The translations under genes and the position numbers were made by a program. Of a stretch of DNA of 64,000 nt, positions 1 through 64,000 are shown one piece after another. The stretch comes from Reichenbachiella sp. (GTDB taxonomy: Bacteria > Bacteroidota > Bacteroidia > Cytophagales > Cyclobacteriaceae). Each line of letters starts with the position of its first letter. The stretch's first letter is position 1. The DNA lies in the NCBI RefSeq assembly GCF_033344935.1, contig NZ_JAWPMM010000001.1:792001-856000 (forward strand), written 5' to 3'. The notes below the pieces were generated by a model, which made no database searches, was not told where the DNA came from, and saw nothing but the letters and a program-made list of their open reading frames with translations.

Positions 1-119
1 GAAGTGGTAGTTTGTATTGTTTTCTTAAGGCTGTCAATGTGGATTTGTTGTGAATAGCACTGGTCTAAACACCCAATTTGGATTAGGAACAACAAGCCAA
101 CCTTTAGAATTTTGCTCAT
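1..119 (-). CDS. N-terminal 39 residues of a secreted protein, cut by window edge
   Basis: An ATG at the right end of this interval opens a frame that runs off the left edge without a stop. The 39 visible residues begin MSKILKVGLLFLIQIGCL, a short positive N-terminus plus a hydrophobic stretch, and continue through CYSQQIHIDSLKK. This looks like a Sec signal peptide cut just before QQ. The run IDSLKK right after the cleavage site is common at the start of Bacteroidota periplasmic TPR sensor proteins, but too little is present to assign a family. It is an inference from composition and position only. Confidence 0.55.
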   Translation of the reverse strand, partial: MSKILKVGLLFLIQIGCLDQCYSQQIHIDSLKKTIQTTT

Positions 120-309
120 ATTGAAAATTACTCTTCCCAGGGTCGTTGCCGTCAACGACTTGAAATCAGAAATTTCTAGCTAATTGAGTGATTCAAGGTT
201 AAACTGGATATGGAAGATAAAAAATAATTATCAAAAAAGGGAATTGAAAAATGGAGGTGCCCTAAAGGTTGTTCAATAGAACGTCATAATAGGTGCTAAT
301 GATCTAGAA

Positions 310-426
310 TTACCTGAATTGGGAGTTGTCGTACAGGTCTTTTTCTGAACCGTGTTCAAATTGATATTTCATCACACCTAAATAAAGGCTCATGAGAAAT
401 GAAAGAATTAGAATTGAAATAACCAT
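310..426 (-). CDS. possible 38-residue small membrane protein
   Basis: A short frame reads MVISILILSFLMSLYLGVM followed by a polar tail ending DNSQFR and a TAA stop. The first 19 residues form one strongly hydrophobic helix and the tail is charged. The frame lies upstream of the truncated secreted protein on the same strand. No known family is recognised. The hydrophobic-then-polar layout argues for a real single-pass small protein, but short frames of this kind also arise by chance in AT-rich spacers. Confidence 0.3.
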   Translation of the reverse strand: MVISILILSFLMSLYLGVMKYQFEHGSEKDLYDNSQFR

Positions 427-643
427 AGCTAAAGATTAATATACTTCACAAGTATAGGAGAGGTTGGATTTTGAATCTTGTCAATTATATTTAAAATCCT
501 GCCAGTTTGATTTGTATAAAAACAGATTACAATTTCTAGTAGAGCACTTAGAGTGCCCATGGAAGGATCGGTCTGTTGTACGGCGTGAGGGTTAAGGCAA
601 GTGGTTAAACAAAAAAAGACCGCCATTTCTAGCAGTCTTAATG

Positions 644-717
644 TGCACACGGAAGGATTCGAACCCTCAACCCTCGGAGCCGAAATCCGATATTCTATCC
701 AGTTGAACTACGTGTGC
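644..717 (-). tRNA. tRNA-Arg (anticodon UCG)
   Basis: On the minus strand the sequence folds as a normal cloverleaf. The acceptor strand GCACACG (717-711) pairs with CGTGTGC (651-645), with discriminator A at 644. The anticodon stem TCGGA/TCCGA encloses the loop TTTCGGC, giving anticodon TCG for arginine CGN codons. The T-arm carries the canonical GTTCGAAT loop. CCA is not encoded. It lies beside a longer degenerate copy of itself. Confidence 0.93.
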
Positions 718-726
718 AGTTCTTTC

Positions 727-844
727 GCACACACGGAAGGACCAAACGTTGGCCCGGTCGACCCTCAACCCTCGGAGCCTTGCCGGCCGCGCCGAAATCC
801 GATAATCTATCGGGCGGCGATCCGTCCAGTTGAACTACGTGTGC
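727..844 (-). pseudogene. expanded tRNA-Arg-like copy with inserts in three loops
   Basis: This 118-base stretch repeats the neighbouring tRNA-Arg almost base for base in its stems, but has GC-rich extra sequence in each loop. In the D-loop ATCG/CGAT (809-821) forms a small hairpin. The anticodon loop gains about 14 bases around GCCGGC (about 780-793), with a possible CGGC-GCG-GCCG hairpin. The T-loop TTCGAAT is replaced by a segment containing a 7-bp hairpin, GGACCAA-ACG-TTGGCCC on the plus strand (739-755). The loss of the TTCGAAT T-loop and the oversized anticodon loop argue against ordinary tRNA function. It could be a tRNA pseudogene, a tRNA-mimic RNA or an assembly error. Confidence 0.7.
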
Positions 845-917
845 AATTTGGAAGTCAAAAGCCAAAAGTATAAAGTGGCTTGTGAACTTTATACTTTCAA
901 CTTTTGCCCTTTCACCT

Positions 918-2126
918 TTATATCAATTCCTTCACTTTAGCCGCCGCATCTTTCAATACGATTGCAGAGTAAACTTTCAATCCTGATTCTTCAATGATTT
1001 TAGCGCCTTCTTCAGCGTTAGTCCCTTGAAGTCTTACTATGATTGGAATATTGATTTCTCCAATATTCTTATAAGCTTCAACAACACCACTCGCTACTCT
1101 GTCACATCTTACGATACCACCGAAGATGTTAATCAAGATAGCTTTCACGTTAGGGTCTTGCATGATGATTCTGAAACCAGCTTCTACGGTTTGTGCATTG
1201 GCAGAACCCCCTACATCTAGGAAGTTAGCAGGCTCACCTCCAGACAATTTGATAATGTCCATAGTCGCCATAGCCAATCCAGCTCCGTTTACCATACAGC
1301 CTACATTACCTTCCAACTTCACATAGTTCAAACCAGATTTGGCAGCTTCTACTTCTGCAGGATCTTCTTCTGTGTAGTCTCTAAGTGCTGCGATGTCTTT
1401 GTGTCTGTACAATGCATTGTCGTCTATATCAACTTTAGCATCTACAGCTAATATTTTATTGTCAGATGTTTTCAACACTGGGTTGATTTCAAACATAGAC
1501 GAATCAGTAGCTTCGTAAGCTTTGTATAGTGAGAAGATAAATTTCACCATGCCTTTAAAGGCATCACCTTCAAGCCCAAGAGCGAAAGCTACTTTTCTAG
1601 CTTGGAATGCTTGCAAGCCAACAGTTGGGTCAATCCATTCCTTGATGATTTTTTCTGGAGTCTCTTCAGCTACAGTTTCAATGTCCATTCCACCTTCTGT
1701 AGATGCCATGATTACATTACATCCTTTGGCTCTGTCAAGCAAAATGCCTAGATAATATTCACTTGGTTCAGATTCTCCTGGATAATAAACATCCTGAGCG
1801 ATCAAAACTTTGTTTACTACTTTGCCTTCAGGTCCAGTCTGGTGTGTCACCAAAGTTCCTTTCAAAATACCGGCAGCTTTTTCTGGGACTTCGTCTAGGC
1901 TTTTCGCCAAAACAACACCATGAGAACCTGTTTCATTTACGGTTCCTTTTCCTCTTCCTCCAGCATGAATCTGAGCTTTTACCACATACCATTCGGTACC
2001 CGTTTCTGCATTCAATTTCTTTGCTGCAGCTTTCGCTTCTTCTGGAGTTTCAGCTACAATACCTTCTTGTATTGTGACCCCATATCCTTTAAGTATTTCC
2101 TTCGCTTGATATTCGTGAATGTTCAT
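918..2126 (-). CDS. sucC: succinyl-CoA ligase (ADP-forming) subunit beta
   Basis: The 402-residue protein begins [17 protein letters not shown], the usual SucC start, and has an N-terminal ATP-grasp region (residues about 1-240). The C-terminal CoA-ligase domain holds FLDVGGSA and [10 protein letters not shown], the segments that form the nucleotide and phosphohistidine-facing part in this family. It catalyses the TCA-cycle step succinyl-CoA + ADP + Pi to succinate + ATP + CoA, in complex with the alpha subunit SucD. Length is normal. sucD is not adjacent and not in this window, which is common in Bacteroidota. The ATG at 2126 matches the family start. Confidence 0.97.
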
Positions 2127-2325
2127 ATCCTTAATGTTTTTGTGTCCCTTAGGGATGCCTTTGGCGCGAAGCTACAGCAATACCATGGCATTTTCAAGTA
2201 AGAGAATTCTTTTGAGGCGTTGATTTACTATCTTTCTTTTAATATTAGCATTGTGTTTTGTGAAAAACAGATTCTCGTCCATTGTGGATTGAAAATCACC
2301 AAGATAAAATCTAAAGACTAATTCA

Positions 2326-4449
2326 TTGAAAGAAGGCTCCCTCGAACATAAAATATTCAGATCAGCACTCGTGTTTATCATGATCATGTTGATCTATGCT
2401 GTGAGTTATCGGCTTTATCTTCATGAGTTTAAGACAGCAATAGGGTTTACCATCGGTTGGTTATTTACTTATGCAATCTGGCGGATTAGTAGCCAATCTC
2501 AACGAATTGAGCTTGTTGTAGTGCCGTGGGCAGTTTGTATATTTCTATTTGCCATTTTTCTTTGGTTTAAAACAGGAGGGTTCAATGGAAGCGGGTTAGC
2601 ATTTTTTTGTGTGACTCTGATTTTAGTCATTATAGCATCTAAAAAATGGCGCATCAGGCTTATCCCTATTTTTATTGTCATTCAATCGTTATTGGTATTA
2701 GCTGATATTTATCTAAAGCATTTACCCATTTGGGGGATTAACGGAAAGCCTCAACTGGACTTTGTACTCCTCACTTCTATTACCTTGGTTTTGGTTGTAT
2801 TGCTTAAAAACAGTTATGATGAAAAGGAGAAGAAAATTGAGCAGTTTAGTCGTGGTCTAAGAGAATTGCATCGACTCAATTTGAGACACGACTCCAACCT
2901 AGATGAGGTGCTCTCTGATTATCTCAATTCAGGGGCGGAATTATTGGGAATTAAAACGGGATTCATCGTGGAAATTCAGAATGGGGTACCAATTATCACA
3001 AATTCTAACGATTCGGAAAAGTCTGAAGATTATACACAAGAGTTGATCTCACTTAATAAAAGTGTAATCATGGAGACAGATTTGGAAAGACGTACGCTAT
3101 ACAGAGCCGCAAACATGACCAACCTGAATCGAAAAGGTATAAGCGGACTTGTCCCGAAATATTTCATTGCCTCTCCATTGACAGTAAACAACGCAATGTA
3201 TGGTGTGTTACTGTTTTCTGCAGATGAATCAAAAAGGAGCGGGTTTGAAGAATACGACATTGAAATCATGGAACTCATGGCTATTAATATTAGCCATTTG
3301 TTGGACATGAAAGTCTGGAGTGAGCATCAGAAAAAGACCGACTTGGAGCTGCATCTCAGCGAAAAGAGATTCAAAACCATTTATGACTATGCCAATGTGG
3401 GTATTTGTGTCTGCGATAAAAAGGGAATGGTACTCATGGCTAATAAAGCACTGCAAGATTTGCTTGAATATTCTGAGGCAGAGTTACTTGGGGAAACTTT
3501 TTATTCCATTTCAGGAACGGACGATTTGGATGAAATGGATAGAGACATCAAACAATATGAGCAAATTGTTTTAGGTGAAATTGATCATTATTCAATAGAA
3601 AAGAAAAATACTACTAAAAATGGTCGTGAGATATTCGTGCATAAGACAGTGTCTACGGTTCGAGACGAAGAGGACAAGGTCAGATTCACAGTGATGATTG
3701 TAGATGATGTCACAAACAGAAAACTAAATCAACAAAAGATTCAAAATCTAAATCAACAACTTGAAGTTCAGGTGGAAAAAATGGAAGTAGCCAACAAGGA
3801 ATTGGAGGCTTTTAGTTATTCAGTTTCACATGATTTGCGAGCTCCATTGCGGGCGATTGATGGATTTTCTAAGATAATTCTAGAAGATCATGAAGATGAA
3901 TTTAGTGATGAAAGCAAAAGGCTCCTGAATGTGATCATAAAGAATAGCGGCAAAATGGCTATGCTGATCGATGACCTTCTTGCGTTCTCCAGGATTTCAA
4001 GGAAAGTAACAGAATTTAAACCCATCAACTTTGATGAACTAGTGAGTGGAATCATAGAAGAGCAGGCATTGGATAATTCAATTTTCACGATTAGTCCATT
4101 GCCGCAAGCCAAGGGAGAGCCTACATTGATGAAGCAAGTGTTTTCTAATTTGATAGGAAACGCGGTGAAGTTTAGTGGCAACGAACCCCAACCCAAAATT
4201 GAAATTGGAGTAGTTGAGCGTGACGAGTTTTATGAGTTCTTTGTGAAAGACAATGGGGTTGGTTTCAACATGGCCTATTATGACAAGGTGTTTGGTGTAT
4301 TTCAACGCTTGCATACCGAAGAGGAGTTTAAAGGGACTGGTGTTGGTTTGGCCATCGTTCAAAAGGTGATGATGAAACACAATGGCAAAGTTTGGGCAGA
4401 AAGCGAAGAGGGAAAAGGAACTACATTTTATTTCGGCCTGCCCAAATAG
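2326..4449 (+). CDS. membrane sensor histidine kinase (5-6 TM, GAF-like, PAS, HisKA, HATPase)
   Basis: The 707-residue protein has five or six membrane helices in residues about 10-165, then a GAF-like region (about 185-335) and a PAS domain (about 345-470). A coiled-coil linker leads to the dimerisation/phosphoacceptor domain. The H-box reads SVSHDLRAPLRAIDGF, with the predicted phosphorylated histidine at H502. The C-terminal ATPase shows the N-box LIGNAVKF and G-boxes DNGVGF and GTGVGLAIV. The DLRAPLR form of the H-box is typical of phytochrome-type and hybrid kinases. It heads a run of four signalling genes on the same strand, so it probably phosphorylates the CheY-like protein encoded 63 bases downstream. 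The signal sensed is unknown. Confidence 0.93.
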   Translation: MKEGSLEHKIFRSALVFIMIMLIYAVSYRLYLHEFKTAIGFTIGWLFTYAIWRISSQSQRIELVVVPWAVCIFLFAIFLWFKTGGFNGSGLAFFCVTLILVIIASKKWRIRLIPIFIVIQSLLVLADIYLKHLPIWGINGKPQLDFVLLTSITLVLVVLLKNSYDEKEKKIEQFSRGLRELHRLNLRHDSNLDEVLSDYLNSGAELLGIKTGFIVEIQNGVPIITNSNDSEKSEDYTQELISLNKSVIMETDLERRTLYRAANMTNLNRKGISGLVPKYFIASPLTVNNAMYGVLLFSADESKRSGFEEYDIEIMELMAINISHLLDMKVWSEHQKKTDLELHLSEKRFKTIYDYANVGICVCDKKGMVLMANKALQDLLEYSEAELLGETFYSISGTDDLDEMDRDIKQYEQIVLGEIDHYSIEKKNTTKNGREIFVHKTVSTVRDEEDKVRFTVMIVDDVTNRKLNQQKIQNLNQQLEVQVEKMEVANKELEAFSYSVSHDLRAPLRAIDGFSKIILEDHEDEFSDESKRLLNVIIKNSGKMAMLIDDLLAFSRISRKVTEFKPINFDELVSGIIEEQALDNSIFTISPLPQAKGEPTLMKQVFSNLIGNAVKFSGNEPQPKIEIGVVERDEFYEFFVKDNGVGFNMAYYDKVFGVFQRLHTEEEFKGTGVGLAIVQKVMMKHNGKVWAESEEGKGTTFYFGLPK

Positions 4450-4512
4450 AAACCAAAAATTGTAGTTTAAAAGTGGGTTGATTATATTCATGATCTTATA
4501 AAAAGAAACTGA

Positions 4513-4959
4513 ATGCCTGAACAAACTGAAGCGGATATTGTTTTAGTAGAGGACAACCCGAACGATGCAGAGATTACGATACGTTCACTAAAAAAACATC
4601 ATCTGGCCAATAAATTGGTCTGGTTAAAAGATGGAGTTGAAGCATTGGACTATTTGTTAGCAAGAAATAAATATGCTGATAGGAATATTCATGACCTCCC
4701 TCGAGTGATTTTTTTAGACTTAAAACTGCCAAAGGTAGATGGAACAGAGGTGCTGGCAGAAATCAGAAAGAATGAAGTCACTAAAAAAATTCCTGTTGTG
4801 GTATTGACCTCGTCGAAAGAAGAACAGGACGTTATGAAAACGTATGACCTGGGAGTGAATAGCTATATTGTAAAACCTGTAGAGTTTGAAAACTTTGCTA
4901 AGGCTATAGCTGAGGTTGGTTTTTATTGGCTTATTACAAATACTACACCTTCTAGCTAA
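4513..4959 (+). CDS. single-domain response regulator (CheY/Rcp1-like)
   Basis: The 148-residue protein is a stand-alone receiver domain. It has the acidic pocket VEDNPNDAE near the N-terminus, the phosphoacceptor D69 in FLDLKLPKVDG, the T/S switch in VLTSS and the lysine in IVKPVEF. The long insert between beta-2 and beta-3 and the NPNDAE motif are typical of Rcp1-type regulators that pair with phytochrome-like kinases, which fits the DLRAPLR kinase just upstream. It has no output domain and probably acts as a phosphate shuttle to the hybrid protein encoded next. The ATG at 4513 leaves a 63-base gap to the kinase. Confidence 0.93.
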   Translation: MPEQTEADIVLVEDNPNDAEITIRSLKKHHLANKLVWLKDGVEALDYLLARNKYADRNIHDLPRVIFLDLKLPKVDGTEVLAEIRKNEVTKKIPVVVLTSSKEEQDVMKTYDLGVNSYIVKPVEFENFAKAIAEVGFYWLITNTTPSS

Positions 4960-4967
4960 TCGACAAA

Positions 4968-6734
4968 TTGAAAGATACCAAACTAAATATACTCATACTC
5001 GAGGATGTAGTTGAAGATGCCGAATTAGCACTTCATGAGCTCAAACGTGCAGGTTTTCAATTTGAATACCATCGAGTGGACAATCTCAAAGACTTCAAAT
5101 TCAAGCTGTTTGATTTTTTACCACATGTAGTTCTTTCTGATTACAACCTACCATCATGCAGCGCTATTGATGCCTTTGAGCTGGTGAAAGAAATCAATTT
5201 GCCATTTATAATAGTTTCAGGAATTATTGGAGAAGAGAATGCCGTGGAAGCCCTGAAGCTTGGTGTTACAGATTTGGTTTCTAAAGATAGTTTGTCACGA
5301 TTGCCTATCGTAGTAGAGCGAGCGCTCAACGAGCAGAAAGTAACTCGTGAGAAAAAATCTGCAGAGCACGAACTGATCTTGAATAAGGAGCGACTAGAGT
5401 TAGCACTTGAAGGAACGGACCTGGGAATTTGGGATCTGGATTTTATGTCTAATGCCATTGTTTATAATAATAAAAGTCTCGAGATATTAGGATTCGATGC
5501 CGAGGATGCCATTCAGGATTTCAAGTATTTTCAAAAGTATGATACAGACGAGCAGCAGTATGTAATCGATGCCATGAATGAACACATTGCTGGAAACGCT
5601 CCATTTTTTGATCAAGAATTTTATGTCAGAAATAAAACAGGAGCAGTAAAATGGGTGCTGGCAAGAGGAAAAATTATCCGTAGGTCTCTGAAAGGAGAAC
5701 CCCTTCGAGCATCAGGGACTTTACTGGATATTACCGAGAAAAAGGTATATGAAGAACAGCTTCGGAAGAATCAATCTATTCTAGAAAATGCGGAGTCTGT
5801 AGCCCACGTGGGTAGCTATGAGTGGAATGCTAAAGGTAATTCATTTGTGGTTTCGGCAGAGTTTCGACGTATTTTTGAACTCACAGATGAAGAAGAATTA
5901 TCTGTTTTTAGGCTGATCCGGGAAACAATGCATGAGCAGGATAAGCCCTATTTTAAAGAAATGCTGGCAGGTAGAAAAAATTTCTTCGATATTGAGCACC
6001 GCATTGTCCTGGGTGAGGATTTGACAAAGATTGTAAGGAATACGGGAAATATCACCGTTGACAGCGATGGCAAGATTTCATCTGTGCTGGGCGTGGTTCA
6101 GGATATTACCGAGCAGCGTGAAATCAGCAAATCCATTTTTAATGCTCAACAATTCGAGCGTAGTAGAATGGCTCGTGATATTCATGATGGTATAGGTCAG
6201 ATGCTTGTAGCTGCAAAATTTAAGTTATCTTCACTAGAAGCAGACTCTGAGGAGGAGCTCACTCGAAAAAAAGATGATGTAGAGGATTTACTAGCAACTA
6301 CCATTGAAGAGGTTCGTAGGGTATCAAGAAATTTATCCAATCGACACCTTGAGGAATTTGGATTGAGCAAAACCATGCATTATCTGATGGAAGAGATTGA
6401 AAACATGGGTGAGTTTGAAGTAGATTATGTGATTGACATTCCAGATGATTACGATATGGAATTGTCTAATACCATTTATAGAATTGCTCAAGAGGCAATA
6501 AATAATATAGTGAAATATGCCAAGGCCGAACAAGTTTCTGTTCGAATCGAAGCGGTAGACAAAAACATAGTACTTGAAATAAAAGACGATGGAATAGGCT
6601 TCGATACAGAAATTAAATGGAATGGTATAAAAAATATGAAAGAAAGAACATCTTTGCAAAACGGGCATTTTGAGATAACTTCTGTTCCGAAAAAAGGAAC
6701 GGTAGTAAAATCTTGGTTCCCAATAAATAATTAA
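4968..6734 (+). CDS. REC-PAS-PAS-histidine kinase hybrid (NarX/LiaS-type kinase)
   Basis: The 588-residue protein starts with a receiver domain (residues 1-125) with predicted phosphoacceptor D58 in VVLSDYNLPS. Two PAS/PAC regions follow (about 145-260 and 275-385). The HisKA_3 dimerisation helix reads RMARDIHDGIGQM with H406 as the phosphorylated histidine, and a short HATPase ends the protein (NNIVKYAKAEQ, DDGIGF). The start is a TTG at 4968, nine bases after the preceding stop, because no ATG lies ahead of the receiver core. HisKA_3 kinases normally phosphorylate NarL-type regulators, and one is encoded six bases downstream. The receiver probably takes input from the upstream kinase and regulator pair. 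Confidence 0.92.
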   Translation: MKDTKLNILILEDVVEDAELALHELKRAGFQFEYHRVDNLKDFKFKLFDFLPHVVLSDYNLPSCSAIDAFELVKEINLPFIIVSGIIGEENAVEALKLGVTDLVSKDSLSRLPIVVERALNEQKVTREKKSAEHELILNKERLELALEGTDLGIWDLDFMSNAIVYNNKSLEILGFDAEDAIQDFKYFQKYDTDEQQYVIDAMNEHIAGNAPFFDQEFYVRNKTGAVKWVLARGKIIRRSLKGEPLRASGTLLDITEKKVYEEQLRKNQSILENAESVAHVGSYEWNAKGNSFVVSAEFRRIFELTDEEELSVFRLIRETMHEQDKPYFKEMLAGRKNFFDIEHRIVLGEDLTKIVRNTGNITVDSDGKISSVLGVVQDITEQREISKSIFNAQQFERSRMARDIHDGIGQMLVAAKFKLSSLEADSEEELTRKKDDVEDLLATTIEEVRRVSRNLSNRHLEEFGLSKTMHYLMEEIENMGEFEVDYVIDIPDDYDMELSNTIYRIAQEAINNIVKYAKAEQVSVRIEAVDKNIVLEIKDDGIGFDTEIKWNGIKNMKERTSLQNGHFEITSVPKKGTVVKSWFPINN

Positions 6735-6740
6735 ACCGCC

Positions 6741-7397
6741 ATGTCAAAAATATCGATACTCGTAGTCGATGATCACTCCTTAGTAAGAGAAGGCGTAATT
6801 ACCATGCTTTCCATTTACGATGACTTCACTATCATTGGAGAAGCCGAGAGTGGAGACGAAGCACTCCAAAAAATATCCGAACAGGCACCAGATGTCGTAT
6901 TGCTGGATATCAATATGCCAGGGATGAATGGGATTGAGACGGCAAAAAAAATTGGAGCCGATCATGAAGGGGTAAAGATAATTATCCTGTCTATGGAAGT
7001 GACTCAAGATCATATTTCAGAAGCGATCAAAGCGGGTGTAGCGGGATATCTGGCCAAAGACACAAAAAAGGATATTTTGGCAGAAGCCATTCGAAAAGTG
7101 ATGCAAGGAGAGCAATACTTTGGTCAGAAGATTTCTCAGGTCATTTTTAAAGGCTTTTACAATCAGAGTAAAGGTGAGCGCGTAGCCAATGAAAACAAAG
7201 ACCTAAGTAAACGTGAAGTTGAAGTATTAAGGCAAATAGCTTCTGGCCTTTCTAATCGTGAGATTGCAGATAAATTATTCATCAGTATTCGTACGGTAGA
7301 TGCGCACCGAAATCACATTATGCAGAAGCTTGGATTGAAGAGTACGGCACAATTAGTGAAGTATGCAATTCGAGAAAAAATCATAGAACTAGACTAA
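6741..7397 (+). CDS. NarL/FixJ-family response regulator, LuxR-type DNA-binding
   Basis: The 218-residue protein has an N-terminal receiver domain with D56 in VVLLDINMPGMNG and a C-terminal LuxR-type helix-turn-helix. The latter is seen as LSKREVEVLRQIASGLSNRE followed by IADKLFISIRTVDAHRNHI. It is the likely transcriptional output of the four-gene phosphorelay, receiving phosphate from H406 of the hybrid kinase encoded six bases upstream. Its target promoters are not known. A strong terminator follows at 7456, marking the end of the signalling operon. Confidence 0.95.
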   Translation: MSKISILVVDDHSLVREGVITMLSIYDDFTIIGEAESGDEALQKISEQAPDVVLLDINMPGMNGIETAKKIGADHEGVKIIILSMEVTQDHISEAIKAGVAGYLAKDTKKDILAEAIRKVMQGEQYFGQKISQVIFKGFYNQSKGERVANENKDLSKREVEVLRQIASGLSNREIADKLFISIRTVDAHRNHIMQKLGLKSTAQLVKYAIREKIIELD

Positions 7398-7455
7398 ATC
7401 TCAGAACAATTCTTAAATGAACTAGGTAATATTCCTAGTAATAAAAAAAATGCTT

Positions 7456-7479
7456 AAATCCCCGCTAGGGGATTTTTGC
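7456..7479 (+). terminator. rho-independent terminator after signalling operon
   Basis: AAATCCCC and GGGGATTT flank a short GCTA turn and are followed by a T run. It lies 59 bases after the NarL-type regulator stop. In the rest of the 327-base gap up to 7724 no gene or other clear signal is visible apart from AT-rich sequence. Confidence 0.8.
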
Positions 7480-7724
7480 TTTTGGGGCAATTAGGTGTAA
7501 ATATTTTGGTGAGTTATTTTTCAACCCTATCTTATAATAATACAATTATAAAATTCAAAACACGCCTGTATGGCCTTTTTTGATGTTTAATACTCCTAAA
7601 AATCTAATTAAGCAAAACCTCTATTTTTTCTGAGAGGTATCTGATCTACTTTTGAATTGTAGTTAATCGTTAAGGCTTTTAGCTACCGTTTATTTGACCA
7701 GTTTTCAATCTAAACGATAAAGCT

Positions 7725-8138
7725 ATGAAAGGATATTTTATAAGATCGTCACGTGTGACACCCTCTATATACTTCAACCCCACTAAAGGGATTTTTGATA
7801 TGAGAGGCAAGTCAAGTCCGGAAAACCCACTGGCATTTTATAATTATGTGCTGGAAAGCTTAGACAGCTATGCCGAAAGTGGCACGGCTTCCATGACAGC
7901 CAACTTGGCATTTGAATATTTCAATACGAGTTCTTCTAAGTGTCTTTACATTTTCATGAAGAAATTGTCCAAGATTGATGAAATGGGTAAAAAAGTAATA
8001 ATAAACTGGTACTTCGAAGATGGAGACGAAGATATGAAAGAGGCAGGTGAGGATCTGTGCAGTTTCTTCGACATGGAGTTTAACTTCATGGAGATTCCAG
8101 AGATCAAAGTACTTGGAGAAGAAAAACAGTCAGCTTAA
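7725..8138 (+). CDS. SiaC-family regulatory phosphoprotein (DUF1987)
   Basis: The 137-residue protein matches the DUF1987/SiaC family along its whole length. It starts MKGYFIRSSRVTPSIYFNP and has the central run EYFNTSSSKC. In Pseudomonas SiaC the phosphorylated threonine is residue 68; here T68 falls at the same position in NTSSS. In Pseudomonas SiaC is controlled by the SiaA phosphatase and SiaB kinase and acts on the SiaD diguanylate cyclase. None of those partners is encoded nearby, so if this protein works as a switch its partners are elsewhere. It is a single-gene unit with its own terminator at 8175. Confidence 0.85.
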   Translation: MKGYFIRSSRVTPSIYFNPTKGIFDMRGKSSPENPLAFYNYVLESLDSYAESGTASMTANLAFEYFNTSSSKCLYIFMKKLSKIDEMGKKVIINWYFEDGDEDMKEAGEDLCSFFDMEFNFMEIPEIKVLGEEKQSA

Positions 8139-8174
8139 TGACTTAAAGATAATGGGATAATACAGGTGGATTAA

Positions 8175-8203
8175 AAGGGTTGCTCTAGTGGCAGCCTTTT
8201 TTT
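8175..8203 (+). terminator. rho-independent terminator after SiaC-like gene
   Basis: GGTTGC (from 8178) pairs with GCAGCC (ending at 8196), with one G-T wobble and a TCTAGTG turn, and is followed by seven T residues. It lies 36 bases after the SiaC-like stop codon. Confidence 0.75.
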
Positions 8204-8257
8204 ATGCTCAAACTTTACTGTTCCATCACTTATCCCATTTAATCTTGAAATTTGAGT

Positions 8258-8288
8258 CTTGCTTCTCATGACTAGATTCTTATATTTG
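8258..8288 (+). promoter_or_regulatory. Bacteroidota-type promoter for lolD
   Basis: The -7 element TATATTTG (8281-8288) matches the Bacteroidota consensus TAnnTTTG exactly. CTTG (8258-8261) sits exactly 19 bases upstream as the -33 element. The ATG of the ABC ATPase gene follows 18 bases downstream, giving a very short leader. Confidence 0.6.
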
Positions 8289-8306
8289 CTGCACAACGGA
8301 TGACTC

Positions 8307-8960
8307 ATGCTGCAGGCGAAAAACATTGTTAAATCTTATGGGGAGTTACAAGTGCTCAAAGGCATTGATCTGAGAGTAGAGACTGGCGAAGTAGTTTCGG
8401 TGGTAGGAGCTTCAGGAGCTGGCAAAAGTACACTGTTACAAATTCTAGGGACGTTAGACCAACCGGATGGTGGATCGGTAGAGATCAATGGTCAAAATGT
8501 TTTCAAGCTAAACTCCAAGTCGTTGGCCTCTTTCCGGAATCAGGAAATAGGTTTTGTGTTTCAATTCCATAATCTACTTCCCGAATTCACACTGTTCGAA
8601 AACATTTGCATCCCGGCTTACATCAATGGAAAGAATGGAAAGGCATTGGCTGATTATGCTAGCCAGTTGATGGAGTTGCTGCATATAGAACATCGGCGTG
8701 ATCATAAACCTTCTGAGTTGTCTGGCGGTGAGCTGCAAAGAGGAGCCGTAGCTCGTACCTTGATCAACAAACCATCTTTAATATTTGCTGACGAACCAAG
8801 TGGAAATCTTGATTCAGTAAATGCAGAGGAATTACATCACTTATTCTTCCAATTACAGAAGGAACTCAATCAAACCTTTATCATCGTTACACACAATCAA
8901 GATTTGGCGGAAATGACCGATCGAAAGATTGTTATTCAAGACGGGCGAATCTTAGGTTAA
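8307..8960 (+). CDS. lolD: ABC transporter ATP-binding protein, LolD-like
   Basis: The 217-residue protein is a complete ABC ATPase. It has Walker A GASGAGKST at residues 34-42, the Q-loop in VFQFHNLLPEF, the signature LSGGE at 138-142 and Walker B LIFADEP near 158-164, followed by the D-loop and switch histidine (TH in FIIVTHNQD). The HNLLPEFT stretch and SGNLD motif are typical of the MacB/LolD group, which powers lipoprotein release or outward peptide export with a separate permease. No permease is adjacent; in Bacteroidota the LolCE partner is often elsewhere. A good promoter lies directly upstream. Confidence 0.88.
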   Translation: MLQAKNIVKSYGELQVLKGIDLRVETGEVVSVVGASGAGKSTLLQILGTLDQPDGGSVEINGQNVFKLNSKSLASFRNQEIGFVFQFHNLLPEFTLFENICIPAYINGKNGKALADYASQLMELLHIEHRRDHKPSELSGGELQRGAVARTLINKPSLIFADEPSGNLDSVNAEELHHLFFQLQKELNQTFIIVTHNQDLAEMTDRKIVIQDGRILG

Positions 8961-8972
8961 AATAACGCGGCT

Positions 8973-9809
8973 ATGAATTTATCGAAGGGGGTGCAGTTTA
9001 TGATCATCTCTACCTTCACTTTTTCTTTGATGAAAGTATGTGTGAAAATGATCTCGCATATACCCCCGATAGAAATCATCTTATTCCGATCTTTGATATC
9101 TATTGTTTTGTGTGTCTTTTTCTTCATGAAAGACAAAATCAACCCTTGGGGAAATAATCAGAAAATTTTAATCTTGAGGGGAGTAGTGGGCTCTATTTCA
9201 TTGGCTTCCTATTTCTATATCCTTCAGCAGATTCCATTGGCAGCGGCGGCTAGTATGCAATACACGGCGCCCATTTTTACAGCGATTCTTGGTGTGTTTA
9301 TTGTGAAAGAAAAGGTGAGTGCAAAACAGTATCTGTTCTTCTTTCTTTCCTTTTTAGGAATTTTAGTAATTCAGGGATTTGACGCCAGAATTTCTCTGAT
9401 ACATCTGGTAATTGGTATTGGTGGGGCGGTTTTTACTGGCTTGGCGTACAACTGCATACGTATTCTCAAAACTTCTGAACACCCGTTGGTCATCATTTTT
9501 TACTTCCCGTTAGTATCACTTCCTTTGGCAGGGATAATATCTCTATTCAATTGGGTCAACCCAGTGGGCTGGGACTGGATATATCTATTGTTAGTCGGGT
9601 TATTTACTCAGATTGCACAATACTTCATGACCAGATCTTATCAAGCGGAGGAACTCTCCAAGGTTTCGATAATTAATTACATGGGCATCATTTATTCGCT
9701 GGCTTTTGGCTTTATCATCTTTGGAGAGACCTACGAATGGTTGAGTTATATGGGAATGGCTTTAGTAATAGTTGGAATAATTCTGAATCTCAGATACAAA
9801 CGTACTTGA
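8973..9809 (+). CDS. DMT/EamA-family transporter
   Basis: The 278-residue protein is almost entirely hydrophobic, with about ten membrane helices in two EamA repeats. The marker AAASMQYTAPIFTAILGVF lies at the end of the first repeat, and a similar motif lies in the second (NYMGIIYSLAFGFIIFGE). The family exports small metabolites such as amino acids or nucleosides, but the substrate cannot be read from sequence. It starts 12 bases after the lolD stop and is probably cotranscribed with it. Confidence 0.9.
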   Translation: MNLSKGVQFMIISTFTFSLMKVCVKMISHIPPIEIILFRSLISIVLCVFFFMKDKINPWGNNQKILILRGVVGSISLASYFYILQQIPLAAAASMQYTAPIFTAILGVFIVKEKVSAKQYLFFFLSFLGILVIQGFDARISLIHLVIGIGGAVFTGLAYNCIRILKTSEHPLVIIFYFPLVSLPLAGIISLFNWVNPVGWDWIYLLLVGLFTQIAQYFMTRSYQAEELSKVSIINYMGIIYSLAFGFIIFGETYEWLSYMGMALVIVGIILNLRYKRT

Positions 9810-9889
9810 TACTTTTCTACGAATTCTTAATTTTGAATTTCCAATCTGGAACTAAATACTTTTAGCTTTCAACTTTGAACTAATTCTCC

Positions 9890-10639
9890 ATGTCTGGACA
9901 TAGTAAATGGTCAACGATTAAGCGTAAAAAGGGCGCAGCCGACGCAAAGCGAGGAAAAATATTTTCTCGAATGAGTAAAGAAATCACTGTTGCAGTCAAG
10001 GAAGGCGGAGGAAGTGACCCTGAGGGCAATCCTCGCTTGCGTATGGCTATTCAAAATGCCAAAGGGGTAAACATGCCCAAGGACAATATCGAACGAGCTA
10101 TCAAAAAGGGGATCGGTGGAGAGGCCAATTCCTATATTGAACAAACCTTTGAAGGCTATGGGCCATTTGGTGTTGCTGTTTTTGTAGAGTGTTTGACTGA
10201 TAATCAAAACAGAACGGTGCAAGAAGTACGAGCTGCTTTTACAAAGAATGATGGTAGCTTGGGTACGAATGGTTCACTCGAATTTATATTTGATAGAAAA
10301 GGAGTATTCACATTGCCTGTAAGGGAGGAAATGGATATTGAAGAATTGGAGTTAGAGCTCATTGACGGTGGTGCTGATGAACTTACTATAGAAGAAGATT
10401 ACTTGACGGTCTTGTGCGCTTTGGAAAACTTCGGTAACCTCAATAAAAAATTCGAAGAGCTCAATCTTGAAACCGAAAATGCCGAACTCCAGCGTATTCC
10501 AAACAATACCAAAACGGTAAACGATGAAGAGTTTCAAAAAGTAATGAAGCTTATTGATACCCTAGAGGATAATGATGATGTTCAGCAGGTTTGGCATAAT
10601 CTGGAAGTCGGTGAAGGCCAAGAAGAGTTGTTGAATTAA
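9890..10639 (+). CDS. yebC: YebC/PmpR-family protein (TACO1 homologue)
   Basis: The 249-residue protein starts MSGHSKWSTIKRKKGAADAKR, the near-invariant YebC start. It continues with the family segments KNDGSLGTNGSLEFIFDRKG and LPVREEMDIEELELELIDGG. YebC-like proteins were described as transcriptional regulators, and related members assist ribosomes at proline-rich or difficult stretches. Length is normal. Its TAA stop overlaps the stop of the convergent gene within the shared bases TTAA (10636-10639), leaving no room for a separate terminator. Confidence 0.96.
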   Translation: MSGHSKWSTIKRKKGAADAKRGKIFSRMSKEITVAVKEGGGSDPEGNPRLRMAIQNAKGVNMPKDNIERAIKKGIGGEANSYIEQTFEGYGPFGVAVFVECLTDNQNRTVQEVRAAFTKNDGSLGTNGSLEFIFDRKGVFTLPVREEMDIEELELELIDGGADELTIEEDYLTVLCALENFGNLNKKFEELNLETENAELQRIPNNTKTVNDEEFQKVMKLIDTLEDNDDVQQVWHNLEVGEGQEELLN

Positions 10640-11847
10640 TAGTTTAGGGTCTCTTCTTTAATCTCACTATATCTCTTCTCAAAATCAGTCTTAGCTGATT
10701 TTGAGACTTCTGTGTAATTTTCCGAACAGCGTGTTTTGCTCCAAAGTAAAATATTGTTGGAGACTCTCAAGCCACTATATATGCATTGTAGGGTTAGTGC
10801 TATAAGAAGCATCTTTTTTGTTGATTTGTTACTTTTCTCATAGAAGTGATTAATCCATTTAAAAAATGTCAAGAATAGTAAAGCGTACATGGGGGCCAAG
10901 TATCTTTCGACAGTGTAGAAAGTAACATGAAAATACGGATGTAAGGCGAAATAGTATAGAACCAGGCAGCCGGCAATGATGCCATAAATACTGAGGGAGT
11001 CTTTTCGTAATGACCAAATGGCGCCAAACCCCAATATGACTACTATCAATATTCCAATTACTATGCGAAGGAATGGAGGTGCAAGGTGAGGAATAAACCA
11101 AATGCTGATTCCATCAAGGAAGTTAGCTAGGTTATGCCCTATTTGATTTAAAAAATCACTGAAGGAAAGCAACGAACTTCCTTGGCTGAGAATAGCGTTA
11201 AAATGAAACACCCAAAGAAAAAATATACCAATTAAAAGTATAAGAGAAGCTGCTGCTTTCCACTTTTCTTTAGCTCTGAGGAATAAAAACAACCAAAGAA
11301 AAACGGGTATGGAAATGAATGTCCCGGCAAGACGAATAGTAGGAAGCAGCAGAAAAGCAATCAAAGAAACAGTCAGCCAAATAGACTGATTGTTTTTTAT
11401 GAACTTATGAAGGGCAAAGAATGCTGTAAGTAAAACAGTAGTGAAAAGCGGTTCTGTCCAAAGGAAAGAATGAGTAAGGTATACAGGAGTCGCTAAAGTG
11501 ATCAGAATGCAATAAAAAATTCTCAGTTTCCAGGTTGATATTTCTTTACTAAACCGAAAGATCAGGATCAGAGAAGCCCAAAGACAAAACAAGTTGGCCA
11601 AAATAATGTTCTCTTCATCCAGTATTTTTATCAGTAGAGGATAGGCGGGCGGCCTAAAATTGAATCCATCATTATTCCAAAAACCTTTAGAACCAATTTG
11701 CTCAGAAATCTCTAAATATAGAAAGGAATCGAAGGTGTAGCCGAGACCACATTGATTCCCTAAAAGAAATATTACAGTAGTAATTCCCAGCATTAACGCG
11801 AGAACCACCCATTCTAAAGTTTGTTTTTTGTTCGAAATGCTATTCAA
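10636..11847 (-). CDS. multi-pass membrane protein, GT-C glycosyltransferase-like
   Basis: The 403-residue protein has about nine or ten membrane helices. After the first helix it carries GYTFDSFLYLEISEQI, which resembles the acidic first loop of GT-C fold enzymes that use polyprenyl-linked sugars. NFRPPAYPLLIK, a common companion motif in the same group, follows. No specific substrate can be given. It is a single gene, convergent with yebC (four-base overlap of stop codons). A GT-C role is inferred from topology and the first-loop motif only. Confidence 0.6.
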   Translation of the reverse strand: MNSISNKKQTLEWVVLALMLGITTVIFLLGNQCGLGYTFDSFLYLEISEQIGSKGFWNNDGFNFRPPAYPLLIKILDEENIILANLFCLWASLILIFRFSKEISTWKLRIFYCILITLATPVYLTHSFLWTEPLFTTVLLTAFFALHKFIKNNQSIWLTVSLIAFLLLPTIRLAGTFISIPVFLWLFLFLRAKEKWKAAASLILLIGIFFLWVFHFNAILSQGSSLLSFSDFLNQIGHNLANFLDGISIWFIPHLAPPFLRIVIGILIVVILGFGAIWSLRKDSLSIYGIIAGCLVLYYFALHPYFHVTFYTVERYLAPMYALLFLTFFKWINHFYEKSNKSTKKMLLIALTLQCIYSGLRVSNNILLWSKTRCSENYTEVSKSAKTDFEKRYSEIKEETLNY

Positions 11848-11939
11848 GGTATGTTATTACATTGCTGGAACTACAACCAAAATAGAGTAAACCAACTAAA
11901 ATTATAAGATCATTTAGATCCTATTTCAATAGAGGCACA

Positions 11940-11967
11940 AAAAAACCCCGACTAAAAGCCGAGGTTT
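11940..11967 (-). terminator. rho-independent terminator after gap
   Basis: On the minus strand AAACCTCGGC pairs with GTCGGGGTTT across a TTTTA loop and runs into a T tract. It lies 63 bases past the gap stop. A second small hairpin, TTGGTC-TTGT-GACCAA, sits nearer the stop at about 12005-12020. Confidence 0.8.
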
Positions 11968-12029
11968 CAATTTCATTAAGTTCTAAATAGAACTAACGCC
12001 TTTGTTGGTCTTGTGACCAACAAACCAAC

Positions 12030-13019
<990 letters not shown>

Positions 13020-13050
13020 TTAATAATTTAGTGTGTGTTAAAAATTTTGG

Positions 13051-13081
13051 CAAAACTAATAGGTTGAACGACTAATTCAAA
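13051..13081 (-). promoter_or_regulatory. consensus Bacteroidota promoter for gap
   Basis: Read on the minus strand, TTTG (13081-13078), a 19-base spacer and TAGTTTTG (13058-13051) match the Bacteroidota primary-sigma consensus at every defined position. The gap ATG starts 34 bases downstream. The opposite strand here leads to the divergent helicase gene. Confidence 0.7.
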
Positions 13082-13178
13082 TATTTGGTTCGTAAAGAAA
13101 CCAACTGTTATTTGGATGTTTGTTAATTTATCAACAGAAAATATCAAGATATCATAATATTTATAGACTTTCGTTGAA

Positions 13179-15608
13179 TTGATCGCAAAAAATGCCATAG
13201 AAACCGGCGTAAACTGGTTCCATTCGAAAAATTGGAAGGTTTATAAATTTCAAAAAGAAATGTGGCAGGCCTTTTTTGATTTGCCCAATGGCCTGCTAAA
13301 TGCCCCGACAGGTAGTGGAAAAACCTTTGCGCTCTGGATTCCGGCTGCTATTAATGCTTTTGCTGCCAAGTCGAAAAAGAAGAAAATAAAAGTCATTTGG
13401 CTCACACCACTCAAGGCTTTGGCCAATGATATCAAACTGGCACTCGAGGAGTTTAGTCATGCTAATGAATTAGGGTTGGATATCTCTATTCGTACCGGAG
13501 ATACGTCTACTTCTGATCGAAAAAAAATAACGGATTCGGCACCAGATGCACTGATCATTACACCCGAAAGTCTGCACCTGATGATGAGTCAGAAAAATGC
13601 ACCTAACTATTTCAGCGATTTGCAATGTGTAATAGTGGACGAATGGCACGAGTTATTAGGAACTAAACGCGGTGTGCAGGTAGAACTGGCTTTGTCCAAA
13701 CTCAAGGCTTGGTCAGATAAAGGACTTAAGACCTGGGGGATTTCGGCAACCGTGGGCAATATGGATGAGGCTTTGTTCACACTCATCGGTCCTAGCCAGT
13801 CAGGTCATATTATTCGAGCCAATATCAAAAAGAAAATTCTGATCAAATCTGTCATCCCTAAGAAGATCGAAAACTACCCATGGGCAGGGCATTTGGGCAT
13901 ACGTCTAATGAAAGAAGTGATGGAAATTGTGAATCAGAACAACACCACGCTGCTTTTCACCAATACCCGTTCGCAAACCGAAATCTGGTACCAAGGCATC
14001 ATAGACAAATACCCAGAGATGATTGGTCAGATGGCCATGCATCATGGATCTATCGACAATGACATTAGGCGATGGGTCGAAGACGCGCTCAATGCTGGTA
14101 AATTGAAATTGGTGATTTGCACTTCTAGTCTCGACTTGGGTGTAGACTTTCGTCCGGTAGATATGGTCATACAAGTAGGTAGCCCTAAAGGTGTGTCGCG
14201 ATTTTTTCAGCGCGCAGGGCGAAGTGGACACGGCCCGGGAGAGACGAGCCAGATGCGATTTGTACCTACCCACGCCCTAGAACTCATGGAAGCCACCGCA
14301 TTGCGATCAGCCATTGACGATGATTTGTACGAGCCTAGAAAGCCATTGACCAATTGTATTGATGTACTGGTTCAATACTTGGTAACCTTGGCCGTAGGAG
14401 ATGGTTTTTTCCCAAATGAGGTTTATCAAGAAGTGAAATCCACTCATTGTTTCAAAGACCTGACAACAGCGCAATGGCAGTGGTGTCTCACTTTTATTAC
14501 GACAGGAGGAGAGAGCTTGTCGCAATACGAGGAATTCTCCAAAGTAGAAATCCTAAATGGTGTTTATAAGGTGAACCGTCAGCGTACGGCCATGCGACAT
14601 CGATTAGGAATGGGTACGATTGTCGGCGATCCAGCGCTCAAAGTTCGATTTATTACTGGAGGCTATATTGGGACAGTGGAGGAAAGTTTTGTGTCACGGT
14701 TGAATGCGGGAGATGTTTTTTGGTTTGCCGGACAGGCGCTAGAATTTGTGAGGATCAAAGACCTGACGGTCATTGTTAAAAAAGGAAGAAAGAAAAAAGG
14801 GATTGTGCCCCGATGGGGAGGCGGTCGAATACCGTTGTCCTCACAGCTTTCCAGGTTACTACGACAAAAAATTGAACTGGCTGCGCAGGGCACCTACGAA
14901 TCGGTAGAAATGAAGCGGTTGAAACCACTATTGGACCTTCAATCAAAGCTTTCCATCATACCAGATAGTCAGACTTTGCTCATTGAGAAGACACAAACAA
15001 AAGAAGGCTTTCACGTTTTTGTATTCCCATTTGAAGGCCGAGCGGTACATGAAGTGTTGGCAGGTGTGGTAGCTTTTCGCATGGCGCAGTCTCAGCCGAT
15101 TACCTTTTCTATTTCCATGAATGATTATGGTTTTGAATTGTTGTCCGATCAAGAAATCCCAATTGAGGATGCTTTGGAGCAGGATCTTTTTACTTCCAAA
15201 GATATTTTCTTCGACATTACCTCATCTATTAATCAATCTGAAATGGCAAGAAGAAGATTTAGAGATATAGCTACTATTTCAGGGTTGGTTTTTCAGGGGC
15301 ACCCTGGACAGCCTATCCGAGGCAAACATTTGCAAATGAATTCGGGTATTATCTATAAAGCACTGGCAGACTACGATCCTGATAATTTATTGCTCAAACA
15401 AGCCGAAGAAGAAGTGCTTTCACTCCAATTGGAGCAAGAGCGCTTCTTAGAATCTATGGAGCGCATTAATCAGCAAAAAATAAAATTGGTACGGACCACT
15501 CAACCTACTCCGTTTTCATTTCCTATATTAGTAGATGGCATGCGAGAACGGATTAGCTCTGAAAGCCTGACTGATCGTATAGCCAAAATGCAAGTTAACA
15601 TGGAATGA
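13179..15608 (+). CDS. ligase-associated DNA damage response DEXH-box helicase (Lhr-like)
   Basis: The 809-residue superfamily 2 helicase has Walker A APTGSGKT near residues 42-49 and the DEXH box DEWH at 154-157. Motif III is SATVGNM and the second RecA-like half holds LLFTNTRSQTE and QRAGRSGHGPG. A long Lhr-type C-terminal region follows. The family is the helicase found in bacterial clusters with an ATP-dependent DNA ligase, an exonuclease and the PdeM nuclease, thought to act in DNA repair. Here pdeM follows two genes later, but no ligase or exonuclease is in view. The start is TTG at 13179, since no ATG precedes the conserved core. Confidence 0.92.
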   Translation: MIAKNAIETGVNWFHSKNWKVYKFQKEMWQAFFDLPNGLLNAPTGSGKTFALWIPAAINAFAAKSKKKKIKVIWLTPLKALANDIKLALEEFSHANELGLDISIRTGDTSTSDRKKITDSAPDALIITPESLHLMMSQKNAPNYFSDLQCVIVDEWHELLGTKRGVQVELALSKLKAWSDKGLKTWGISATVGNMDEALFTLIGPSQSGHIIRANIKKKILIKSVIPKKIENYPWAGHLGIRLMKEVMEIVNQNNTTLLFTNTRSQTEIWYQGIIDKYPEMIGQMAMHHGSIDNDIRRWVEDALNAGKLKLVICTSSLDLGVDFRPVDMVIQVGSPKGVSRFFQRAGRSGHGPGETSQMRFVPTHALELMEATALRSAIDDDLYEPRKPLTNCIDVLVQYLVTLAVGDGFFPNEVYQEVKSTHCFKDLTTAQWQWCLTFITTGGESLSQYEEFSKVEILNGVYKVNRQRTAMRHRLGMGTIVGDPALKVRFITGGYIGTVEESFVSRLNAGDVFWFAGQALEFVRIKDLTVIVKKGRKKKGIVPRWGGGRIPLSSQLSRLLRQKIELAAQGTYESVEMKRLKPLLDLQSKLSIIPDSQTLLIEKTQTKEGFHVFVFPFEGRAVHEVLAGVVAFRMAQSQPITFSISMNDYGFELLSDQEIPIEDALEQDLFTSKDIFFDITSSINQSEMARRRFRDIATISGLVFQGHPGQPIRGKHLQMNSGIIYKALADYDPDNLLLKQAEEEVLSLQLEQERFLESMERINQQKIKLVRTTQPTPFSFPILVDGMRERISSESLTDRIAKMQVNME

Positions 15609-15732
15609 AACTAGATATGGCTTGTTTGTCATCCCGTAGCTTTCGGAGGGATCTTCTAAGTGGATTGCAGCAAGCAGTCTTTTTACAAGTTGCTGGGGGT
15701 CTAGAAATGACTTATTAATAAATTAAACCAAT

Positions 15733-16167
15733 ATGAAGAACATACTAATATTGATTTTACTCTTAGTGTCCATTGTTGAAATGACTTTGGCTCAAGACCC
15801 TATCATTGGAAAATGGAAAACGATTGATGATGATACTAACAAAGCTAGGTCGGTGGTAGAGATTTACAAAAAAGGAGACCTGTATTATGGAAAAGTCGTC
15901 GATATGTTCCTTGAGCCACATGAGGACCCAGATCCGGTTTGTGATGACTGTGATGAAGATGATCCCAGATACATGCAAAAGACGCTAGGCATGGAAATCT
16001 TAAAAGGTGCGAAAAAAGATGGAGACGAATATGTAGATGGAAAAATCCTGGATCCCGAGAACGGCACAGTGTATAAATGCAAATTGTGGTTGGAAGATGG
16101 AGATTTGAAACTTCGCGGATATGTCGCCTTCTTTTACCGAACCCAAACCTGGATAAAGAATGAATAA
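15733..16167 (+). CDS. secreted DUF2147 protein
   Basis: The 144-residue protein has a signal peptide (hydrophobic ILILILLLVSIVEM, cut near LAQ) and a DUF2147 fold marked by IIGKWKTIDDD at the start and LRGYVAFFYRTQTW near the end. DUF2147 proteins are small periplasmic beta-barrel, lipocalin-like proteins; their ligand is unknown. A CDDCDEDD stretch in the middle is unusually acidic and could bind a metal. Its stop overlaps the next gene by eight bases, suggesting coupled translation. Confidence 0.85.
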   Translation: MKNILILILLLVSIVEMTLAQDPIIGKWKTIDDDTNKARSVVEIYKKGDLYYGKVVDMFLEPHEDPDPVCDDCDEDDPRYMQKTLGMEILKGAKKDGDEYVDGKILDPENGTVYKCKLWLEDGDLKLRGYVAFFYRTQTWIKNE

Positions 16168-16843
16168 AGAGATGGAAAGGCGTTACAATGAAATGTGGAA
16201 AAACGCCCGATCTCAATTTATTAGTGGTACCTGTTCTATAGATGACTCAATTGATGATGCCGAAGACCTGAGACGTGGAATAACGCTCTTGGCAAAACCA
16301 AATAAGGAGGTCAAAAATGAAATTTCCTCTTTTCAGCTGGAGCTTAAGAAAATGGAACCGAAGCAATATTACCAGCCATGTGATGATTTACACCTGACCA
16401 TACTTTCAATCATTTCATGCTATGTAGGATTTGAACTTGCTCAAATTAGAATAGAAAATTATAGGAATCTTATAGACGAATGCATTAGCGAGCCGATAGA
16501 GATTAGGTTCGATGGAATAACCGCAAGTCCATCTGGAATTTTGGTGCAAGGATTTCCAAAAGGTGATGGGCTTAAAAGCTTAAGAAATGAGCTTAGAAAT
16601 AGATTTAACTTATCCCAATTGCAGCATTCGATTGACAGTCGTTATAAAATCAATACGGCTCACCTCACAATTATGCGATTCAGGAAGCCAATTGGAGATT
16701 CAAAAAAACTAGTGCGGCTGCTAGAGGAGTTTCGGAATTTTTCTTTTGGTAAAATGAGGATTAACCAATTGCAATTGGTATTTAATGATTGGTATCAGCG
16801 TACCGAGATCGTAAAGAAACTGGCTACTTTTGAACTCAGATAA
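16160..16843 (+). CDS. 2H phosphoesterase-like protein (2'-5' RNA ligase superfamily)
   Basis: The 227-residue protein carries two HxT motifs about 90 residues apart, HLTILSI (H78, T80) and HLTIMRF (H168, T170). This is the defining pair of the 2H phosphoesterase superfamily, which includes RNA cyclic phosphodiesterases and LigT. No closer family is recognised. It overlaps the DUF2147 gene by eight bases and is followed 13 bases later by pdeM, placing a probable RNA or nucleotide phosphoesterase between the helicase and pdeM. The link to DNA repair is inferred from position only. Confidence 0.75.
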   Translation: MNKEMERRYNEMWKNARSQFISGTCSIDDSIDDAEDLRRGITLLAKPNKEVKNEISSFQLELKKMEPKQYYQPCDDLHLTILSIISCYVGFELAQIRIENYRNLIDECISEPIEIRFDGITASPSGILVQGFPKGDGLKSLRNELRNRFNLSQLQHSIDSRYKINTAHLTIMRFRKPIGDSKKLVRLLEEFRNFSFGKMRINQLQLVFNDWYQRTEIVKKLATFELR

Positions 16844-16856
16844 CTCAGAATTTTTG

Positions 16857-17498
16857 ATGAAGCATTTCGTTGCACAAATTCAAAATCAGACTTTTTATTT
16901 ATTGCCAGAAAAAGTAATCTTTTGGGAGGAGCAAAAGGCATTGATTTTGTCCGATTTACATATTGGTAAAGCCAGTCATTTTAGAAAAGCAGGAGTACCT
17001 ATTTCATCACATATCCATGTGAATGAGTTTTTTGTACTTGATGCTATTATCGAAGAATTTAACCCCGGAAAAATTCTTTTTGTGGGAGATCTTTTTCATA
17101 GCGATCACAATCAGGAATGGGATTTATTCTACAACTGGGCACACAATTATGAGCATGTTGAATTGATCTTGATAAAAGGTAATCATGATATATTGCCGGA
17201 AAGCCTATATCGAAATTCTAGATTGAAGGTCGTGGAAAAACTTCTTATTGACAATTTAGAATTCACACATGAACGAAATGAAAAGTCTGATGGCTACAAC
17301 ATCTCAGGCCATGTACATCCTGCGGTGTCAATGATTGGCTCGGGGAAGCAGTCTTTGAAGCTTCCATGTTTTCTTTTTAGAGAGGATCATGCCTTCCTAC
17401 CTGCTTTTGGACATTTCACTGGAATGGCAAAAATTAAACCTTCGAAAAAAGATAATATCTTTGTGGTAGCAGAAAACGAGATTATTCACGTTAGCTAA
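16857..17498 (+). CDS. pdeM: ligase-associated DNA damage response endonuclease PdeM
   Basis: From the ATG at 16857 the protein has 213 residues and all calcineurin-like metal motifs: D33-x-H35 in LSDLHIGK, G77-D78 in VGDLFHS, GNHD at 108-111 and GHVH at 151-154. The pattern DLHIGKASHFRKAGVPI is characteristic of PdeM. PdeM is the metallophosphoesterase/nuclease component of ligase-associated repair clusters and fits with the helicase encoded upstream. An in-frame TTG at 16830 would add nine residues and overlap the previous gene; the ATG is preferred because it matches the family start. Confidence 0.92.
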   Translation: MKHFVAQIQNQTFYLLPEKVIFWEEQKALILSDLHIGKASHFRKAGVPISSHIHVNEFFVLDAIIEEFNPGKILFVGDLFHSDHNQEWDLFYNWAHNYEHVELILIKGNHDILPESLYRNSRLKVVEKLLIDNLEFTHERNEKSDGYNISGHVHPAVSMIGSGKQSLKLPCFLFREDHAFLPAFGHFTGMAKIKPSKKDNIFVVAENEIIHVS

Positions 17499-17614
17499 TT
17501 GGACTATTTGTCGTAAATCAGCTATATTGATAGACTGTTGACAAATTTCTACCTGCAAGGGTTACAATTAGTTACATTGTCGTATTTAAACTAGAGCGAG
17601 AGCTTGAAGGAGTC

Positions 17615-18154
17615 ATGAAAGATCATGAAGTGTTGGAACGGGTGAGTAGAGGGGATGAGGCAGCATTGGACTACCTGTATAAGAAACATTATAAAATGAT
17701 GACCCGTATTGTGCTAAACAATAATGGGACTGAAGATGAAGCAAAGGATATCTTTCAGGACGCGCTCTTAGTGTTTTGGCAGAAGGCCGTAGCTGGTAAG
17801 TTGGTATTGACGTCTAAGATTAGCACATACATTTATAGTATTTGCTTGAATCTTTGGAGAAAAGAGTTGGATCGAAAGGGAAGGCTCTCATCCGAAGAAG
17901 TCGAACGGACTACTTATCAGGAACATGACAAGAATGAAAGAATTAAAATAATTACCGATTGTATCAATCAATTGGGGGACACCTGTAGAAGAATACTAAC
18001 CTACCACTACTTCGATGGATTGTCTATGTCAGATATCGCAGACAAACTAAATTTTGCAAATACTGACACGGCAAAAACCAAGAAGTATAAGTGTAAAAAG
18101 AAGCTTGACCTGATGGTTAAGCGGACTTATTCTTCACAAGATGTACTAGATTAA
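17615..18154 (+). CDS. ECF-type RNA polymerase sigma factor
   Basis: The 179-residue protein has sigma region 2 (LDYLYKKHYKMM to DEAKDIFQDALLVFWQKA) and region 4 (CRRILTYHYFDGLSMSDIA). It lacks region 1 and region 3, as expected for extracytoplasmic-function sigma factors. The extended, lysine-rich C-terminal end after region 4 is unusual but short. The next gene starts five bases later and encodes a membrane-anchored protein that is probably its anti-sigma factor. Confidence 0.93.
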   Translation: MKDHEVLERVSRGDEAALDYLYKKHYKMMTRIVLNNNGTEDEAKDIFQDALLVFWQKAVAGKLVLTSKISTYIYSICLNLWRKELDRKGRLSSEEVERTTYQEHDKNERIKIITDCINQLGDTCRRILTYHYFDGLSMSDIADKLNFANTDTAKTKKYKCKKKLDLMVKRTYSSQDVLD

Positions 18155-18159
18155 GAAAA

Positions 18160-19041
18160 ATGGGAATTAACAAATACAGCAGTCAATTAGAAGCTTACTT
18201 CAGCGGCACCATGTCGGAAACTGACCGTATCCTGTTTGAAGGACGAGTAGAAAGTAACCCTGAACTTAAATCCGAATTCGATAGGCAAAATGATATCGTG
18301 GAGGGTTTGAGGGCTCATAGAAGAGCTGAACTTAAGACTAGACTCAACAATATTTCTGTAGAACCAACCTTGATCGGAACTTTGATGCAGGGATCTGCAA
18401 TGAAGTCATTAACTTATGGCCTAACGGCTGTTATGGTCGCTACTGGCAGCTATTTCTTTTATAATAAAGAAGCTTCCATTCAATATCATATAGAGTCCTT
18501 GGATGCTAAAACTGATTACGCACAAATATCAACATTGAATCCATCTGTGCATAACCAACTGGATTATAGATTTGAAGGAAATCTTCAGATGCTTGATTAT
18601 GTCGAGGCGGCTCCAGTAATGAAGAAAAGACAAACTGTTGAGGAAACACCTAAACAAAGTATTGCCTTTGAAGTTCCAGAGGTAACTCCAACCCATGAAG
18701 ATGCTTTTGATGGTATGGTAGTAGATTTCACTGCCATGGATCGTATTGATCAAGTATCTGGAATTTCTGATGTAGATAAAGTCAACATCCAAACCATCAG
18801 TTCTAGAAAATACAATTTCCATTATCGATTGGAAGACAACCGATTATTCCTTTATGGAAAATTCAGTGAGTCTCCATATGAGATTATCGAAATTAGTACT
18901 GCAGGGGGCAAGAAACTGTTTTTCTATTACCATGGGGATTTCTATCAATTGAGAAAGAACGCATCCTCTATCACGCCTCTTTCAAAAATTGAGAATAGAG
19001 AACTAATCCATGAACTGGATGAATTGAAGAGCAGAGGATAA
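18160..19041 (+). CDS. single-pass membrane protein, probable anti-sigma partner
   Basis: The 293-residue protein has a soluble N-terminus of about 80 residues that begins like a short zinc-less anti-sigma domain (LEAYFSGTMSETDRILFEGR, then NPELKSEFDRQ). One membrane helix follows (LTYGLTAVMVATGSYFF), then a periplasmic domain of about 190 residues without a recognised family. The position five bases after an ECF sigma gene, the orientation and the N-terminal pattern fit an anti-sigma factor. The family call is inferred; no catalytic motif is visible. Confidence 0.65.
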   Translation: MGINKYSSQLEAYFSGTMSETDRILFEGRVESNPELKSEFDRQNDIVEGLRAHRRAELKTRLNNISVEPTLIGTLMQGSAMKSLTYGLTAVMVATGSYFFYNKEASIQYHIESLDAKTDYAQISTLNPSVHNQLDYRFEGNLQMLDYVEAAPVMKKRQTVEETPKQSIAFEVPEVTPTHEDAFDGMVVDFTAMDRIDQVSGISDVDKVNIQTISSRKYNFHYRLEDNRLFLYGKFSESPYEIIEISTAGGKKLFFYYHGDFYQLRKNASSITPLSKIENRELIHELDELKSRG

Positions 19042-19112
19042 TTCTCCCTTGATTATTTTATTTTCTCCACCCTACTATTTTCAGCAATTGCGCTATTTTT
19101 GGCCATAGACTT

Positions 19113-20009
19113 ATGGCAAAAGAAAAAAAGTTTAGAAAAAAGAAAAAGTTAGGGAGCTATCCCTTTGTTAGTGTGGTGTTCAGCGTCACACTTGCTCTTT
19201 TTGTTATGGGACTGTTTGGTCTGCTGTTGATGATGACCAAGAACCTCACCACAATCATTCAAGAGAATGTGGAGATGCAGGTTTTTCTAAATAAGAACCT
19301 TAGTCAAAACGAGATTACAAAAATCATCAAAACCCTTTCTTCCAAGGACTATGTGATTAAAAAGGAAGGCATTTCTCAAGTGTCACATATCACAAAAGAA
19401 GAAGCGGCTAAGGAGTTTTATGAAGAAACAGGTGAAGACTTTGTAGAATTTTTAGGAGACAATCCATTGCAAGATGTGGTGGTGATCAAAATCAGCCCTG
19501 ATTTTCATGAGTCACAAAATTTAGTTGAAATTAAGAAAGAAATAGGGTTTATAAGAGGTGTGCATGAAGTCACTTATATCGAAAGCTTGGTCAGTAGCAT
19601 TCGTGAAAATGTGAAAAAGGTAAGTTTTGTCTTGATAGGTTTTTCTGTGATTTTGCTGACAGTGGTCGTTATTCTGATTAATAACACCATCAAACTGGCA
19701 CTTTTTTCCCAGCGATTTTTGATTCGTAGTATGCAGCTTGTAGGTGCCACAACTAACTTTATACGCAAGCCGTTCTTAATGCGTGCCTCATTGTTCGGAT
19801 TAGTTTCAGCGATATTGGCGATTGGTCTACTTGTATCTCTGATGAAGTATTTGAATACTGAAGTTGACGGGTTGTTGGATTTGCTTCAGCTCGAACAGCT
19901 GATCATACTTGGCACGGGAATCGTTTTGGTCGGAATATTTGTAGGTTTTATGAGTACATTTGCGGCCATCAGGAAGTACATGAAAATGTCTCTGGACGAA
20001 CTTTATTAG
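19113..20009 (+). CDS. ftsX: cell-division ABC permease FtsX
   Basis: The 298-residue protein has the FtsX layout: a lysine-rich cytoplasmic N-terminus, TM1 (residues about 18-42), a periplasmic domain containing VEMQVFLNKNLSQNE, and three further helices with a FtsX/MacB-type permease core. FtsX works with FtsE at the divisome to activate peptidoglycan hydrolases. ftsE is not adjacent. A TATTTTTG element 12 bases before the ATG resembles a -7 promoter box, but the upstream TTG is missing. DUF3098 and uppP follow, a common Bacteroidota order. Confidence 0.93.
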   Translation: MAKEKKFRKKKKLGSYPFVSVVFSVTLALFVMGLFGLLLMMTKNLTTIIQENVEMQVFLNKNLSQNEITKIIKTLSSKDYVIKKEGISQVSHITKEEAAKEFYEETGEDFVEFLGDNPLQDVVVIKISPDFHESQNLVEIKKEIGFIRGVHEVTYIESLVSSIRENVKKVSFVLIGFSVILLTVVVILINNTIKLALFSQRFLIRSMQLVGATTNFIRKPFLMRASLFGLVSAILAIGLLVSLMKYLNTEVDGLLDLLQLEQLIILGTGIVLVGIFVGFMSTFAAIRKYMKMSLDELY

Positions 20010-20012
20010 ATT

Positions 20013-20225
20013 ATGAGCGATAAGAATAAATTAGCCTTTCAGAATATCAATTACAAGATCATGCTAGCCGGAGTATTAGTATTGATCCTTGGATTTATCA
20101 TCATGAGCCTGGATACAGAACCTTATGGATTTGGATTTTTGGGACTTACATTAGGCCCACTAGTTGTGCTTTTGGGTTTCGCTATCGAGTTTGTAGCAAT
20201 TCTGTACAAGCCAAAAGAAAAGTAA
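20013..20225 (+). CDS. DUF3098 small membrane protein
   Basis: The 70-residue protein has two membrane helices (IMLAGVLVLILGFIIMSL and GLTLGPLVVLLGFAIEFV) and the conserved DUF3098 start with INYKIMLAGV. Its function is unknown. The gene lies three bases after ftsX and its stop is directly followed by the uppP start, so all three are probably one operon acting at the cell envelope. Confidence 0.88.
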   Translation: MSDKNKLAFQNINYKIMLAGVLVLILGFIIMSLDTEPYGFGFLGLTLGPLVVLLGFAIEFVAILYKPKEK

Positions 20226-21023
20226 ATGACTTTTATCGAAGCATTAATCCTTGGAATTATCCAAGGATTGACAGAATTTCTCCCGGTGAGCAGTAGCGGG
20301 CACTTGGAGCTGGGTACCTATTTTCTGGGTGTGCAGTCAGAAGACAATCTTCTCTTTTCCATTATTCTACATGGTGCTACCGCCTGTAGTACTGTCGTTA
20401 TATTCAGAAAGGACATTCTAGAAATAATTAAAGGAATTTTCAAATTTGAGTGGAATGAGTCTACTCAATTTGCTGCTATGATTGTTTTGTCTATGATCCC
20501 AGTGGGGATTGTAGGCGTATTCTTCGAAGATCAAATTGAATCTTTTTTTGGAGGGAACATACTTTTAGTAGGTACCATGCTTTTGGTCACGGCGGCCTTA
20601 TTGGCATTTACTTATTTCAGTAAAAAGAACGAAGGAGCAATCAATTTTAAAAATTCATTTCTCATTGGCCTGGCTCAAGCCATCGCTATCATGCCGGGTA
20701 TTTCACGTTCTGGCTCTACGATCTCAACAGCATTGCTTCTTGGGGTAAACAAAGAAAAAGCAGCGCGTTTTTCGTTTCTCATGGTGCTACCTCCAATCCT
20801 AGGAGCTATGTTGCTGAAAACGAAAGACTTTTTAGAAAATCCTGAAATCGCGGCTAATGTATCTGGTATGAATTTGACAGTAGGATTTATAGCAGCCTTT
20901 CTTTCAGGTTTATTGGCCTGTCAATGGATGATTTCAATTGTCAAAAAAGGTAAACTGGTCTATTTCGCTATCTACTGTGGCGTAGTCGGTTTGTTGGCTG
21001 TTGCAGGAGGCTTGTTATGGTAG
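20226..21023 (+). CDS. uppP: undecaprenyl-diphosphatase
   Basis: The 265-residue membrane protein has the BacA/UppP active-site segments: GLTEFLPVSSSGHLEL near the N-terminus and PGISRSGSTISTALLLG in the second half, with the catalytic glutamate, serine and arginine. It removes one phosphate from undecaprenyl diphosphate so the lipid carrier can be reused for peptidoglycan. Its last seven bases overlap the start of truB, so the two are translationally linked. Confidence 0.97.
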   Translation: MTFIEALILGIIQGLTEFLPVSSSGHLELGTYFLGVQSEDNLLFSIILHGATACSTVVIFRKDILEIIKGIFKFEWNESTQFAAMIVLSMIPVGIVGVFFEDQIESFFGGNILLVGTMLLVTAALLAFTYFSKKNEGAINFKNSFLIGLAQAIAIMPGISRSGSTISTALLLGVNKEKAARFSFLMVLPPILGAMLLKTKDFLENPEIAANVSGMNLTVGFIAAFLSGLLACQWMISIVKKGKLVYFAIYCGVVGLLAVAGGLLW

Positions 21024-21709
21024 AACCTATTCTCATCTCCGAAATGGATTTTGACAAGGGAGAAGTATTCTTAGTCGATAAACCATTGGAATGGACTTCA
21101 TTTGATGTAGTCAAAAAAATTCGGGGTAGACTTAAAATCAAAAAAGTAGGCCACGCAGGTACATTGGATCCTTTGGCTACAGGCTTACTAATCATCTGTG
21201 CAGGTAAGGCCACAAAAAAAATCAACGAATATCAGGATTTAGGAAAAACCTATACCGGAAAAATGGTTTTAGGTAAAACTACTCCATCAGTGGATTTGGA
21301 AACTGAGTTTGACAGCGAAAAGCCTTGGGATCATATTACAGAAAATCAAGTAAAAGAAGCTACAGCGAAATGGACAGGAGATATCATTCAAATTCCTCCT
21401 ATCTATAGCGCTATCAAAGTGGATGGAGAGAGGGCTTACAAAGCGGCTAGACGAAAAGAGGAGATTAAACTGAAACCGAGACCAGTACAGGTGCCAGTAT
21501 TCGAGGTAGATGCCAGCAACTTGCCAGAAGTGAGTTTCAAAATCCAGTGCTCAAAGGGAACCTATATTCGTAGTCTGGTTAGAGATGTTGGAGAAGTGCT
21601 GGGTTGCGGTGCCTATATGTCTGAGTTGCGTAGAACAGCCATTGGCGATTTCAATGTAGACGATGCATTTGTATTAGAAGATTTTATTTCCAGATTGCAA
21701 AGAGATTAG
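21017..21709 (+). CDS. truB: tRNA pseudouridine-55 synthase
   Basis: The 230-residue protein holds the TruB catalytic segment VGHAGTLDPLATGLLI with the active aspartate, and the RNA-binding PPIYSAIKVDGERAY and CSKGTYIRSLVRD segments. It isomerises U55 in the T-loop of tRNA. Its length is in the range of bacterial TruB proteins lacking the long C-terminal PUA extension. The ATG overlaps uppP by seven bases; ribF follows after 23 bases, a typical pairing. Confidence 0.96.
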   Translation: MVEPILISEMDFDKGEVFLVDKPLEWTSFDVVKKIRGRLKIKKVGHAGTLDPLATGLLIICAGKATKKINEYQDLGKTYTGKMVLGKTTPSVDLETEFDSEKPWDHITENQVKEATAKWTGDIIQIPPIYSAIKVDGERAYKAARRKEEIKLKPRPVQVPVFEVDASNLPEVSFKIQCSKGTYIRSLVRDVGEVLGCGAYMSELRRTAIGDFNVDDAFVLEDFISRLQRD

Positions 21710-21732
21710 ATTTGCATTCTTAATTTCACTCC

Positions 21733-22665
21733 ATGGTCATTGTAGAAGGACACCAAGCTATTCCCGAGATTCAAAATGCTATTGTTACTAGTGGCACATT
21801 TGATGGAGTGCATTTCGGTCATCAAAAAATCCTGAAAAAGATTGTAAAGACTGCTAAAGAACTCAATGGCAAGAGTGTTGTCCTTACCTTTTGGCCGCAT
21901 CCGCGATTTGTTCTTTTCCCTGAGGAGAAGACACTCAAATTGCTTTCCACATTCGAAGAAAAGGCACAATTACTAGAAGAGGTGGGCATTGATTATTTGG
22001 TCAAAGTGGAGTTTACCAAGGCCTTTTCTCAATTGTCTTCAGAATCTTTCATTCAAAATATGCTGGTGGAGAAATTGAAGACCAAAAAGCTAATCATCGG
22101 TTACGATCACCGCTTTGGAAAAAATCGATCGGGGAGTTTTGAATACCTGAAAGAAAACAGCGATCGCTTTGGGTTTGAAGTAGAAGAAATTCCACGTCAA
22201 GACATAGACGATGTGGGAGTGAGTAGTACCAAAATCCGTCAAGCACTATTTCACGGAGAAGTGGATTTGGCAGCCGAATTTTTAGGCAGACTTTATAGCA
22301 TTCAGGGAACTGTGGTAGAAGGAAAGCAAATAGGATCAAAATTAGGATTCCCAACTGCAAATATTCAGGTAGCTGAAGATTTCAAATTGATTCCCAAAGA
22401 CGGGGCATATGCTGTACGAGCAAGAGTTAATAATCAATGGCACAAAGGGATGCTTAATGTAGGCATTCGTCCTACCGTTGGCGGATTGCATAGAGTTATA
22501 GAAACACACCTATTTGATTTTGATGAGCAGATTTATAATGAGCCAATTCAAATTGAATTTGTGAAGAATTTACGGGATGAGAAAAAATTTGATTCTCTTG
22601 AAGAACTAAAAATACAACTGCAAAAGGACAAAATCACCTCCTTGCAGCTTCTCAAAGAATATTAA
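21733..22665 (+). CDS. ribF: bifunctional riboflavin kinase / FAD synthetase
   Basis: The 310-residue protein has an N-terminal nucleotidyltransferase domain with TSGTFDGVHFGHQKIL and the switch SSTKIRQAL. The C-terminal riboflavin kinase domain has GSKLGFPTANI and GMLNVGIRPTVGG. It phosphorylates riboflavin to FMN and adenylates FMN to FAD. Length and domain order are standard. It ends the ftsX-DUF3098-uppP-truB-ribF group. Confidence 0.97.
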   Translation: MVIVEGHQAIPEIQNAIVTSGTFDGVHFGHQKILKKIVKTAKELNGKSVVLTFWPHPRFVLFPEEKTLKLLSTFEEKAQLLEEVGIDYLVKVEFTKAFSQLSSESFIQNMLVEKLKTKKLIIGYDHRFGKNRSGSFEYLKENSDRFGFEVEEIPRQDIDDVGVSSTKIRQALFHGEVDLAAEFLGRLYSIQGTVVEGKQIGSKLGFPTANIQVAEDFKLIPKDGAYAVRARVNNQWHKGMLNVGIRPTVGGLHRVIETHLFDFDEQIYNEPIQIEFVKNLRDEKKFDSLEELKIQLQKDKITSLQLLKEY

Positions 22666-22753
22666 TCTTGTCTTTAGATTATTGCTATCCGATTCGTATG
22701 GATAAGCCTTAAGTTTGTAACTTTCGTATACAACATAAACAACATTTACTGCT

Positions 22754-23452
22754 ATGAACAAAATTGTAGCTGATGCCCAAGCCGCTATTCAAGGAATTGA
22801 AAATGGCATGACACTCATGTTGGGGGGCTTTGGCCTTTGCGGCATTCCAGAAAACTGTATTTCTGCCCTTAATGAAAAAGGCATTTCCAATCTTACTTGC
22901 ATTTCCAATAATGCTGGGGTTGATGATTTCGGCTTGGGACTTCTACTCCAGAAAAAGCAAATCAAAAAAATGATTTCTTCTTATGTTGGAGAGAACGATG
23001 AGTTTGAAAGACAAATGCTGAGTGGTGAACTGGAAGTGGATTTGATTCCTCAGGGTTCTTTGGCAGAAAGGTGTCGAGCAGGCGGAGCGGGTATACCTGC
23101 ATTTTTCACTCCAGCTGGATTTGGTACCGAAGTAGCTGAAGGCAAAGAAATTCGAGAATTTAATGGCAAACCTCACATTTTGGAATCAGCGCTTACAGCG
23201 GACTTTGCTATCGTAAAAGCATGGAAAGGAGACAAATTTGGAAATTTAGTATATAAGGGTACAGCTAGAAATTTTAATCCACCAATGGCGATGGCAGGTA
23301 AGATCACAATCGCTGAAGTAGATGAACTGGTAGAACCAGGAGAGTTAGATCCAAATTTCGTTCACACTCCCGGAATTTTTGTTCAGCGAATTTTTCAAGG
23401 AAAGGATTACGAAAAGCGAATTGAGCAACGAACTGTTCGCGCTCGGAATTAG
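22754..23452 (+). CDS. scoA: CoA transferase subunit A (succinyl-CoA:3-ketoacid type)
   Basis: The 232-residue protein has the subunit A motif [19 protein letters not shown] and the later [14 protein letters not shown] segment. With subunit B it transfers CoA between succinyl-CoA or acyl-CoA and acetoacetate in ketone-body or branched-chain use. Upstream, TAAGTTTG at 22710 fits a -7 element, but no clear TTG lies 19 bases before it. The 3' end meets subunit B within one operon. Confidence 0.93.
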
Positions 23453-23481
23453 TGAATTACCCAATCTTCAAATTAAGAAAG

Positions 23482-24135
23482 ATGTTAGATAAGACAGGAA
23501 TAGCAAAACGAATAGCTCAGGAATTACAAAATGGCTGGTATGTGAACTTGGGTATTGGTATCCCAACTTTAGTAGCCAACTATATCCCTGAAGGAATTGA
23601 GGTAGAGTTTCAATCAGAAAATGGGATACTAGGCATGGGTCCATTTCCATATGAAGGTGAAGAAGATGCTGACATGATCAATGCAGGAAAGCAGACGGTT
23701 ACATTGCTAAAAGGTGCATCTATTTTCGATTCATCGACCAGCTTTGCCATGATCAGAGGTCAACATGTTCAGTTGACTGTATTGGGTGCTATGGAGGTAT
23801 CTGAAAATGGTGATATCGCCAACTGGAAAATCCCAGGGCGTATGGTGAAAGGCATGGGAGGTGCTATGGACTTAGTAGCATCCGCTGAAAATATCATCGT
23901 GGCTATGATGCACACTAACAAAGCTGGAGAATCTAAGATTCTAAAAGAATGTACCTTGCCTTTGACTGGCGTAGGGTGCGTGAAGAAAATTGTAACCAAT
24001 ATGGCAGTGCTTGATGTGACCTCTAAAGGGTTTAAGTTAATTGAGAGAGCCCCTGGTGTTTCTGTGGAGGATATTCAAAAGGCTACCGAAGGGACATTAA
24101 TTGTAGAAGGAGAAATTCCGGAAATGAAATTGTAG
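23482..24135 (+). CDS. scoB: CoA transferase subunit B (succinyl-CoA:3-ketoacid type)
   Basis: From the ATG at 23482 the protein has 217 residues and begins [20 protein letters not shown], the standard subunit B start. The catalytic glutamate lies in [14 protein letters not shown], where it forms the covalent glutamyl-CoA intermediate. A GTG at 23452 would add ten unconserved residues and overlap the subunit A stop, so the ATG is preferred. A terminator follows at 24176. Confidence 0.93.
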
Positions 24136-24175
24136 TTTTCAAAGGGTTAAAACTTTGGAAAAGAATAATGCTTAT

Positions 24176-24207
24176 AGCAGGAAGGCTTTCTAGTCCTCCT
24201 GCTTTTT
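24176..24207 (+). terminator. rho-independent terminator after scoAB
   Basis: AGCAGGA pairs with TCCTGCT (stem extended by AGG/CCT across a bulge) and is followed by a run of six T residues. It lies 41 bases after the subunit B stop and before gldC. Confidence 0.75.
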
Positions 24208-24254
24208 TGTTTCTTTGTGCCTCCATTGCGCAGATAAAATCAAAAATAAATTAG

Positions 24255-24578
24255 ATGAAGAGATCAAAAATCAATATTGAGGTTACGCTCGACGAACAAA
24301 ATATTCCAGAAGATATCCAGTGGTCGGCAGAAGATGCTGGTGCCGAACAGCAAAAAACGAAGTCGATTTCTATCGGGATTTGGGACGAAAAAAAGAGAGA
24401 TACACTGATGCTAGACCTCTGGACCAAAGACATGAATATAGATGAAATGAAACAGTTTCATATCAATCTGTTGGGCAGTTCTGCAAGTACACTTTTGTCA
24501 GCTACAGGTGACGAGTTTATGTCATCCGAAATTTCCAATCTGTGTGAAAAATTGGTGCAATATCTGAGTGAAAAGTAG
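24255..24578 (+). CDS. gldC: gliding motility protein GldC
   Basis: The 107-residue protein follows the GldC family end to end: a start of the form KRSKINIEVTLDEQNIPEDI, the central QQKTKSISIGIWD and the late KDMNIDEMKQFHINLLGS. GldC is a small cytoplasmic protein linked to Bacteroidota gliding and the type IX secretion machinery, but its biochemical role is not known. It is also found in non-gliding members. It stands alone between two transcription units. Confidence 0.93.
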   Translation: MKRSKINIEVTLDEQNIPEDIQWSAEDAGAEQQKTKSISIGIWDEKKRDTLMLDLWTKDMNIDEMKQFHINLLGSSASTLLSATGDEFMSSEISNLCEKLVQYLSEK

Positions 24579-24708
24579 TATGCATGCATAATTTTTATTG
24601 AAAATCATTATTAGGTGCTCAATCAAGGCTGATTTTATATTTTTTTCTTTAATATTAGAGACACGAAATTGTTTTTTCGTGGCTTAATGATCAGCAAAAC
24701 ACTTAATA

Positions 24709-27582
24709 ATGATTAATATGAGTAAACTTTTTACTAAGCGATTTTATCTGAGTTTGGTACTCGGAGCACTGATTTCATTCGGTGCTCAGGCGCAGACCAG
24801 CATATCAGGAAGTGTTGTAGATAGCAACACGAAGGACCCCCTACTAGGCGTAAGTATTCTAGTCAAGGGTAAAGTAGTTGGTACGATTTCGGATACCGAC
24901 GGTAATTTCTCACTAAACGTGTCTTCGGCACCACCACTTACTTTGATATTCTCTATGGTTGGATATAGTTCAACGGAGATTGAGATCAGTGATGCGAATG
25001 TTCAGGGACTCGAGGTAAGTCTGGAAGAATCATCCATTATGGGACAAGAGGTGGTAGTATCTGCTTCTAGAGTAGAAGAGTCTGTGATGCAGTCTCCGGT
25101 CTCTATTGAAAAAATGGATGTTCTGGCCATTAAAAACACGCCATCGGTCAACTTTTATGATGCCCTTCAAGGCTTTAAAGGAGTGGACATGAGTGCCCAG
25201 AGTTTAACTTTTAAGTCTGTTAATGCGAGAGGGTTTGGTGCTAATGGTAACACTAGATTTGTTCAGCTGATTGATGGAATTGACAATCAGGCTCCAGGGT
25301 TGAACTTCGCGGTGGGTAACATCGTGGGTATTAACGATTTGGATTTGGAGAGCGCAGAGATGATTCCTGGTGCTGCTTCAGCATTGTACGGGCCTAATGC
25401 TTTGAACGGTATTTTGCTTTTGAATAGTAAAAGCCCATTTGATTACCAAGGTTTAAGCGCATACGCCAAAGTAGGCGTTAATCATGTGGATGGCGAGGAC
25501 GATGATCCAGCGATGTACAATGATTATGGTATTCGTTACGCCAAAGCATTTAATAACAAGTTCGCATTCAAGGTAACAGCTTCCTATATAGGAGCGCAGG
25601 ATTTTAGAGGAGTAGACTACCGAGATCAAAGTTCAACAACCAATGGTGTAGAACACGGCGGCTCTGTTGAGACTACTGGCAGAACAAGAGAAAACAATAG
25701 AACTTATGATGGAGTAAATACCTACGGAGACTTCGGTTTCAACTTAGGGTTGATACCATTGTTGGACCCTGCTTTCGGTGCTGTGTCTGGTCAATTGCCA
25801 AGTGGATCTGATGGCGCATTTACTCCTACAGGTTTTACAGAGTCTTCTTATGTGGACAACACTACTGAAAGTATCAAACTTGGTGGTGCTTTGCACTATA
25901 GATTGACTGATAACATGGAAGTGTTTGGCCAATTCAACTGGGGTTCTGGTAGCACGGTGTATACCGCCAATGATAGATTTGTTTTAGATAACTTCTCCAT
26001 CTGGACTGCGAAGTTAGAATTGAGAGGGTCAAATTTCTACTTGAGAGGATATACTACTCACGAGGACTCTGGAGATACTTATGCGGCCAACACTTTGGCT
26101 TCCTTGATGAATCAAAAATATTATATTCCTGATTATGCCTTGGGATTCTTAGGTGCAAGAGGGCAAGGGGCTTCAATAGAACAAGCCCATGCTGCCGCGA
26201 GAGGATATGCAGATGGCCTTCAAACCAATTATGCACCAGGTACTGCTACTTGGGACACTGAAACTGCTGTACTTAGGGAAACTTCAATATTTGAAGGTGG
26301 TGCGAAATTTAAGGATGCTTCAAGCATGAATCACTTTGAAGGCAGCTATAACTTCTCCAATCAAATTGATTTCGCAGAAATTGTTGTGGGAGGAAACTTT
26401 AGACAATATAACCTGGAATCAGAAGGTACATTATTCGCTTTGAATGATGATGGAAGTGAGCAGTCATTCTCAGAATATGGGGGCTACGCTCAAATTTCAA
26501 AGGCCTTCATGGAGGATAAATTGAAAGTACAAGCCTCTGGTAGATATGATAAGAATGAGAACTTTGATGGGCAGTTTTCGCCAAGATTGTCTGTAGTAGG
26601 AACTGTAGCTGGGAGTCATAATTTCAGAGGCTCTTTCCAGAAAGGATTTAGAATCCCAACTACACAAGATCAATTCATTGACTTGGATGTACAAACCAGA
26701 AGGTTGATCGGTAGTAACCAATTGTTGGTAGACCGATACAATTTCAGAACAAACACGGTTTATACCGAAGCTAGTATTGCAGCAGCTAGAACAGCAGCAG
26801 CTGGAGGTGATGCCAATGCTAGAGATTTGTTGGTGAGTCCTGATAAAGTAAACGAAGATTTCAAAACTGAGAAAATCAAAACTTTTGAAATTGGTTATAG
26901 AGGATTGTTTTTAGAAGATCGATTGATGGTAGATGCTTATTACTACCACAGTACTTATCAAGATTTCATTGCGGAAATTACTTTTGGCCAAGCAGTTGAT
27001 GCTACCGATGGAACTAACGGAGATGGTTTTGACCCGGCTCCAGGCTTCGATCCAGATTCAGACGCAGGTAAGGATGCCATTATCGGTAATGCCGTGCCTG
27101 GTGGAAGAATTCAAAACTATGGATTCGATACAAACGCCGATGGAGATATTAAATCTCATGGATGGGGTATTCAGGCTGATTATAGTTTAGGCGGTGGATA
27201 TACAGCTAGTGCTAATGTGGCCTACAACGAGTTGTTGGACGACGATGAGCTAGTAGCACAAGGTTTTAGATCGGCATACAATACGCCAAAGTATAGGTAT
27301 AATGTTTCTTTAGCGAATAGAAATGTGGTTGAAAATCTTGGCTTCAGCTTGGCCTACAGATGGCAGCAAGCTTTCTTCTGGGATTCTTCATTTGGTCAGG
27401 GAGTTGTTCCTGCCTTCGGAACAGTGGATGCTCAAATCAGTTACAAACTGCCTAGCATTAAGTCAATAGTAAAAGTGGGTGGTAGCAATGTGTTTAATGA
27501 GAGATATACCACTTCATTCGGTAACCCAAGAATGGGTGCTATTTACTACGTGTCGATCACTTTCGATGAATTCTTAAACTAA
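24709..27582 (+). CDS. TonB-dependent outer-membrane receptor with carboxypeptidase-like extension
   Basis: The 957-residue protein has a signal peptide (cut near GAQAQ) and a CarboxypepD_reg-like domain (residues about 30-110, GSVVDSNTKDPLLGVSILV). A plug domain (about 120-245, with DALQGFKGVDMS and SALYGPNALNGILLL) and a large beta-barrel complete it. The EVVVSASR segment stands at the TonB-box position. It lacks a SusD partner; instead an SGNH-hydrolase lipoprotein follows after 13 bases. This suggests uptake of a substrate released by that enzyme, possibly lipid or ester. M1 and M4 are both possible starts. Confidence 0.95.
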   Translation: MINMSKLFTKRFYLSLVLGALISFGAQAQTSISGSVVDSNTKDPLLGVSILVKGKVVGTISDTDGNFSLNVSSAPPLTLIFSMVGYSSTEIEISDANVQGLEVSLEESSIMGQEVVVSASRVEESVMQSPVSIEKMDVLAIKNTPSVNFYDALQGFKGVDMSAQSLTFKSVNARGFGANGNTRFVQLIDGIDNQAPGLNFAVGNIVGINDLDLESAEMIPGAASALYGPNALNGILLLNSKSPFDYQGLSAYAKVGVNHVDGEDDDPAMYNDYGIRYAKAFNNKFAFKVTASYIGAQDFRGVDYRDQSSTTNGVEHGGSVETTGRTRENNRTYDGVNTYGDFGFNLGLIPLLDPAFGAVSGQLPSGSDGAFTPTGFTESSYVDNTTESIKLGGALHYRLTDNMEVFGQFNWGSGSTVYTANDRFVLDNFSIWTAKLELRGSNFYLRGYTTHEDSGDTYAANTLASLMNQKYYIPDYALGFLGARGQGASIEQAHAAARGYADGLQTNYAPGTATWDTETAVLRETSIFEGGAKFKDASSMNHFEGSYNFSNQIDFAEIVVGGNFRQYNLESEGTLFALNDDGSEQSFSEYGGYAQISKAFMEDKLKVQASGRYDKNENFDGQFSPRLSVVGTVAGSHNFRGSFQKGFRIPTTQDQFIDLDVQTRRLIGSNQLLVDRYNFRTNTVYTEASIAAARTAAAGGDANARDLLVSPDKVNEDFKTEKIKTFEIGYRGLFLEDRLMVDAYYYHSTYQDFIAEITFGQAVDATDGTNGDGFDPAPGFDPDSDAGKDAIIGNAVPGGRIQNYGFDTNADGDIKSHGWGIQADYSLGGGYTASANVAYNELLDDDELVAQGFRSAYNTPKYRYNVSLANRNVVENLGFSLAYRWQQAFFWDSSFGQGVVPAFGTVDAQISYKLPSIKSIVKVGGSNVFNERYTTSFGNPRMGAIYYVSITFDEFLN

Positions 27583-27595
27583 TAAAGAGAACAAG

Positions 27596-29137
27596 ATGAA
27601 AAATTTTAAAATATATACTTTACTACTTGTCTCTGCATGCATCGCATTCTCATGTGATGAGGAGGATAAGTTGATCAATGATATTTTGGTGGAAAATCCA
27701 ATACCGGTGGTGCAGGACCCAACGGGTGAACCCGGAGGTTTAGACTTGAGTGTTTACGTTTCATTAGGGGCTTCTATTACCGCAGGTACAAAGGACAATG
27801 CACTTTATAGTCACGGGCAAGCAACCTCTTATCCTGCGCTATTAGCTGGTCAGTTCGCTGCTGACGGCGTAGGTGGCGGAGCATTCAATCAGCCAGACAT
27901 TAATTCGGCAAATGGATATTCTGGTGTGGATGGAACTACTATTCAAGGTAAGTACATCTTGGATCTTGATTTGAATAATGATGGTGAGCTAGGAGATGCT
28001 GGAGTGGTTATTTCTGAAGGGGAATTACCAAGTGCATACGAAGGAGATAAAACAATGCTGAATAATTTTGGTGTTCCAGGTATTATCACTGCACAAATTT
28101 TAACACCTGCAACAGGTGGTCCGGATGTCGAGGCAAATCCTGCTTATAATGGATTGTATGCTCGATTTGCATCAGCACCAGGGACTTCATCAATTATCAA
28201 AGATGCTTGGGATAAAGATCCTACTTTCTTCACGCTTTGGGCTGGAGGTAATGATGTGTTGGGGTATGCGGCTAGTGGAGGCGCAGATCCAAGTCGTCCA
28301 CTTACCGATCCAGCAACTGTCAGTGCGCAAGTAAATATGATTGTCGATAGTTTATTGTCTAAAGCAGGACATGGACTTATTTTGACGGTTCCAAACGTAT
28401 TAGTGCTGCCTTACTTTCAAGCGGTACCTAGAGTGATATCAGTTCCGGAAGATAGCAGAACAGAATTGCTTGCCGGTATTCAACAGATTAATGCTGCAAT
28501 AGCTGGTTGGAATGATGCAGTTGCGGGTAGCGGAATGGAAAGACCATTGCTAAGTACCGATATGAATGAATATCCTTTGGTGATCGAAGATGCATCACTG
28601 TCAGACGCTTCTGTGCCTGATGGTTCAGGAGGAACATTCGTAATTCCAAAGGTGAGAAACATAGATCCTGATGCCCATTCAGTTTTTGGCGTATCCGAGT
28701 TGATTACTTTGACCGCTTCTCCTAAAGTTTCGGCTGGAGAACTGGGCATTTCGCCTCTCGCTCCTTTAACTAATCAATATGTACTTGATTTTACGGAAAT
28801 TGCTGCCATATTGACTAACATCCAAACAGTTAATACGAGTATGGGTGCAACAGCGGTAGCCAATGCCGGTAGAATCGCAGTTTTAGAAACATTTGGTTTA
28901 ATTACGGAGATCGCGGTGAGTGGTGGCTATGATACAGGTAGCTATACACTAGCACCTGACTTTTCTCCAAATGGCATTTATTCCAATGATGGTGTTCATC
29001 CGAATGCCAGAGGATGTGCGATAATAGCTAATGAAATTATTAAAGTGTTGAATAAGCCCGTCGCAGAAGGTGGCTTTGGAGCTACAATTCCTTTGTTGGA
29101 TGTGATGCAATATAATGCCTCTCCGTTCCAGCAATAA
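27596..29137 (+). CDS. SGNH/GDSL-hydrolase outer-membrane lipoprotein
   Basis: The 513-residue protein begins with a lipoprotein signal peptide whose lipobox AFSC puts lipidated cysteine at C20. It has the SGNH blocks: YVSLGASITAG (block I, GASIT in place of GDSLS), WAGGNDVLG (block III) and NDGVHPNARG (block V, catalytic D and H). The long insert between blocks is unusual. It is encoded 13 bases after the TonB receptor and both lead into a single terminator. The pair probably binds or hydrolyses an ester at the cell surface and imports the product. Confidence 0.87.
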   Translation: MKNFKIYTLLLVSACIAFSCDEEDKLINDILVENPIPVVQDPTGEPGGLDLSVYVSLGASITAGTKDNALYSHGQATSYPALLAGQFAADGVGGGAFNQPDINSANGYSGVDGTTIQGKYILDLDLNNDGELGDAGVVISEGELPSAYEGDKTMLNNFGVPGIITAQILTPATGGPDVEANPAYNGLYARFASAPGTSSIIKDAWDKDPTFFTLWAGGNDVLGYAASGGADPSRPLTDPATVSAQVNMIVDSLLSKAGHGLILTVPNVLVLPYFQAVPRVISVPEDSRTELLAGIQQINAAIAGWNDAVAGSGMERPLLSTDMNEYPLVIEDASLSDASVPDGSGGTFVIPKVRNIDPDAHSVFGVSELITLTASPKVSAGELGISPLAPLTNQYVLDFTEIAAILTNIQTVNTSMGATAVANAGRIAVLETFGLITEIAVSGGYDTGSYTLAPDFSPNGIYSNDGVHPNARGCAIIANEIIKVLNKPVAEGGFGATIPLLDVMQYNASPFQQ

Positions 29138-29158
29138 GATTTTCCAACAAGTGACTTT

Positions 29159-29193
29159 AAAAAACCCTGATAGTTATCTATCAGGGTTTTTTT
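29159..29193 (+). terminator. strong rho-independent terminator after receptor/SGNH operon
   Basis: AAACCCTGATAG and CTATCAGGGTTT form a perfect 12-bp stem with a TTAT loop, followed by four more T residues. It lies 22 bases after the SGNH gene stop. Confidence 0.88.
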
Positions 29194-29644
29194 ATGGAAA
29201 TCATTTGTCAGTTGAACGAATTTGGATTTTCTATCAAAGAATACTATGGCGATTTGCCTTATTGGTGGTGATAAATTCTAAGGAGTTAATAAATTGAATT
29301 ATAAAGTAGGGAGGAATATCTGGTATGGAATATATTATGCATGCATACTAAATTTTGAAAAATCTTCTGTATTTTAGAGGAATGGAAGCTAGCCCAAAGT
29401 ATCTTTTGCTGTGTATCTACATTGTAGTACTAAGCACCTAATGGCTTAGGACTTTTCTATTTTACATTTATTATTCTACATTTTTAATGAAGGCACATAA
29501 CCCCGAATCAAAATACTGAATGAAAAAAATTGTTGATCATAATGAAAATGAAGAACTTGGATTCAAGTTCATTGATGCAGCCCCAGTCGTTATTTTTGGG
29601 CATAAAAAAAGGGTCTCTGAATCAGAAACCCTTCCGTTATATTG
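29194..29644. other. 451-base spacer, no gene seen
   Basis: This AT-rich stretch between the receptor operon terminator and tRNA-Phe holds no convincing reading frame; the longest frame at its right end overlaps the tRNA and shows no protein-like composition. A 10-base palindrome ATGCATGCAT lies at about 29337-29346 and has a twin upstream of the receptor gene at about 24582-24591. Confidence 0.5.
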
Positions 29645-29717
29645 TGGTGATGAGTGGGCTCGAACCACCGACTCACGGATTTTCAGTCCGATGCTCTACC
29701 AACTGAGCTACATCACC
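29645..29717 (-). tRNA. tRNA-Phe (anticodon GAA)
   Basis: On the minus strand a standard cloverleaf is present. Acceptor GGTGATG (29717-29711) pairs with CATCACC (29652-29646), with discriminator A at 29645. The anticodon stem CGGAC/ATCCG region encloses a loop reading CTGAAAA, giving GAA. The T-arm has GGTTCGAGCC. CCA is not encoded. It sits alone between two protein-coding units. Confidence 0.95.
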
Positions 29718-29801
29718 GCGTTAACGAGGCACAAAAGTATAAAGATTTGTTAATGCAACAAACATTTTGAAAGATATTTGAAATAAAAAAATGAAGAGAA
29801 T

Positions 29802-31109
29802 ATGACTTGGATTTTACAAGTAGTTTTTGTGGTCGTTGTAGCCGTTCCGATCTACTTTTTGATAGGTAGAATTAAACAGATTCGAAGCAATATCTTGCTA
29901 GGTAAAGACTTGGATCGCAGCGATAGATCAGGTGACAGATGGAAGGCGATGCTATTAATTGCCTTTGGTCAAAAGAAGATGTTCAAAAAGCCTATTCCTG
30001 CTTTCTTACATCTTTTAATTTATGTCGGTTTTTTGGTAATCAACCTTGAGGTATTAGAGTTTCTCATTGATGGCTTACTAGGCACTCACAGAATATTTGC
30101 CCCGTACCTAGGCTCATTTTATAATATTGCCATGAATTTCTTTGAATTTCTCGCATTGGGTGTACTTATTTCATGTATAGCCTTTCTGATAAGAAGAAAT
30201 GTGATTAAGGTTCCTAGATTCACTAAACCAGAGATGAAGGGCTGGCCAGCCATGGATGGTAATTTGATTCTGATTATTGAGTGCATACTCATGTTTGCTA
30301 TTCTGAAAATGAATGCAGCAGATCAGGTACTACAAAGTAGAGGAGTTGCCGGATATGTAGACACAGGGGATCTCATGATCTCCAGCCTATTCATTCCATT
30401 ATTTCAAAATTACTCCGACACCTTTTTGATTGTGATTGAGAGAGGGGCCTGGTGGTTTCATATCATCGGCATTTTTGCATTTGCGGTATACGTGACTTAT
30501 TCAAAGCATCTACATATCTTTTTAGCTTTCCCGAATACTTATTATTCCAATTTGGAACCGAAAGGTAAAATCCAGAATATGGATGCAGTGACCACAGAAG
30601 TGAAGTCTATGTTGGGTATACCTGTGAAAGGTGCTGGCGAACCTCCAGCAGAGGTGGGGACATTTGGAGCCAAAGATGCCACAGATTTGAGTTGGAAAAG
30701 TTTGATGGAGGCGTATTCATGTACGGAGTGTGGACGATGTACTTCGGAATGTCCAGCCAATCAAACCGGTAAGACCTTATCGCCAAGAAAGGTGATGATG
30801 GATACTCGAGATCGAATAGAAGATATTGGTGCAGGGAAAGGAGAAGGAAAGACCTTATTAGGAGATTTTATTACCAAGGAGGAAATCAATGCTTGTACGA
30901 GCTGTAATGCCTGTACCGAGGCTTGTCCTATCAACATTGATCCACTATCTATCATTTTGGAAATGAAGAGATATGTAGCCATGGAAGAGTCTGGCTCTCC
31001 GGCTTCCTGGAATTCTATGTTCTCAAATATTGAAACCAATTTTGCCCCTTGGAAATTCTCCCCAACGGATAGATTCAACTGGGCACAAGATTTAAACGAC
31101 AAAAATTAA
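29802..31109 (+). CDS. membrane 4Fe-4S ferredoxin-type protein, heterodisulfide-reductase-like
   Basis: The 435-residue protein has about five to six membrane helices (residues 1-255) resembling the respiratory nitrate reductase gamma/HdrE type, then a soluble part with two 4Fe-4S binding motifs. The first is C307/C310/C313/C317 in CTECGRCTSECP and the second C365/C368/C371/C375 in CTSCNACTEACP. It probably moves electrons between a membrane quinone pool and the CCG-domain protein encoded four bases downstream. Its substrate is unknown; similar pairs are common in aerobic Bacteroidota. Confidence 0.9.
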   Translation: MTWILQVVFVVVVAVPIYFLIGRIKQIRSNILLGKDLDRSDRSGDRWKAMLLIAFGQKKMFKKPIPAFLHLLIYVGFLVINLEVLEFLIDGLLGTHRIFAPYLGSFYNIAMNFFEFLALGVLISCIAFLIRRNVIKVPRFTKPEMKGWPAMDGNLILIIECILMFAILKMNAADQVLQSRGVAGYVDTGDLMISSLFIPLFQNYSDTFLIVIERGAWWFHIIGIFAFAVYVTYSKHLHIFLAFPNTYYSNLEPKGKIQNMDAVTTEVKSMLGIPVKGAGEPPAEVGTFGAKDATDLSWKSLMEAYSCTECGRCTSECPANQTGKTLSPRKVMMDTRDRIEDIGAGKGEGKTLLGDFITKEEINACTSCNACTEACPINIDPLSIILEMKRYVAMEESGSPASWNSMFSNIETNFAPWKFSPTDRFNWAQDLNDKN

Positions 31110-31113
31110 GCAC

Positions 31114-31902
31114 ATGAGCGATACGATAAAAGCACCAACTGTAGCAGAACTACAGGCTAAAGGAGAAACACCAGAAATTCTGTTTTGGGTAGGCTGTGCA
31201 GGCTCGTTTGACGATAGATACAAAAGAGTCACGGTGGCCTTTACGAAAATTTTGAACAAGCTGAATGTCAACTTTGCTGTCTTAGGACCGGAAGAGTCGT
31301 GCACGGGTGATCCAGCTCGACGTGCGGGTAATGAGTTTTTGTTTCAGATGCAGGCCATGGCGAATATCCAACTGTTGGATATGTATCAAGTGAAAAAAAT
31401 TGTAACCGCTTGTCCTCACTGTTTTAATACCCTCAAAAATGAATACCCAGACCTGGGAGGTAATTATGAAGTCATTCATCATACTACTTTTCTTCAGGGA
31501 TTATTGGATGAAGGAAAATTAAAGGTGAGCGGTGGGGCATTCAAAGGTCAAAAGATTACTTATCATGACTCTTGTTATTTGGGAAGAGCCAATGACATCT
31601 ATGAAGCACCAAGAAATGTTTTAAAATCTCTGGATGCTGATTTGGTGGAAATGAAGCGATGTAAAACCAAAGGCTTGTGCTGTGGAGCAGGAGGAGGACA
31701 AATGTTTAAAGATGCAGAAGCTGGCGATAAGGAGATTAATATTGAACGTACAGAAGAAGCATTAGACACGGGTGCTAAGGTGATAGCCTCAGGCTGTCCG
31801 TTTTGTATGACCATGTTGTCCGATGGTGTGAAGAGCAAAGAGAAGGAAGCAGAAGTGCAGGTTAAAGATATTGCCGAGCTTCTAGACGATGCGATGGACT
31901 AA
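31114..31902 (+). CDS. CCG-domain Fe-S oxidoreductase (HdrB/LutA-like)
   Basis: The 262-residue protein holds two cysteine-rich CCG-type regions, seen as CPHCFNTLKNEYP in the first half and CCGAGGGQMF with SGCPFCMTM in the second. They bind an Fe-S cluster in heterodisulfide reductase subunit B and lactate-utilisation LutA. The gene is four bases after its membrane ferredoxin partner. The stop shares the bases CTAA (31899-31902) with the stop of the convergent TPR gene. Confidence 0.9.
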   Translation: MSDTIKAPTVAELQAKGETPEILFWVGCAGSFDDRYKRVTVAFTKILNKLNVNFAVLGPEESCTGDPARRAGNEFLFQMQAMANIQLLDMYQVKKIVTACPHCFNTLKNEYPDLGGNYEVIHHTTFLQGLLDEGKLKVSGGAFKGQKITYHDSCYLGRANDIYEAPRNVLKSLDADLVEMKRCKTKGLCCGAGGGQMFKDAEAGDKEINIERTEEALDTGAKVIASGCPFCMTMLSDGVKSKEKEAEVQVKDIAELLDDAMD

Positions 31903-32399
31903 TCTGTACAAAGTTGGTCGATGAGGGCTTGCGCCAGCGTAAGCCCAACATCTAGCGCATATTGCCAATCTTGGCAAGCAGCTTCAGAATTGCCCAAGTC
32001 ATATTGTACGGTACCTCTGTTTAAGTAGGCCTCACCAAATGTTGGACTTAGTGTAATGGCTTGATCGAAATCTTTCAGCGCCTCCTGGCTATTGCCCAAG
32101 GTGAATCGAGCAAAGCCGCGTTGGTAGTAAGCATCTGCATTTTGGTTGTCGAGTGAAATAGAAACATTGAAATCCGTAATGGCTTTTTCATTTTCTCCTA
32201 ACTCGGATAGACAGGAACCTCTAAGAAAAAAGAATTCGGCATTGTTTGTGTTATCAGCATGAAGATCATTGAACATATCCAGTGCTTCTTCTAAATATCC
32301 TTCGGATAAAAGTTCGTGAGCTTCTTCGATCGAAGCATTTTGAGCACTAATCTGCCAATGTGTACAAATAACTATTAGAAGTGTTAATACCCTTTTCAT
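31899..32399 (-). CDS. secreted tetratricopeptide-repeat protein
   Basis: The 166-residue protein has a signal peptide (MKRVLTLLIVICTHWQISAQ) and three to four TPR units, marked by AEFFFLRGSCLSELGENEKA, then ADAYYQRGFARFTLGNSQEA and GEAYLNRGTVQYDLGNSEA. TPR arrays mediate protein-protein contacts, here in the periplasm or outer membrane. No catalytic domain is present. It is a single gene whose stop overlaps the convergent Fe-S gene by four bases. Confidence 0.88.
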   Translation of the reverse strand: MKRVLTLLIVICTHWQISAQNASIEEAHELLSEGYLEEALDMFNDLHADNTNNAEFFFLRGSCLSELGENEKAITDFNVSISLDNQNADAYYQRGFARFTLGNSQEALKDFDQAITLSPTFGEAYLNRGTVQYDLGNSEAACQDWQYALDVGLTLAQALIDQLCTD

Positions 32400-32488
32400 A
32401 AACCTTTGCTTTGTTTCTCTAGCCTACGTAATTTCAACGAAAAAATACGGATTACCAATTAACTTGTCTCAAATAGCCTAGTAATAGT

Positions 32489-33214
32489 ATGAATATAATG
32501 AATGGGTGGAGTAAATATCTTTTGATGTTTTTATTGATGAGTCCAACATTTTCTCAAGGTCAAAATCTTGAGACCGTATTGGAAAGACATTTTGAAGCAA
32601 TAGGTCAGGAAAACCTGATGGCCATGCGTTCGATACTCATGGAAGCACGCGAAATGGAAGGTTTTTCCAGTGGTAAGAAATACACTATCACTAAGAAGTA
32701 CCCGAATAAAATTCGTATTGAGGGAAAATGGCAAGATCAAACTTATGTGAAAGCGTTTGATGGGACAAGAGCATGGACCATTGCTCCATGGACTGGCGTG
32801 CATACCTCTCAACTCATGACAGATCGCGAGCGAAATATTTTTTTAATCGATGTTGGCATTGGTTCACCGTTGTATGATTATGGATTGGGCAATACCTTTG
32901 AATTGTTAGGCTCGGAAAGAGCAGATGACGCGAATCACTATGTGATTCGTGCATCTATGACTTCGGGATTCTATGTTGATTACCTCGTAAATAAAAAGGA
33001 TTATTTGATTCACTTGGCCAGAGTCTATGAAGAAGAGGATGTTGACAAAGTGGCTTACGAAGTCATCTACAAAAATTATAAAAACCTGGGTGGTGTCTCC
33101 ATTCCATTTGGTTTTGAAAGAAGAATGGAACGCAGAGTCACTTCAATCGTAATAGATGATATTGTGTTTGGTCAGGGTGCTCCTAATAGCATTTTCAACA
33201 AGCCAGAAAATTAA
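32489..33214 (+). CDS. secreted LolA-fold-like protein
   Basis: The 241-residue protein has a signal peptide (YLLMFLLMSPTFSQGQ). The body resembles the LolA/outer-membrane lipoprotein sorting group: KYTITKKYPNKIRIEGKW, then AFDGTRAWTIAPWTG, then a YEVIYKNYKNLGGVSIPFGF segment near the end. Such proteins have an open beta-barrel that binds acyl chains. The family match is by pattern and not strong; the true role may be another lipid-binding job. Its stop shares TTAA with coaE (33211-33214). Confidence 0.65.
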   Translation: MNIMNGWSKYLLMFLLMSPTFSQGQNLETVLERHFEAIGQENLMAMRSILMEAREMEGFSSGKKYTITKKYPNKIRIEGKWQDQTYVKAFDGTRAWTIAPWTGVHTSQLMTDRERNIFLIDVGIGSPLYDYGLGNTFELLGSERADDANHYVIRASMTSGFYVDYLVNKKDYLIHLARVYEEEDVDKVAYEVIYKNYKNLGGVSIPFGFERRMERRVTSIVIDDIVFGQGAPNSIFNKPEN

Positions 33215-33792
33215 CTTAACAGCTGTTGATGGATAGCTAATACTTGTGGTATAATTAGGCAACTACCATCATTGTCGATTACAAAATCAGAGCGCTCTGT
33301 CCTTTGTTCTTCGCTGACTTGCTTGTCTATGATGCCATTGATTTCTTCCAAAGATCGCTGGGGGTCTCTTTTTTGTACTCTTTGAATTCGAGTCTCAATG
33401 GATGCAAATACATTGATCAGAAAATCTAATTGTTTGTAGGAGCCCGATTCTATCATGAGTGCCGCTTCTTTTAGCACATATGGAGCCTGTTGTTCGCCTT
33501 GCCAATGATTGAAATCGTTGCCGACAACCGGATGTACTAAAGCATTGATTTGCGCTGTCTTATTGGAATCATGAAAAATAGTTTTAGCCAGGAAAGCTCG
33601 ATTGAGCTGACCATTTGTATAAGCCTCTTCTCCAAAAGTAGTTTTTATATTTTGAACTAAATCAGCATCATTTTGCATGAGGTATTTGGCACGGTCATCT
33701 GCATTGTACACCGGAATACCCAACGTTTCAAAAATTCTACAGACAGTAGATTTCCCTGATCCTATCCCTCCGGTAATGCCAACAATTTTCAT
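33211..33792 (-). CDS. coaE: dephospho-CoA kinase
   Basis: The 193-residue protein begins MKIVGITGGIGSGKSTVC, with the P-loop GGIGSGKST at residues 8-16, and has the CoA-binding YNADDRAKYLM and lid RVQKRDPQRS segments. It phosphorylates dephospho-CoA in the last step of coenzyme A synthesis. Its start overlaps the stop of the YbbR gene by four bases, a common pairing in Bacteroidota. Confidence 0.96.
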   Translation of the reverse strand: MKIVGITGGIGSGKSTVCRIFETLGIPVYNADDRAKYLMQNDADLVQNIKTTFGEEAYTNGQLNRAFLAKTIFHDSNKTAQINALVHPVVGNDFNHWQGEQQAPYVLKEAALMIESGSYKQLDFLINVFASIETRIQRVQKRDPQRSLEEINGIIDKQVSEEQRTERSDFVIDNDGSCLIIPQVLAIHQQLLS

Positions 33793-34736
33793 TGCGCTTC
33801 TGCAAACATGAGTTTAATTCGATCTGAAGCAAGCACAATGTCCAGGGCCTTTTCATGAGCATACATGAGTATGGGTGTTACAGTAGAATCATTCATATTT
33901 CTCATACTGTAATCTACAGTAACGCTAAAATCTGATTCATCTACATCATCCTCATCTTCTTCCATTATGGTATAGTACAGTAATATGGTACTATCTGCTA
34001 GATAAGAGGATGAGTCTTGTGGGAAGTCTAAGCGTTCTATAGGAATACTTATCTCTCTGGCTAGAAATTTGGCTACTTGAAATTTTACCGTTGCTTCAGG
34101 TGGATCTACTATCACGTGATCTCCTACGAAAAAACTGAGCTCGTCATCGAAGTTTCCATCTATATTCATATTACTGAAATCTAATTGAACATAGTCTGGC
34201 ATATCGAGCATGGTAGATTTAGGGCCAGAGACAACCGCGCTATCCACATTACAGCTGATTGGACTTGTCATACGATAGGACTGAGATAATGGAATAGAAA
34301 TGCTATCTACGAGTACGGGTAGCTTTCGAGTTACTTTGTCTTCGATATTGAAAAATAATGTGTCCGTTACTACGTAAATCAGGCGAAGTCCATCTAACTG
34401 ATCAGAGATCATTGGAATTAGACTCGATCTTGTTAAAAACTTGATTTCGGTTGGGTTGTCTAGTGGAATATTGATGGGCGTAGCGTTGATGCGAAGTGTC
34501 TTTCGGATCAGGTTCCAGCCGCCACTTGTTACATCAATTTTGATCTGCTTTGCCAGTGGTTCCATTACTACTACACTATCTTGGGCAAAGGTGTATGACA
34601 AGGGGTAGTCCACCCTCGTGTCGTACGATTTGTTCATGGCATTAAAAAACCAAAAGGTAGTTGCCCCTAAAATTGAGAGTACAACTACCTTCCAGTTATC
34701 TTTTAATCCAGGTAATAAAAACCTAAATATTCCCAT
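33789..34736 (-). CDS. YbbR-like domain protein, membrane-anchored
   Basis: The 315-residue protein has one N-terminal membrane helix (WKVVVLSILGATTFWFF) and at least two YbbR-like repeats in the periplasmic part. One is seen as TRVDYPLSYTFAQDSVVVM and a later one around AVVSGPKSTMLDMPDYVQLD. YbbR domains accompany the cyclic-di-AMP cyclase CdaA in other bacteria. No cyclase gene is in view. It lies between yajC and coaE and overlaps coaE by four bases. Confidence 0.85.
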   Translation of the reverse strand: MGIFRFLLPGLKDNWKVVVLSILGATTFWFFNAMNKSYDTRVDYPLSYTFAQDSVVVMEPLAKQIKIDVTSGGWNLIRKTLRINATPINIPLDNPTEIKFLTRSSLIPMISDQLDGLRLIYVVTDTLFFNIEDKVTRKLPVLVDSISIPLSQSYRMTSPISCNVDSAVVSGPKSTMLDMPDYVQLDFSNMNIDGNFDDELSFFVGDHVIVDPPEATVKFQVAKFLAREISIPIERLDFPQDSSSYLADSTILLYYTIMEEDEDDVDESDFSVTVDYSMRNMNDSTVTPILMYAHEKALDIVLASDRIKLMFAEAQ

Positions 34737-34760
34737 TCAGTTATTTGTTCCTCAAAACAA

Positions 34761-35066
34761 TTAGCTCGCTAGTTTTTTAGAATTTTCCATAGAGATGGAT
34801 GATTTTTCAATCTTCATTTTAGCGCCTTTGTCTATTTCTAAAGTTACTGTAGACTCGTCTACTGACAAAACTTTACCATGGATTCCGCCGATGGTTACCA
34901 CTTGATCTCCTTTGGCCACACCTTCAGAAAAAGTCTTTTGATCCTTTTGCTTTTTTTGCTGTGGTCTGATGAAGAAGAAATAAAAGATGACTACCATGAC
35001 ACCGATCATGATTAAGCTTTGTGCATTTCCGCCACCTGCTGCTTGTAATAATATGAAGTTTAACAT
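34761..35066 (-). CDS. yajC: preprotein translocase subunit YajC
   Basis: The 101-residue protein has one membrane helix (SLIMIGVMVVIFYFFFIRPQ) followed by the YajC run RPQQKKQKDQKTF and the barrel GDQVVTIGGIHGKVLSV. YajC assists the SecDF complex in protein export. It precedes the ybbR and coaE genes, with a 24-base gap. Confidence 0.96.
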   Translation of the reverse strand: MLNFILLQAAGGGNAQSLIMIGVMVVIFYFFFIRPQQKKQKDQKTFSEGVAKGDQVVTIGGIHGKVLSVDESTVTLEIDKGAKMKIEKSSISMENSKKLAS

Positions 35067-35093
35067 GCTTCGTTAATTGTTATAAAGATTGAC

Positions 35094-35639
35094 TTAAGAC
35101 GGTGTGTCAGCATCTTTTGGTGCTGGGGTCACGTTCGCCTTGATTTTGATTCTTTGCTGCTTTGGGTAAGTGTTTGAAGTGATAGTAACCGTTTTGTTTT
35201 GGATACCTGGCTTCTTTCTACTGTTGAATTTCACTTTGATCTCACCTTTTTCACCTACGCCGATTGGCTCTTTTGGCCACTCAGGAACAGTACATCCACA
35301 AGATCCGGTAGCACTAGAAATAATCAAAGGAGCATCTCCTGTGTTAGTAAAAGCAAATACGTGTTCTACAACATCTCCTTCGTTGATAGTTCCAAAGTCG
35401 TGAGACTCTTCGTTGAAAGCAAACTCAGGTAGCGGTCCTTCAGGCTTTACTTCCGGTTGTGTGCTGGCAGCAGGTTTAGCAGAAGTCACTGATCTGGCAG
35501 CTGCAGTTCCAGAACCTTCTAATTCAGCTACACGACCTTCCAGTCTTGCAATTCTATTTTCAACATCTCCATTAGAGCATCCGGTAGCGATCATGGCCAT
35601 TACAGCAATGAATGCAGGAATCATTTTTATATTTTTCAT
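35094..35639 (-). CDS. DUF1573 lipoprotein
   Basis: The 181-residue protein starts with a lipoprotein signal (lipobox IATGC, C21) and a short coiled coil (ENRIARLEGRVAELEG). A Pro/Ala-rich linker and a DUF1573 immunoglobulin-like domain follow, marked by SHDFGTINEGDVVEHVFAF and SATGSCGCTVPEWP. DUF1573 proteins are abundant in Bacteroidota envelopes; their role is unknown. It lies directly upstream of yajC on the same strand. Confidence 0.93.
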   Translation of the reverse strand: MKNIKMIPAFIAVMAMIATGCSNGDVENRIARLEGRVAELEGSGTAAARSVTSAKPAASTQPEVKPEGPLPEFAFNEESHDFGTINEGDVVEHVFAFTNTGDAPLIISSATGSCGCTVPEWPKEPIGVGEKGEIKVKFNSRKKPGIQNKTVTITSNTYPKQQRIKIKANVTPAPKDADTPS

Positions 35640-35759
35640 AACTAGTATGTTTAATTGAAATTATTATTAGAAATAAATGGAAGTAAAATTAGTTAAGGTG
35701 TGTCAATCGAGAGATCACACAAGTTTCCTTAACAACTATTTAACAAATAAAATAGCGTA

Positions 35760-36062
35760 TTAGACTTCCTCTCCTTTGATTTTAGTGATTAGGCCATTTA
35801 CATCATCGAGTAAGCGCTCTGCTTTTTCCTTAGCGTCACTTACTATTTTGTCCCCCTCAGTTCGGGCTTCATTGTCGCTGAGTTGCTTGCCTTCAATAAA
35901 CTCTTTTACTAATTCGTCTAGCTTTTTGCTATACTTATCTAGTTGGTAAGACAGTCGGTCTCTTGTATTTTCTCCTTTGTCTGGCGCATACAAAATGCCC
36001 AGGATAGCTCCTGCAGCTGCTCCAGTTAAAAATGCTAAGAAAGAATTCGAATTTTTACTCAT
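35760..36062 (-). CDS. YtxH-domain small protein
   Basis: The 100-residue protein starts with a glycine/alanine-rich hydrophobic stretch (FLAFLTGAAAGAILGILYAPDKG), the YtxH signature, followed by a charged helical tail. YtxH proteins are general-stress-linked membrane-associated proteins of unknown function. Its ATG is one base after the nusB stop, on the same strand. Confidence 0.9.
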   Translation of the reverse strand: MSKNSNSFLAFLTGAAAGAILGILYAPDKGENTRDRLSYQLDKYSKKLDELVKEFIEGKQLSDNEARTEGDKIVSDAKEKAERLLDDVNGLITKIKGEEV

Positions 36063-36063
36063 A

Positions 36064-37206
36064 TTATTTATTGTCTAGCAGTCCTCGTCCACTTTTCTTG
36101 ATTTGGCCGTCTTTCTGTAATTCTACTGAAAGTACATCCAAAAGGCCATTTACAAATTGTTTACTCTTAGGCGTACTATAAAGTTTCGATAACTCAATAT
36201 ATTCATTAATGGTTACTTTCACAGGGATCGAAGTGAAATGAATCATCTCTCCGATGGCCATTTCAAGAATAATCCTGTCAGTCAAAGCTACACGATCTAT
36301 TTCCCAGTTTTTTGACTTTTCTTCAATCAGAGTTTCATACTCTTCTTCTTTGTCAATAGCCAAGTCGTAAAGCTCTTTCAAAAATAATAAATCCTCTTCC
36401 CAGTTTTTAGAAAGTTCCATCAATATTGGTTCACTTTCTTCTGTTTCGATGGATTTTAATGTTTTTAGCACCATACTTCTTAGTATGGGTTTGTTTTCGC
36501 TCCATCCTAAATCCAAGGCCTCGAAATAGTCGTTGACATTGTCATTTTTGAATATAATGGATTTATATAGCGTTTGTACAAACTCCTGATCATCTTCTAA
36601 AGTCGTTTTAGCGAGATTATCATATTCAACAAAAAACTCTTGAGGCTTGATGTATTCCTTGTACCAAGCTCTAATCAAATCAGTATCCCAAGCTACATTT
36701 TTTCTAATTCGCTCTTCTTCTAAGCTTTCGAAGCCCTTCAGATTATTGATAACAATATTCTTGGCGAAGTTGTCATGCGTATTGTTTTTCTTTCGTTTTT
36801 CTAGCCCAATCAGCTCCTGAATTTCTACTACGATGTATAAAAATTTGATATAGTCGTCATAGATAGAAGTGATTCCCGATAGCAATCTTTTTTTGAAATG
36901 CTCTTTGTTGGCAGTAAGCTTATTTAGATAAGCTTGCTGCTGTTCTTTAACCACTTTTACAATTTCAGGCTTTGTGTCTTCAGGAATGGCATCGCCACCT
37001 TTGCGAATTAAGGCACTGAAGGCTTTGCCTGTTTGCTCGCGATCTTTGGCCAATTCTTCTTTGTCCTGCACCTCCATGGAGTTGAGATCAGGCAAGAAGT
37101 TGTCTTCAGCCTCTTTTTTGCAGATATTGAATTCAGCCTTTCGGGCAGTATGGTAGGCGAATATGGCCTGCATACCTTTGATACGTAAAGAACGTCTGTT
37201 TAGCAT
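36064..37206 (-). CDS. nusB: transcription antitermination factor NusB (long Bacteroidota form)
   Basis: The 380-residue protein begins MLNRRSLRIKGMQAIFAYHT, the Bacteroidota NusB start, and ends with the usual NusB signature ITINEYIELSKLYSTPKSK-like run (VTINEYIELSKLYSTPKSKQ) followed by FVNGLLD. It is more than twice the length of proteobacterial NusB because of an N-terminal extension, as is typical in this phylum. NusB with NusE binds boxA RNA for rRNA antitermination. It leads the ytxH gene. Confidence 0.95.
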   Translation of the reverse strand: MLNRRSLRIKGMQAIFAYHTARKAEFNICKKEAEDNFLPDLNSMEVQDKEELAKDREQTGKAFSALIRKGGDAIPEDTKPEIVKVVKEQQQAYLNKLTANKEHFKKRLLSGITSIYDDYIKFLYIVVEIQELIGLEKRKKNNTHDNFAKNIVINNLKGFESLEEERIRKNVAWDTDLIRAWYKEYIKPQEFFVEYDNLAKTTLEDDQEFVQTLYKSIIFKNDNVNDYFEALDLGWSENKPILRSMVLKTLKSIETEESEPILMELSKNWEEDLLFLKELYDLAIDKEEEYETLIEEKSKNWEIDRVALTDRIILEMAIGEMIHFTSIPVKVTINEYIELSKLYSTPKSKQFVNGLLDVLSVELQKDGQIKKSGRGLLDNK

Positions 37207-37247
37207 TAAATCAAAGTTTTGAGCGACCCTAAGATAGCTCTGGTAAT

Positions 37248-38351
37248 TTATAGTGGCAACTTGTTGTTTCCAATAGCTGAAATTCTGTTTTCAGCAATTT
37301 GGATAGCAGCTGCCTGCGGTGTTGCTCCAGATTTTGCGCATAGATCAAATACCTCAAGGGTAGTATCATAAATTCGCTCAGTCTGATTCATCACTCTGTC
37401 TCTATTATAGTTGCCTTCATATTCATAATAGACATTAGTAATTCCTCCTCCATTAATTAAGAAGTCTGGTGCATATAAGATGCCTTTATTCACTAGTGCT
37501 TTGCCATGAATTTTTTCGTCCAGCAATTGATTGTTTGCCCCTCCTGCTACAATGTCACAGTTGAGTTTATCAATATTTTCATCATTCAAAGTACCACCCA
37601 ATGCACAAGGTGCATAGATGTCGAAATCGGTGTCGAACACCTGATCGGCGACCACCACTTCCACAGGGAAACGATCAGTTATTTTCTTGATCTTGTCTTC
37701 GAAAATATCTGAAATCAAAACCTTTGCATTTTCTTTGATCAGGTTTTCTATCAGATAGGTGCCTACGTTTCCTGTACCTTGTACTAATACTTTTTTTCCT
37801 TCCAGTTTTTCTGAGCCATAAGCTTTTTTAGCTGAAGCTTTCATGCCCATGTAAACGCCATAAGCAGTTACTGGAGAAGGATCTCCTGAACCTCCCATGA
37901 AGTCAGGCAAACCGGTGACGTAAGGTGTTTCCATTCTTACGTACTCCATATCTTTAGTGCTCATATTCACATCCTCGGCAGTCCAGTACTTTCCTCCCAA
38001 GCTGTTGACGAACTTACCAAATCGTCTCATTAGCGCCTCGTTTTTCAACTTACGAGCATCACCAATTAAGACGGCTTTTCCACCTCCAATATTCAGTCCG
38101 GCAATTGCATTTTTCAATGTCATGCCTCTCGATAACCTCAAAACATCAGTAAGCGCCTCTTGATCAGAAGCATAGTGCCACATTCGAGTGCCTCCCATAG
38201 CGGGTCCCAAGACCGTATTGTGAATGGCAATGATGGCTTTCAATCCGGTAGCCTTGTCGTGACAAAAAACTACCTGCTCGTGATTCATTTCTTCTATTCC
38301 AGAGAATAAAGACACTTCTTCTTTTTTGAGTGGTTCGTTCACCTCTATCAT
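37248..38351 (-). CDS. leucine dehydrogenase (Glu/Leu/Phe/Val dehydrogenase)
   Basis: From the ATG at 38351 the protein has 367 residues, the usual length. It holds the substrate-binding GPAMGGTRMWHY, the catalytic lysine region GLNIGGGKAVLIGD and the NAD-binding VLVQGTGNVGTYL. It deaminates branched-chain amino acids to 2-oxo acids using NAD. An in-frame ATG at 38402 would add 17 residues rich in Asn that are not part of the family, so the later ATG is preferred. The next gene upstream runs divergently. Confidence 0.93.
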   Translation of the reverse strand: MIEVNEPLKKEEVSLFSGIEEMNHEQVVFCHDKATGLKAIIAIHNTVLGPAMGGTRMWHYASDQEALTDVLRLSRGMTLKNAIAGLNIGGGKAVLIGDARKLKNEALMRRFGKFVNSLGGKYWTAEDVNMSTKDMEYVRMETPYVTGLPDFMGGSGDPSPVTAYGVYMGMKASAKKAYGSEKLEGKKVLVQGTGNVGTYLIENLIKENAKVLISDIFEDKIKKITDRFPVEVVVADQVFDTDFDIYAPCALGGTLNDENIDKLNCDIVAGGANNQLLDEKIHGKALVNKGILYAPDFLINGGGITNVYYEYEGNYNRDRVMNQTERIYDTTLEVFDLCAKSGATPQAAAIQIAENRISAIGNNKLPL

Positions 38352-38570
38352 ATTTTTGGGTTTATGATTGTTAACGTTGTTGGGTACTAAAAATAAGCGC
38401 AAAGTTAGCTGATTTTTAATCAGATCAAGAAAATTAGTTATTGATTAATTGATATTTTCTAATCTAATGGTTGGCTCAATTTTTATATCTTTTAATACGA
38501 ACTTTCAAAAAACTATACCGTTTGAACTTTGTATTATTGCATTTTCAAAAGCATTTTTTGGCCATTCTGA

Positions 38571-40361
38571 ATGAAAGACCTCGCACATCTCAATAAGTAT
38601 TTTTTTAAATACAAGTATCACTTGATCTTGGGTACCGTGTTTATTATCATTTCAAATTTGTTTGGAGTGATTCCTGCCGTGGTTGTCAGACATTCTTTTG
38701 ATTTGATCCAAGGTAGCTTCCAGGTGTATAGAGGGTTCGAAGGTTTTGATTTGCAATCGGATACTTATGACCTATTTGCGTCAAGCATTCTAATTTTTGG
38801 AATGGTAATTTTGGTATCTGCCATTCTTAAAGGGATATTCATGTTTTTTATGCGTCAGACTATCATAGTCATGTCGCGATTGATTGAATATGATTTGAAG
38901 AACGAAATATATGAGCATTACCAAACCCTGTCACTAAGTTTTTATAGAAAGAACAATACGGGCGATCTGATGAATAGAATCTCAGAGGATGTGAGTAGGG
39001 TGCGTATGTATGTTGGGCCAGCGATCATGTATGGGATCAATCTCTTTACCATGTTTTTGATTGTTATTCCATTTATGCTGTCGATCAATGTGGAATTGAC
39101 ATTGTATTCACTGCTTCCATTGCCTTTTCTTTCATTTAGTATTTACTATGTAAACAATATTATCAACAAGCGCTCGGAAGAAATACAAGAGAGTCTTTCC
39201 GGACTGTCAACCTTTGTTCAGGAGGCTTTCTCAGGGATAAGAGTTATCAAAGCATTTGTTAGGGAACAGGATTATAATGACAAATTTTCTGTTGCGAGCA
39301 ACGACTATAAAAAGAAGTCGCTTCGATTAGCATTTGTACAAGCGCTTTTCTTTCCATTGATCATGAGCTTGATTGGTTTGAGTGTAATCTTGACTGTGTA
39401 TGTGGGCTCTATTGGAATCTTGCAGGGAGAATTGAGCACGGGTAACATCGCAGAATTTATCATCTATGTAAATATGCTCACGTGGCCAGTGACGGCGCTT
39501 GGATGGATCACTAGTATTATTCAGCGGGCAGCAGCCTCTCAGAAGAGAGTCAATGAGTTTCTTCATACGAAAAATGACATCGTATCTGAGAAAAATGTAG
39601 AAAAAGAAATATCAGGTGACTTGATATTTGAGAATGTGAAATTCACCTATCCCGATTCAGGAATCGAAGCACTCAAAGGCGTGTCTTTTAACGTAGAGGC
39701 TGGAGAGTCGATTGCGATAATTGGTACTACTGGGTCTGGTAAAAGTACGATTGCCAATTTGCTATGTAGAATGTATGACACTACTTCGGGCTCAGTGAAA
39801 GTCGATGGTTTATCTATAAAGGATTATTCGTTGTCGACTATCCGGGGAAATATTGGATATGTACCTCAGGATGTGTTTTTGTTTTCTGAGACCATAGCGG
39901 ACAACATTGCTTTTGGCAATCAAAAATTGAGCGAAGCTCAGATTAGACAAGCGGCCGATCATGCAGATCTAACCGAAAATATTGACCGATTTGCGAAAGG
40001 ATTTCAGACGATGTTAGGGGAAAGGGGCATTACGCTGTCCGGTGGTCAGAAACAACGAGTGTCTATTGCCAGAGCAATAGCTCGTGAGCCGAAAATTTTA
40101 ATCATGGATGATTGTTTGTCAGCCGTAGATACCAAAACGGAAAATAGCATTCTGAATAGTATGAAAAAGATAATGGTTGACAGGACAACTGTGATTATCT
40201 CACATCGCGTTTCATCTGCGCAATTGGCTGATAAAATTATTGTTTTGGATGATGGGAAGATTGTGGAACAAGGCTCTCACGATGAGCTCATATCGAAAGA
40301 GGGTACTTACCAATCGCTCTATCAAAAGCAAATACAAGGCGAGGAATTGGCTGCGAACTAA
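38571..40361 (+). CDS. MsbA-like ABC exporter (fused permease and ATPase)
   Basis: The 596-residue protein has a six-helix ABC exporter membrane domain (residues about 15-330) and a C-terminal ATPase. Walker A is GTTGSGKST at 385-393, the signature LSGGQKQRVSIARA and Walker B ILIMDDCLSAVD. Half-transporters of this type form homodimers and flip lipids (MsbA) or export drugs and peptides. The D-loop SAVD and the DD at the Walker B end (DDCLS instead of DEATS) are a small deviation in the catalytic base: the usual glutamate is aspartate here. Confidence 0.92.
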   Translation: MKDLAHLNKYFFKYKYHLILGTVFIIISNLFGVIPAVVVRHSFDLIQGSFQVYRGFEGFDLQSDTYDLFASSILIFGMVILVSAILKGIFMFFMRQTIIVMSRLIEYDLKNEIYEHYQTLSLSFYRKNNTGDLMNRISEDVSRVRMYVGPAIMYGINLFTMFLIVIPFMLSINVELTLYSLLPLPFLSFSIYYVNNIINKRSEEIQESLSGLSTFVQEAFSGIRVIKAFVREQDYNDKFSVASNDYKKKSLRLAFVQALFFPLIMSLIGLSVILTVYVGSIGILQGELSTGNIAEFIIYVNMLTWPVTALGWITSIIQRAAASQKRVNEFLHTKNDIVSEKNVEKEISGDLIFENVKFTYPDSGIEALKGVSFNVEAGESIAIIGTTGSGKSTIANLLCRMYDTTSGSVKVDGLSIKDYSLSTIRGNIGYVPQDVFLFSETIADNIAFGNQKLSEAQIRQAADHADLTENIDRFAKGFQTMLGERGITLSGGQKQRVSIARAIAREPKILIMDDCLSAVDTKTENSILNSMKKIMVDRTTVIISHRVSSAQLADKIIVLDDGKIVEQGSHDELISKEGTYQSLYQKQIQGEELAAN

Positions 40362-40389
40362 CCATTCCTCACCCTGATTTTATAGCGGG

Positions 40390-40863
40390 TTAAAAGATAT
40401 TGTGATATACTTTCATTTTGTCGGCCGTAGATTTCAACAACCAGTTTTGTTTGTACTCATCTTTAGATAAATAGTGATACCTCGCACCATTGGCTATTTT
40501 CTTCACTTTTATGTACAGCATGGGGCGGTAAGACATCTCATCGTGTTCTGAGCTTGCAATAGACAATTGATATTCTTTGGATTGGTCAATAAGCGTAAGT
40601 ACCAGACCGTTATTATTATCCTTGCTCTCTACCCAACCATTGATTTGAGACCGATCAAGTAACAATGGCACCATGCCTTTGAACTTCATCTGAGTAGGAT
40701 CAGGTAGTATTAGCATATCCGAGTAGTCATATGCACTAGACTCAATAGCAGCTGTGCCTGGGTCAAACCACTCGCGATCAGTAGAGGCCATGTTCCCCAT
40801 GACATAAATAGTTGATCGTGGAAACTTCATTTTCATCAAGAAGCCCATTTTCGTTATTGTCAT
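40390..40863 (-). CDS. C-terminal half of a frameshifted lipoprotein
   Basis: The frame codes for 157 residues if read from its first ATG, but the part with protein-like composition starts near GNMASTDREWFDPGTAAIES. It continues as a beta-rich domain (MLILPDPTQMKFKGMVPLLL, then QLSIASSEHDEM) without a known family. It overlaps the preceding lipoprotein frame on the same strand by 86 bases. Moving one base in the GGGG run of CATGGGGAACATGG joins CHG of the upstream frame to NMAS here, giving one longer lipoprotein. Pseudogene, sequencing error and programmed shift are all possible. Confidence 0.55.
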   Translation of the reverse strand: MTITKMGFLMKMKFPRSTIYVMGNMASTDREWFDPGTAAIESSAYDYSDMLILPDPTQMKFKGMVPLLLDRSQINGWVESKDNNNGLVLTLIDQSKEYQLSIASSEHDEMSYRPMLYIKVKKIANGARYHYLSKDEYKQNWLLKSTADKMKVYHNIF

Positions 40864-41068
40864 TTCCTGCTTTCAATAAAAAGCCACCGTTTGGGCAATT
40901 GTCGTTTCCCTCAATGGTTTCAGTTTCGATGATGCTATCCATCATCGCGTCATCAATTTCTGGTTCCTCTGTAAGAGGTTCTTCCATGCAACCCATCATG
41001 AGTGAAACAAGAAATATTGCCGTCAAGACGAGTAATAGTTTAGATGTGTTATCAGTTTTCATTTTCAT
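40778..41068 (-). CDS. N-terminal half of a frameshifted lipoprotein with DUF7151-like repeat
   Basis: The 96-residue frame starts with a lipoprotein signal (lipobox LMMGC, C27). After an acidic spacer it has one DUF7151-like repeat: CPNGGFLLKAGNDNNENG, then LLDENEVSTINYLCHG. The repeat resembles a calcium-binding loop (D-N-N-E-N-G) between two cysteines. The frame stops a few residues after the repeat, while the next frame continues with a folded-looking domain, which points to a frameshift. An ATG three codons downstream is an alternative start. Confidence 0.6.
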   Translation of the reverse strand: MKMKTDNTSKLLLVLTAIFLVSLMMGCMEEPLTEEPEIDDAMMDSIIETETIEGNDNCPNGGFLLKAGNDNNENGLLDENEVSTINYLCHGEHGLY

Positions 41069-41186
41069 ATAATTTGGTTTTCAAATTCCGATTAACGCCA
41101 TGTTGATCGGGATACCAATTGTTTTGATTCGGCTAATGTACGGTGGCCAATCGCCCTTGATCATTGTTTTTGAGCTGAATAGGGCC

Positions 41187-41249
41187 TTGTACACCTGTTG
41201 TACACCTATAGAAAATGAGACTGTCAGATAATTAAACCCAAGTGTCAGA
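41187..41249. promoter_or_regulatory. phased direct repeats in a divergent promoter region
   Basis: TTGTACACCT occurs twice (41187-41196 and 41198-41207), 11 bases apart, and TGTCAGA occurs twice (41222-41228 and 41243-41249), 21 bases apart, each followed by a TA-rich TTAA. The spacings equal one and two DNA turns. They sit in the gap between the lipoprotein gene (leftward) and the amidohydrolase gene (rightward). They may be operator sites; the regulator is not known. Confidence 0.35.
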
Positions 41250-41312
41250 ATAGTTAAGTTCCGTGATTTGAGTTCGCTTTAGAAGGCTTATTCAAGCATT
41301 GGGGTTTTTCTT

Positions 41313-41342
41313 TTTGAATTCAATCCTCTATTCTTACATTTC
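41313..41342 (+). promoter_or_regulatory. probable Bacteroidota promoter for amidohydrolase
   Basis: TTTG (41313-41316), an 18-base spacer and TACATTTC (41335-41342) match the phylum consensus in all but the last base of the -7 box. The amidohydrolase ATG follows 15 bases later. Confidence 0.5.
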
Positions 41343-41357
41343 ATCCAAAATCTAGAT

Positions 41358-42638
41358 ATGAAAAAGTGCTTATTGATTCTAGCCGTTTTTGCGTTTACAC
41401 ACTTACAGGCTCAAAAGACATATATCCATTGTGGTGCCTTGATCGATGGCTATTCTGATAAGCCAACAAAGGAGCGGACCATTGTGATCGATGCGGGTAG
41501 AATTGTAGAAGTTAAAAATGGATTTGCCTCTCCCGCTAAAGAAGACGCACTGATTGATTTAAGGGAGTACACCGTATTACCAGGCTTTATTGATATGCAT
41601 GTGCATTTGGAGCACGAAACGGGTAAGAATAAATACATGAATAAGTTTACTCAAAATCCAGAGGATAAGGCTTTTGAGTCGGTAGTTTATGCGGAGAGGA
41701 CACTCTTGGCAGGATTTACTACCGTTAGAGATTTGGGAGGTTCTGGTGTTAATATTTCATTGCGTAATGCTATTAATAAAGGACTAATAGATGGCCCGAG
41801 AATTTATACTGCCGGCAAGGCACTGGGAGTGACTGGTGGGCATGCCGATCCTACTAACGGCTATAGTCAAAAACTCATGGGTAACCCTGGGCCAAGAGAA
41901 GGGGTTGTGAATGGGGTGGAAGATGCCAAGCAAGCTGTGCGCCAGCGATATAAGAATGGGGCTGACTTGATTAAAATAACAGCCACTGGTGGTGTATTGA
42001 GTTTAGCAAAAAACGGAACAGGGCCACATTTTCAAGAAGATGAAATTAGAGCCATAGTTGAAACGGCAAGGGATTATGGATTTCATGTCGCTGCCCATGC
42101 CCATGGTGATGAAGGTATGCAGCGAGCGGTAAGGGCTGGCGTCACAACTATCGAACATGGTACCTACATGAGCGAAGAAACGATGCAAATGATGAAGGAT
42201 CGAAATACCTATTTTATACCTACACTTTTGGCTGGGGACTTTGTAGCTGAAAAGGCAGCAGAAGAAGGCTATTATCCAGAAATTATTGTCCCAAAAGCGG
42301 CTGCAGTAGGGCCGCAAATTTTTGATACTTACAAAAAGGCGGTAAAGTACGGGGTACCCATCGGATTCGGTACAGATGCTGGTGTATTTCTACATGGAGA
42401 CAATGGAAAGGAATTTGAACTGATGGTGGCCGGTGGCATGTCAGCCATGCAAGCGATCAAATGTGCTACTTCTATAAATGCCTCCATCCTTCAGGAGTCA
42501 GAAAATCTAGGAGGCATAAAAAAAGGAGTATATGCGGACTTAGTAGCAGTAAAAGGAGATCCAATCAAAGACATTAAGCTTTTACAGCAAATTCCTTTTG
42601 TTATGAAAGGTGGGGTGGTCTATAAGTCAGTCAATTAA
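41358..42638 (+). CDS. secreted amidohydrolase (imidazolonepropionase/prolidase-like)
   Basis: The 426-residue protein has a signal peptide (CLLILAVFAFTHLQA) and an amidohydrolase-fold metal site: HVHLE in the first strand, the bridging-lysine region DLIKITATGG, HAHG, EHGTYMS and the last aspartate in GFGTDAG. This is the Xaa-Pro dipeptidase/imidazolonepropionase-like group, probably hydrolysing dipeptides or related amides in the periplasm. The exact substrate is unknown. It is a single gene; its stop is directly followed by the stop of the convergent gene. Confidence 0.92.
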   Translation: MKKCLLILAVFAFTHLQAQKTYIHCGALIDGYSDKPTKERTIVIDAGRIVEVKNGFASPAKEDALIDLREYTVLPGFIDMHVHLEHETGKNKYMNKFTQNPEDKAFESVVYAERTLLAGFTTVRDLGGSGVNISLRNAINKGLIDGPRIYTAGKALGVTGGHADPTNGYSQKLMGNPGPREGVVNGVEDAKQAVRQRYKNGADLIKITATGGVLSLAKNGTGPHFQEDEIRAIVETARDYGFHVAAHAHGDEGMQRAVRAGVTTIEHGTYMSEETMQMMKDRNTYFIPTLLAGDFVAEKAAEEGYYPEIIVPKAAAVGPQIFDTYKKAVKYGVPIGFGTDAGVFLHGDNGKEFELMVAGGMSAMQAIKCATSINASILQESENLGGIKKGVYADLVAVKGDPIKDIKLLQQIPFVMKGGVVYKSVN

Positions 42639-43184
42639 TTATTTGGCAAACATCTCCACAATGACTGAGTTGTCATTATATAACTTCTCCAAAGTGTAGT
42701 TGCGAAGTGTCAAACCTCTTTCATCTGCTAGCAATTTCAATTGGTTTTCCACTTTTTCCGAATTGGGCATAACAAGAGGGTGCATAGTCAATGCGGCTTG
42801 AAAGGTAGTTTGACCTTCTATCTCCAGTACTTGTAGTCCGGATGGAATCATAGACATTTCATTTTCTAATAAAACACCAACAAATCTTCGACTTTCATAC
42901 TCGCCAAGGGTATCGTCTTGGTAGTTGACAATAGAAAGAGTGCCCGTGAGCGAACCATCAGCGATATATCCTTTCATTTCTTCAAACAAGAAATGCTCCT
43001 CCTTGGAAGTGAGCTTGCCATATACCTCTTTTCCTGCCAGGCTGTATTTGTTGTTTCGAGACACAGCCGTTTGAATTTCTTCAAATCCACCAAGATTGAA
43101 ATAAATGCTCAAAAGGATAACGAATAAGGCTATAAAGGAGACAAACCAATAGACGTATTTTTTGTGGAGAGTGCTAAGCCGCAT
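42639..43184 (-). CDS. single-pass membrane protein of unknown function
   Basis: The 181-residue protein has one N-terminal membrane helix (YWFVSFIALFVILLSIYF) and a soluble part of about 145 residues with no recognised family. Its stop begins at the base right after the amidohydrolase stop. Low confidence applies to function only; the frame is long, well composed and starts with ATG. Confidence 0.8.
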   Translation of the reverse strand: MRLSTLHKKYVYWFVSFIALFVILLSIYFNLGGFEEIQTAVSRNNKYSLAGKEVYGKLTSKEEHFLFEEMKGYIADGSLTGTLSIVNYQDDTLGEYESRRFVGVLLENEMSMIPSGLQVLEIEGQTTFQAALTMHPLVMPNSEKVENQLKLLADERGLTLRNYTLEKLYNDNSVIVEMFAK

Positions 43185-43243
43185 ATTTTTCTATTAATGA
43201 CTTCAAAACTAAAGAATATACACGTGAGAATTGAATAGAAATA

Positions 43244-43272
43244 AAAAAGTCAGCGCATTGCGTTGACTTTCC
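43244..43272 (-). terminator. rho-independent terminator, leftward
   Basis: On the minus strand AAGTCAACG pairs with CGCTGACTT across a CAATG loop and is followed by TTTT. It could end transcripts coming from the peptide genes to the right. Confidence 0.6.
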
Positions 43273-43280
43273 ATTCTTAA

Positions 43281-43463
43281 GTGACCTTGTCAGGGTTATT
43301 TCATGATCCTTCGCGTTCCAAATTCCGAAAGCCAAACCACGATTCTTTTGAAGAATCTGGTTTTATTGTTTATGTGCCTTCACTAAAACAAGTTTTGCTT
43401 AGTCTATAAACAACAAAACCCCGGCAATTTGCCGGGGTTTGTCTTTCCTCGTGACCTTGTCAG
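43281..43463. repeat. 14-base direct repeat pair enclosing hairpins
   Basis: GTGACCTTGTCAGG occurs at about 43281-43294 and again at about 43450-43463. Between the copies are two hairpins, one of AAACCA-C-GATTCTT/AAGAATC-TGGTTT (43334-43363) and the strong CCCCGGC/GCCGGGG terminator (43412-43442). No reading frame is seen. The whole 388-base gap 43185-43572 is non-coding and structured; it could encode a small RNA or mark an insertion scar. Confidence 0.45.
43412..43442 (-). terminator. strong terminator downstream of peptide genes (both strands)
   Basis: AAACCCCGGCA and TGCCGGGGTTT form an 11-bp stem around AATT and are flanked by A and T runs on both sides. It can therefore stop transcription in either direction. 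It lies 131 bases past the stop of the last peptide gene. Confidence 0.8.
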
Positions 43464-43572
43464 GATTCAAATATTTACATTTAATGCACTGACAATTAAT
43501 ACTTTACTAAATATAAAAATAGACACGGTATCATATGGGTATATTAAAATCCCAAAAGATTATAATACACTA

Positions 43573-43779
43573 TTAACAATCGCATATATACCAATAATGA
43601 GTTCCATCAGAACACATTCTACATCCTGGAAATGGTGATGGACTGCTACAATCGTTGCAAAATCCTCCACTTCCAGGGTTTTCATCATCCCAAGATGGTG
43701 GGTAGGCATAGCTACCTACAAACTTGTTAACGTCACTGTCAGACAATTTAAATTTCTCAAACTTTCGAAGTAAGCTCAT
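43573..43779 (-). CDS. cysteine-rich secreted peptide precursor, copy 1
   Basis: The 68-residue precursor has a leader RKFEKFKLSDSDVNKFVGS of the double-glycine type, with GS (residues 22-23) in place of GG. The invariant YAYPPSWDDENP and a core with six cysteines at 41, 44, 53, 56, 66 and 68 follow. The core pattern is CxxC, FPGCRxC and YWYxCDC. It resembles the Bacteroidota natural-product precursor leaders cleaved by C39 peptidases, and a C39 exporter is encoded downstream on the same strand order. The mature product is likely a three-disulfide peptide of about 45 residues; its activity is unknown. Confidence 0.85.
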   Translation of the reverse strand: MSLLRKFEKFKLSDSDVNKFVGSYAYPPSWDDENPGSGGFCNDCSSPSPFPGCRMCSDGTHYWYICDC

Positions 43780-43900
43780 TGTATTTATTAATTTAAGTTT
43801 AGATTAACTTATTTTTATTAGAATAGTTATAATGAATTATTAAGTAGTCAAAATTTTTTATATCTCTAACCACTTTTTTTGATAAGCATCCTCTGAAGGA

Positions 43901-44119
43901 TCAACAATCACAAAGATACCAATATGCTCCCGTTCCTGCTTCTGAGCATAGTCTACACCCTGGAAACATTTGCGAAGCACTACAACTTAGACAACCGATA
44001 TGATTAGGATTTCCAGGGTTTTCATCATCCCAAGATGGTGGGTAGGCATAGCTACCTACAAGATTATTGACGTCTTTATCAGACAACTTAAACTTCTCAA
44101 ATTTCCGAAATGAGCTCAT
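43901..44119 (-). CDS. cysteine-rich secreted peptide precursor, copy 2
   Basis: The 72-residue precursor is a tandem paralogue of its two neighbours. It has a RKFEKFKLSDKDVNNLVGS leader, the same YAYPPSWDDENP block and six cysteines at 43, 46, 55, 58, 70 and 72. The spacing between the first four cysteines equals that of the other copies. The variable part is the loop between cysteine 4 and 5 (SEAGTGAYWYL). The 5' leader ahead of the ATG (AATCTAA, TTAAGTATT) resembles that of copy 1, so the genes probably arose by local duplication. The product is likely exported by the adjacent C39 transporter. Confidence 0.85.
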   Translation of the reverse strand: MSSFRKFEKFKLSDKDVNNLVGSYAYPPSWDDENPGNPNHIGCLSCSASQMFPGCRLCSEAGTGAYWYLCDC

Positions 44120-44268
44120 AATACTTAATAATTTAGATTAGATTAAAATTTCTTCTTTTTAGTAGTAGTTAGATATTGTGAAATGAGAATTAGTATTTAA
44201 TTACCTAACATCTTAATTACTTTTTTTTTCTATGTATTGAATTTACATTGGCAAAATGCATCATTTGA

Positions 44269-44490
44269 TTAACCACAATCACAAATATACCAATAGACAT
44301 TTTGGCCTGCTATACAACAATGTCTACATCCAGGAAACTGTGTTGAGGAACCGCATGGCTGACAATAAACACCCTCTTCTCCTGATGGATTCTCATCATC
44401 CCAAGATGGTGGGTAGGCATAACTGCCTACAAACTTGTTTGCGTCGTTATTAGATAATTGAAATTTCTCAAATTTTTGGAGTGACTTCAT
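44269..44490 (-). CDS. cysteine-rich secreted peptide precursor, copy 3 (seven cysteines)
   Basis: The 73-residue precursor shares the leader (QKFEKFQLSNNDANKFVGS) and the YAYPPSWDDENP block, but its core has a seventh cysteine next to the fourth (C58-C59 in CRHCCIAG). The other cysteines are 43, 46, 55, 70 and 72. An odd cysteine allows a free thiol or an interpeptide bridge. It also ends with a glycine after CDC. It is the copy nearest to the exporter gene and the first in the direction of transcription. Confidence 0.85.
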   Translation of the reverse strand: MKSLQKFEKFQLSNNDANKFVGSYAYPPSWDDENPSGEEGVYCQPCGSSTQFPGCRHCCIAGQNVYWYICDCG

Positions 44491-44605
44491 AGTACAAGTT
44501 AAGTTAAGTCTTATATTTTTATTTTAAAATAACAAAGCAACTAATATAATAACTTATTGTTTAAATATCCAAATTGCTCTAGTTGTATTAGTTTTTTCTA
44601 TTAAA

Positions 44606-46783
44606 CTATTTGCCTAATTCTAGTTGATTTTTTATTAAGTCAAAATATATTCCCTTCTTATTAGTTAATTCCTCATGATTACCGAGTTCAACAATAGAGC
44701 CTTTATCTAGTACAACTATTTGATCGGCATTTTTCACTGTACTAAGTCTGTGAGCAACAATAATAGTGGTCCTCCCTTTACTGAAGGTTTCAATTTGTTC
44801 CGTGACATTTTTCTCATTTCTTGAGTCTAGTGCACTAGTAGCTTCGTCAAAAATTAGAAAATCGGGATTCTTATATACCGCACGAGCTATCATGATTCTT
44901 TGTTTTTGCCCTTGGCTTAATCCTTGCCCCTCTGCACCTATTTTAGTCTTATGACCTAATGCCAATGAGTCAATATATTCTTTGATGTTAGCAATTTCTA
45001 TTGCATTGATGAATTTATCATAATTTGGTGTGTCACTAGAAATTGAAATATTATCCAAAATTGTATCATTGAACAAAAAACCGTCTTGCATAACCACCCC
45101 ACAATTTTCTCTCCATTTTTCACTATTTAAGGTTTGTAAATTTTGAGAACCAACATGAATACTTCCGTTGTTTGGTTCATAAAATTTTAATAATAGTTTG
45201 ATAAGCGTTGTTTTACCGCTCCCACTTATTCCTACTATAGCTGTGGTCTTATCTTTTGGAATTTCTAAAGTGAGGTCTTTTAGAATCCATTCGCTAAATT
45301 GTCCTTCATATTTAAACCACAAATTTTTAATTATTATAGAATCATATTGATACTGCGTACTCAATTGATTTTTAGTGTGATCCTCATCTTTCTTATTATG
45401 AATTTCTCCTAGACGCTCAAGGCTAATTTGTGCATTTTGAGCTTCTTGAATAAAGGTAATTAATTGTTGAAGAGGACTATTGAGCTGTCCTAAAATTTGA
45501 GTGGTAGCTAACATCATTCCTAATGTCATTTCTCCATCTAATACTTCTTTAGCAGAGAAAAAAAGAATAAGAATATTCTTTAACTCATTAATAAAAGAGC
45601 CTCCAGAATTTTGAATTTGATCTAATGATAGACTTGCTCTGCTTACATTGAAAAGTTTTGTTTGGATTCTTTCCCATTCCCATCTTTTGATTTTGCTTGC
45701 ATTATTCAATTTAATTTCTTGCATTCCTTGGACTAATTGAATCTCTGCGTTTTGGCTAGCTGCAGACTCGGCAAATCTATTGTAGTCAATTACTCGACGT
45801 TTCTTCAAGAAAATTAAAATCCAAGCAAAATATATTGCAGACCCAATTATGAAAGTAAAAAATATTTGAGTATTGTATAAGAAGAGTATTAAACCAAATA
45901 TTATGATATTAAAAATAGCAAACAAAGAGTTTAATGAAGAGGATGTAAGAAATTGTTTGATTCTATCATGGTCACGAATTCTTTGCATTATATCACCCGT
46001 GTTTTTTCTATCAAAAAAAGATATAGGCAGATTCATTAATTTTATTAAAAAATCTGAGATTACAGCAATATTCAGTCTCGTCGTAATATGAAGTAGAATC
46101 CAACTTCTTATTAGAGCTATAGCCGTTGATCCTGTGAAGAACATTAATTGTGCTATAAGTACCAAGTAAATAAAACTGATGTTGTTATATTGAATGCCTA
46201 CATCTACAAGGGACTGGGTTAATAAGGGTAATACCAAACTTAGCAGACTACCCGCTGTCATACCTAAAATTAACTGAAATATAAGCCGAATGTGAGGCTT
46301 TAAATAGTTTGAAAAGTATGTTAAAGTTGCTTTTGATGAGCTTTTTATGCTGTCAATTTCATAAAATTCAGGAGTAGGGTCTAATAATATGGCTATACCT
46401 TCTACTCTAGAATTGTTCCATAACTGCATAAATTCTTCTATCTTATATGAAACTAAGCCAATAGCTGGGTCTGCAATAAAAACTTTTCTTCTACTCACGC
46501 GATAAAGAACAACAAAATGATTCTGCTGCCAATGAAGAATACATGGGAAAGGCTTTTCTTCCTTTAAGGTTTCAAAGGGTATTTGCACAATCATCGACTT
46601 GAAACCGATGTCTTCAGCCGCCGTGCTTATATCTTTTAATGAAGCTCCGAGTTTATTGACTCCAGCTTTTTTTTGTAAATATTCATTTGATAAATTTTTG
46701 CCAAAATATTTGGCTATCATTCGCAAGCATGCAGCTCCACAATCGGTTGTGTCTGTTTGTGGCAGAAAAGTAAAATTGGCCAT
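44606..46783 (-). CDS. C39-peptidase ABC exporter for the cysteine-rich peptides
   Basis: The 725-residue protein is a peptidase-containing ABC transporter. The N-terminal C39 cysteine peptidase has catalytic C15 in DTTDCGAAC, H89 in QQNHFVVLY and D105 in IADPA. An exporter membrane domain (about 160-440) and an ATPase with Walker A GISGSGKTT (around residue 521) and signature LSQGQKQR complete it. Such PCATs cut leaders after a GG-like site and export the core. The three precursor genes next to it are the obvious substrates. Signature LSQGQ in place of LSGGQ is a mild deviation. HlyD is encoded immediately upstream. Confidence 0.93.
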   Translation of the reverse strand: MANFTFLPQTDTTDCGAACLRMIAKYFGKNLSNEYLQKKAGVNKLGASLKDISTAAEDIGFKSMIVQIPFETLKEEKPFPCILHWQQNHFVVLYRVSRRKVFIADPAIGLVSYKIEEFMQLWNNSRVEGIAILLDPTPEFYEIDSIKSSSKATLTYFSNYLKPHIRLIFQLILGMTAGSLLSLVLPLLTQSLVDVGIQYNNISFIYLVLIAQLMFFTGSTAIALIRSWILLHITTRLNIAVISDFLIKLMNLPISFFDRKNTGDIMQRIRDHDRIKQFLTSSSLNSLFAIFNIIIFGLILFLYNTQIFFTFIIGSAIYFAWILIFLKKRRVIDYNRFAESAASQNAEIQLVQGMQEIKLNNASKIKRWEWERIQTKLFNVSRASLSLDQIQNSGGSFINELKNILILFFSAKEVLDGEMTLGMMLATTQILGQLNSPLQQLITFIQEAQNAQISLERLGEIHNKKDEDHTKNQLSTQYQYDSIIIKNLWFKYEGQFSEWILKDLTLEIPKDKTTAIVGISGSGKTTLIKLLLKFYEPNNGSIHVGSQNLQTLNSEKWRENCGVVMQDGFLFNDTILDNISISSDTPNYDKFINAIEIANIKEYIDSLALGHKTKIGAEGQGLSQGQKQRIMIARAVYKNPDFLIFDEATSALDSRNEKNVTEQIETFSKGRTTIIVAHRLSTVKNADQIVVLDKGSIVELGNHEELTNKKGIYFDLIKNQLELGK

Positions 46784-46784
46784 A

Positions 46785-48056
46785 TTAGTAGTTAAGTATG
46801 GTTCTTAGGCGGTTAAAAAATCTATCAAAAAGACTGATATCTTCAGTAACTATTTCCATTGTCCCTGTCATATCTTGAAAGAAATTTATACTCTTGTCAT
46901 AATTTGTCTTCATTCCTTCAGGAAATTCCACTTTAAGCAAGTATCCTTCTTCTTTTCTAATAATGGAAATATGACTTACAATGCCTATTAGAGATCCATA
47001 TTCTAGGCTCGGATAATCATTCAATTTTATAATAACTTTATCCTTTAAGCTAATTTTCCCATAACCAAGTTCGCTGATATATGAATAGCCGAATACTTTG
47101 TTGTCTAGAGGGATGAGGGTTGCAAATTCATCTCCCTTATTTATAAATTGATTCTTTTCCCATAACTTTTGGTAAGTTAACTTCCCATATATCGAGGCTC
47201 TTAGAATATAGTTATACTCCCATGATGAAATTAGAGATTTTAGGATATTCAGGTTTCCCTGTATTTTCATTTGATAGTCAAGGTTATTATGTAGTATGGT
47301 AAAGGCTACTGATTGTCGCTCATTCAACTTAGTTTTTAAAGTCGATTCTAAGGAAATCAAGTCTATCTTTGTAGTTGCTAAATAATTTGATTCCGTAATC
47401 AAATTCATCTTAGATTTTTCATACTCCTTTTCTGAAAGTGCTTTTATACTGAACAGTGAAGAGTCTTTTTTATGCCACTTTTTAGTCAAATCTAACTTCT
47501 CTCGATTTACTTTAATTAGTATTTTTTTTTGTTCGATTATACTTTTAAGATATTCTATCTCATCTTTAATTTTATTATCTGCTAAAACTTCCGTGTTGTT
47601 AATTAAATAGATGTTGTACTTTTTAATATTTAAATTAAATTCATCGAATGCGTTTTGAATATTACCGAGATGTTTCAACTCAATCGTTTCAAATTGATTA
47701 AAATGCAAACTAGTTTTCCATTTTTCGTATTTGTCCAAATAATTTTTCAGATCATTTATACTTTCATAGTTAATTTCATTTTCTACTTCACAAAGTATTT
47801 CACCTTGATTAACAAGCTGACCTTCTTCGACTGAAATATTTGCAATATATCCAGATGAATTAGCTAAAATTGAAATTGGTTTGTTTGTCGCCGATATTGT
47901 GATAGAGGAAGAAATGACTTCAGGGTATTTTACCAATTTTGACATGCCTAAGGCAAAAATTATTAATATAAGAATAATATGTGAACCTGATCGTGTTAAC
48001 CATGAAGGCGGAGCACCAATAATTTCTTCTTTAGAAACGATTTTGAGATTTGACAT
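46785..48056 (-). CDS. HlyD-family periplasmic adaptor
   Basis: The 423-residue protein has one N-terminal membrane helix (about residues 24-42) and a biotinyl-lipoyl-like half motif around GYIANISVEEGQLVNQG. A long coiled coil (about 95-275) and a beta-barrel end follow. It links the inner-membrane C39 exporter, whose gene starts one base after its stop, to a TolC-like outer-membrane channel. No TolC gene lies in the cluster, so a shared one elsewhere is expected. Confidence 0.92.
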   Translation of the reverse strand: MSNLKIVSKEEIIGAPPSWLTRSGSHIILILIIFALGMSKLVKYPEVISSSITISATNKPISILANSSGYIANISVEEGQLVNQGEILCEVENEINYESINDLKNYLDKYEKWKTSLHFNQFETIELKHLGNIQNAFDEFNLNIKKYNIYLINNTEVLADNKIKDEIEYLKSIIEQKKILIKVNREKLDLTKKWHKKDSSLFSIKALSEKEYEKSKMNLITESNYLATTKIDLISLESTLKTKLNERQSVAFTILHNNLDYQMKIQGNLNILKSLISSWEYNYILRASIYGKLTYQKLWEKNQFINKGDEFATLIPLDNKVFGYSYISELGYGKISLKDKVIIKLNDYPSLEYGSLIGIVSHISIIRKEEGYLLKVEFPEGMKTNYDKSINFFQDMTGTMEIVTEDISLFDRFFNRLRTILNY

Positions 48057-48290
48057 ATGAATGTTTCTGATAAATGTGCAAGATTAACTGAATAAATTTT
48101 AATTTGTCATATTATTCTGGGGTAGAAATAGTTCTAAAATTGATATTTTATTCAAATAATAAAAACTCATATTTGCGGACAATTAATCGGAATAAATTTA
48201 TTTACTTGCAGCAGGGTATTCTTAACTTTTGATCACATCATAACACTAGACTCCTTTTTTAGAATATTTTAGATAGCACTTTTTACTCCT

Positions 48291-49910
48291 ATGACCCCTA
48301 ACTCAGCTCATACACTTCTTCGTATTTTGTTTAAATCAGCTAAAGTTGAATACTCTGACAGTTTCTTGGCTAAATCAGTCAAATTTTATCGTAGTACGAT
48401 GAATATGAAGGCTTTAGAAGATGTGCTTAATGATTACAATGTCGAAACTATGATTGCTAAACTTCCTTTCGAGGAATTGCAAAATGTTGACTTACCTATT
48501 ATTGCTGAAATAAGCACTTCAGATTCTAAAACTGAAATAGTTGTCATTGATTCAATTGATGATGAAAATGTCTATTTAAAAAAATCAGATGCAAGTAGCC
48601 TCAAATTAGCTCACGGGGATTTCACAAAATGTTGGTCTGGAATTGCAATGTTGAATGATTTCTCATCGTTCTTTGAGCACAATTTCGATGCAAATAAAAA
48701 GTTGTTTTTTAGCAAGAGTACAAATGAAATTTCAAAGAAATTTTCTATAAGTGGATTGCTGATTTTGACTTTATTAATTGTGCTAAATTATTCAGGAGGA
48801 ATCATTTTTTCATTGTTAATAAGTTTAAAAGTAATTGGGTTGTTTATTGGTTTGAAATTAATAGAGGAGAATTTGGGTCTATCTAGTGAATTTACCGGTA
48901 AATTTTGCACACCTTCAAAGCGTATTGATTGTCAGGCTGTTTTAAACTCCAAAGGGGGCTCAATTCTAGGAGTATTCAATTTATCAGACCTAGGGGCTAT
49001 TTATTTTTTATCTACTTTTCTTTTTTCACTATTTTCTATACTAGACAATAACACTTCATTAGTGTATTCTGTTTTATACTTGAATTATCTTGCATTACCC
49101 ATAATTTTATATGCAATTCTGTATCAGTTTTTTGTAGTAAAAAAATTGTGCCCATTATGTATTGCGTTACAAGTACTTATTATAATAGAATTTATCCTTG
49201 GAATAATTTATGGCGACATGGATCCGGTAAATGTGGATATGATTCTGCGGATTTCTGTATACTTACTATTATCGAATATATTTATCGTCATATACAAAAA
49301 ACTAATAACTAAAGAGATAAATGAAGAACTTCTTGAAAAGAAGGAGTTCTACAACAAAAGAAATTTTGAATTTTTAAAATTCGTTTTTTCCTCTGGACAG
49401 AAAACTTCAGAATTAAACAGCGAAATAAAAAATTATCTTTCTTTTGTCGAAGAAGGAAATGAACTCATAGTAGTTTTATCACCTTTATGTCAGCCTTGTT
49501 CTGTATTTTATGCTGAATTAGAAAAGTTCATTGCTTATTTTGATGAGAGAATAAACGTAAGATTTGTGTTTATCGAACAAAATCGGAATAATCCATTAGG
49601 TACAAAAGTTGTAAATTATATAAATGATTATTTAAGAGTAGAACCAGATTTAGTCAAAAGAAGAAAATTTATTGGAGATTATTTTTCGATTAAAAATAAA
49701 AATTCAGAGTCTATTCAAAAATGGATGTCTATTGGATCATTGAATAAAGTGGATGCATTTGAAAGTACATTGGAAATAGAATGGTGTAAAGAAAATGGAA
49801 TTCATTACACACCGGCTCTTATCTTAAATAATCATATTATTCCAGCAGAATTTGGATTGTTGGAAATTAGAAGGTACTTGGATAAATTTCAAGAAGAAGA
49901 GAGATTATAA
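48291..49910 (+). CDS. C39-like/VKOR/thioredoxin fusion, disulfide-forming membrane enzyme
   Basis: The 539-residue protein has three parts. Residues about 1-130 resemble a C39 peptidase fold without the catalytic DCG-cysteine, ending in DFTKCWSGIAML. A VKOR membrane domain follows (about 145-340) with loop cysteines C206 and C214, the serine in NSKGGS and the CPLC redox pair C287/C290. A DsbA/thioredoxin-like domain at the C-terminus has C400/C403 in CQPC. This matches the known VKOR group with an N-terminal C39-like domain. It probably oxidises the cysteine-rich peptides made beside it, taking electrons to quinone. It starts 234 bases from and divergent to HlyD. Confidence 0.88.
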   Translation: MTPNSAHTLLRILFKSAKVEYSDSFLAKSVKFYRSTMNMKALEDVLNDYNVETMIAKLPFEELQNVDLPIIAEISTSDSKTEIVVIDSIDDENVYLKKSDASSLKLAHGDFTKCWSGIAMLNDFSSFFEHNFDANKKLFFSKSTNEISKKFSISGLLILTLLIVLNYSGGIIFSLLISLKVIGLFIGLKLIEENLGLSSEFTGKFCTPSKRIDCQAVLNSKGGSILGVFNLSDLGAIYFLSTFLFSLFSILDNNTSLVYSVLYLNYLALPIILYAILYQFFVVKKLCPLCIALQVLIIIEFILGIIYGDMDPVNVDMILRISVYLLLSNIFIVIYKKLITKEINEELLEKKEFYNKRNFEFLKFVFSSGQKTSELNSEIKNYLSFVEEGNELIVVLSPLCQPCSVFYAELEKFIAYFDERINVRFVFIEQNRNNPLGTKVVNYINDYLRVEPDLVKRRKFIGDYFSIKNKNSESIQKWMSIGSLNKVDAFESTLEIEWCKENGIHYTPALILNNHIIPAEFGLLEIRRYLDKFQEEERL

Positions 49911-49934
49911 CTCACATTATTTAATCTAATTTAG

Positions 49935-50825
49935 ATGAAAGACTTAAATTTATACATCATTATTAGTCTATTACTTGCCGTTTTTTCCTGTGGATTTGGC
50001 AATAGCAATGAAAATAATAATGATGATGCCATGGTATTAAGAACTTCAAAAATTAAATTGGAGTATTCATTTCTTTTGGAAACACAACTTGCATATTTAG
50101 GTCTTCTAGATGTAACAAAACTTAATACACAGGAAGACATTGATAAAATAGACATTCGTTCAGCAAAAATTCCCTCAGATAATTATGAAGGTCATATCGT
50201 AATAATAGATGCGAATAAAAATGGAAGATTTGAGTACGATTCTATTGATTTTATTGGACTTACCGGAAGTACCGAGAATTTTATGGTAGATCGAATAAAT
50301 CTTACGATCAGTAGGAAACCAATTAAACTGAAAATTGGGGATGAAAAATATGAATTGAAAATTAAAATGGATGGAAATGAATTAGAATTGTTAAGAATAA
50401 ACGCTAATAACTCAACTTGTGATTTGTCATTTCCATATATTTTACCTAAAAAAAATTATATCAATTTGACGGTTGGGGCAAAAATCTATAAGGATAATAA
50501 TAAACCGACTCTAGTGGAGTTTTGGGGTACTTGGTGCAAGCCATGTATTAAAATAACACCAGAATTGAAGAGGTTAAAGAATGACTTTGAAAATAAGTTC
50601 AATCTAGTGAGTATCAACTACAAAGACAAGGACATGGATAGAGTCAAGTCATTTATTTTGAAGTTTGAAATGGATTGGGATCATATGTTGGCTGATGAAA
50701 AATTGATTAAAGATTTTGGTAACCCTAATTTCGTTCCTTGTGGTATCCTATTTGATGAAGATGGTTTTTTACTCAAGTATGGAGTGACATTGCCTGAAGT
50801 AAGGGAGTATTTGGAGCGTAAATAG
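49935..50825 (+). CDS. TlpA-type thioredoxin lipoprotein
   Basis: The 296-residue protein starts with a lipoprotein signal (lipobox AVFSC) and a beta-rich N-terminal domain of about 160 residues. A thioredoxin fold follows with active site WCKPC (C201/C204) and the cis-proline near VPCGILF. TlpA-like proteins reduce or isomerise disulfides in the periplasm. It lies 24 bases after the VKOR fusion and is probably cotranscribed. It may reshuffle wrong disulfides in the exported peptides, but a role in general thiol balance is possible too. Confidence 0.88.
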   Translation: MKDLNLYIIISLLLAVFSCGFGNSNENNNDDAMVLRTSKIKLEYSFLLETQLAYLGLLDVTKLNTQEDIDKIDIRSAKIPSDNYEGHIVIIDANKNGRFEYDSIDFIGLTGSTENFMVDRINLTISRKPIKLKIGDEKYELKIKMDGNELELLRINANNSTCDLSFPYILPKKNYINLTVGAKIYKDNNKPTLVEFWGTWCKPCIKITPELKRLKNDFENKFNLVSINYKDKDMDRVKSFILKFEMDWDHMLADEKLIKDFGNPNFVPCGILFDEDGFLLKYGVTLPEVREYLERK

Positions 50826-51057
50826 TCGCTTGATTGTCTAATGATATAAGTTTGATTCATATATACTTTTCTACTTTAAACAAGTGATATTACTTAACAT
50901 AAGCCAAAATTATATAACAAAGGGAACCTCGATTATGGTCAATCAAAGCACTTTTTGGTGTTTCATGAGAACGTGATTGGATTATTCTTAGATGGCCGTC
51001 AGAATGTCAGTGAAAAATTAAAATGTAAATAATTGAGCTTTTATTTGAGCTCAATGA

Positions 51058-52587
51058 TTAATTAAATTGAATCGGGATCCTAAAGAATTTATCCTTGATT
51101 TCTCTGAAGATGTTAGGTCTTAAAGAGTTGTATAATTTTCTGCACTTCCATTCAGCAATTGCATCAAAAGCACATTGTTCTAAAAATTTTTGAACTTGGT
51201 CATAATTCTTAAAAGTGTCAAAGTACGGATGAATTAGATTTACAACTCCAATTATCTCATTTTCATTACCAGAAAAATCGAGATAAAGGTAAGGTTCTAG
51301 ATCACTATTTTTTGCGCTAAAGAACTTCACGCTTAACTTCCTTGGAGCAAGGTCTACTTCAGCGGTAAAAAAAGGAGTCTTTGCACTTTTAATTGAATTT
51401 ACTTCATTAAGAAATATTTCTTCGAGTTCTTCTTCCCTGCCTTTATGAGCTAAGTATTCTTCAACAGCGTTATAAAAATCTTTTGATTCTACTATTTGCT
51501 TTACTGGCCCAACAGCTTGAACTATGCTTGCCTCTAGATTAAGGCCTGTTTTTGTGGGAGAGCTTTCATTCTCTGCTATTTCAATAGCTTCCTGTGCATA
51601 ATCTAATAGTTTGTCTGCCAGTTCATTTTCGTCGTCTCCTTCCCATATTATTGCATCTTTTTGATGGCTGACATCAAACCCTGTTAAATTTAAAATTCCT
51701 ATTACACGTTGATTGACCAAAGTATTGGAACCTCCAAGTTGGTGTCCAAAAATCGTTTCGGGTTTGTAAGCGGCTGGAGGACAAACAACAACTCTATCAT
51801 TCATTTGTATTGTAAAACCTGCTTTTTCTCGACTTCCAGGTAATATGGCAGAGACCCATCCTTCTATTTGCTTTGGTTGGGTATTAGCTTCTCCTATGGA
51901 AAATGAGAATGATTTTTTGTACTTTTCACCAGTTTTAGTAATGTACAAGCCTTCTTCAGCATCAAACTGTTCTAATTCAGATCCTTGAAATTTAATAATT
52001 ACTTCATTATTGTTGATGTCTAAATAATAAATTCTTTCAAGATAGTTTTTAATTTTTCTAATTGTATTACCATGAATTACCCTGTGTAAATCATGGATTT
52101 CTATAATTGTATAGTGGTCATTAGCATTCGCCGATGTTTCAAGGATACTTATAGAATCGTCTCCATTTTCGATAATTTCATTGACATCAACTGTGCAACT
52201 AAACTCTTTATCTATTCCAAGCATACTAGTACGAATTGACCAACGATCACCAAACCAACATGCTGCCGTTTTTAGCCCCAGGCCATACTTTGACCTTCCT
52301 TGAGAATATTTTGTATCTCCAATATGTAATGCATGAGTTAATCTGTCAAGATCCATTCCCATCGCATTGTCTTCAATTGACAAGTGTGAGTTCTTTCTAG
52401 AGTAATCTATTATGACTTCTAGACATTTCGATTCTGAAAATGCACTGTCCAACGCACTTTTGTTATTCAAATATGATTGAGTACTATTATCTATAAACTC
52501 TGCAAAGGCATACCATGGTTTATAAGATAACCTTTTGTAGGTTGATATTATGTTTGTGCCGACATTCAGATTTGCTATGTGTTCCAT
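51058..52587 (-). CDS. MORC/MutL-like GHKL ATPase of a restriction-type cassette
   Basis: The 509-residue protein has a GHKL ATPase at the N-terminus: N-box EFIDNS (E30-N34), G1 DNAMGM (73-78) and G2 GLGLKTAA (102-109). A second domain follows (WVSAILPGSREKAGFTIQMN), similar to the S5-like transducer of MutL/MORC proteins. GHKL ATPases of this kind are reported in bacterial restriction-modification loci alongside nucleases and methyltransferases. The gene is two bases after the nuclease gene and downstream of the methyltransferase, so it is probably a DNA clamp or translocation component of this cassette. Confidence 0.82.
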   Translation of the reverse strand: MEHIANLNVGTNIISTYKRLSYKPWYAFAEFIDNSTQSYLNNKSALDSAFSESKCLEVIIDYSRKNSHLSIEDNAMGMDLDRLTHALHIGDTKYSQGRSKYGLGLKTAACWFGDRWSIRTSMLGIDKEFSCTVDVNEIIENGDDSISILETSANANDHYTIIEIHDLHRVIHGNTIRKIKNYLERIYYLDINNNEVIIKFQGSELEQFDAEEGLYITKTGEKYKKSFSFSIGEANTQPKQIEGWVSAILPGSREKAGFTIQMNDRVVVCPPAAYKPETIFGHQLGGSNTLVNQRVIGILNLTGFDVSHQKDAIIWEGDDENELADKLLDYAQEAIEIAENESSPTKTGLNLEASIVQAVGPVKQIVESKDFYNAVEEYLAHKGREEELEEIFLNEVNSIKSAKTPFFTAEVDLAPRKLSVKFFSAKNSDLEPYLYLDFSGNENEIIGVVNLIHPYFDTFKNYDQVQKFLEQCAFDAIAEWKCRKLYNSLRPNIFREIKDKFFRIPIQFN

Positions 52588-52589
52588 AA

Positions 52590-53474
52590 TTATAAATACC
52601 TCAGTTCTAATCTATTCTCTCTAAACACTAATGACACTTTTTTGGTCAATGTTGGAAGTGGAAACCCGACACCTATATAGAATAGTTTGACATGTTTAGT
52701 TTTTTTTTCAATTCTCCATCTGGTAGGCTCTTGATCAACTATGATTTGTAGCTCATCACCTGAATTCCTGTCATAGAATATTTTAGATCCATTTTTTAGG
52801 ATTAGACAATTGTTTAGAAGATCGATATCTAAATATCTTTCTTTAATTATTTCGGAAAATGCATCTCCATCATTGATTCTGAAAAGCTCTTGATTGTTCT
52901 CATCATTGTAAATTTGATATGTACAATATAAACATCGAATTTTTTCTTCTTTAAATCTGATTCGCCATGTTGGAGGAACATGTTCGGCCATTAAAACTAC
53001 GTGAGCGGTTTTTGTCTGAAGCAATTTTTCTAAATTTTCATAATCTTTAAAAAATGGATCAATATTATTTATTTGAGTTTTAATGTAATCAATTTCATCT
53101 ATTATTGATTTAAGGACATAATTTTGAAAAGTGCAAAGTTGCTCAATTGCATGGCCAATACCAGGTTTGATAAGCTCCAGTTCTACAATAAACCATGTTT
53201 GTAGTGATTTATTGATGATCATTATGTCGGGGGCATTCTTATGGATTCCATTAAGGTTCTGTATATCCTTTTTATACGGAATTATATAAGATTTATCACC
53301 AATGATTTGCCTAAGTCCAGAAATGACTGATTTTTCATATTCGGTTTCAGAATAATGTGCACCGCCGGATAGTTTAATAAACTCTCTAGAATTGAGAATC
53401 CTATGAGCCTTACTCAATGATTCGGGTGATTCGTTTAAATTGAAATCAGGTCTGCTATGAAATATTATTGCCAT
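52590..53474 (-). CDS. putative PD-(D/E)XK restriction-type endonuclease
   Basis: The 294-residue protein is not a clear match to a named family. It carries a nuclease-like core: an upstream glutamate helix (YSETEYEKSVISGLRQIIG), then D83 in APDIMII, then E98-x-E100 in WFIVELELIKPG, spaced as in the PD-(D/E)XK fold. The second acidic residue occupies the usual lysine position. The C-terminal half (about 150-294) is beta-rich and probably target-reading. Its place between the methyltransferase and the MORC-like ATPase, with six- and two-base gaps, supports a restriction role. Confidence 0.65.
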   Translation of the reverse strand: MAIIFHSRPDFNLNESPESLSKAHRILNSREFIKLSGGAHYSETEYEKSVISGLRQIIGDKSYIIPYKKDIQNLNGIHKNAPDIMIINKSLQTWFIVELELIKPGIGHAIEQLCTFQNYVLKSIIDEIDYIKTQINNIDPFFKDYENLEKLLQTKTAHVVLMAEHVPPTWRIRFKEEKIRCLYCTYQIYNDENNQELFRINDGDAFSEIIKERYLDIDLLNNCLILKNGSKIFYDRNSGDELQIIVDQEPTRWRIEKKTKHVKLFYIGVGFPLPTLTKKVSLVFRENRLELRYL

Positions 53475-53480
53475 TGAAAA

Positions 53481-54416
53481 TCATAATTCCATGTTATCAG
53501 ACATTTTCAAAAAATCTGCTACTTTCTGAATCTTATTGAATCGTCCTAATGACCCATGAATATATTCCAGTGTGGGTTCTATCGAAGCCCAGTTTCGATT
53601 TAGTTTCTCTGCAACTGATCCTGTTGTGTTACTTCCTCCAAAAGGGTCAAGAATTAAATCATTTTCATTTGTCAAAAACTTTATGAAAAATTCGACTAAA
53701 CTTTCTGGCATTCTTGCGGGATGTGGTTGTAGGTTGTGGTTCTTGCAATATAATTGATAAGGAGTTCCTGATTGTGTATTTGCGGAAGAAATTACATTCG
53801 AAGGAATAGCTCCTTTGTTATCTGAAAGAAATGACTTTTCACCGATTGAATGTTCAGAAGGTCTAAAACCAGAATTATAGGAGCCGTTTTTCAAAAGTTT
53901 TTTCATAGAAGAGCTGTACTCGACTAGAACATTTTTATTATTTGCCTTTGGATTAGGAGTTTTACTCATCCACCATATATAGGTGAAAGAATCCTTGACT
54001 CGAGTTCTTTCAATGTTTACCCATTGTGCTGGAGTTGGAAGTTTGGCTGTATTATTCCAAATAAATTGTTGACACAAATAATAACCTCCTTCTTCAAGAA
54101 AGGCCAAAAGAGACTTTAAAGCTAATGTTGACATTACTGGTATTCCAGGCTCCCATGAATTTCCTACTTCAATTACTATCGATCCATCTGGCGTCAACAG
54201 GTTTCCAAAGTCTTTGGACAGTGATTTTATCCAATTAATATATTCATCTCCTTGAAAATTTCCGTATTTCTTCTTCCTGTTTAATGGGAATGGAGGGGAA
54301 GTGACAATCAAATTAATTTGGCCCCGATATTTGTCGAACTTCTTAGACTGTAAGGCGTCTTCTATCTTTCCGTTGTAACAGACTCCTAAATCAGTCTTGT
54401 ATGCAATTTTAATCAA
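53481..54416 (-). CDS. DNA methyltransferase (beta-type, N4-cytosine or N6-adenine)
   Basis: The 311-residue protein has the catalytic motif TSPPF at residues 39-43 and the AdoMet motif DPFGGSNTTG at 257-266. This catalytic-before-cofactor order is typical of beta-class amino-methyltransferases. The SPPF form is more often seen in N4-cytosine enzymes, but N6-adenine is not excluded. A variable region between (about 140-225) probably reads the target site. It heads the three-gene cassette and protects host DNA from the nuclease encoded downstream. Confidence 0.93.
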   Translation of the reverse strand: MIKIAYKTDLGVCYNGKIEDALQSKKFDKYRGQINLIVTSPPFPLNRKKKYGNFQGDEYINWIKSLSKDFGNLLTPDGSIVIEVGNSWEPGIPVMSTLALKSLLAFLEEGGYYLCQQFIWNNTAKLPTPAQWVNIERTRVKDSFTYIWWMSKTPNPKANNKNVLVEYSSSMKKLLKNGSYNSGFRPSEHSIGEKSFLSDNKGAIPSNVISSANTQSGTPYQLYCKNHNLQPHPARMPESLVEFFIKFLTNENDLILDPFGGSNTTGSVAEKLNRNWASIEPTLEYIHGSLGRFNKIQKVADFLKMSDNMEL

Positions 54417-54558
54417 TTTATAATAATATGCGTTTCAAATTCAATTTGCTAAGATACAAAATACAGCAAGTCCATTGACATTTGAACATGAAAAGAGGCA
54501 ATTTTGAATCATTACCAAAATTATTCGAATTTAGAAATGTAAATTATAATGAGAAAAT

Positions 54559-55332
54559 TTATAGAATCGGAAAAACAAAAGCCTGTCCTCCAGGATAATC
54601 AATAATCTCCAATTCTGATTGGCTGTTTTCTACAATCTTTTTGGTAACCGTACGACTTTTCAATTTGATATGAAATCTAATCTGATCGATCTTGCACTCA
54701 CCTTCAGAAATGATTTGAATGAAGGCATCAAATAATTCAGAGGATATATTCAGGTTCTTTTCATTACCACATTTTCTTCTACGACCTTTTGAAAATTGAA
54801 TTCTATTTTGGCTGTCAACGACAGCATTGTCAATAATAACAGAATCCTTTTGTTTGATAGCGCAATCATCATTTGAAGCCATCGAAGAAGCCAGTCTGCA
54901 AATATCTATTTGCAATTGCTGTAAGTCCTTTAAACCACACGATTCAAGTTTTGTCAAATCAGAAAAACAGAGGTTGGTTGGAAGCGAATATCCTTTATTT
55001 GTGAAGGACTGAAATCTAGATTTGAGTTTTACCTCTTTGGAGTCAACAAAATTGATGGTTTCTTTTTGGTCAAGTAAAATTGATTTCCATTTGTTTAGCG
55101 CCTCTTCACTAAACCACCATCTTGTGCCTATGGCAAAATCAGTTCTTCCAGTTAGTTGATCTTGTCCAAAATAAAATGTGTCGAATAGCTTATCATAGTT
55201 AGTTGTGCTAAATCCGTGTTTATTGGCGAAATGTAAAAACCCTTCAATAATCGGAGAAGGTAAGAAGTATTGGTTTTTTTCAGTTGTGATGATATAGTGG
55301 TCTTCTCTAAAGTTGTTGACATGGTAATGCAT
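54559..55332 (-). CDS. hypothetical protein of accessory block
   Basis: The 257-residue protein is not recognised. It has an aromatic-rich N-terminal part (YYFGQDQLTGRTDFAIGTRWWF-like features around residue 50-75), a lysine/arginine-rich GRRRKCGNEK patch and a predicted mixed alpha/beta end. No membrane segment or signal peptide is seen. It lies between the restriction-like cassette and the paralogue pair on the same strand and could belong to either. Confidence 0.7.
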   Translation of the reverse strand: MHYHVNNFREDHYIITTEKNQYFLPSPIIEGFLHFANKHGFSTTNYDKLFDTFYFGQDQLTGRTDFAIGTRWWFSEEALNKWKSILLDQKETINFVDSKEVKLKSRFQSFTNKGYSLPTNLCFSDLTKLESCGLKDLQQLQIDICRLASSMASNDDCAIKQKDSVIIDNAVVDSQNRIQFSKGRRRKCGNEKNLNISSELFDAFIQIISEGECKIDQIRFHIKLKSRTVTKKIVENSQSELEIIDYPGGQAFVFPIL

Positions 55333-55373
55333 TAATGCTTTGATATTTTATTTATTTATCGAACTGGAAAAAA

Positions 55374-55406
55374 GAAAAAAGACCAACTCAAAAAAGGGTT
55401 GGCCTT
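55374..55406 (-). terminator. rho-independent terminator after paralogue 1
   Basis: On the minus strand AAGGCCAACC pairs with GTTGGTCTT across a T-rich loop and is followed by TTTTTT. It lies about 110 bases past the stop of the 406-residue gene. Confidence 0.75.
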
Positions 55407-55513
55407 ATTTGAAAGTTTAATCTCAAATGGCTACTTGAATAGAATTACTGATTACGAAAGCGTTTCCAAATTAGAATTATTCTCTCACGTCTTAAAATTC
55501 GAACTTACCTATG

Positions 55514-56734
55514 CTAAATTGACTTCTTGTTGTTTGCTAATTTGGCCAAATTAACCCCATCTTGAAGATCAAAAGGTAAGAGTATATTAGACAAAGACTG
55601 TATACCTTTTTCGTTGCCTAGTTCTTTATGCTGAGCTAATTCGAGTAAATACCCGAGCTCCTCTATCTCTTTTGGAACTGCAAATAATAATTGAGTATTA
55701 CTGTCCTTACAACTTTCAAATATTTTGGCGAACAAATGATTATAAGCAGAAAGTTCAAATGATTTTTCAATTTGAATGCACCAACTTCTTAGGAACTGGA
55801 CCTTATTTATTGTTTCAAATACAAATAAAGGAAAGCTGAAAGCAGGTTGCTTATCAAGAAGACTTAAAACCTGCTTAGGCAATGATGTGAATTTTGCATC
55901 GCCTATTTTCCTTACTTCTTCTTTGTCCAATAGATGTACCAAAGAAGTATACTTTGACAATGGAATAAGGCGCTCCTTCAATCTTCTATCAATTGATTCT
56001 GGTATTGAAGCTACAGATATGACAAGTTCAAATTTGTTATCTGTGTAACCATCTTCACACAGTCTCCTATAGAAATCACGAAATATTGAATTAAGCGAGT
56101 CTTTCAAGACATTGATTTCAGTACGGTGAATTAAGCTTAAGGATAATAAACCAGACCATGAAAGATTATCTTTTAAAGAGTAAATTCTAATTGCTATTAC
56201 ATCGTGATCCCCAAAAAGCTTCTCAATGTCACCTACAAGCTTTAGAGCCTTTTTTAGCAAGAGGTCTTTAGTAGATTCCATTTTATTAGATTGACTAATC
56301 AAACGAACCACTTCATTAGTAACGATATCACTATTGACTTGATAAGCTGAGGCGGATCCGATTGCAATTTGAATGTCAAATTCAAGATCTTCAAAATAAA
56401 AAGAAATGTGATCTGTTAGAATTTTGTATAAGGAGAATCGACTGTAACGTCCTCTAGGAAGCGTAATATTCGCTGTTTCAACTACCTGGATGGAATCCTT
56501 TTTGAATAAAGTTATCATTAGAGGATATTGAAGAATAGTTTCATATGGGCCGACATGTCCATGACGTTTTAATTGCAACTCTCTATTTATTGAGTTGATT
56601 TGCGCATTGATGAAGTTTTCTGCCATTTGGAAGCGTGCATCTGTATTATTCTTGCCAAGTGTAAAGAATGGAGTAACTGATTGAATTTCGAGTATGCCAT
56701 ACTCAGCTACATCGCGCTTGTATAAATTTTTCAT
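55514..56734 (-). CDS. hypothetical protein, paralogue 1 of an unknown family
   Basis: The 406-residue soluble protein is not recognised. It shares its layout with the gene at 56965-58131: a PFFTLG-like N-terminal strand, a TLPRGRYSRFSLYKI block, a central IRIYSLKDNLSW segment, then FPLFVFETINKVQFLRSWC and ELGYLLELAQHKEL near the end. About 25-30 percent of positions appear shared by eye. The 5' leaders of both genes begin with AATCTTAAATA ahead of the ATG. No membrane segment or catalytic motif is obvious. Confidence 0.72.
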   Translation of the reverse strand: MKNLYKRDVAEYGILEIQSVTPFFTLGKNNTDARFQMAENFINAQINSINRELQLKRHGHVGPYETILQYPLMITLFKKDSIQVVETANITLPRGRYSRFSLYKILTDHISFYFEDLEFDIQIAIGSASAYQVNSDIVTNEVVRLISQSNKMESTKDLLLKKALKLVGDIEKLFGDHDVIAIRIYSLKDNLSWSGLLSLSLIHRTEINVLKDSLNSIFRDFYRRLCEDGYTDNKFELVISVASIPESIDRRLKERLIPLSKYTSLVHLLDKEEVRKIGDAKFTSLPKQVLSLLDKQPAFSFPLFVFETINKVQFLRSWCIQIEKSFELSAYNHLFAKIFESCKDSNTQLLFAVPKEIEELGYLLELAQHKELGNEKGIQSLSNILLPFDLQDGVNLAKLANNKKSI

Positions 56735-56895
56735 GACTTTATAATATTTAAGATTTTTGAAAAAATGACAACCACCTTGGTTGTCGATGCGATGTTAATT
56801 AGTAGCCAGGAAGGCAGCATAAGATTAGTATTGAACACTTTCTACATGCATGTATGTGCATTGATTTGCTTGATTGTTGAATTTGGTATTGAATA

Positions 56896-56924
56896 AAAAC
56901 AGCCATGACTAAATCACCATGGCT
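56896..56924 (-). terminator. rho-independent terminator after paralogue 2
   Basis: CAGCCATG and CATGGCTG form an 8-bp stem around about nine bases and are followed by TTTTT on the minus strand. It lies 41 bases after the paralogue 2 stop. A further 7-bp hairpin GACAACC/GGTTGTC lies at about 56767-56785. Confidence 0.75.
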
Positions 56925-56964
56925 GAAATAATCGAATAGTTCAATCTAGATTGTTAAACCTTGC

Positions 56965-58131
56965 TCATTTTTTTTTAGCATCAATGGAAGAGTAGATTAT
57001 TCTTGGGTAGCAGTCAAAGAATCCATCCTGTGCGAGCTGTTTGATCTGGACTAACTCCATCATATAGCCTAGTTCTTTTGAATCTGTAGGAGAAAAGAAG
57101 AGCAGATCACATTCAGAATTCACAAGGTGCTTGATGGCTTCTTTATGGAATTTGATTTGAAATTCATCAAAGCAAAGTTTGTTCACCATAAAACACCAAT
57201 TCCGTTTAAATTTATTTTCAGCATCAACTTCAAACACAAAGACGGGAAATTCCGTAAATGGATGTTTATGAACGAACTCATACAATTGACCTGAAACCAT
57301 CAATTGAAATCCGTTTACCAAATCTCTCAAGTTCTCTTGCTTGACTCGAAATTGCAATGCACTAAACTTGGAGAAAGGTAAATCCTTTTCATATAGTTTA
57401 ATATCGATAGAATCAGATGTATTTGCAGGAGAGATGATCAGCTCCACTATTTTTTGGTCATTGAGTAATTTGGGATATTGACGAGCTATGTCATGAATGC
57501 CATAATTATCAATTGGATTTTGCTGATAGAGCAAGAGTTGATCAATGCATTCATCCCAACAGTGATTTTGCTTTAAAGAGTACAACCTGAATGAAGTCAC
57601 TCCCGAAGAAACGAGCTGAATAATTTGACTTGTATGGCGATCTAACTTTTCAATTATTGATGCTGTTAGTTCTACGTGATTGTCACCACTACAGATCAAC
57701 CTTAGACCCTCATCACAAATGATATCACTATCTATTAATTCAGGCTTTATTTTGTTTAATGTGATTTGATAGTCAGATGAATTGTCCTTAATGAAGTAGC
57801 CAATTTTCTGCATGATTATTTTTGTCATTAAATCCGAAGCATAAAGTCCTCTAGGAAGCTCCACTTGTAAAGTATCAACAATGCCATGGGCGTCCTTTTT
57901 AATAATCATTGCTTCCAGATTATGTGTCAAAACATTATCTGGAGCACCACTTAGCTGTTGATTGTTGGTTAACTTATAGTTTCGATTCAAATTAATGATG
58001 CTGCTGTTAAGGTGCATTTGGAGCAACTGTTCTCTTGTTTGAAGACTCTTTGATCCAAAAGAAAATAATGGAGTCCATGTATCGAATTCATGAGCGGCGT
58101 ACTCGCCGATTTCTCTTATATGATAATTCAT
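56965..58131 (-). CDS. hypothetical protein, paralogue 2 of an unknown family
   Basis: From the ATG at 58131 the protein has 388 residues and begins MNYHIREIGEYAAHEF, aligning with the start of paralogue 1. Shared blocks are PLFSFG, ELPRGLYASDLMTKI, RLYSLKQNHCWDE, FPVFVFEVDAENKFKRNWC and KELGYMMELVQIKQL. An upstream in-frame ATG at 58161 would add ten residues, but it falls inside the conserved AATCTTAAATA leader, so the later start is chosen. No fold or function is recognised. The repeated F(P/V)FVFE and R(S/N)WC motifs suggest a conserved structural core. Confidence 0.75.
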   Translation of the reverse strand: MNYHIREIGEYAAHEFDTWTPLFSFGSKSLQTREQLLQMHLNSSIINLNRNYKLTNNQQLSGAPDNVLTHNLEAMIIKKDAHGIVDTLQVELPRGLYASDLMTKIIMQKIGYFIKDNSSDYQITLNKIKPELIDSDIICDEGLRLICSGDNHVELTASIIEKLDRHTSQIIQLVSSGVTSFRLYSLKQNHCWDECIDQLLLYQQNPIDNYGIHDIARQYPKLLNDQKIVELIISPANTSDSIDIKLYEKDLPFSKFSALQFRVKQENLRDLVNGFQLMVSGQLYEFVHKHPFTEFPVFVFEVDAENKFKRNWCFMVNKLCFDEFQIKFHKEAIKHLVNSECDLLFFSPTDSKELGYMMELVQIKQLAQDGFFDCYPRIIYSSIDAKKK

Positions 58132-58216
58132 AATTTTTGTATTTAAGATTTTACCAATCATTGCTGAATGGCGTTAAAAATTGAGTTGTAAAAAATGTTT
58201 GATAAGCCATGAGGCA

Positions 58217-58993
58217 TCAAAAGACATCTTCCAAATAGAAAGCGCTCCGATAGTTCTCCAGTGAACTGAAGTAAACATTAAGTCGGACTTTGTCAGGCAT
58301 TTCGTCATAGGTTCTGCCATCAAGTAGTCTACCCGTTTTCTTTTTGTTAGTACCGCCCCACTGTTTGAAGAAAAAGGGAACGTTAGCTGCTGCACATTGA
58401 TCCCGGATATCCAGCACCCAGGATTTTTCCATAGGCCTTGGTGTTTTGCCAGATTCACCTCCAACAATAACCCAGTCAATACCTTCGAGATTTAAATCAT
58501 TAACAGGGCCAATTAAAGGTTCAACCGATAGAAATTTGACATGAGCAGGGATTTGTCTGAGGTGATCGATTCGGTGTAAAACTAGATTATCTTCTACAGA
58601 AACACCCATCCAAATGTTACTTGTCCAATTCAGCATTGGCGCATGCTTTTCAAGTATGTCCGCCCGTTTGGTAAGAATTTGAAACTTATGCTGTGGAAGC
58701 CTGTTCATGATATTGAAAATCCTTTGGATAAAACTCAAGGGAATGTCCTCATGAAACAGGTCACTCATGGAATTGACAAATACGATTTGCGGTTTTCTCC
58801 ATTTAAAGGGATCCGCCAAAGACTCTGGATGTAATGTCAATTGGAATTCGTTGACATATTTCTTTTGACCCATCGCTTTCAGCCTTTTGGCCAATACTTC
58901 GGCATAACAAAACTTACAACCAGCAGAAACTTTGTCACATCCGGTGGTTGGGTTCCACGTCATCGTGGTCCATTCGATAGAAGACTTAGACAT
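58217..58993 (-). CDS. DUF5131 (phage Gp37/Gp68) family protein
   Basis: The 258-residue protein has the family start SIEWTTMTWNPTTGC with cysteines C19, C26 and C29 (GCDKVSAGCKFCYAE). It continues with VFVNSMSDLFHE, GVSVEDN, FLSVEPLIG and WVIVGGESG. DUF5131 proteins are common in phages and mobile elements; the three cysteines suggest a metal or Fe-S site related to radical-SAM enzymes. The biochemical role is unknown. It overlaps the ParB-like gene by eight bases, so the two form one unit. Confidence 0.9.
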   Translation of the reverse strand: MSKSSIEWTTMTWNPTTGCDKVSAGCKFCYAEVLAKRLKAMGQKKYVNEFQLTLHPESLADPFKWRKPQIVFVNSMSDLFHEDIPLSFIQRIFNIMNRLPQHKFQILTKRADILEKHAPMLNWTSNIWMGVSVEDNLVLHRIDHLRQIPAHVKFLSVEPLIGPVNDLNLEGIDWVIVGGESGKTPRPMEKSWVLDIRDQCAAANVPFFFKQWGGTNKKKTGRLLDGRTYDEMPDKVRLNVYFSSLENYRSAFYLEDVF

Positions 58994-59936
58994 GACTTTT
59001 TTGTTTAGCTGTTCCTTTGACTACTTTTTGAGAAGTAGTGAATACATATAGAAGTTTTCTATGCTGATCAGTGAGTGGAGGTATCATTTTATCCCAGTCA
59101 ATTTGCCTATCCAGAGATACAATCTCGCTTGCGAGTTTTTCGAATTGATCAACTTTTGAATACAATTCTTTTTTCAACTCATCTTTATCCACAGCTTCTG
59201 TAAATTCATTGGAAGCCCTTTTTGCTTCTTCGGCTTTTCGGATTTCAACAGCACGCTTTTTTAAAGCTTTCACCTCCTTAAAATCCTCCTTGTCGAGGAT
59301 TTCGTTTCGAACCACTATGACTGCAGCGTCCAAACTAGACTGTAAGAGATCAGTTAAAAGAACGGCCTTTGAGGTTGCTTCTTCTTTATGGAACTTGAGA
59401 ATTTGCAGGGCGACAAAACGTCCTTTAGCATAGGCCTTGTAATTGGACAAACCAACCTTTTTGGCTACAATTTCATGAGTTCTTCCTTTCACCGCCTCAC
59501 TCGCTTCTTCAAGCTTGATAAAATTTTCCCTAACGAGAGGAGTTTCATTTTTACCCCCATGGTTTAAGGTGGCTAGCATTCGTGCTTTTGACTCTGTTTG
59601 AACCAATCGTTCAATAAGTAACCCCTCGTTGACCCTTTGTAAGAAAGATTTGTCTCGAGAGGCATTTGCTTCTAGTAAGTAGGCCAACTCTTCTTCATCA
59701 GATTCAAATTCACGGATTGCAACATCAACCTTTCCCCATTCCAACTGCAGAAGTGCTTTTAATCGTTTGTTTCCAGAAACTACTTGCATTTTCTTGTTTA
59801 CCACAAGTGGTTCCAATAACCCAAATTCTCGAATACTGCTAATGAGCATATGGACATTTTCCTTGCCATAGATGCTTTCATTTGAAGGGTGAAAGGAAAG
59901 CTTTTTCAATTCAACCTTTTGCAAATCATTTTTCAT
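58986..59936 (-). CDS. ParB/Spo0J-like nuclease-domain protein
   Basis: The 316-residue protein has a ParB-like N-terminal domain: LLEPLVVNKKMQVVSGNKR with the GNKR signature near residue 54, followed by a helical linker and a coiled-coil rich C-terminal part. It lacks the full KorB-type HTH seen in chromosomal ParB. ParB-domain proteins paired with DUF5131 are frequent in phages and islands. It could be a DNA-binding or CTP-switch protein for element maintenance. No ParA is nearby. Confidence 0.88.
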   Translation of the reverse strand: MKNDLQKVELKKLSFHPSNESIYGKENVHMLISSIREFGLLEPLVVNKKMQVVSGNKRLKALLQLEWGKVDVAIREFESDEEELAYLLEANASRDKSFLQRVNEGLLIERLVQTESKARMLATLNHGGKNETPLVRENFIKLEEASEAVKGRTHEIVAKKVGLSNYKAYAKGRFVALQILKFHKEEATSKAVLLTDLLQSSLDAAVIVVRNEILDKEDFKEVKALKKRAVEIRKAEEAKRASNEFTEAVDKDELKKELYSKVDQFEKLASEIVSLDRQIDWDKMIPPLTDQHRKLLYVFTTSQKVVKGTAKQKSHV

Positions 59937-60448
59937 AACCTACTTTTTAAGAGTGATATCACCAGCCACTTGACCGGCATTTTCGCAACGCTATAAAATG
60001 GTTTTGGAAGGGTTGTCAGCATTGAACCATGCACTTACCAGATGCGCATATTTGCACGCATTTGCTGGATGGCAGCTTTATCATTTACTCATATATGGAC
60101 AGATTTAGGCGTTGGTTTTTTAATTACAATATTTCATTGGAATGGGGAGGTTTTCATTTCTGTGCTTTTCTCTTATTCAATTTTTTTATTTTTCATGGAA
60201 TCGTTGAACTGCTGTAATGCTGTTGCAGAACTGTTCAATTCAACAGCAGGGGCAAGACGAACAGTTACAGTGCCGCAATCATTTGTTGCAATACAGTGTG
60301 GGCATAGCACGAAATTCAATAGTCAGTATAAAATCACGTGTTAAAGCAAATGGCAGCATTTGAAAGCAACTAAGTAGTGGGTCGTACAGAAGTAATGGAG
60401 TATCAAAAGATCTTTTTCAAATTTGGATAAGAATTAAAAATCCAAGTG
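59937..60448. other. 512-base divergent non-coding region, possible origin or control region
   Basis: Two short overlapping frames here (around 60029-60344) have poor protein-like composition and no start context, so they are not called. The region holds an 8-base perfect inverted repeat TGCTGTTG/CAACAGCA (60218-60225 and 60241-60248), an ATGCG/CGCAT inverted repeat near 60037-60060, and dense repeats of CTGTT. It separates the leftward ParB genes from the rightward helicase and polymerase-like genes. Such layouts often carry an origin, but no direct proof is present. Confidence 0.4.
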
Positions 60449-62164
60449 ATGAAAAAGAAAGAAAAGCAAAAGTCATTACCACAGCAGGCTAAAGCATCCA
60501 ATCAAAAGCAATCAAAGAAAGAAAAGGTCTTTTCCGGGCGAGATTCATTGGAGTTTCTAGCGGCCAATAGGATATTGAATTACATGGGTAATAATAATGT
60601 ATCGATCGCTACCAATTTTGAACAGCAAGATTTACTGGCCAAAGCATTAAAATCCGAATTCGGAGGAGACCTAGGCAGATCACTCCTACATCGTTTTTTG
60701 GCTTATGAATCCATTTACAATCTTGAAGCGACAGACAGGTCTTATAATTTGGCTGATGATGGATTCCCTAAAGGAGTAGGTATGGGATGTGTCATACAAA
60801 TGGCAGAAGAGGTCAATTTCCGATTTGCCAGCTTTACCCGAGAACAAAAAACAAGATTGGCAGACATGAAGGCTAGGTATATCCTGGAAGCAAATAGCGT
60901 ATTTGTCAGATTGAACCTTTTTAATAATTGTAGGGAAATCAAATGGTCATCAGACAAATGGAGAAGGATAGAAGATAAGGATTTATGTGTGATTTATATT
61001 CGACTGTTAAGCAAAATGTACAATAAAGCTGATTGTGACGATTGGTTGACTGTTTTGGCATTGGAAAATCAAATCGATCCAGTAAAAGCTTATCTTGAAA
61101 GCCTTGAGCCAATAAACGGAGAAGAACATATCAGTCAACTGGCAAATACCATTGAGTCAGCAGAGCCGCATACAACACACACGTTGCTTCGCAGGTGGTT
61201 GATTGGTTTAGTTGCTTCCCTTCTGGAAGTCAACCAAGCCAATGAAAATGTCTTGGTGTTTGTAGGCAAACAAGGATTAGGGAAAACACAATGGGCGAAA
61301 AGATTATTGCCCAATGAACTGCAGCAATATTTTGCTACTAAGAACCTAACGCCAGGCAACAAGGATGACGAGCTCATGTTAGGTGAATTTGTATTGATCC
61401 TAATGGATGAGCTCAGTTCAATTCTAACGAGAAAAGCTTCCAATGAAGCCTTTAAAGAAATGCTAAGTTTGGACAAAGTGACCCATAGAAAACCATATGC
61501 CAGAGAAGTGTCCAGTCATGTGAGGAAAGCCAGCATTATTGGCACATCAAACGAATCAGAGTTTTTGAAAGATGAAACAGGTAACAGGAGGTTTTTTCCC
61601 ATTTATGCTATTAAAATAGACTATCAACACCAAGTCGATGTCTCGAAGGTATTTGCCGAACTGTATCAACTGTACAAACAAGGAGAACGAGGACATTTAC
61701 TGCCACACGAAAGGAAAATGTTGGATAGTCACAATCGTAATTTCGAAGCCACCAATCCATATACCGAATACATCATGAAATTCTGTAGAGAATCGGAAAC
61801 AGAGTTTTTGACCTGTGTAGAGCTGATCAACTTGATCAATGCAACCACTAAAAGCAGTCCACAGGATACAGGAAAAGAACTGATCCCACCACAATATGCC
61901 GCTCAAGTGGGAAGGATTCTAAAAAGCATGGGTTTCAAACAAAGATCAAGAAGCATTCTAGGCAAAACCAAACGGCTTTACGGTATAGAGTTCAACAAAG
62001 ATGGGTTCGAAGATTTTTTCGAAAAGCCTAAAGTGGTCAGTCCGTTATTCGATGAAATGAGTGAAGAAGAAAAGAAAGCAAAAGGATATTCAACACAGGA
62101 AGAGATAAATGAGGTAATAGAGGAGATGTCCAAAGCTAAAGATCAGAATAAAGATAAAGAATGA
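60449..62164 (+). CDS. VapE-type replication helicase/ATPase
   Basis: From the ATG at 60449 the protein has 571 residues. The VapE core has Walker A GKQGLGKT at 273-280, Walker B LILMDELSS, and the family marker GTSNESEFLKDETGNRRFFP. The N-terminal part is positively charged and the C-terminal end has a winged-helix-like segment (AAQVGRILKSMGFKQRSRSI). A GTG one codon earlier is an equivalent start. VapE ATPases are superfamily 3-like helicases of phages and pathogenicity islands. The usual primase partner is absent; a polymerase-like gene follows instead. Confidence 0.88.
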   Translation: MKKKEKQKSLPQQAKASNQKQSKKEKVFSGRDSLEFLAANRILNYMGNNNVSIATNFEQQDLLAKALKSEFGGDLGRSLLHRFLAYESIYNLEATDRSYNLADDGFPKGVGMGCVIQMAEEVNFRFASFTREQKTRLADMKARYILEANSVFVRLNLFNNCREIKWSSDKWRRIEDKDLCVIYIRLLSKMYNKADCDDWLTVLALENQIDPVKAYLESLEPINGEEHISQLANTIESAEPHTTHTLLRRWLIGLVASLLEVNQANENVLVFVGKQGLGKTQWAKRLLPNELQQYFATKNLTPGNKDDELMLGEFVLILMDELSSILTRKASNEAFKEMLSLDKVTHRKPYAREVSSHVRKASIIGTSNESEFLKDETGNRRFFPIYAIKIDYQHQVDVSKVFAELYQLYKQGERGHLLPHERKMLDSHNRNFEATNPYTEYIMKFCRESETEFLTCVELINLINATTKSSPQDTGKELIPPQYAAQVGRILKSMGFKQRSRSILGKTKRLYGIEFNKDGFEDFFEKPKVVSPLFDEMSEEEKKAKGYSTQEEINEVIEEMSKAKDQNKDKE

Positions 62165-62376
62165 ATCATTCTATAGACCAGATCCATCTAGTCTATACTT
62201 TACTCAATCCATATTTTAAAATGTCTAATTCAATTCTCTAGAATTTCTAGAAATTTTCAAACAGACGGGGCGGGGATATAATAACAATCAATATGTAGTA
62301 AGATTTTAAAATATAGTTTGATCAAGGATTAAACGCATTGGGATTTCGAAGTACAATAAATAAAAAAACGTTGAAC
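62165..62376 (+). promoter_or_regulatory. spacer with palindrome and G-rich motif ahead of the polymerase-like gene
   Basis: This 212-base spacer has a near-palindrome around TCTAGAATTTCTAGA (62237-62251), followed closely by a G-rich run GACGGGGCGGGG (62264-62275). It then has AT-rich sequence up to the polymerase-like gene. An earlier TTG start (62338) of that gene would lie inside it. The palindrome could bind a repressor; this is inference only. Confidence 0.3.
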
Positions 62377-63672
62377 ATGAAATCGAGTAACCAAATCATA
62401 TTACCCCCATATTTTGAAACAGACCAAATCAAATCATTGGCCAAAAAACTACCGATACCCGTGGAGAAGGTATTGTTGTTTTACAGTTATCTGATGCTAA
62501 GGAATTTGAGCAAAGCCAAAAGGAATGAAGTAAGCTATAAGGAAAGTAGAGTGAGTTATGCTTTTCAAATACACTCGGAGTTTATCAAGCTCATGCTCAG
62601 TAGAGACAAGTATACCAAGGTCATTCAAATACTAAAAGAACAAAACCTATTAAAGGTAGATCCATCCTATTCGACCGGCAACAAAGAAGGCATTATTAAG
62701 AAACCGGGTTTTACCAAGAAGTATCAAATCCCAGAATACTTGTTAGACCATCGTTATACAAAAAGTAAAATCCATTACACGTTGACCACCAGGAAGGCCA
62801 TCACTACCAAAGAAAAAATGATGGCCGCCATTATCAAATACAAAAAATCAACGATCCGATTATCACCAATAGCCAAGAAAGTATTGTTGAATTCATTAGA
62901 AAACATCGAGACACAGGCGTTGACAAGTTTAGGGAGGTTTCAGAAGACTTCCGGACCATCGATGGATAGATATGGCAATCGATTTCATTCCTGCCTTACA
63001 AACCTTAAAAAAGGCCTTAGAAGTGAGGTCAATTTCAAAGGGTCAAAAGAGCCTCTGGTGGAATTTGATATTAAAACCAGTCAAATGTATTTTTTTATCA
63101 ATCTAAGCCATGAATGGTTGGATGCGGTATTGCCATCATATGATGCTATCAAACTTTATACTTTAGTTGATGAATTGCAAAAAAGCCATAGCTATCAACA
63201 GTTTAAAAACATCATTTTGGACAGAGACCAAGATGTTTATGAGAGGTATGGAAAATCACTGGGAATCATTAGGGATGATGCCAAGACCATCATATTCAAG
63301 TTGTTTTTTGGATCAGAGCATATCAAGATGGAAAAAGAAACCCAGCACTTTGAAAAGCTGTTTCCTGGGCTATTGAAAGAAGTGAATAAATTTAAAACAG
63401 TAAGGTTAGAGGATAATCATAAAAAGATGTACAGCAATCTAGCATTAATCCTTCAAAGAATGGAAAGTAAGATGGTGCTAGATTACATCATAGAAGATGC
63501 CGCAGAGCAAGGCATTACCCAAATATTGACCATCCATGACTCATGGTTTGTCAAGCAATCAGATGCAGTCTTATTCGCTCCCATAACCGAACAAGGCTTC
63601 TTTTATCAAATGGGCAACATCCCCAAGATCAATCAAATTATTTACACAAAAAAAGAGCCCTCAAGTAATTGA
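62377..63672 (+). CDS. small polymerase-like protein with Pol A/T7-fold motifs
   Basis: From the ATG at 62377 the protein has 431 residues. Three motifs in order match the right-hand palm/fingers of family A DNA polymerases and single-subunit RNA polymerases. Motif A is EFDIKTSQ with D231. Motif B is R299-x3-K303-x7-F311-G312 in RDDAKTIIFKLFFGS. Motif C is TIHDSWF with H387-D388-S389. HDS instead of HDE at motif C is the form seen in T7-type RNA polymerase. It lacks any exonuclease domain. It is encoded just after the VapE helicase, so it may be the element's replicative or priming polymerase. The family call is by motifs only. Confidence 0.6.
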   Translation: MKSSNQIILPPYFETDQIKSLAKKLPIPVEKVLLFYSYLMLRNLSKAKRNEVSYKESRVSYAFQIHSEFIKLMLSRDKYTKVIQILKEQNLLKVDPSYSTGNKEGIIKKPGFTKKYQIPEYLLDHRYTKSKIHYTLTTRKAITTKEKMMAAIIKYKKSTIRLSPIAKKVLLNSLENIETQALTSLGRFQKTSGPSMDRYGNRFHSCLTNLKKGLRSEVNFKGSKEPLVEFDIKTSQMYFFINLSHEWLDAVLPSYDAIKLYTLVDELQKSHSYQQFKNIILDRDQDVYERYGKSLGIIRDDAKTIIFKLFFGSEHIKMEKETQHFEKLFPGLLKEVNKFKTVRLEDNHKKMYSNLALILQRMESKMVLDYIIEDAAEQGITQILTIHDSWFVKQSDAVLFAPITEQGFFYQMGNIPKINQIIYTKKEPSSN

Positions 63673-63678
63673 GGACTC
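63646..63678 (-). terminator. terminator for leftward small gene, overlapping polymerase-like 3' end
   Basis: GAGCCCTCAA and TTGAGGACTC pair over ten positions with one mismatch around GTAA. On the minus strand the stem is followed by a seven-base T run. It overlaps the last codons of the polymerase-like gene and lies 36 bases past the stop of the small leftward gene. Confidence 0.7.
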
Positions 63679-63713
63679 ATAAATAGGATGTGCTTTCTCA
63701 AAACGCTGCTGAC

Positions 63714-63869
63714 TCAGGCAGCAGTAGCAATCATCCTTTTCAGTTCAGCTCTTGACAACGCCTTATCTTCTTTGCTTGACTTTGAGTTTTCAAGGATGTT
63801 CAACAATAGATCTACCATTCCGTTAGACGCTGTCTGCTCAACTGATTTGTTTTCTTTTTTGTCATTCAT
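63714..63869 (-). CDS. 51-residue charged small protein
   Basis: A minus-strand ATG opens a 51-residue frame: MNDKKENKSVEQTASNG, a hydrophobic helix MVDLLLNILENSK and a basic end AELKRMIATAA. It is predicted soluble and helical. No family is recognised. A terminator correctly placed for this strand (63646-63678) supports transcription. The opposite strand also has a frame of 65 codons here, but it is cysteine- and serine-heavy with no such support, so the leftward frame is preferred. Its location at the end of the replication module suggests a regulatory or maintenance role. Confidence 0.5.
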   Translation of the reverse strand: MNDKKENKSVEQTASNGMVDLLLNILENSKSSKEDKALSRAELKRMIATAA

Positions 63870-64000
63870 GATATTCAAAATTTAGTTTAAAACATTTGAT
63901 TACCAGACAATTGTAACCAACTAGTGAACCCATGTCAATGGTTTTGTGAAAAACGTGATGAGCAACTAAAAATCAACAATAAACTAGTTCATAGTTTTCG

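Follow-up and report, generated by a model that had tools for sequence, protein, structure and literature searches.

The cluster treated here lies in the window, meaning the whole 64,000-nucleotide stretch of DNA that was analysed, and was brought to attention by a sequence-only reading that saw in it three tandem cysteine-rich peptide genes. The minus-strand open reading frames of all three are confirmed, and with their neighbours they make up the following set.

43573..43779, minus strand: precursor peptide 1 (68 aa), with leader 43711-43779, YAYPPSWDDENP block 43675-43710 and six-cysteine core 43576-43674
43901..44119, minus strand: precursor peptide 2 (72 aa), with leader 44051-44119, YAYPPSWDDENP block 44015-44050 and six-cysteine core 43904-44014
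44269..44490, minus strand: precursor peptide 3 (73 aa), with leader 44422-44490, YAYPPSWDDENP block 44386-44421 and seven-cysteine core 44272-44385
44606..46783, minus strand: C39 peptidase-containing ABC exporter, 725 aa (Pfam Peptidase_C39 at 5.9e-35, ABC_tran and ABC_membrane)
46785..48056, minus strand: HlyD-type adaptor, 423 aa (Pfam and NCBIfam)
48291..49910, plus strand: fusion protein, 539 aa, with C39-like, VKOR and DsbA-like domains
49935..50825, plus strand: TlpA/ResA-like thioredoxin-fold protein (Pfam, NCBIfam), its N-terminus lipoprotein-type by eye

The exporter and adaptor genes are directly upstream of the peptide genes and on the same strand, with the fusion and TlpA-like genes divergent from all of these. 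That the peptides are precursors of secreted products, as had been proposed, is well served by their C39-type leader and by the adjoining exporter and adaptor; the stretch marked for them was too narrow, since exporter, adaptor and disulfide enzyme are all needed to interpret the peptides. The Bacteroidota promoter consensus (TTTG or TTG spaced to TAnnTTTG) has no match in 43001-51000.

The likeness among the three peptides is beyond chance. With peptide 2 as query against its own 4.88-Mb genome the other two are returned at E 1.2e-27 and 3.9e-27, with no further match at E<=10, and a MAFFT alignment has 39 of its 73 columns invariant. Among them are V21-G22-S23 at the end of a common 23-residue leader, the YAYPPSWDDENP block (Y24-P35) and six framework cysteines, together with K6-F-E-K-F10, L12-S13, F50-P-G-C-R54, Y62-W-Y64 and C66-D-C68. 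Shared leader, invariant block, FPGCR and YWY signatures (in all three) and cysteine pattern are as first described, the last being C-x2-C-x8-C-x2-C-x9-C-x-C in peptide 1, with x11 instead of x9 in peptides 2 and 3 and a seventh cysteine in peptide 3 only. The variability claimed for the core between the cysteines is also real, nonsynonymous difference being 0.33-0.39 there versus 0 in the 12-codon block. A 125-nt direct repeat covers part of each gene (the other copies have 86% and 78% identity to the first), and synonymous differences are high (pS 0.56-0.74 in the leader, 0.63-0.66 in the core). Within the block the DNA of peptides 1 and 2 is identical, with 0 of 7 synonymous sites changed versus about 19 of 32 in the rest of the gene (Fisher p 0.008); peptide 3 differs from each of them at 3 of the 7. 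By this pattern the copies are old and their loops freely diverged, with the block kept or homogenised; leader and core may have been joined by gene conversion or recombination, few sites being behind that suggestion.

Leaders read by C39 peptidases have glycine at −2, glycine, alanine or serine at −1, and hydrophobic residues at −4, −7 and −12, a rule satisfied here by G22-S23, F/L20, V/A17 and L12, respectively, so that the leader looks like a C39 leader with a GS end in place of GG. The exporter's peptidase triad, C15, H89 and D105, is kept, with the same three residues in 30 of 30 aligned exporters, and export of the peptides by the C39 system is very probable. What would be released? Cleavage after S23 would yield peptides of 45, 49 and 50 residues with calculated average masses of 4989.4, 5351.9 and 5558.0 Da in the reduced state, predicted pI 4.05-4.1 and charges of −5.2, −4.2 and −5.2, an acidity atypical for membrane-active bacteriocins. 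The YAYPPSWDDENP block, following the cut, would most likely be the N-terminus of the mature peptide, and three disulfides are the best guess for the 45-50-residue product. A three-sequence AlphaFold model of the peptide is weak (mean pLDDT 58.9), with residues 41-68 at about 75-78 and most of the leader and block below 50; Foldseek matches of the core all have E>=3.7 and give it no fold.

The fusion protein is the most surprising part of the cluster, more so than the peptides. It has a C39-like domain (residues 1-125), six hydrophobic helices that include a VKOR domain (about 170-340) and a DsbA-like domain (about 357-537), with Pfam matches to VKOR (PF07884, 3.6e-16) and C39 (2.9e-8) and a weak one to thioredoxin. 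By fold, residues 1-130 match the C39 domains of PCAT1, ComA and HlyB, one of them leader-bound, and residues 357-537 match DsbA-like proteins. The VKOR part has support from PDB profile matches too; VKOR structures are not among the best 50 fold matches listed, a list filled by the two end domains, and 6wv8 stands at rank 33 in the other fold search. The VKOR cysteines are C206 and C214 (a loop pair) and C287 and C290 (a CxxC) in the helical bundle, the DsbA-like pair is C400xxC403, and these six redox cysteines are invariant in 43 of 43 fusions. Formation of the peptide disulfides by this protein is probable, and we say so with considerable confidence. Its N-terminal domain has the Peptidase C39 fold and is catalytically degenerate. 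The window's fusion is without Cys, His and Asp at the aligned triad places, and inspection by eye found the full triad in none of 41 scorable fusion N-domains and the aligned His in two, versus the full set in all the exporters; a script had flagged one of these domains (L054), in which the Cys sits off the catalytic place.

The fusion's membrane helices, placed by hydropathy and model, are at about 147-165, 170-194, 231-252, 257-283, 288-307 and 315-340, one more at the front than in the cyanobacterial enzyme, which we take to have five. With six, the C39-like domain, VKOR cysteines and DsbA-like domain share one side of the membrane in either orientation. Is it the inner side? In 108 different fusions the four segments on the active-site side have lysine plus arginine fractions of 0.223, 0.100, 0.229 and 0.216 and the three opposite segments 0.026, 0.028 and 0.034, which is 0.171 versus 0.030 overall, and the active-site side is the richer one in every one of the 108; for the VKOR loops alone this is so in 104, with four that do not follow. 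By the positive-inside rule this asymmetry argues for an active side facing the cytoplasm, an orientation towards which, resting as it does on a rule, we lean only somewhat. A cytoplasmic placement agrees with the presence of a leader-reading domain, as the leader is removed on export, and with the fact that the folded N-terminal domain, of 125 residues, starts without a visible signal sequence. The alternative is that the fusion faces the periplasm and that disulfides form after export, as with DsbA/DsbB or cyanobacterial VKOR, the C39-like domain then binding released peptide or partners. The solved Synechococcus VKOR-thioredoxin relatives (3kp9, 4nv6) do work outside the cytoplasm, as DsbA-like domains usually do, and it is DsbA-like proteins, most of them periplasmic, that the C-terminal domain resembles most closely in fold. 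The Synechococcus enzyme shares with the fusion four VKOR cysteines and a fused thioredoxin-fold domain, and is taken by us to lack a C39-like domain or the extra first helix; its lysine and arginine distribution is the opposite one, 5 in 24 residues (loops 2-3 and 4-5) versus 3 in 46 (loops 1-2 and 3-4), this being a comparison with one solved bacterial enzyme and with hand-set loop limits. A periplasmic fusion would have the charge distribution against it in all 108 cases, would need to pass its folded N-domain through the membrane tail-first, and would meet peptides from which the leader that a C39 fold can read had already gone; we regard it as a serious but rather doubtful alternative. 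Some hyperthermophilic archaea have inward-facing VKORs, which resemble the fusion in its proposed orientation, but those are general disulfide makers, whereas the window's fusion is joined to a leader-reading domain type and encoded in a peptide-export cluster.

Are the window peptides an isolated novelty? That reading was rejected, as VKOR-fusion loci with such peptides are frequent across Bacteroidota. Within the family, 53 of 295 genomes, its own included, contain relatives of the fusion (E<=1e-10); the other seven genomes of the genus have none, and in the genus VKOR is found in one of eight genomes, as a single copy at the window locus. Forty stretches around family relatives, some of which stop at contig ends, have a C39/ABC exporter in 29, HlyD in 27, a peptide passing a leader filter in 28 (with further GG-leader ORFs missed by it) and all three in 18. 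A scan of named genomes with a subgroup of the fusions kept 78 loci from 206 confirmed, in Algoriphagus, Cyclobacterium, Cecembia, Belliella, Flavobacteriaceae, Flavobacterium, Chitinophaga, Mucilaginibacter and others; of the 65 that span at least 12 kb, 52 have an exporter, 53 have HlyD, 53 have one or more filter-passing peptides and 42 have all three, with more than one peptide in 29 of the 53 peptide-bearing loci and a counterpart of the TlpA-like gene in 10 of the 65. The filter, a leader regular expression requiring two cysteines, misses unusual leaders and passes likely noise (one ORF each in L149 and L141), and its background rate is 0.16 per 10 kb (three ORFs in 193 kb of other sequence, among them one that looks like a true leader peptide), versus 0.82 per 10 kb in the loci.

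The 98 peptides that pass it in related loci have a median mature length of 46 and a median charge of −3.3 (64% at −2 or below); exactly six cysteines are present in 68, and the cut site is GG in 95, GA in two and GS in one. Like them, the window peptides have a C39-type leader and are acidic and rich in cysteine, with the same kind of exporter, adaptor and fusion alongside; unlike them, they have an invariant Pro/Asp block after the cut, the rare GS site, and a cysteine frame, 2-8-2-(9/11)-1, that is absent from the 98, whose frames are very diverse. Given the abundance of fusion relatives in the family and the six cysteines of most neighbouring peptides, the window peptides form a new subfamily within a widespread class that accompanies C39-like/VKOR fusions and for which we know of no family name. 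The diversity bears also on whether CxxC, CxxC and CxC hold zinc or copper, as in a metallophore or metal store. CxxC...CxxC spacing resembles that of zinc ribbons, and the aromatic YWY is close to the last cysteines; however, the enzyme type in the cluster is a disulfide-forming one, and related loci pair such an enzyme with many cysteine spacings, mostly in six-cysteine peptides, which leaves metal binding very improbable.

The original statement that the core belongs to no recognised bacteriocin family stands: for the three peptides there is no Pfam or NCBIfam model at E<=1, TIGR04149, TIGR04139, NHLP and lanthipeptide precursors included, and no PDB chain. No search found relatives of the cysteine core. 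An alignment of the three gave 112 pattern matches in genome contigs and 131 in viral contigs, none confirmed, the YAYPPSWDDENP block being outside the patterns used; three-peptide searches of plasmids gave one weak partial match (E 0.9) and of phages none. A profile search of 395 genomes of the phylum gave matches in seven genomes beyond its own at E<=0.01, with about four expected by chance; the best (7.7e-4) has an internal stop, and the seven are not accepted as relatives. A 98-genome search (own included) had its best outside match at E 0.027, attributed to chance. Among 341 genomes of the order, 27 others matched at E<=0.1 versus about 34 expected, and only those of g73, a genus in another family of the order, were taken as real: G369 (2.4e-5), G430 (6.7e-4), G079 (0.004) and G343 (0.02), E being per genome.

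The g73 peptides (G079, G343, G369 and G430; L112-L115) share the leader type, but differ from the window peptides in having a GG site and different cores. Some have a Pro/Asp stretch after the GG (AVAPIDGDDDNPGG, FIDIDPWDDGG, DVTTPPIDAHVD), and for this reason the most fitting interpretation of the YAYPPSWDDENP block is a conserved form of a flexible, acidic tail at the N-terminus of the mature peptide. With three of them added, the profile picks up leader relatives in six g73 genomes, from two to nine in each, the built-in sequences matching by construction, and weaker ones elsewhere. In G369 and G430, the nearest profile relatives, no exporter or fusion is within about 9 kb. L112:9823-10080 and L113:9585-9839 encode near-identical six-cysteine leader peptides, their chromosomal neighbourhood being the same in both genomes, and with neither exporter nor fusion within about 9 kb they may be orphan substrates or remnants of decayed loci. 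In L114 (G079; 9558-18974) there is an alternation of leader peptides and large genes, of about 610 aa, that have, by eye, a thioredoxin-like end; these large genes are a different partner for the same leader type, in a stretch with a C39 exporter and no VKOR fusion.

The leader itself can be placed among those of the fusion loci. A scoring matrix built on 61 main-subgroup leaders, the commonest type, does not recognise the window leaders: among 585 control ORFs, 120 equal or exceed the score of peptide 1, 137 that of peptide 2 and 25 that of peptide 3, which counts against that leader type. An ungapped comparison brought out a second type, roughly KFxKFx[LIVA]S...GG. In 40 loci fetched for the fusion alone (L114, L115 and L141 left out) the eight highest-scoring of 2871 small ORFs are without exception GG-leader peptides, found in L053, L054, L055 and L058, with GG aligned on the window's GS and scores of 26.7-42.0 versus 16.7 for the best of 744 control ORFs; in all, 23 of the 2871 exceed the control maximum, 12 of them with GG, GS or GA at the site, matches being mixed below the top eight. 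With L114 and L115 added the top 14 are all GG-leader ORFs, six of them from these two loci, which had been chosen for peptide likeness. Some relatives have CxxxC ... CxC, and a defensin reading was dropped because the window peptides are without CxxxC; signal-peptide defensins are treated in PMC11561630, the accessible part of which has no mention of 'Bacteroid-'. The literature matches listed, with subscription papers and preprints outside the scope, contained no paper on the C39-like/VKOR fusion or these peptides, and in the parts available VKOR is absent from PMC10352776, C39 and Bacteroidetes from the VKOR phylogeny paper PMC4555120 and an inverted-VKOR precedent from PMC5306230.

The nearest precedent in kind is that of the bacteroidetocins (class IIf), for which PMC6671954 describes how a C39/ABC exporter, a thiol oxidoreductase and a small cysteine-containing peptide can be antibacterial without an immunity gene; according to PMC8546649, their target is BamA. 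Could the window peptides be true members? Common to both are the phylum, a C39-type leader on a small precursor, the exporter, a thiol oxidoreductase in the cluster, cysteines expected to be disulfide-bonded and no apparent immunity gene. Bacteroidetocins, according to PMC6671954, have GG leaders of 15-16 residues, 42-48-residue products with four cysteines in founding members and a basic charge (+2 to +6), and a five-TM protein. Here the leader has 23 residues and a GS end, there are six or seven cysteines, the charge is −4 to −5, an HlyD adaptor is present, the oxidoreductase is the C39-like/VKOR/DsbA-like fusion, and no gene in 43573-50825 codes for a five-TM protein. Leader and cysteine frame refute membership, which we consider next to impossible.

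The setting of the cluster is that of a mobile element, for which the features are these.

43281..43297, plus strand: further partial attachment-repeat copy, from a repeat search
43451..43471, plus strand: 21-bp direct repeat of the tRNA-Arg(acg) 3' end, likely left attachment site of the cluster-bearing element
51058-52587: GHKL-ATPase gene with weak MzaB similarity, in the element
53481-54416: DNA methylase, in the element
58217-58993: DUF5131, in the element, a strong PADLOC candidate-defence match
L131:3270-3947: serine recombinase, within the element
L131:5562-6722: tyrosine integrase, adjoining tRNA-Arg

From the 21-bp repeat, about 100 bp from the peptide genes, and the integrase beside tRNA-Arg, the cluster is placed at one end of an integrative element of ~26.5 kb in tRNA-Arg(acg), which is intact at L131:6948-7022, beyond the window (counted on in window positions, its 21-bp end is at 69947-69967). 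ParB-like and VapE-like genes and two recombinases are also in the remainder of the element (window 51058-63672 and L131:1-6722). The two repeat copies within 43281-43471 are 170 bp apart, suggesting the remains of an earlier integration. The gene next after the cluster (42639-43184) is present in eight of eight genus genomes; no clean empty site was found, the flank of this conserved gene differing in G001-G004. G004, whose flanking gene is the most similar one among the genus relatives, has four identical attachment-like pieces of 22-29 nt within about 100 kb of its tRNA copy, and from these the tRNA-Arg site looks like a hotspot. In the same genome, in which no VKOR was found, the stretch of about 110 kb from conserved gene to tRNA-Arg copy (G004:C4:83051-195517) holds these four pieces and, at 146560, a C39 exporter.

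That the peptide locus is mobile and strain-specific would suit rivalry between bacteria, and this has to be weighed with the idea that the peptides are intercellular signals, three variants for different receptors. C39/ABC systems export pheromones too, ComC for example, the products here are acid and hydrophilic, and no immunity gene is recognised in the cluster. Signalling is nevertheless unlikely, as no gene of 43573-50825 has a Pfam match to a histidine kinase, response regulator or receptor domain, the fusion is on a mobile element and in one of eight genus genomes, and variable loops on a fixed frame would suit rivalry better. For an antibacterial role, taken by itself, we put the chances as even.

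The explanation that we favour as a whole, and hold to be reasonably probable, is of leader-guided, disulfide-stapled secreted peptides directed against competitors. Counting against it are the rarity of a GS site, the poor fit to the commonest leader type, the gene set that by the filter used is often not complete in related loci, the surroundings of G369 and G430, the acidity of the products, the lack of a recognised immunity gene and the weak peptide model. Two domains of C39 fold would recognise the precursor leader (residues 1-23, ending G22-S23). That of the fusion, catalytically dead, would dock the precursor, the attached DsbA-like/VKOR unit oxidising the cysteines of the docked molecule and passing electrons to membrane quinone, and with the fusion facing the cytoplasm folding would precede export. 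The live C39 domain of the exporter would then cut after GS, and the 45-50-residue product leave via ABC-HlyD and an outer-membrane channel encoded elsewhere. The mature peptide would have a flexible acid N-terminal tail (YAYPPSWDDENP) and a compact three-disulfide core with variable loops, and would act against competing, probably related, bacteria. For the particular order in which inward-facing oxidation comes before cutting and export, the chances are perhaps a little short of even.

Few secreted peptides of Bacteroidota have been characterised, and the surveyed loci look like a large, diverse and genetically marked set in which mostly six-cysteine peptides are accompanied by their own folding enzyme and exporter. 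If the favoured explanation is true, disulfide formation would be a dedicated leader-dependent modification of a large peptide class of the phylum, carried out by a topologically inverted bacterial VKOR. Cytoplasmic folding, if it occurs, would show how stable disulfides are made by a bacterium in a reducing compartment, and the fusion could then be a portable tool for disulfide peptides.

Elsewhere in the window, 40390-41068 on the minus strand has two overlapping ORFs, one of 157 aa and one of 96 aa whose start is lipoprotein-like and which carries DUF7151; the two may be a single gene split over two frames.
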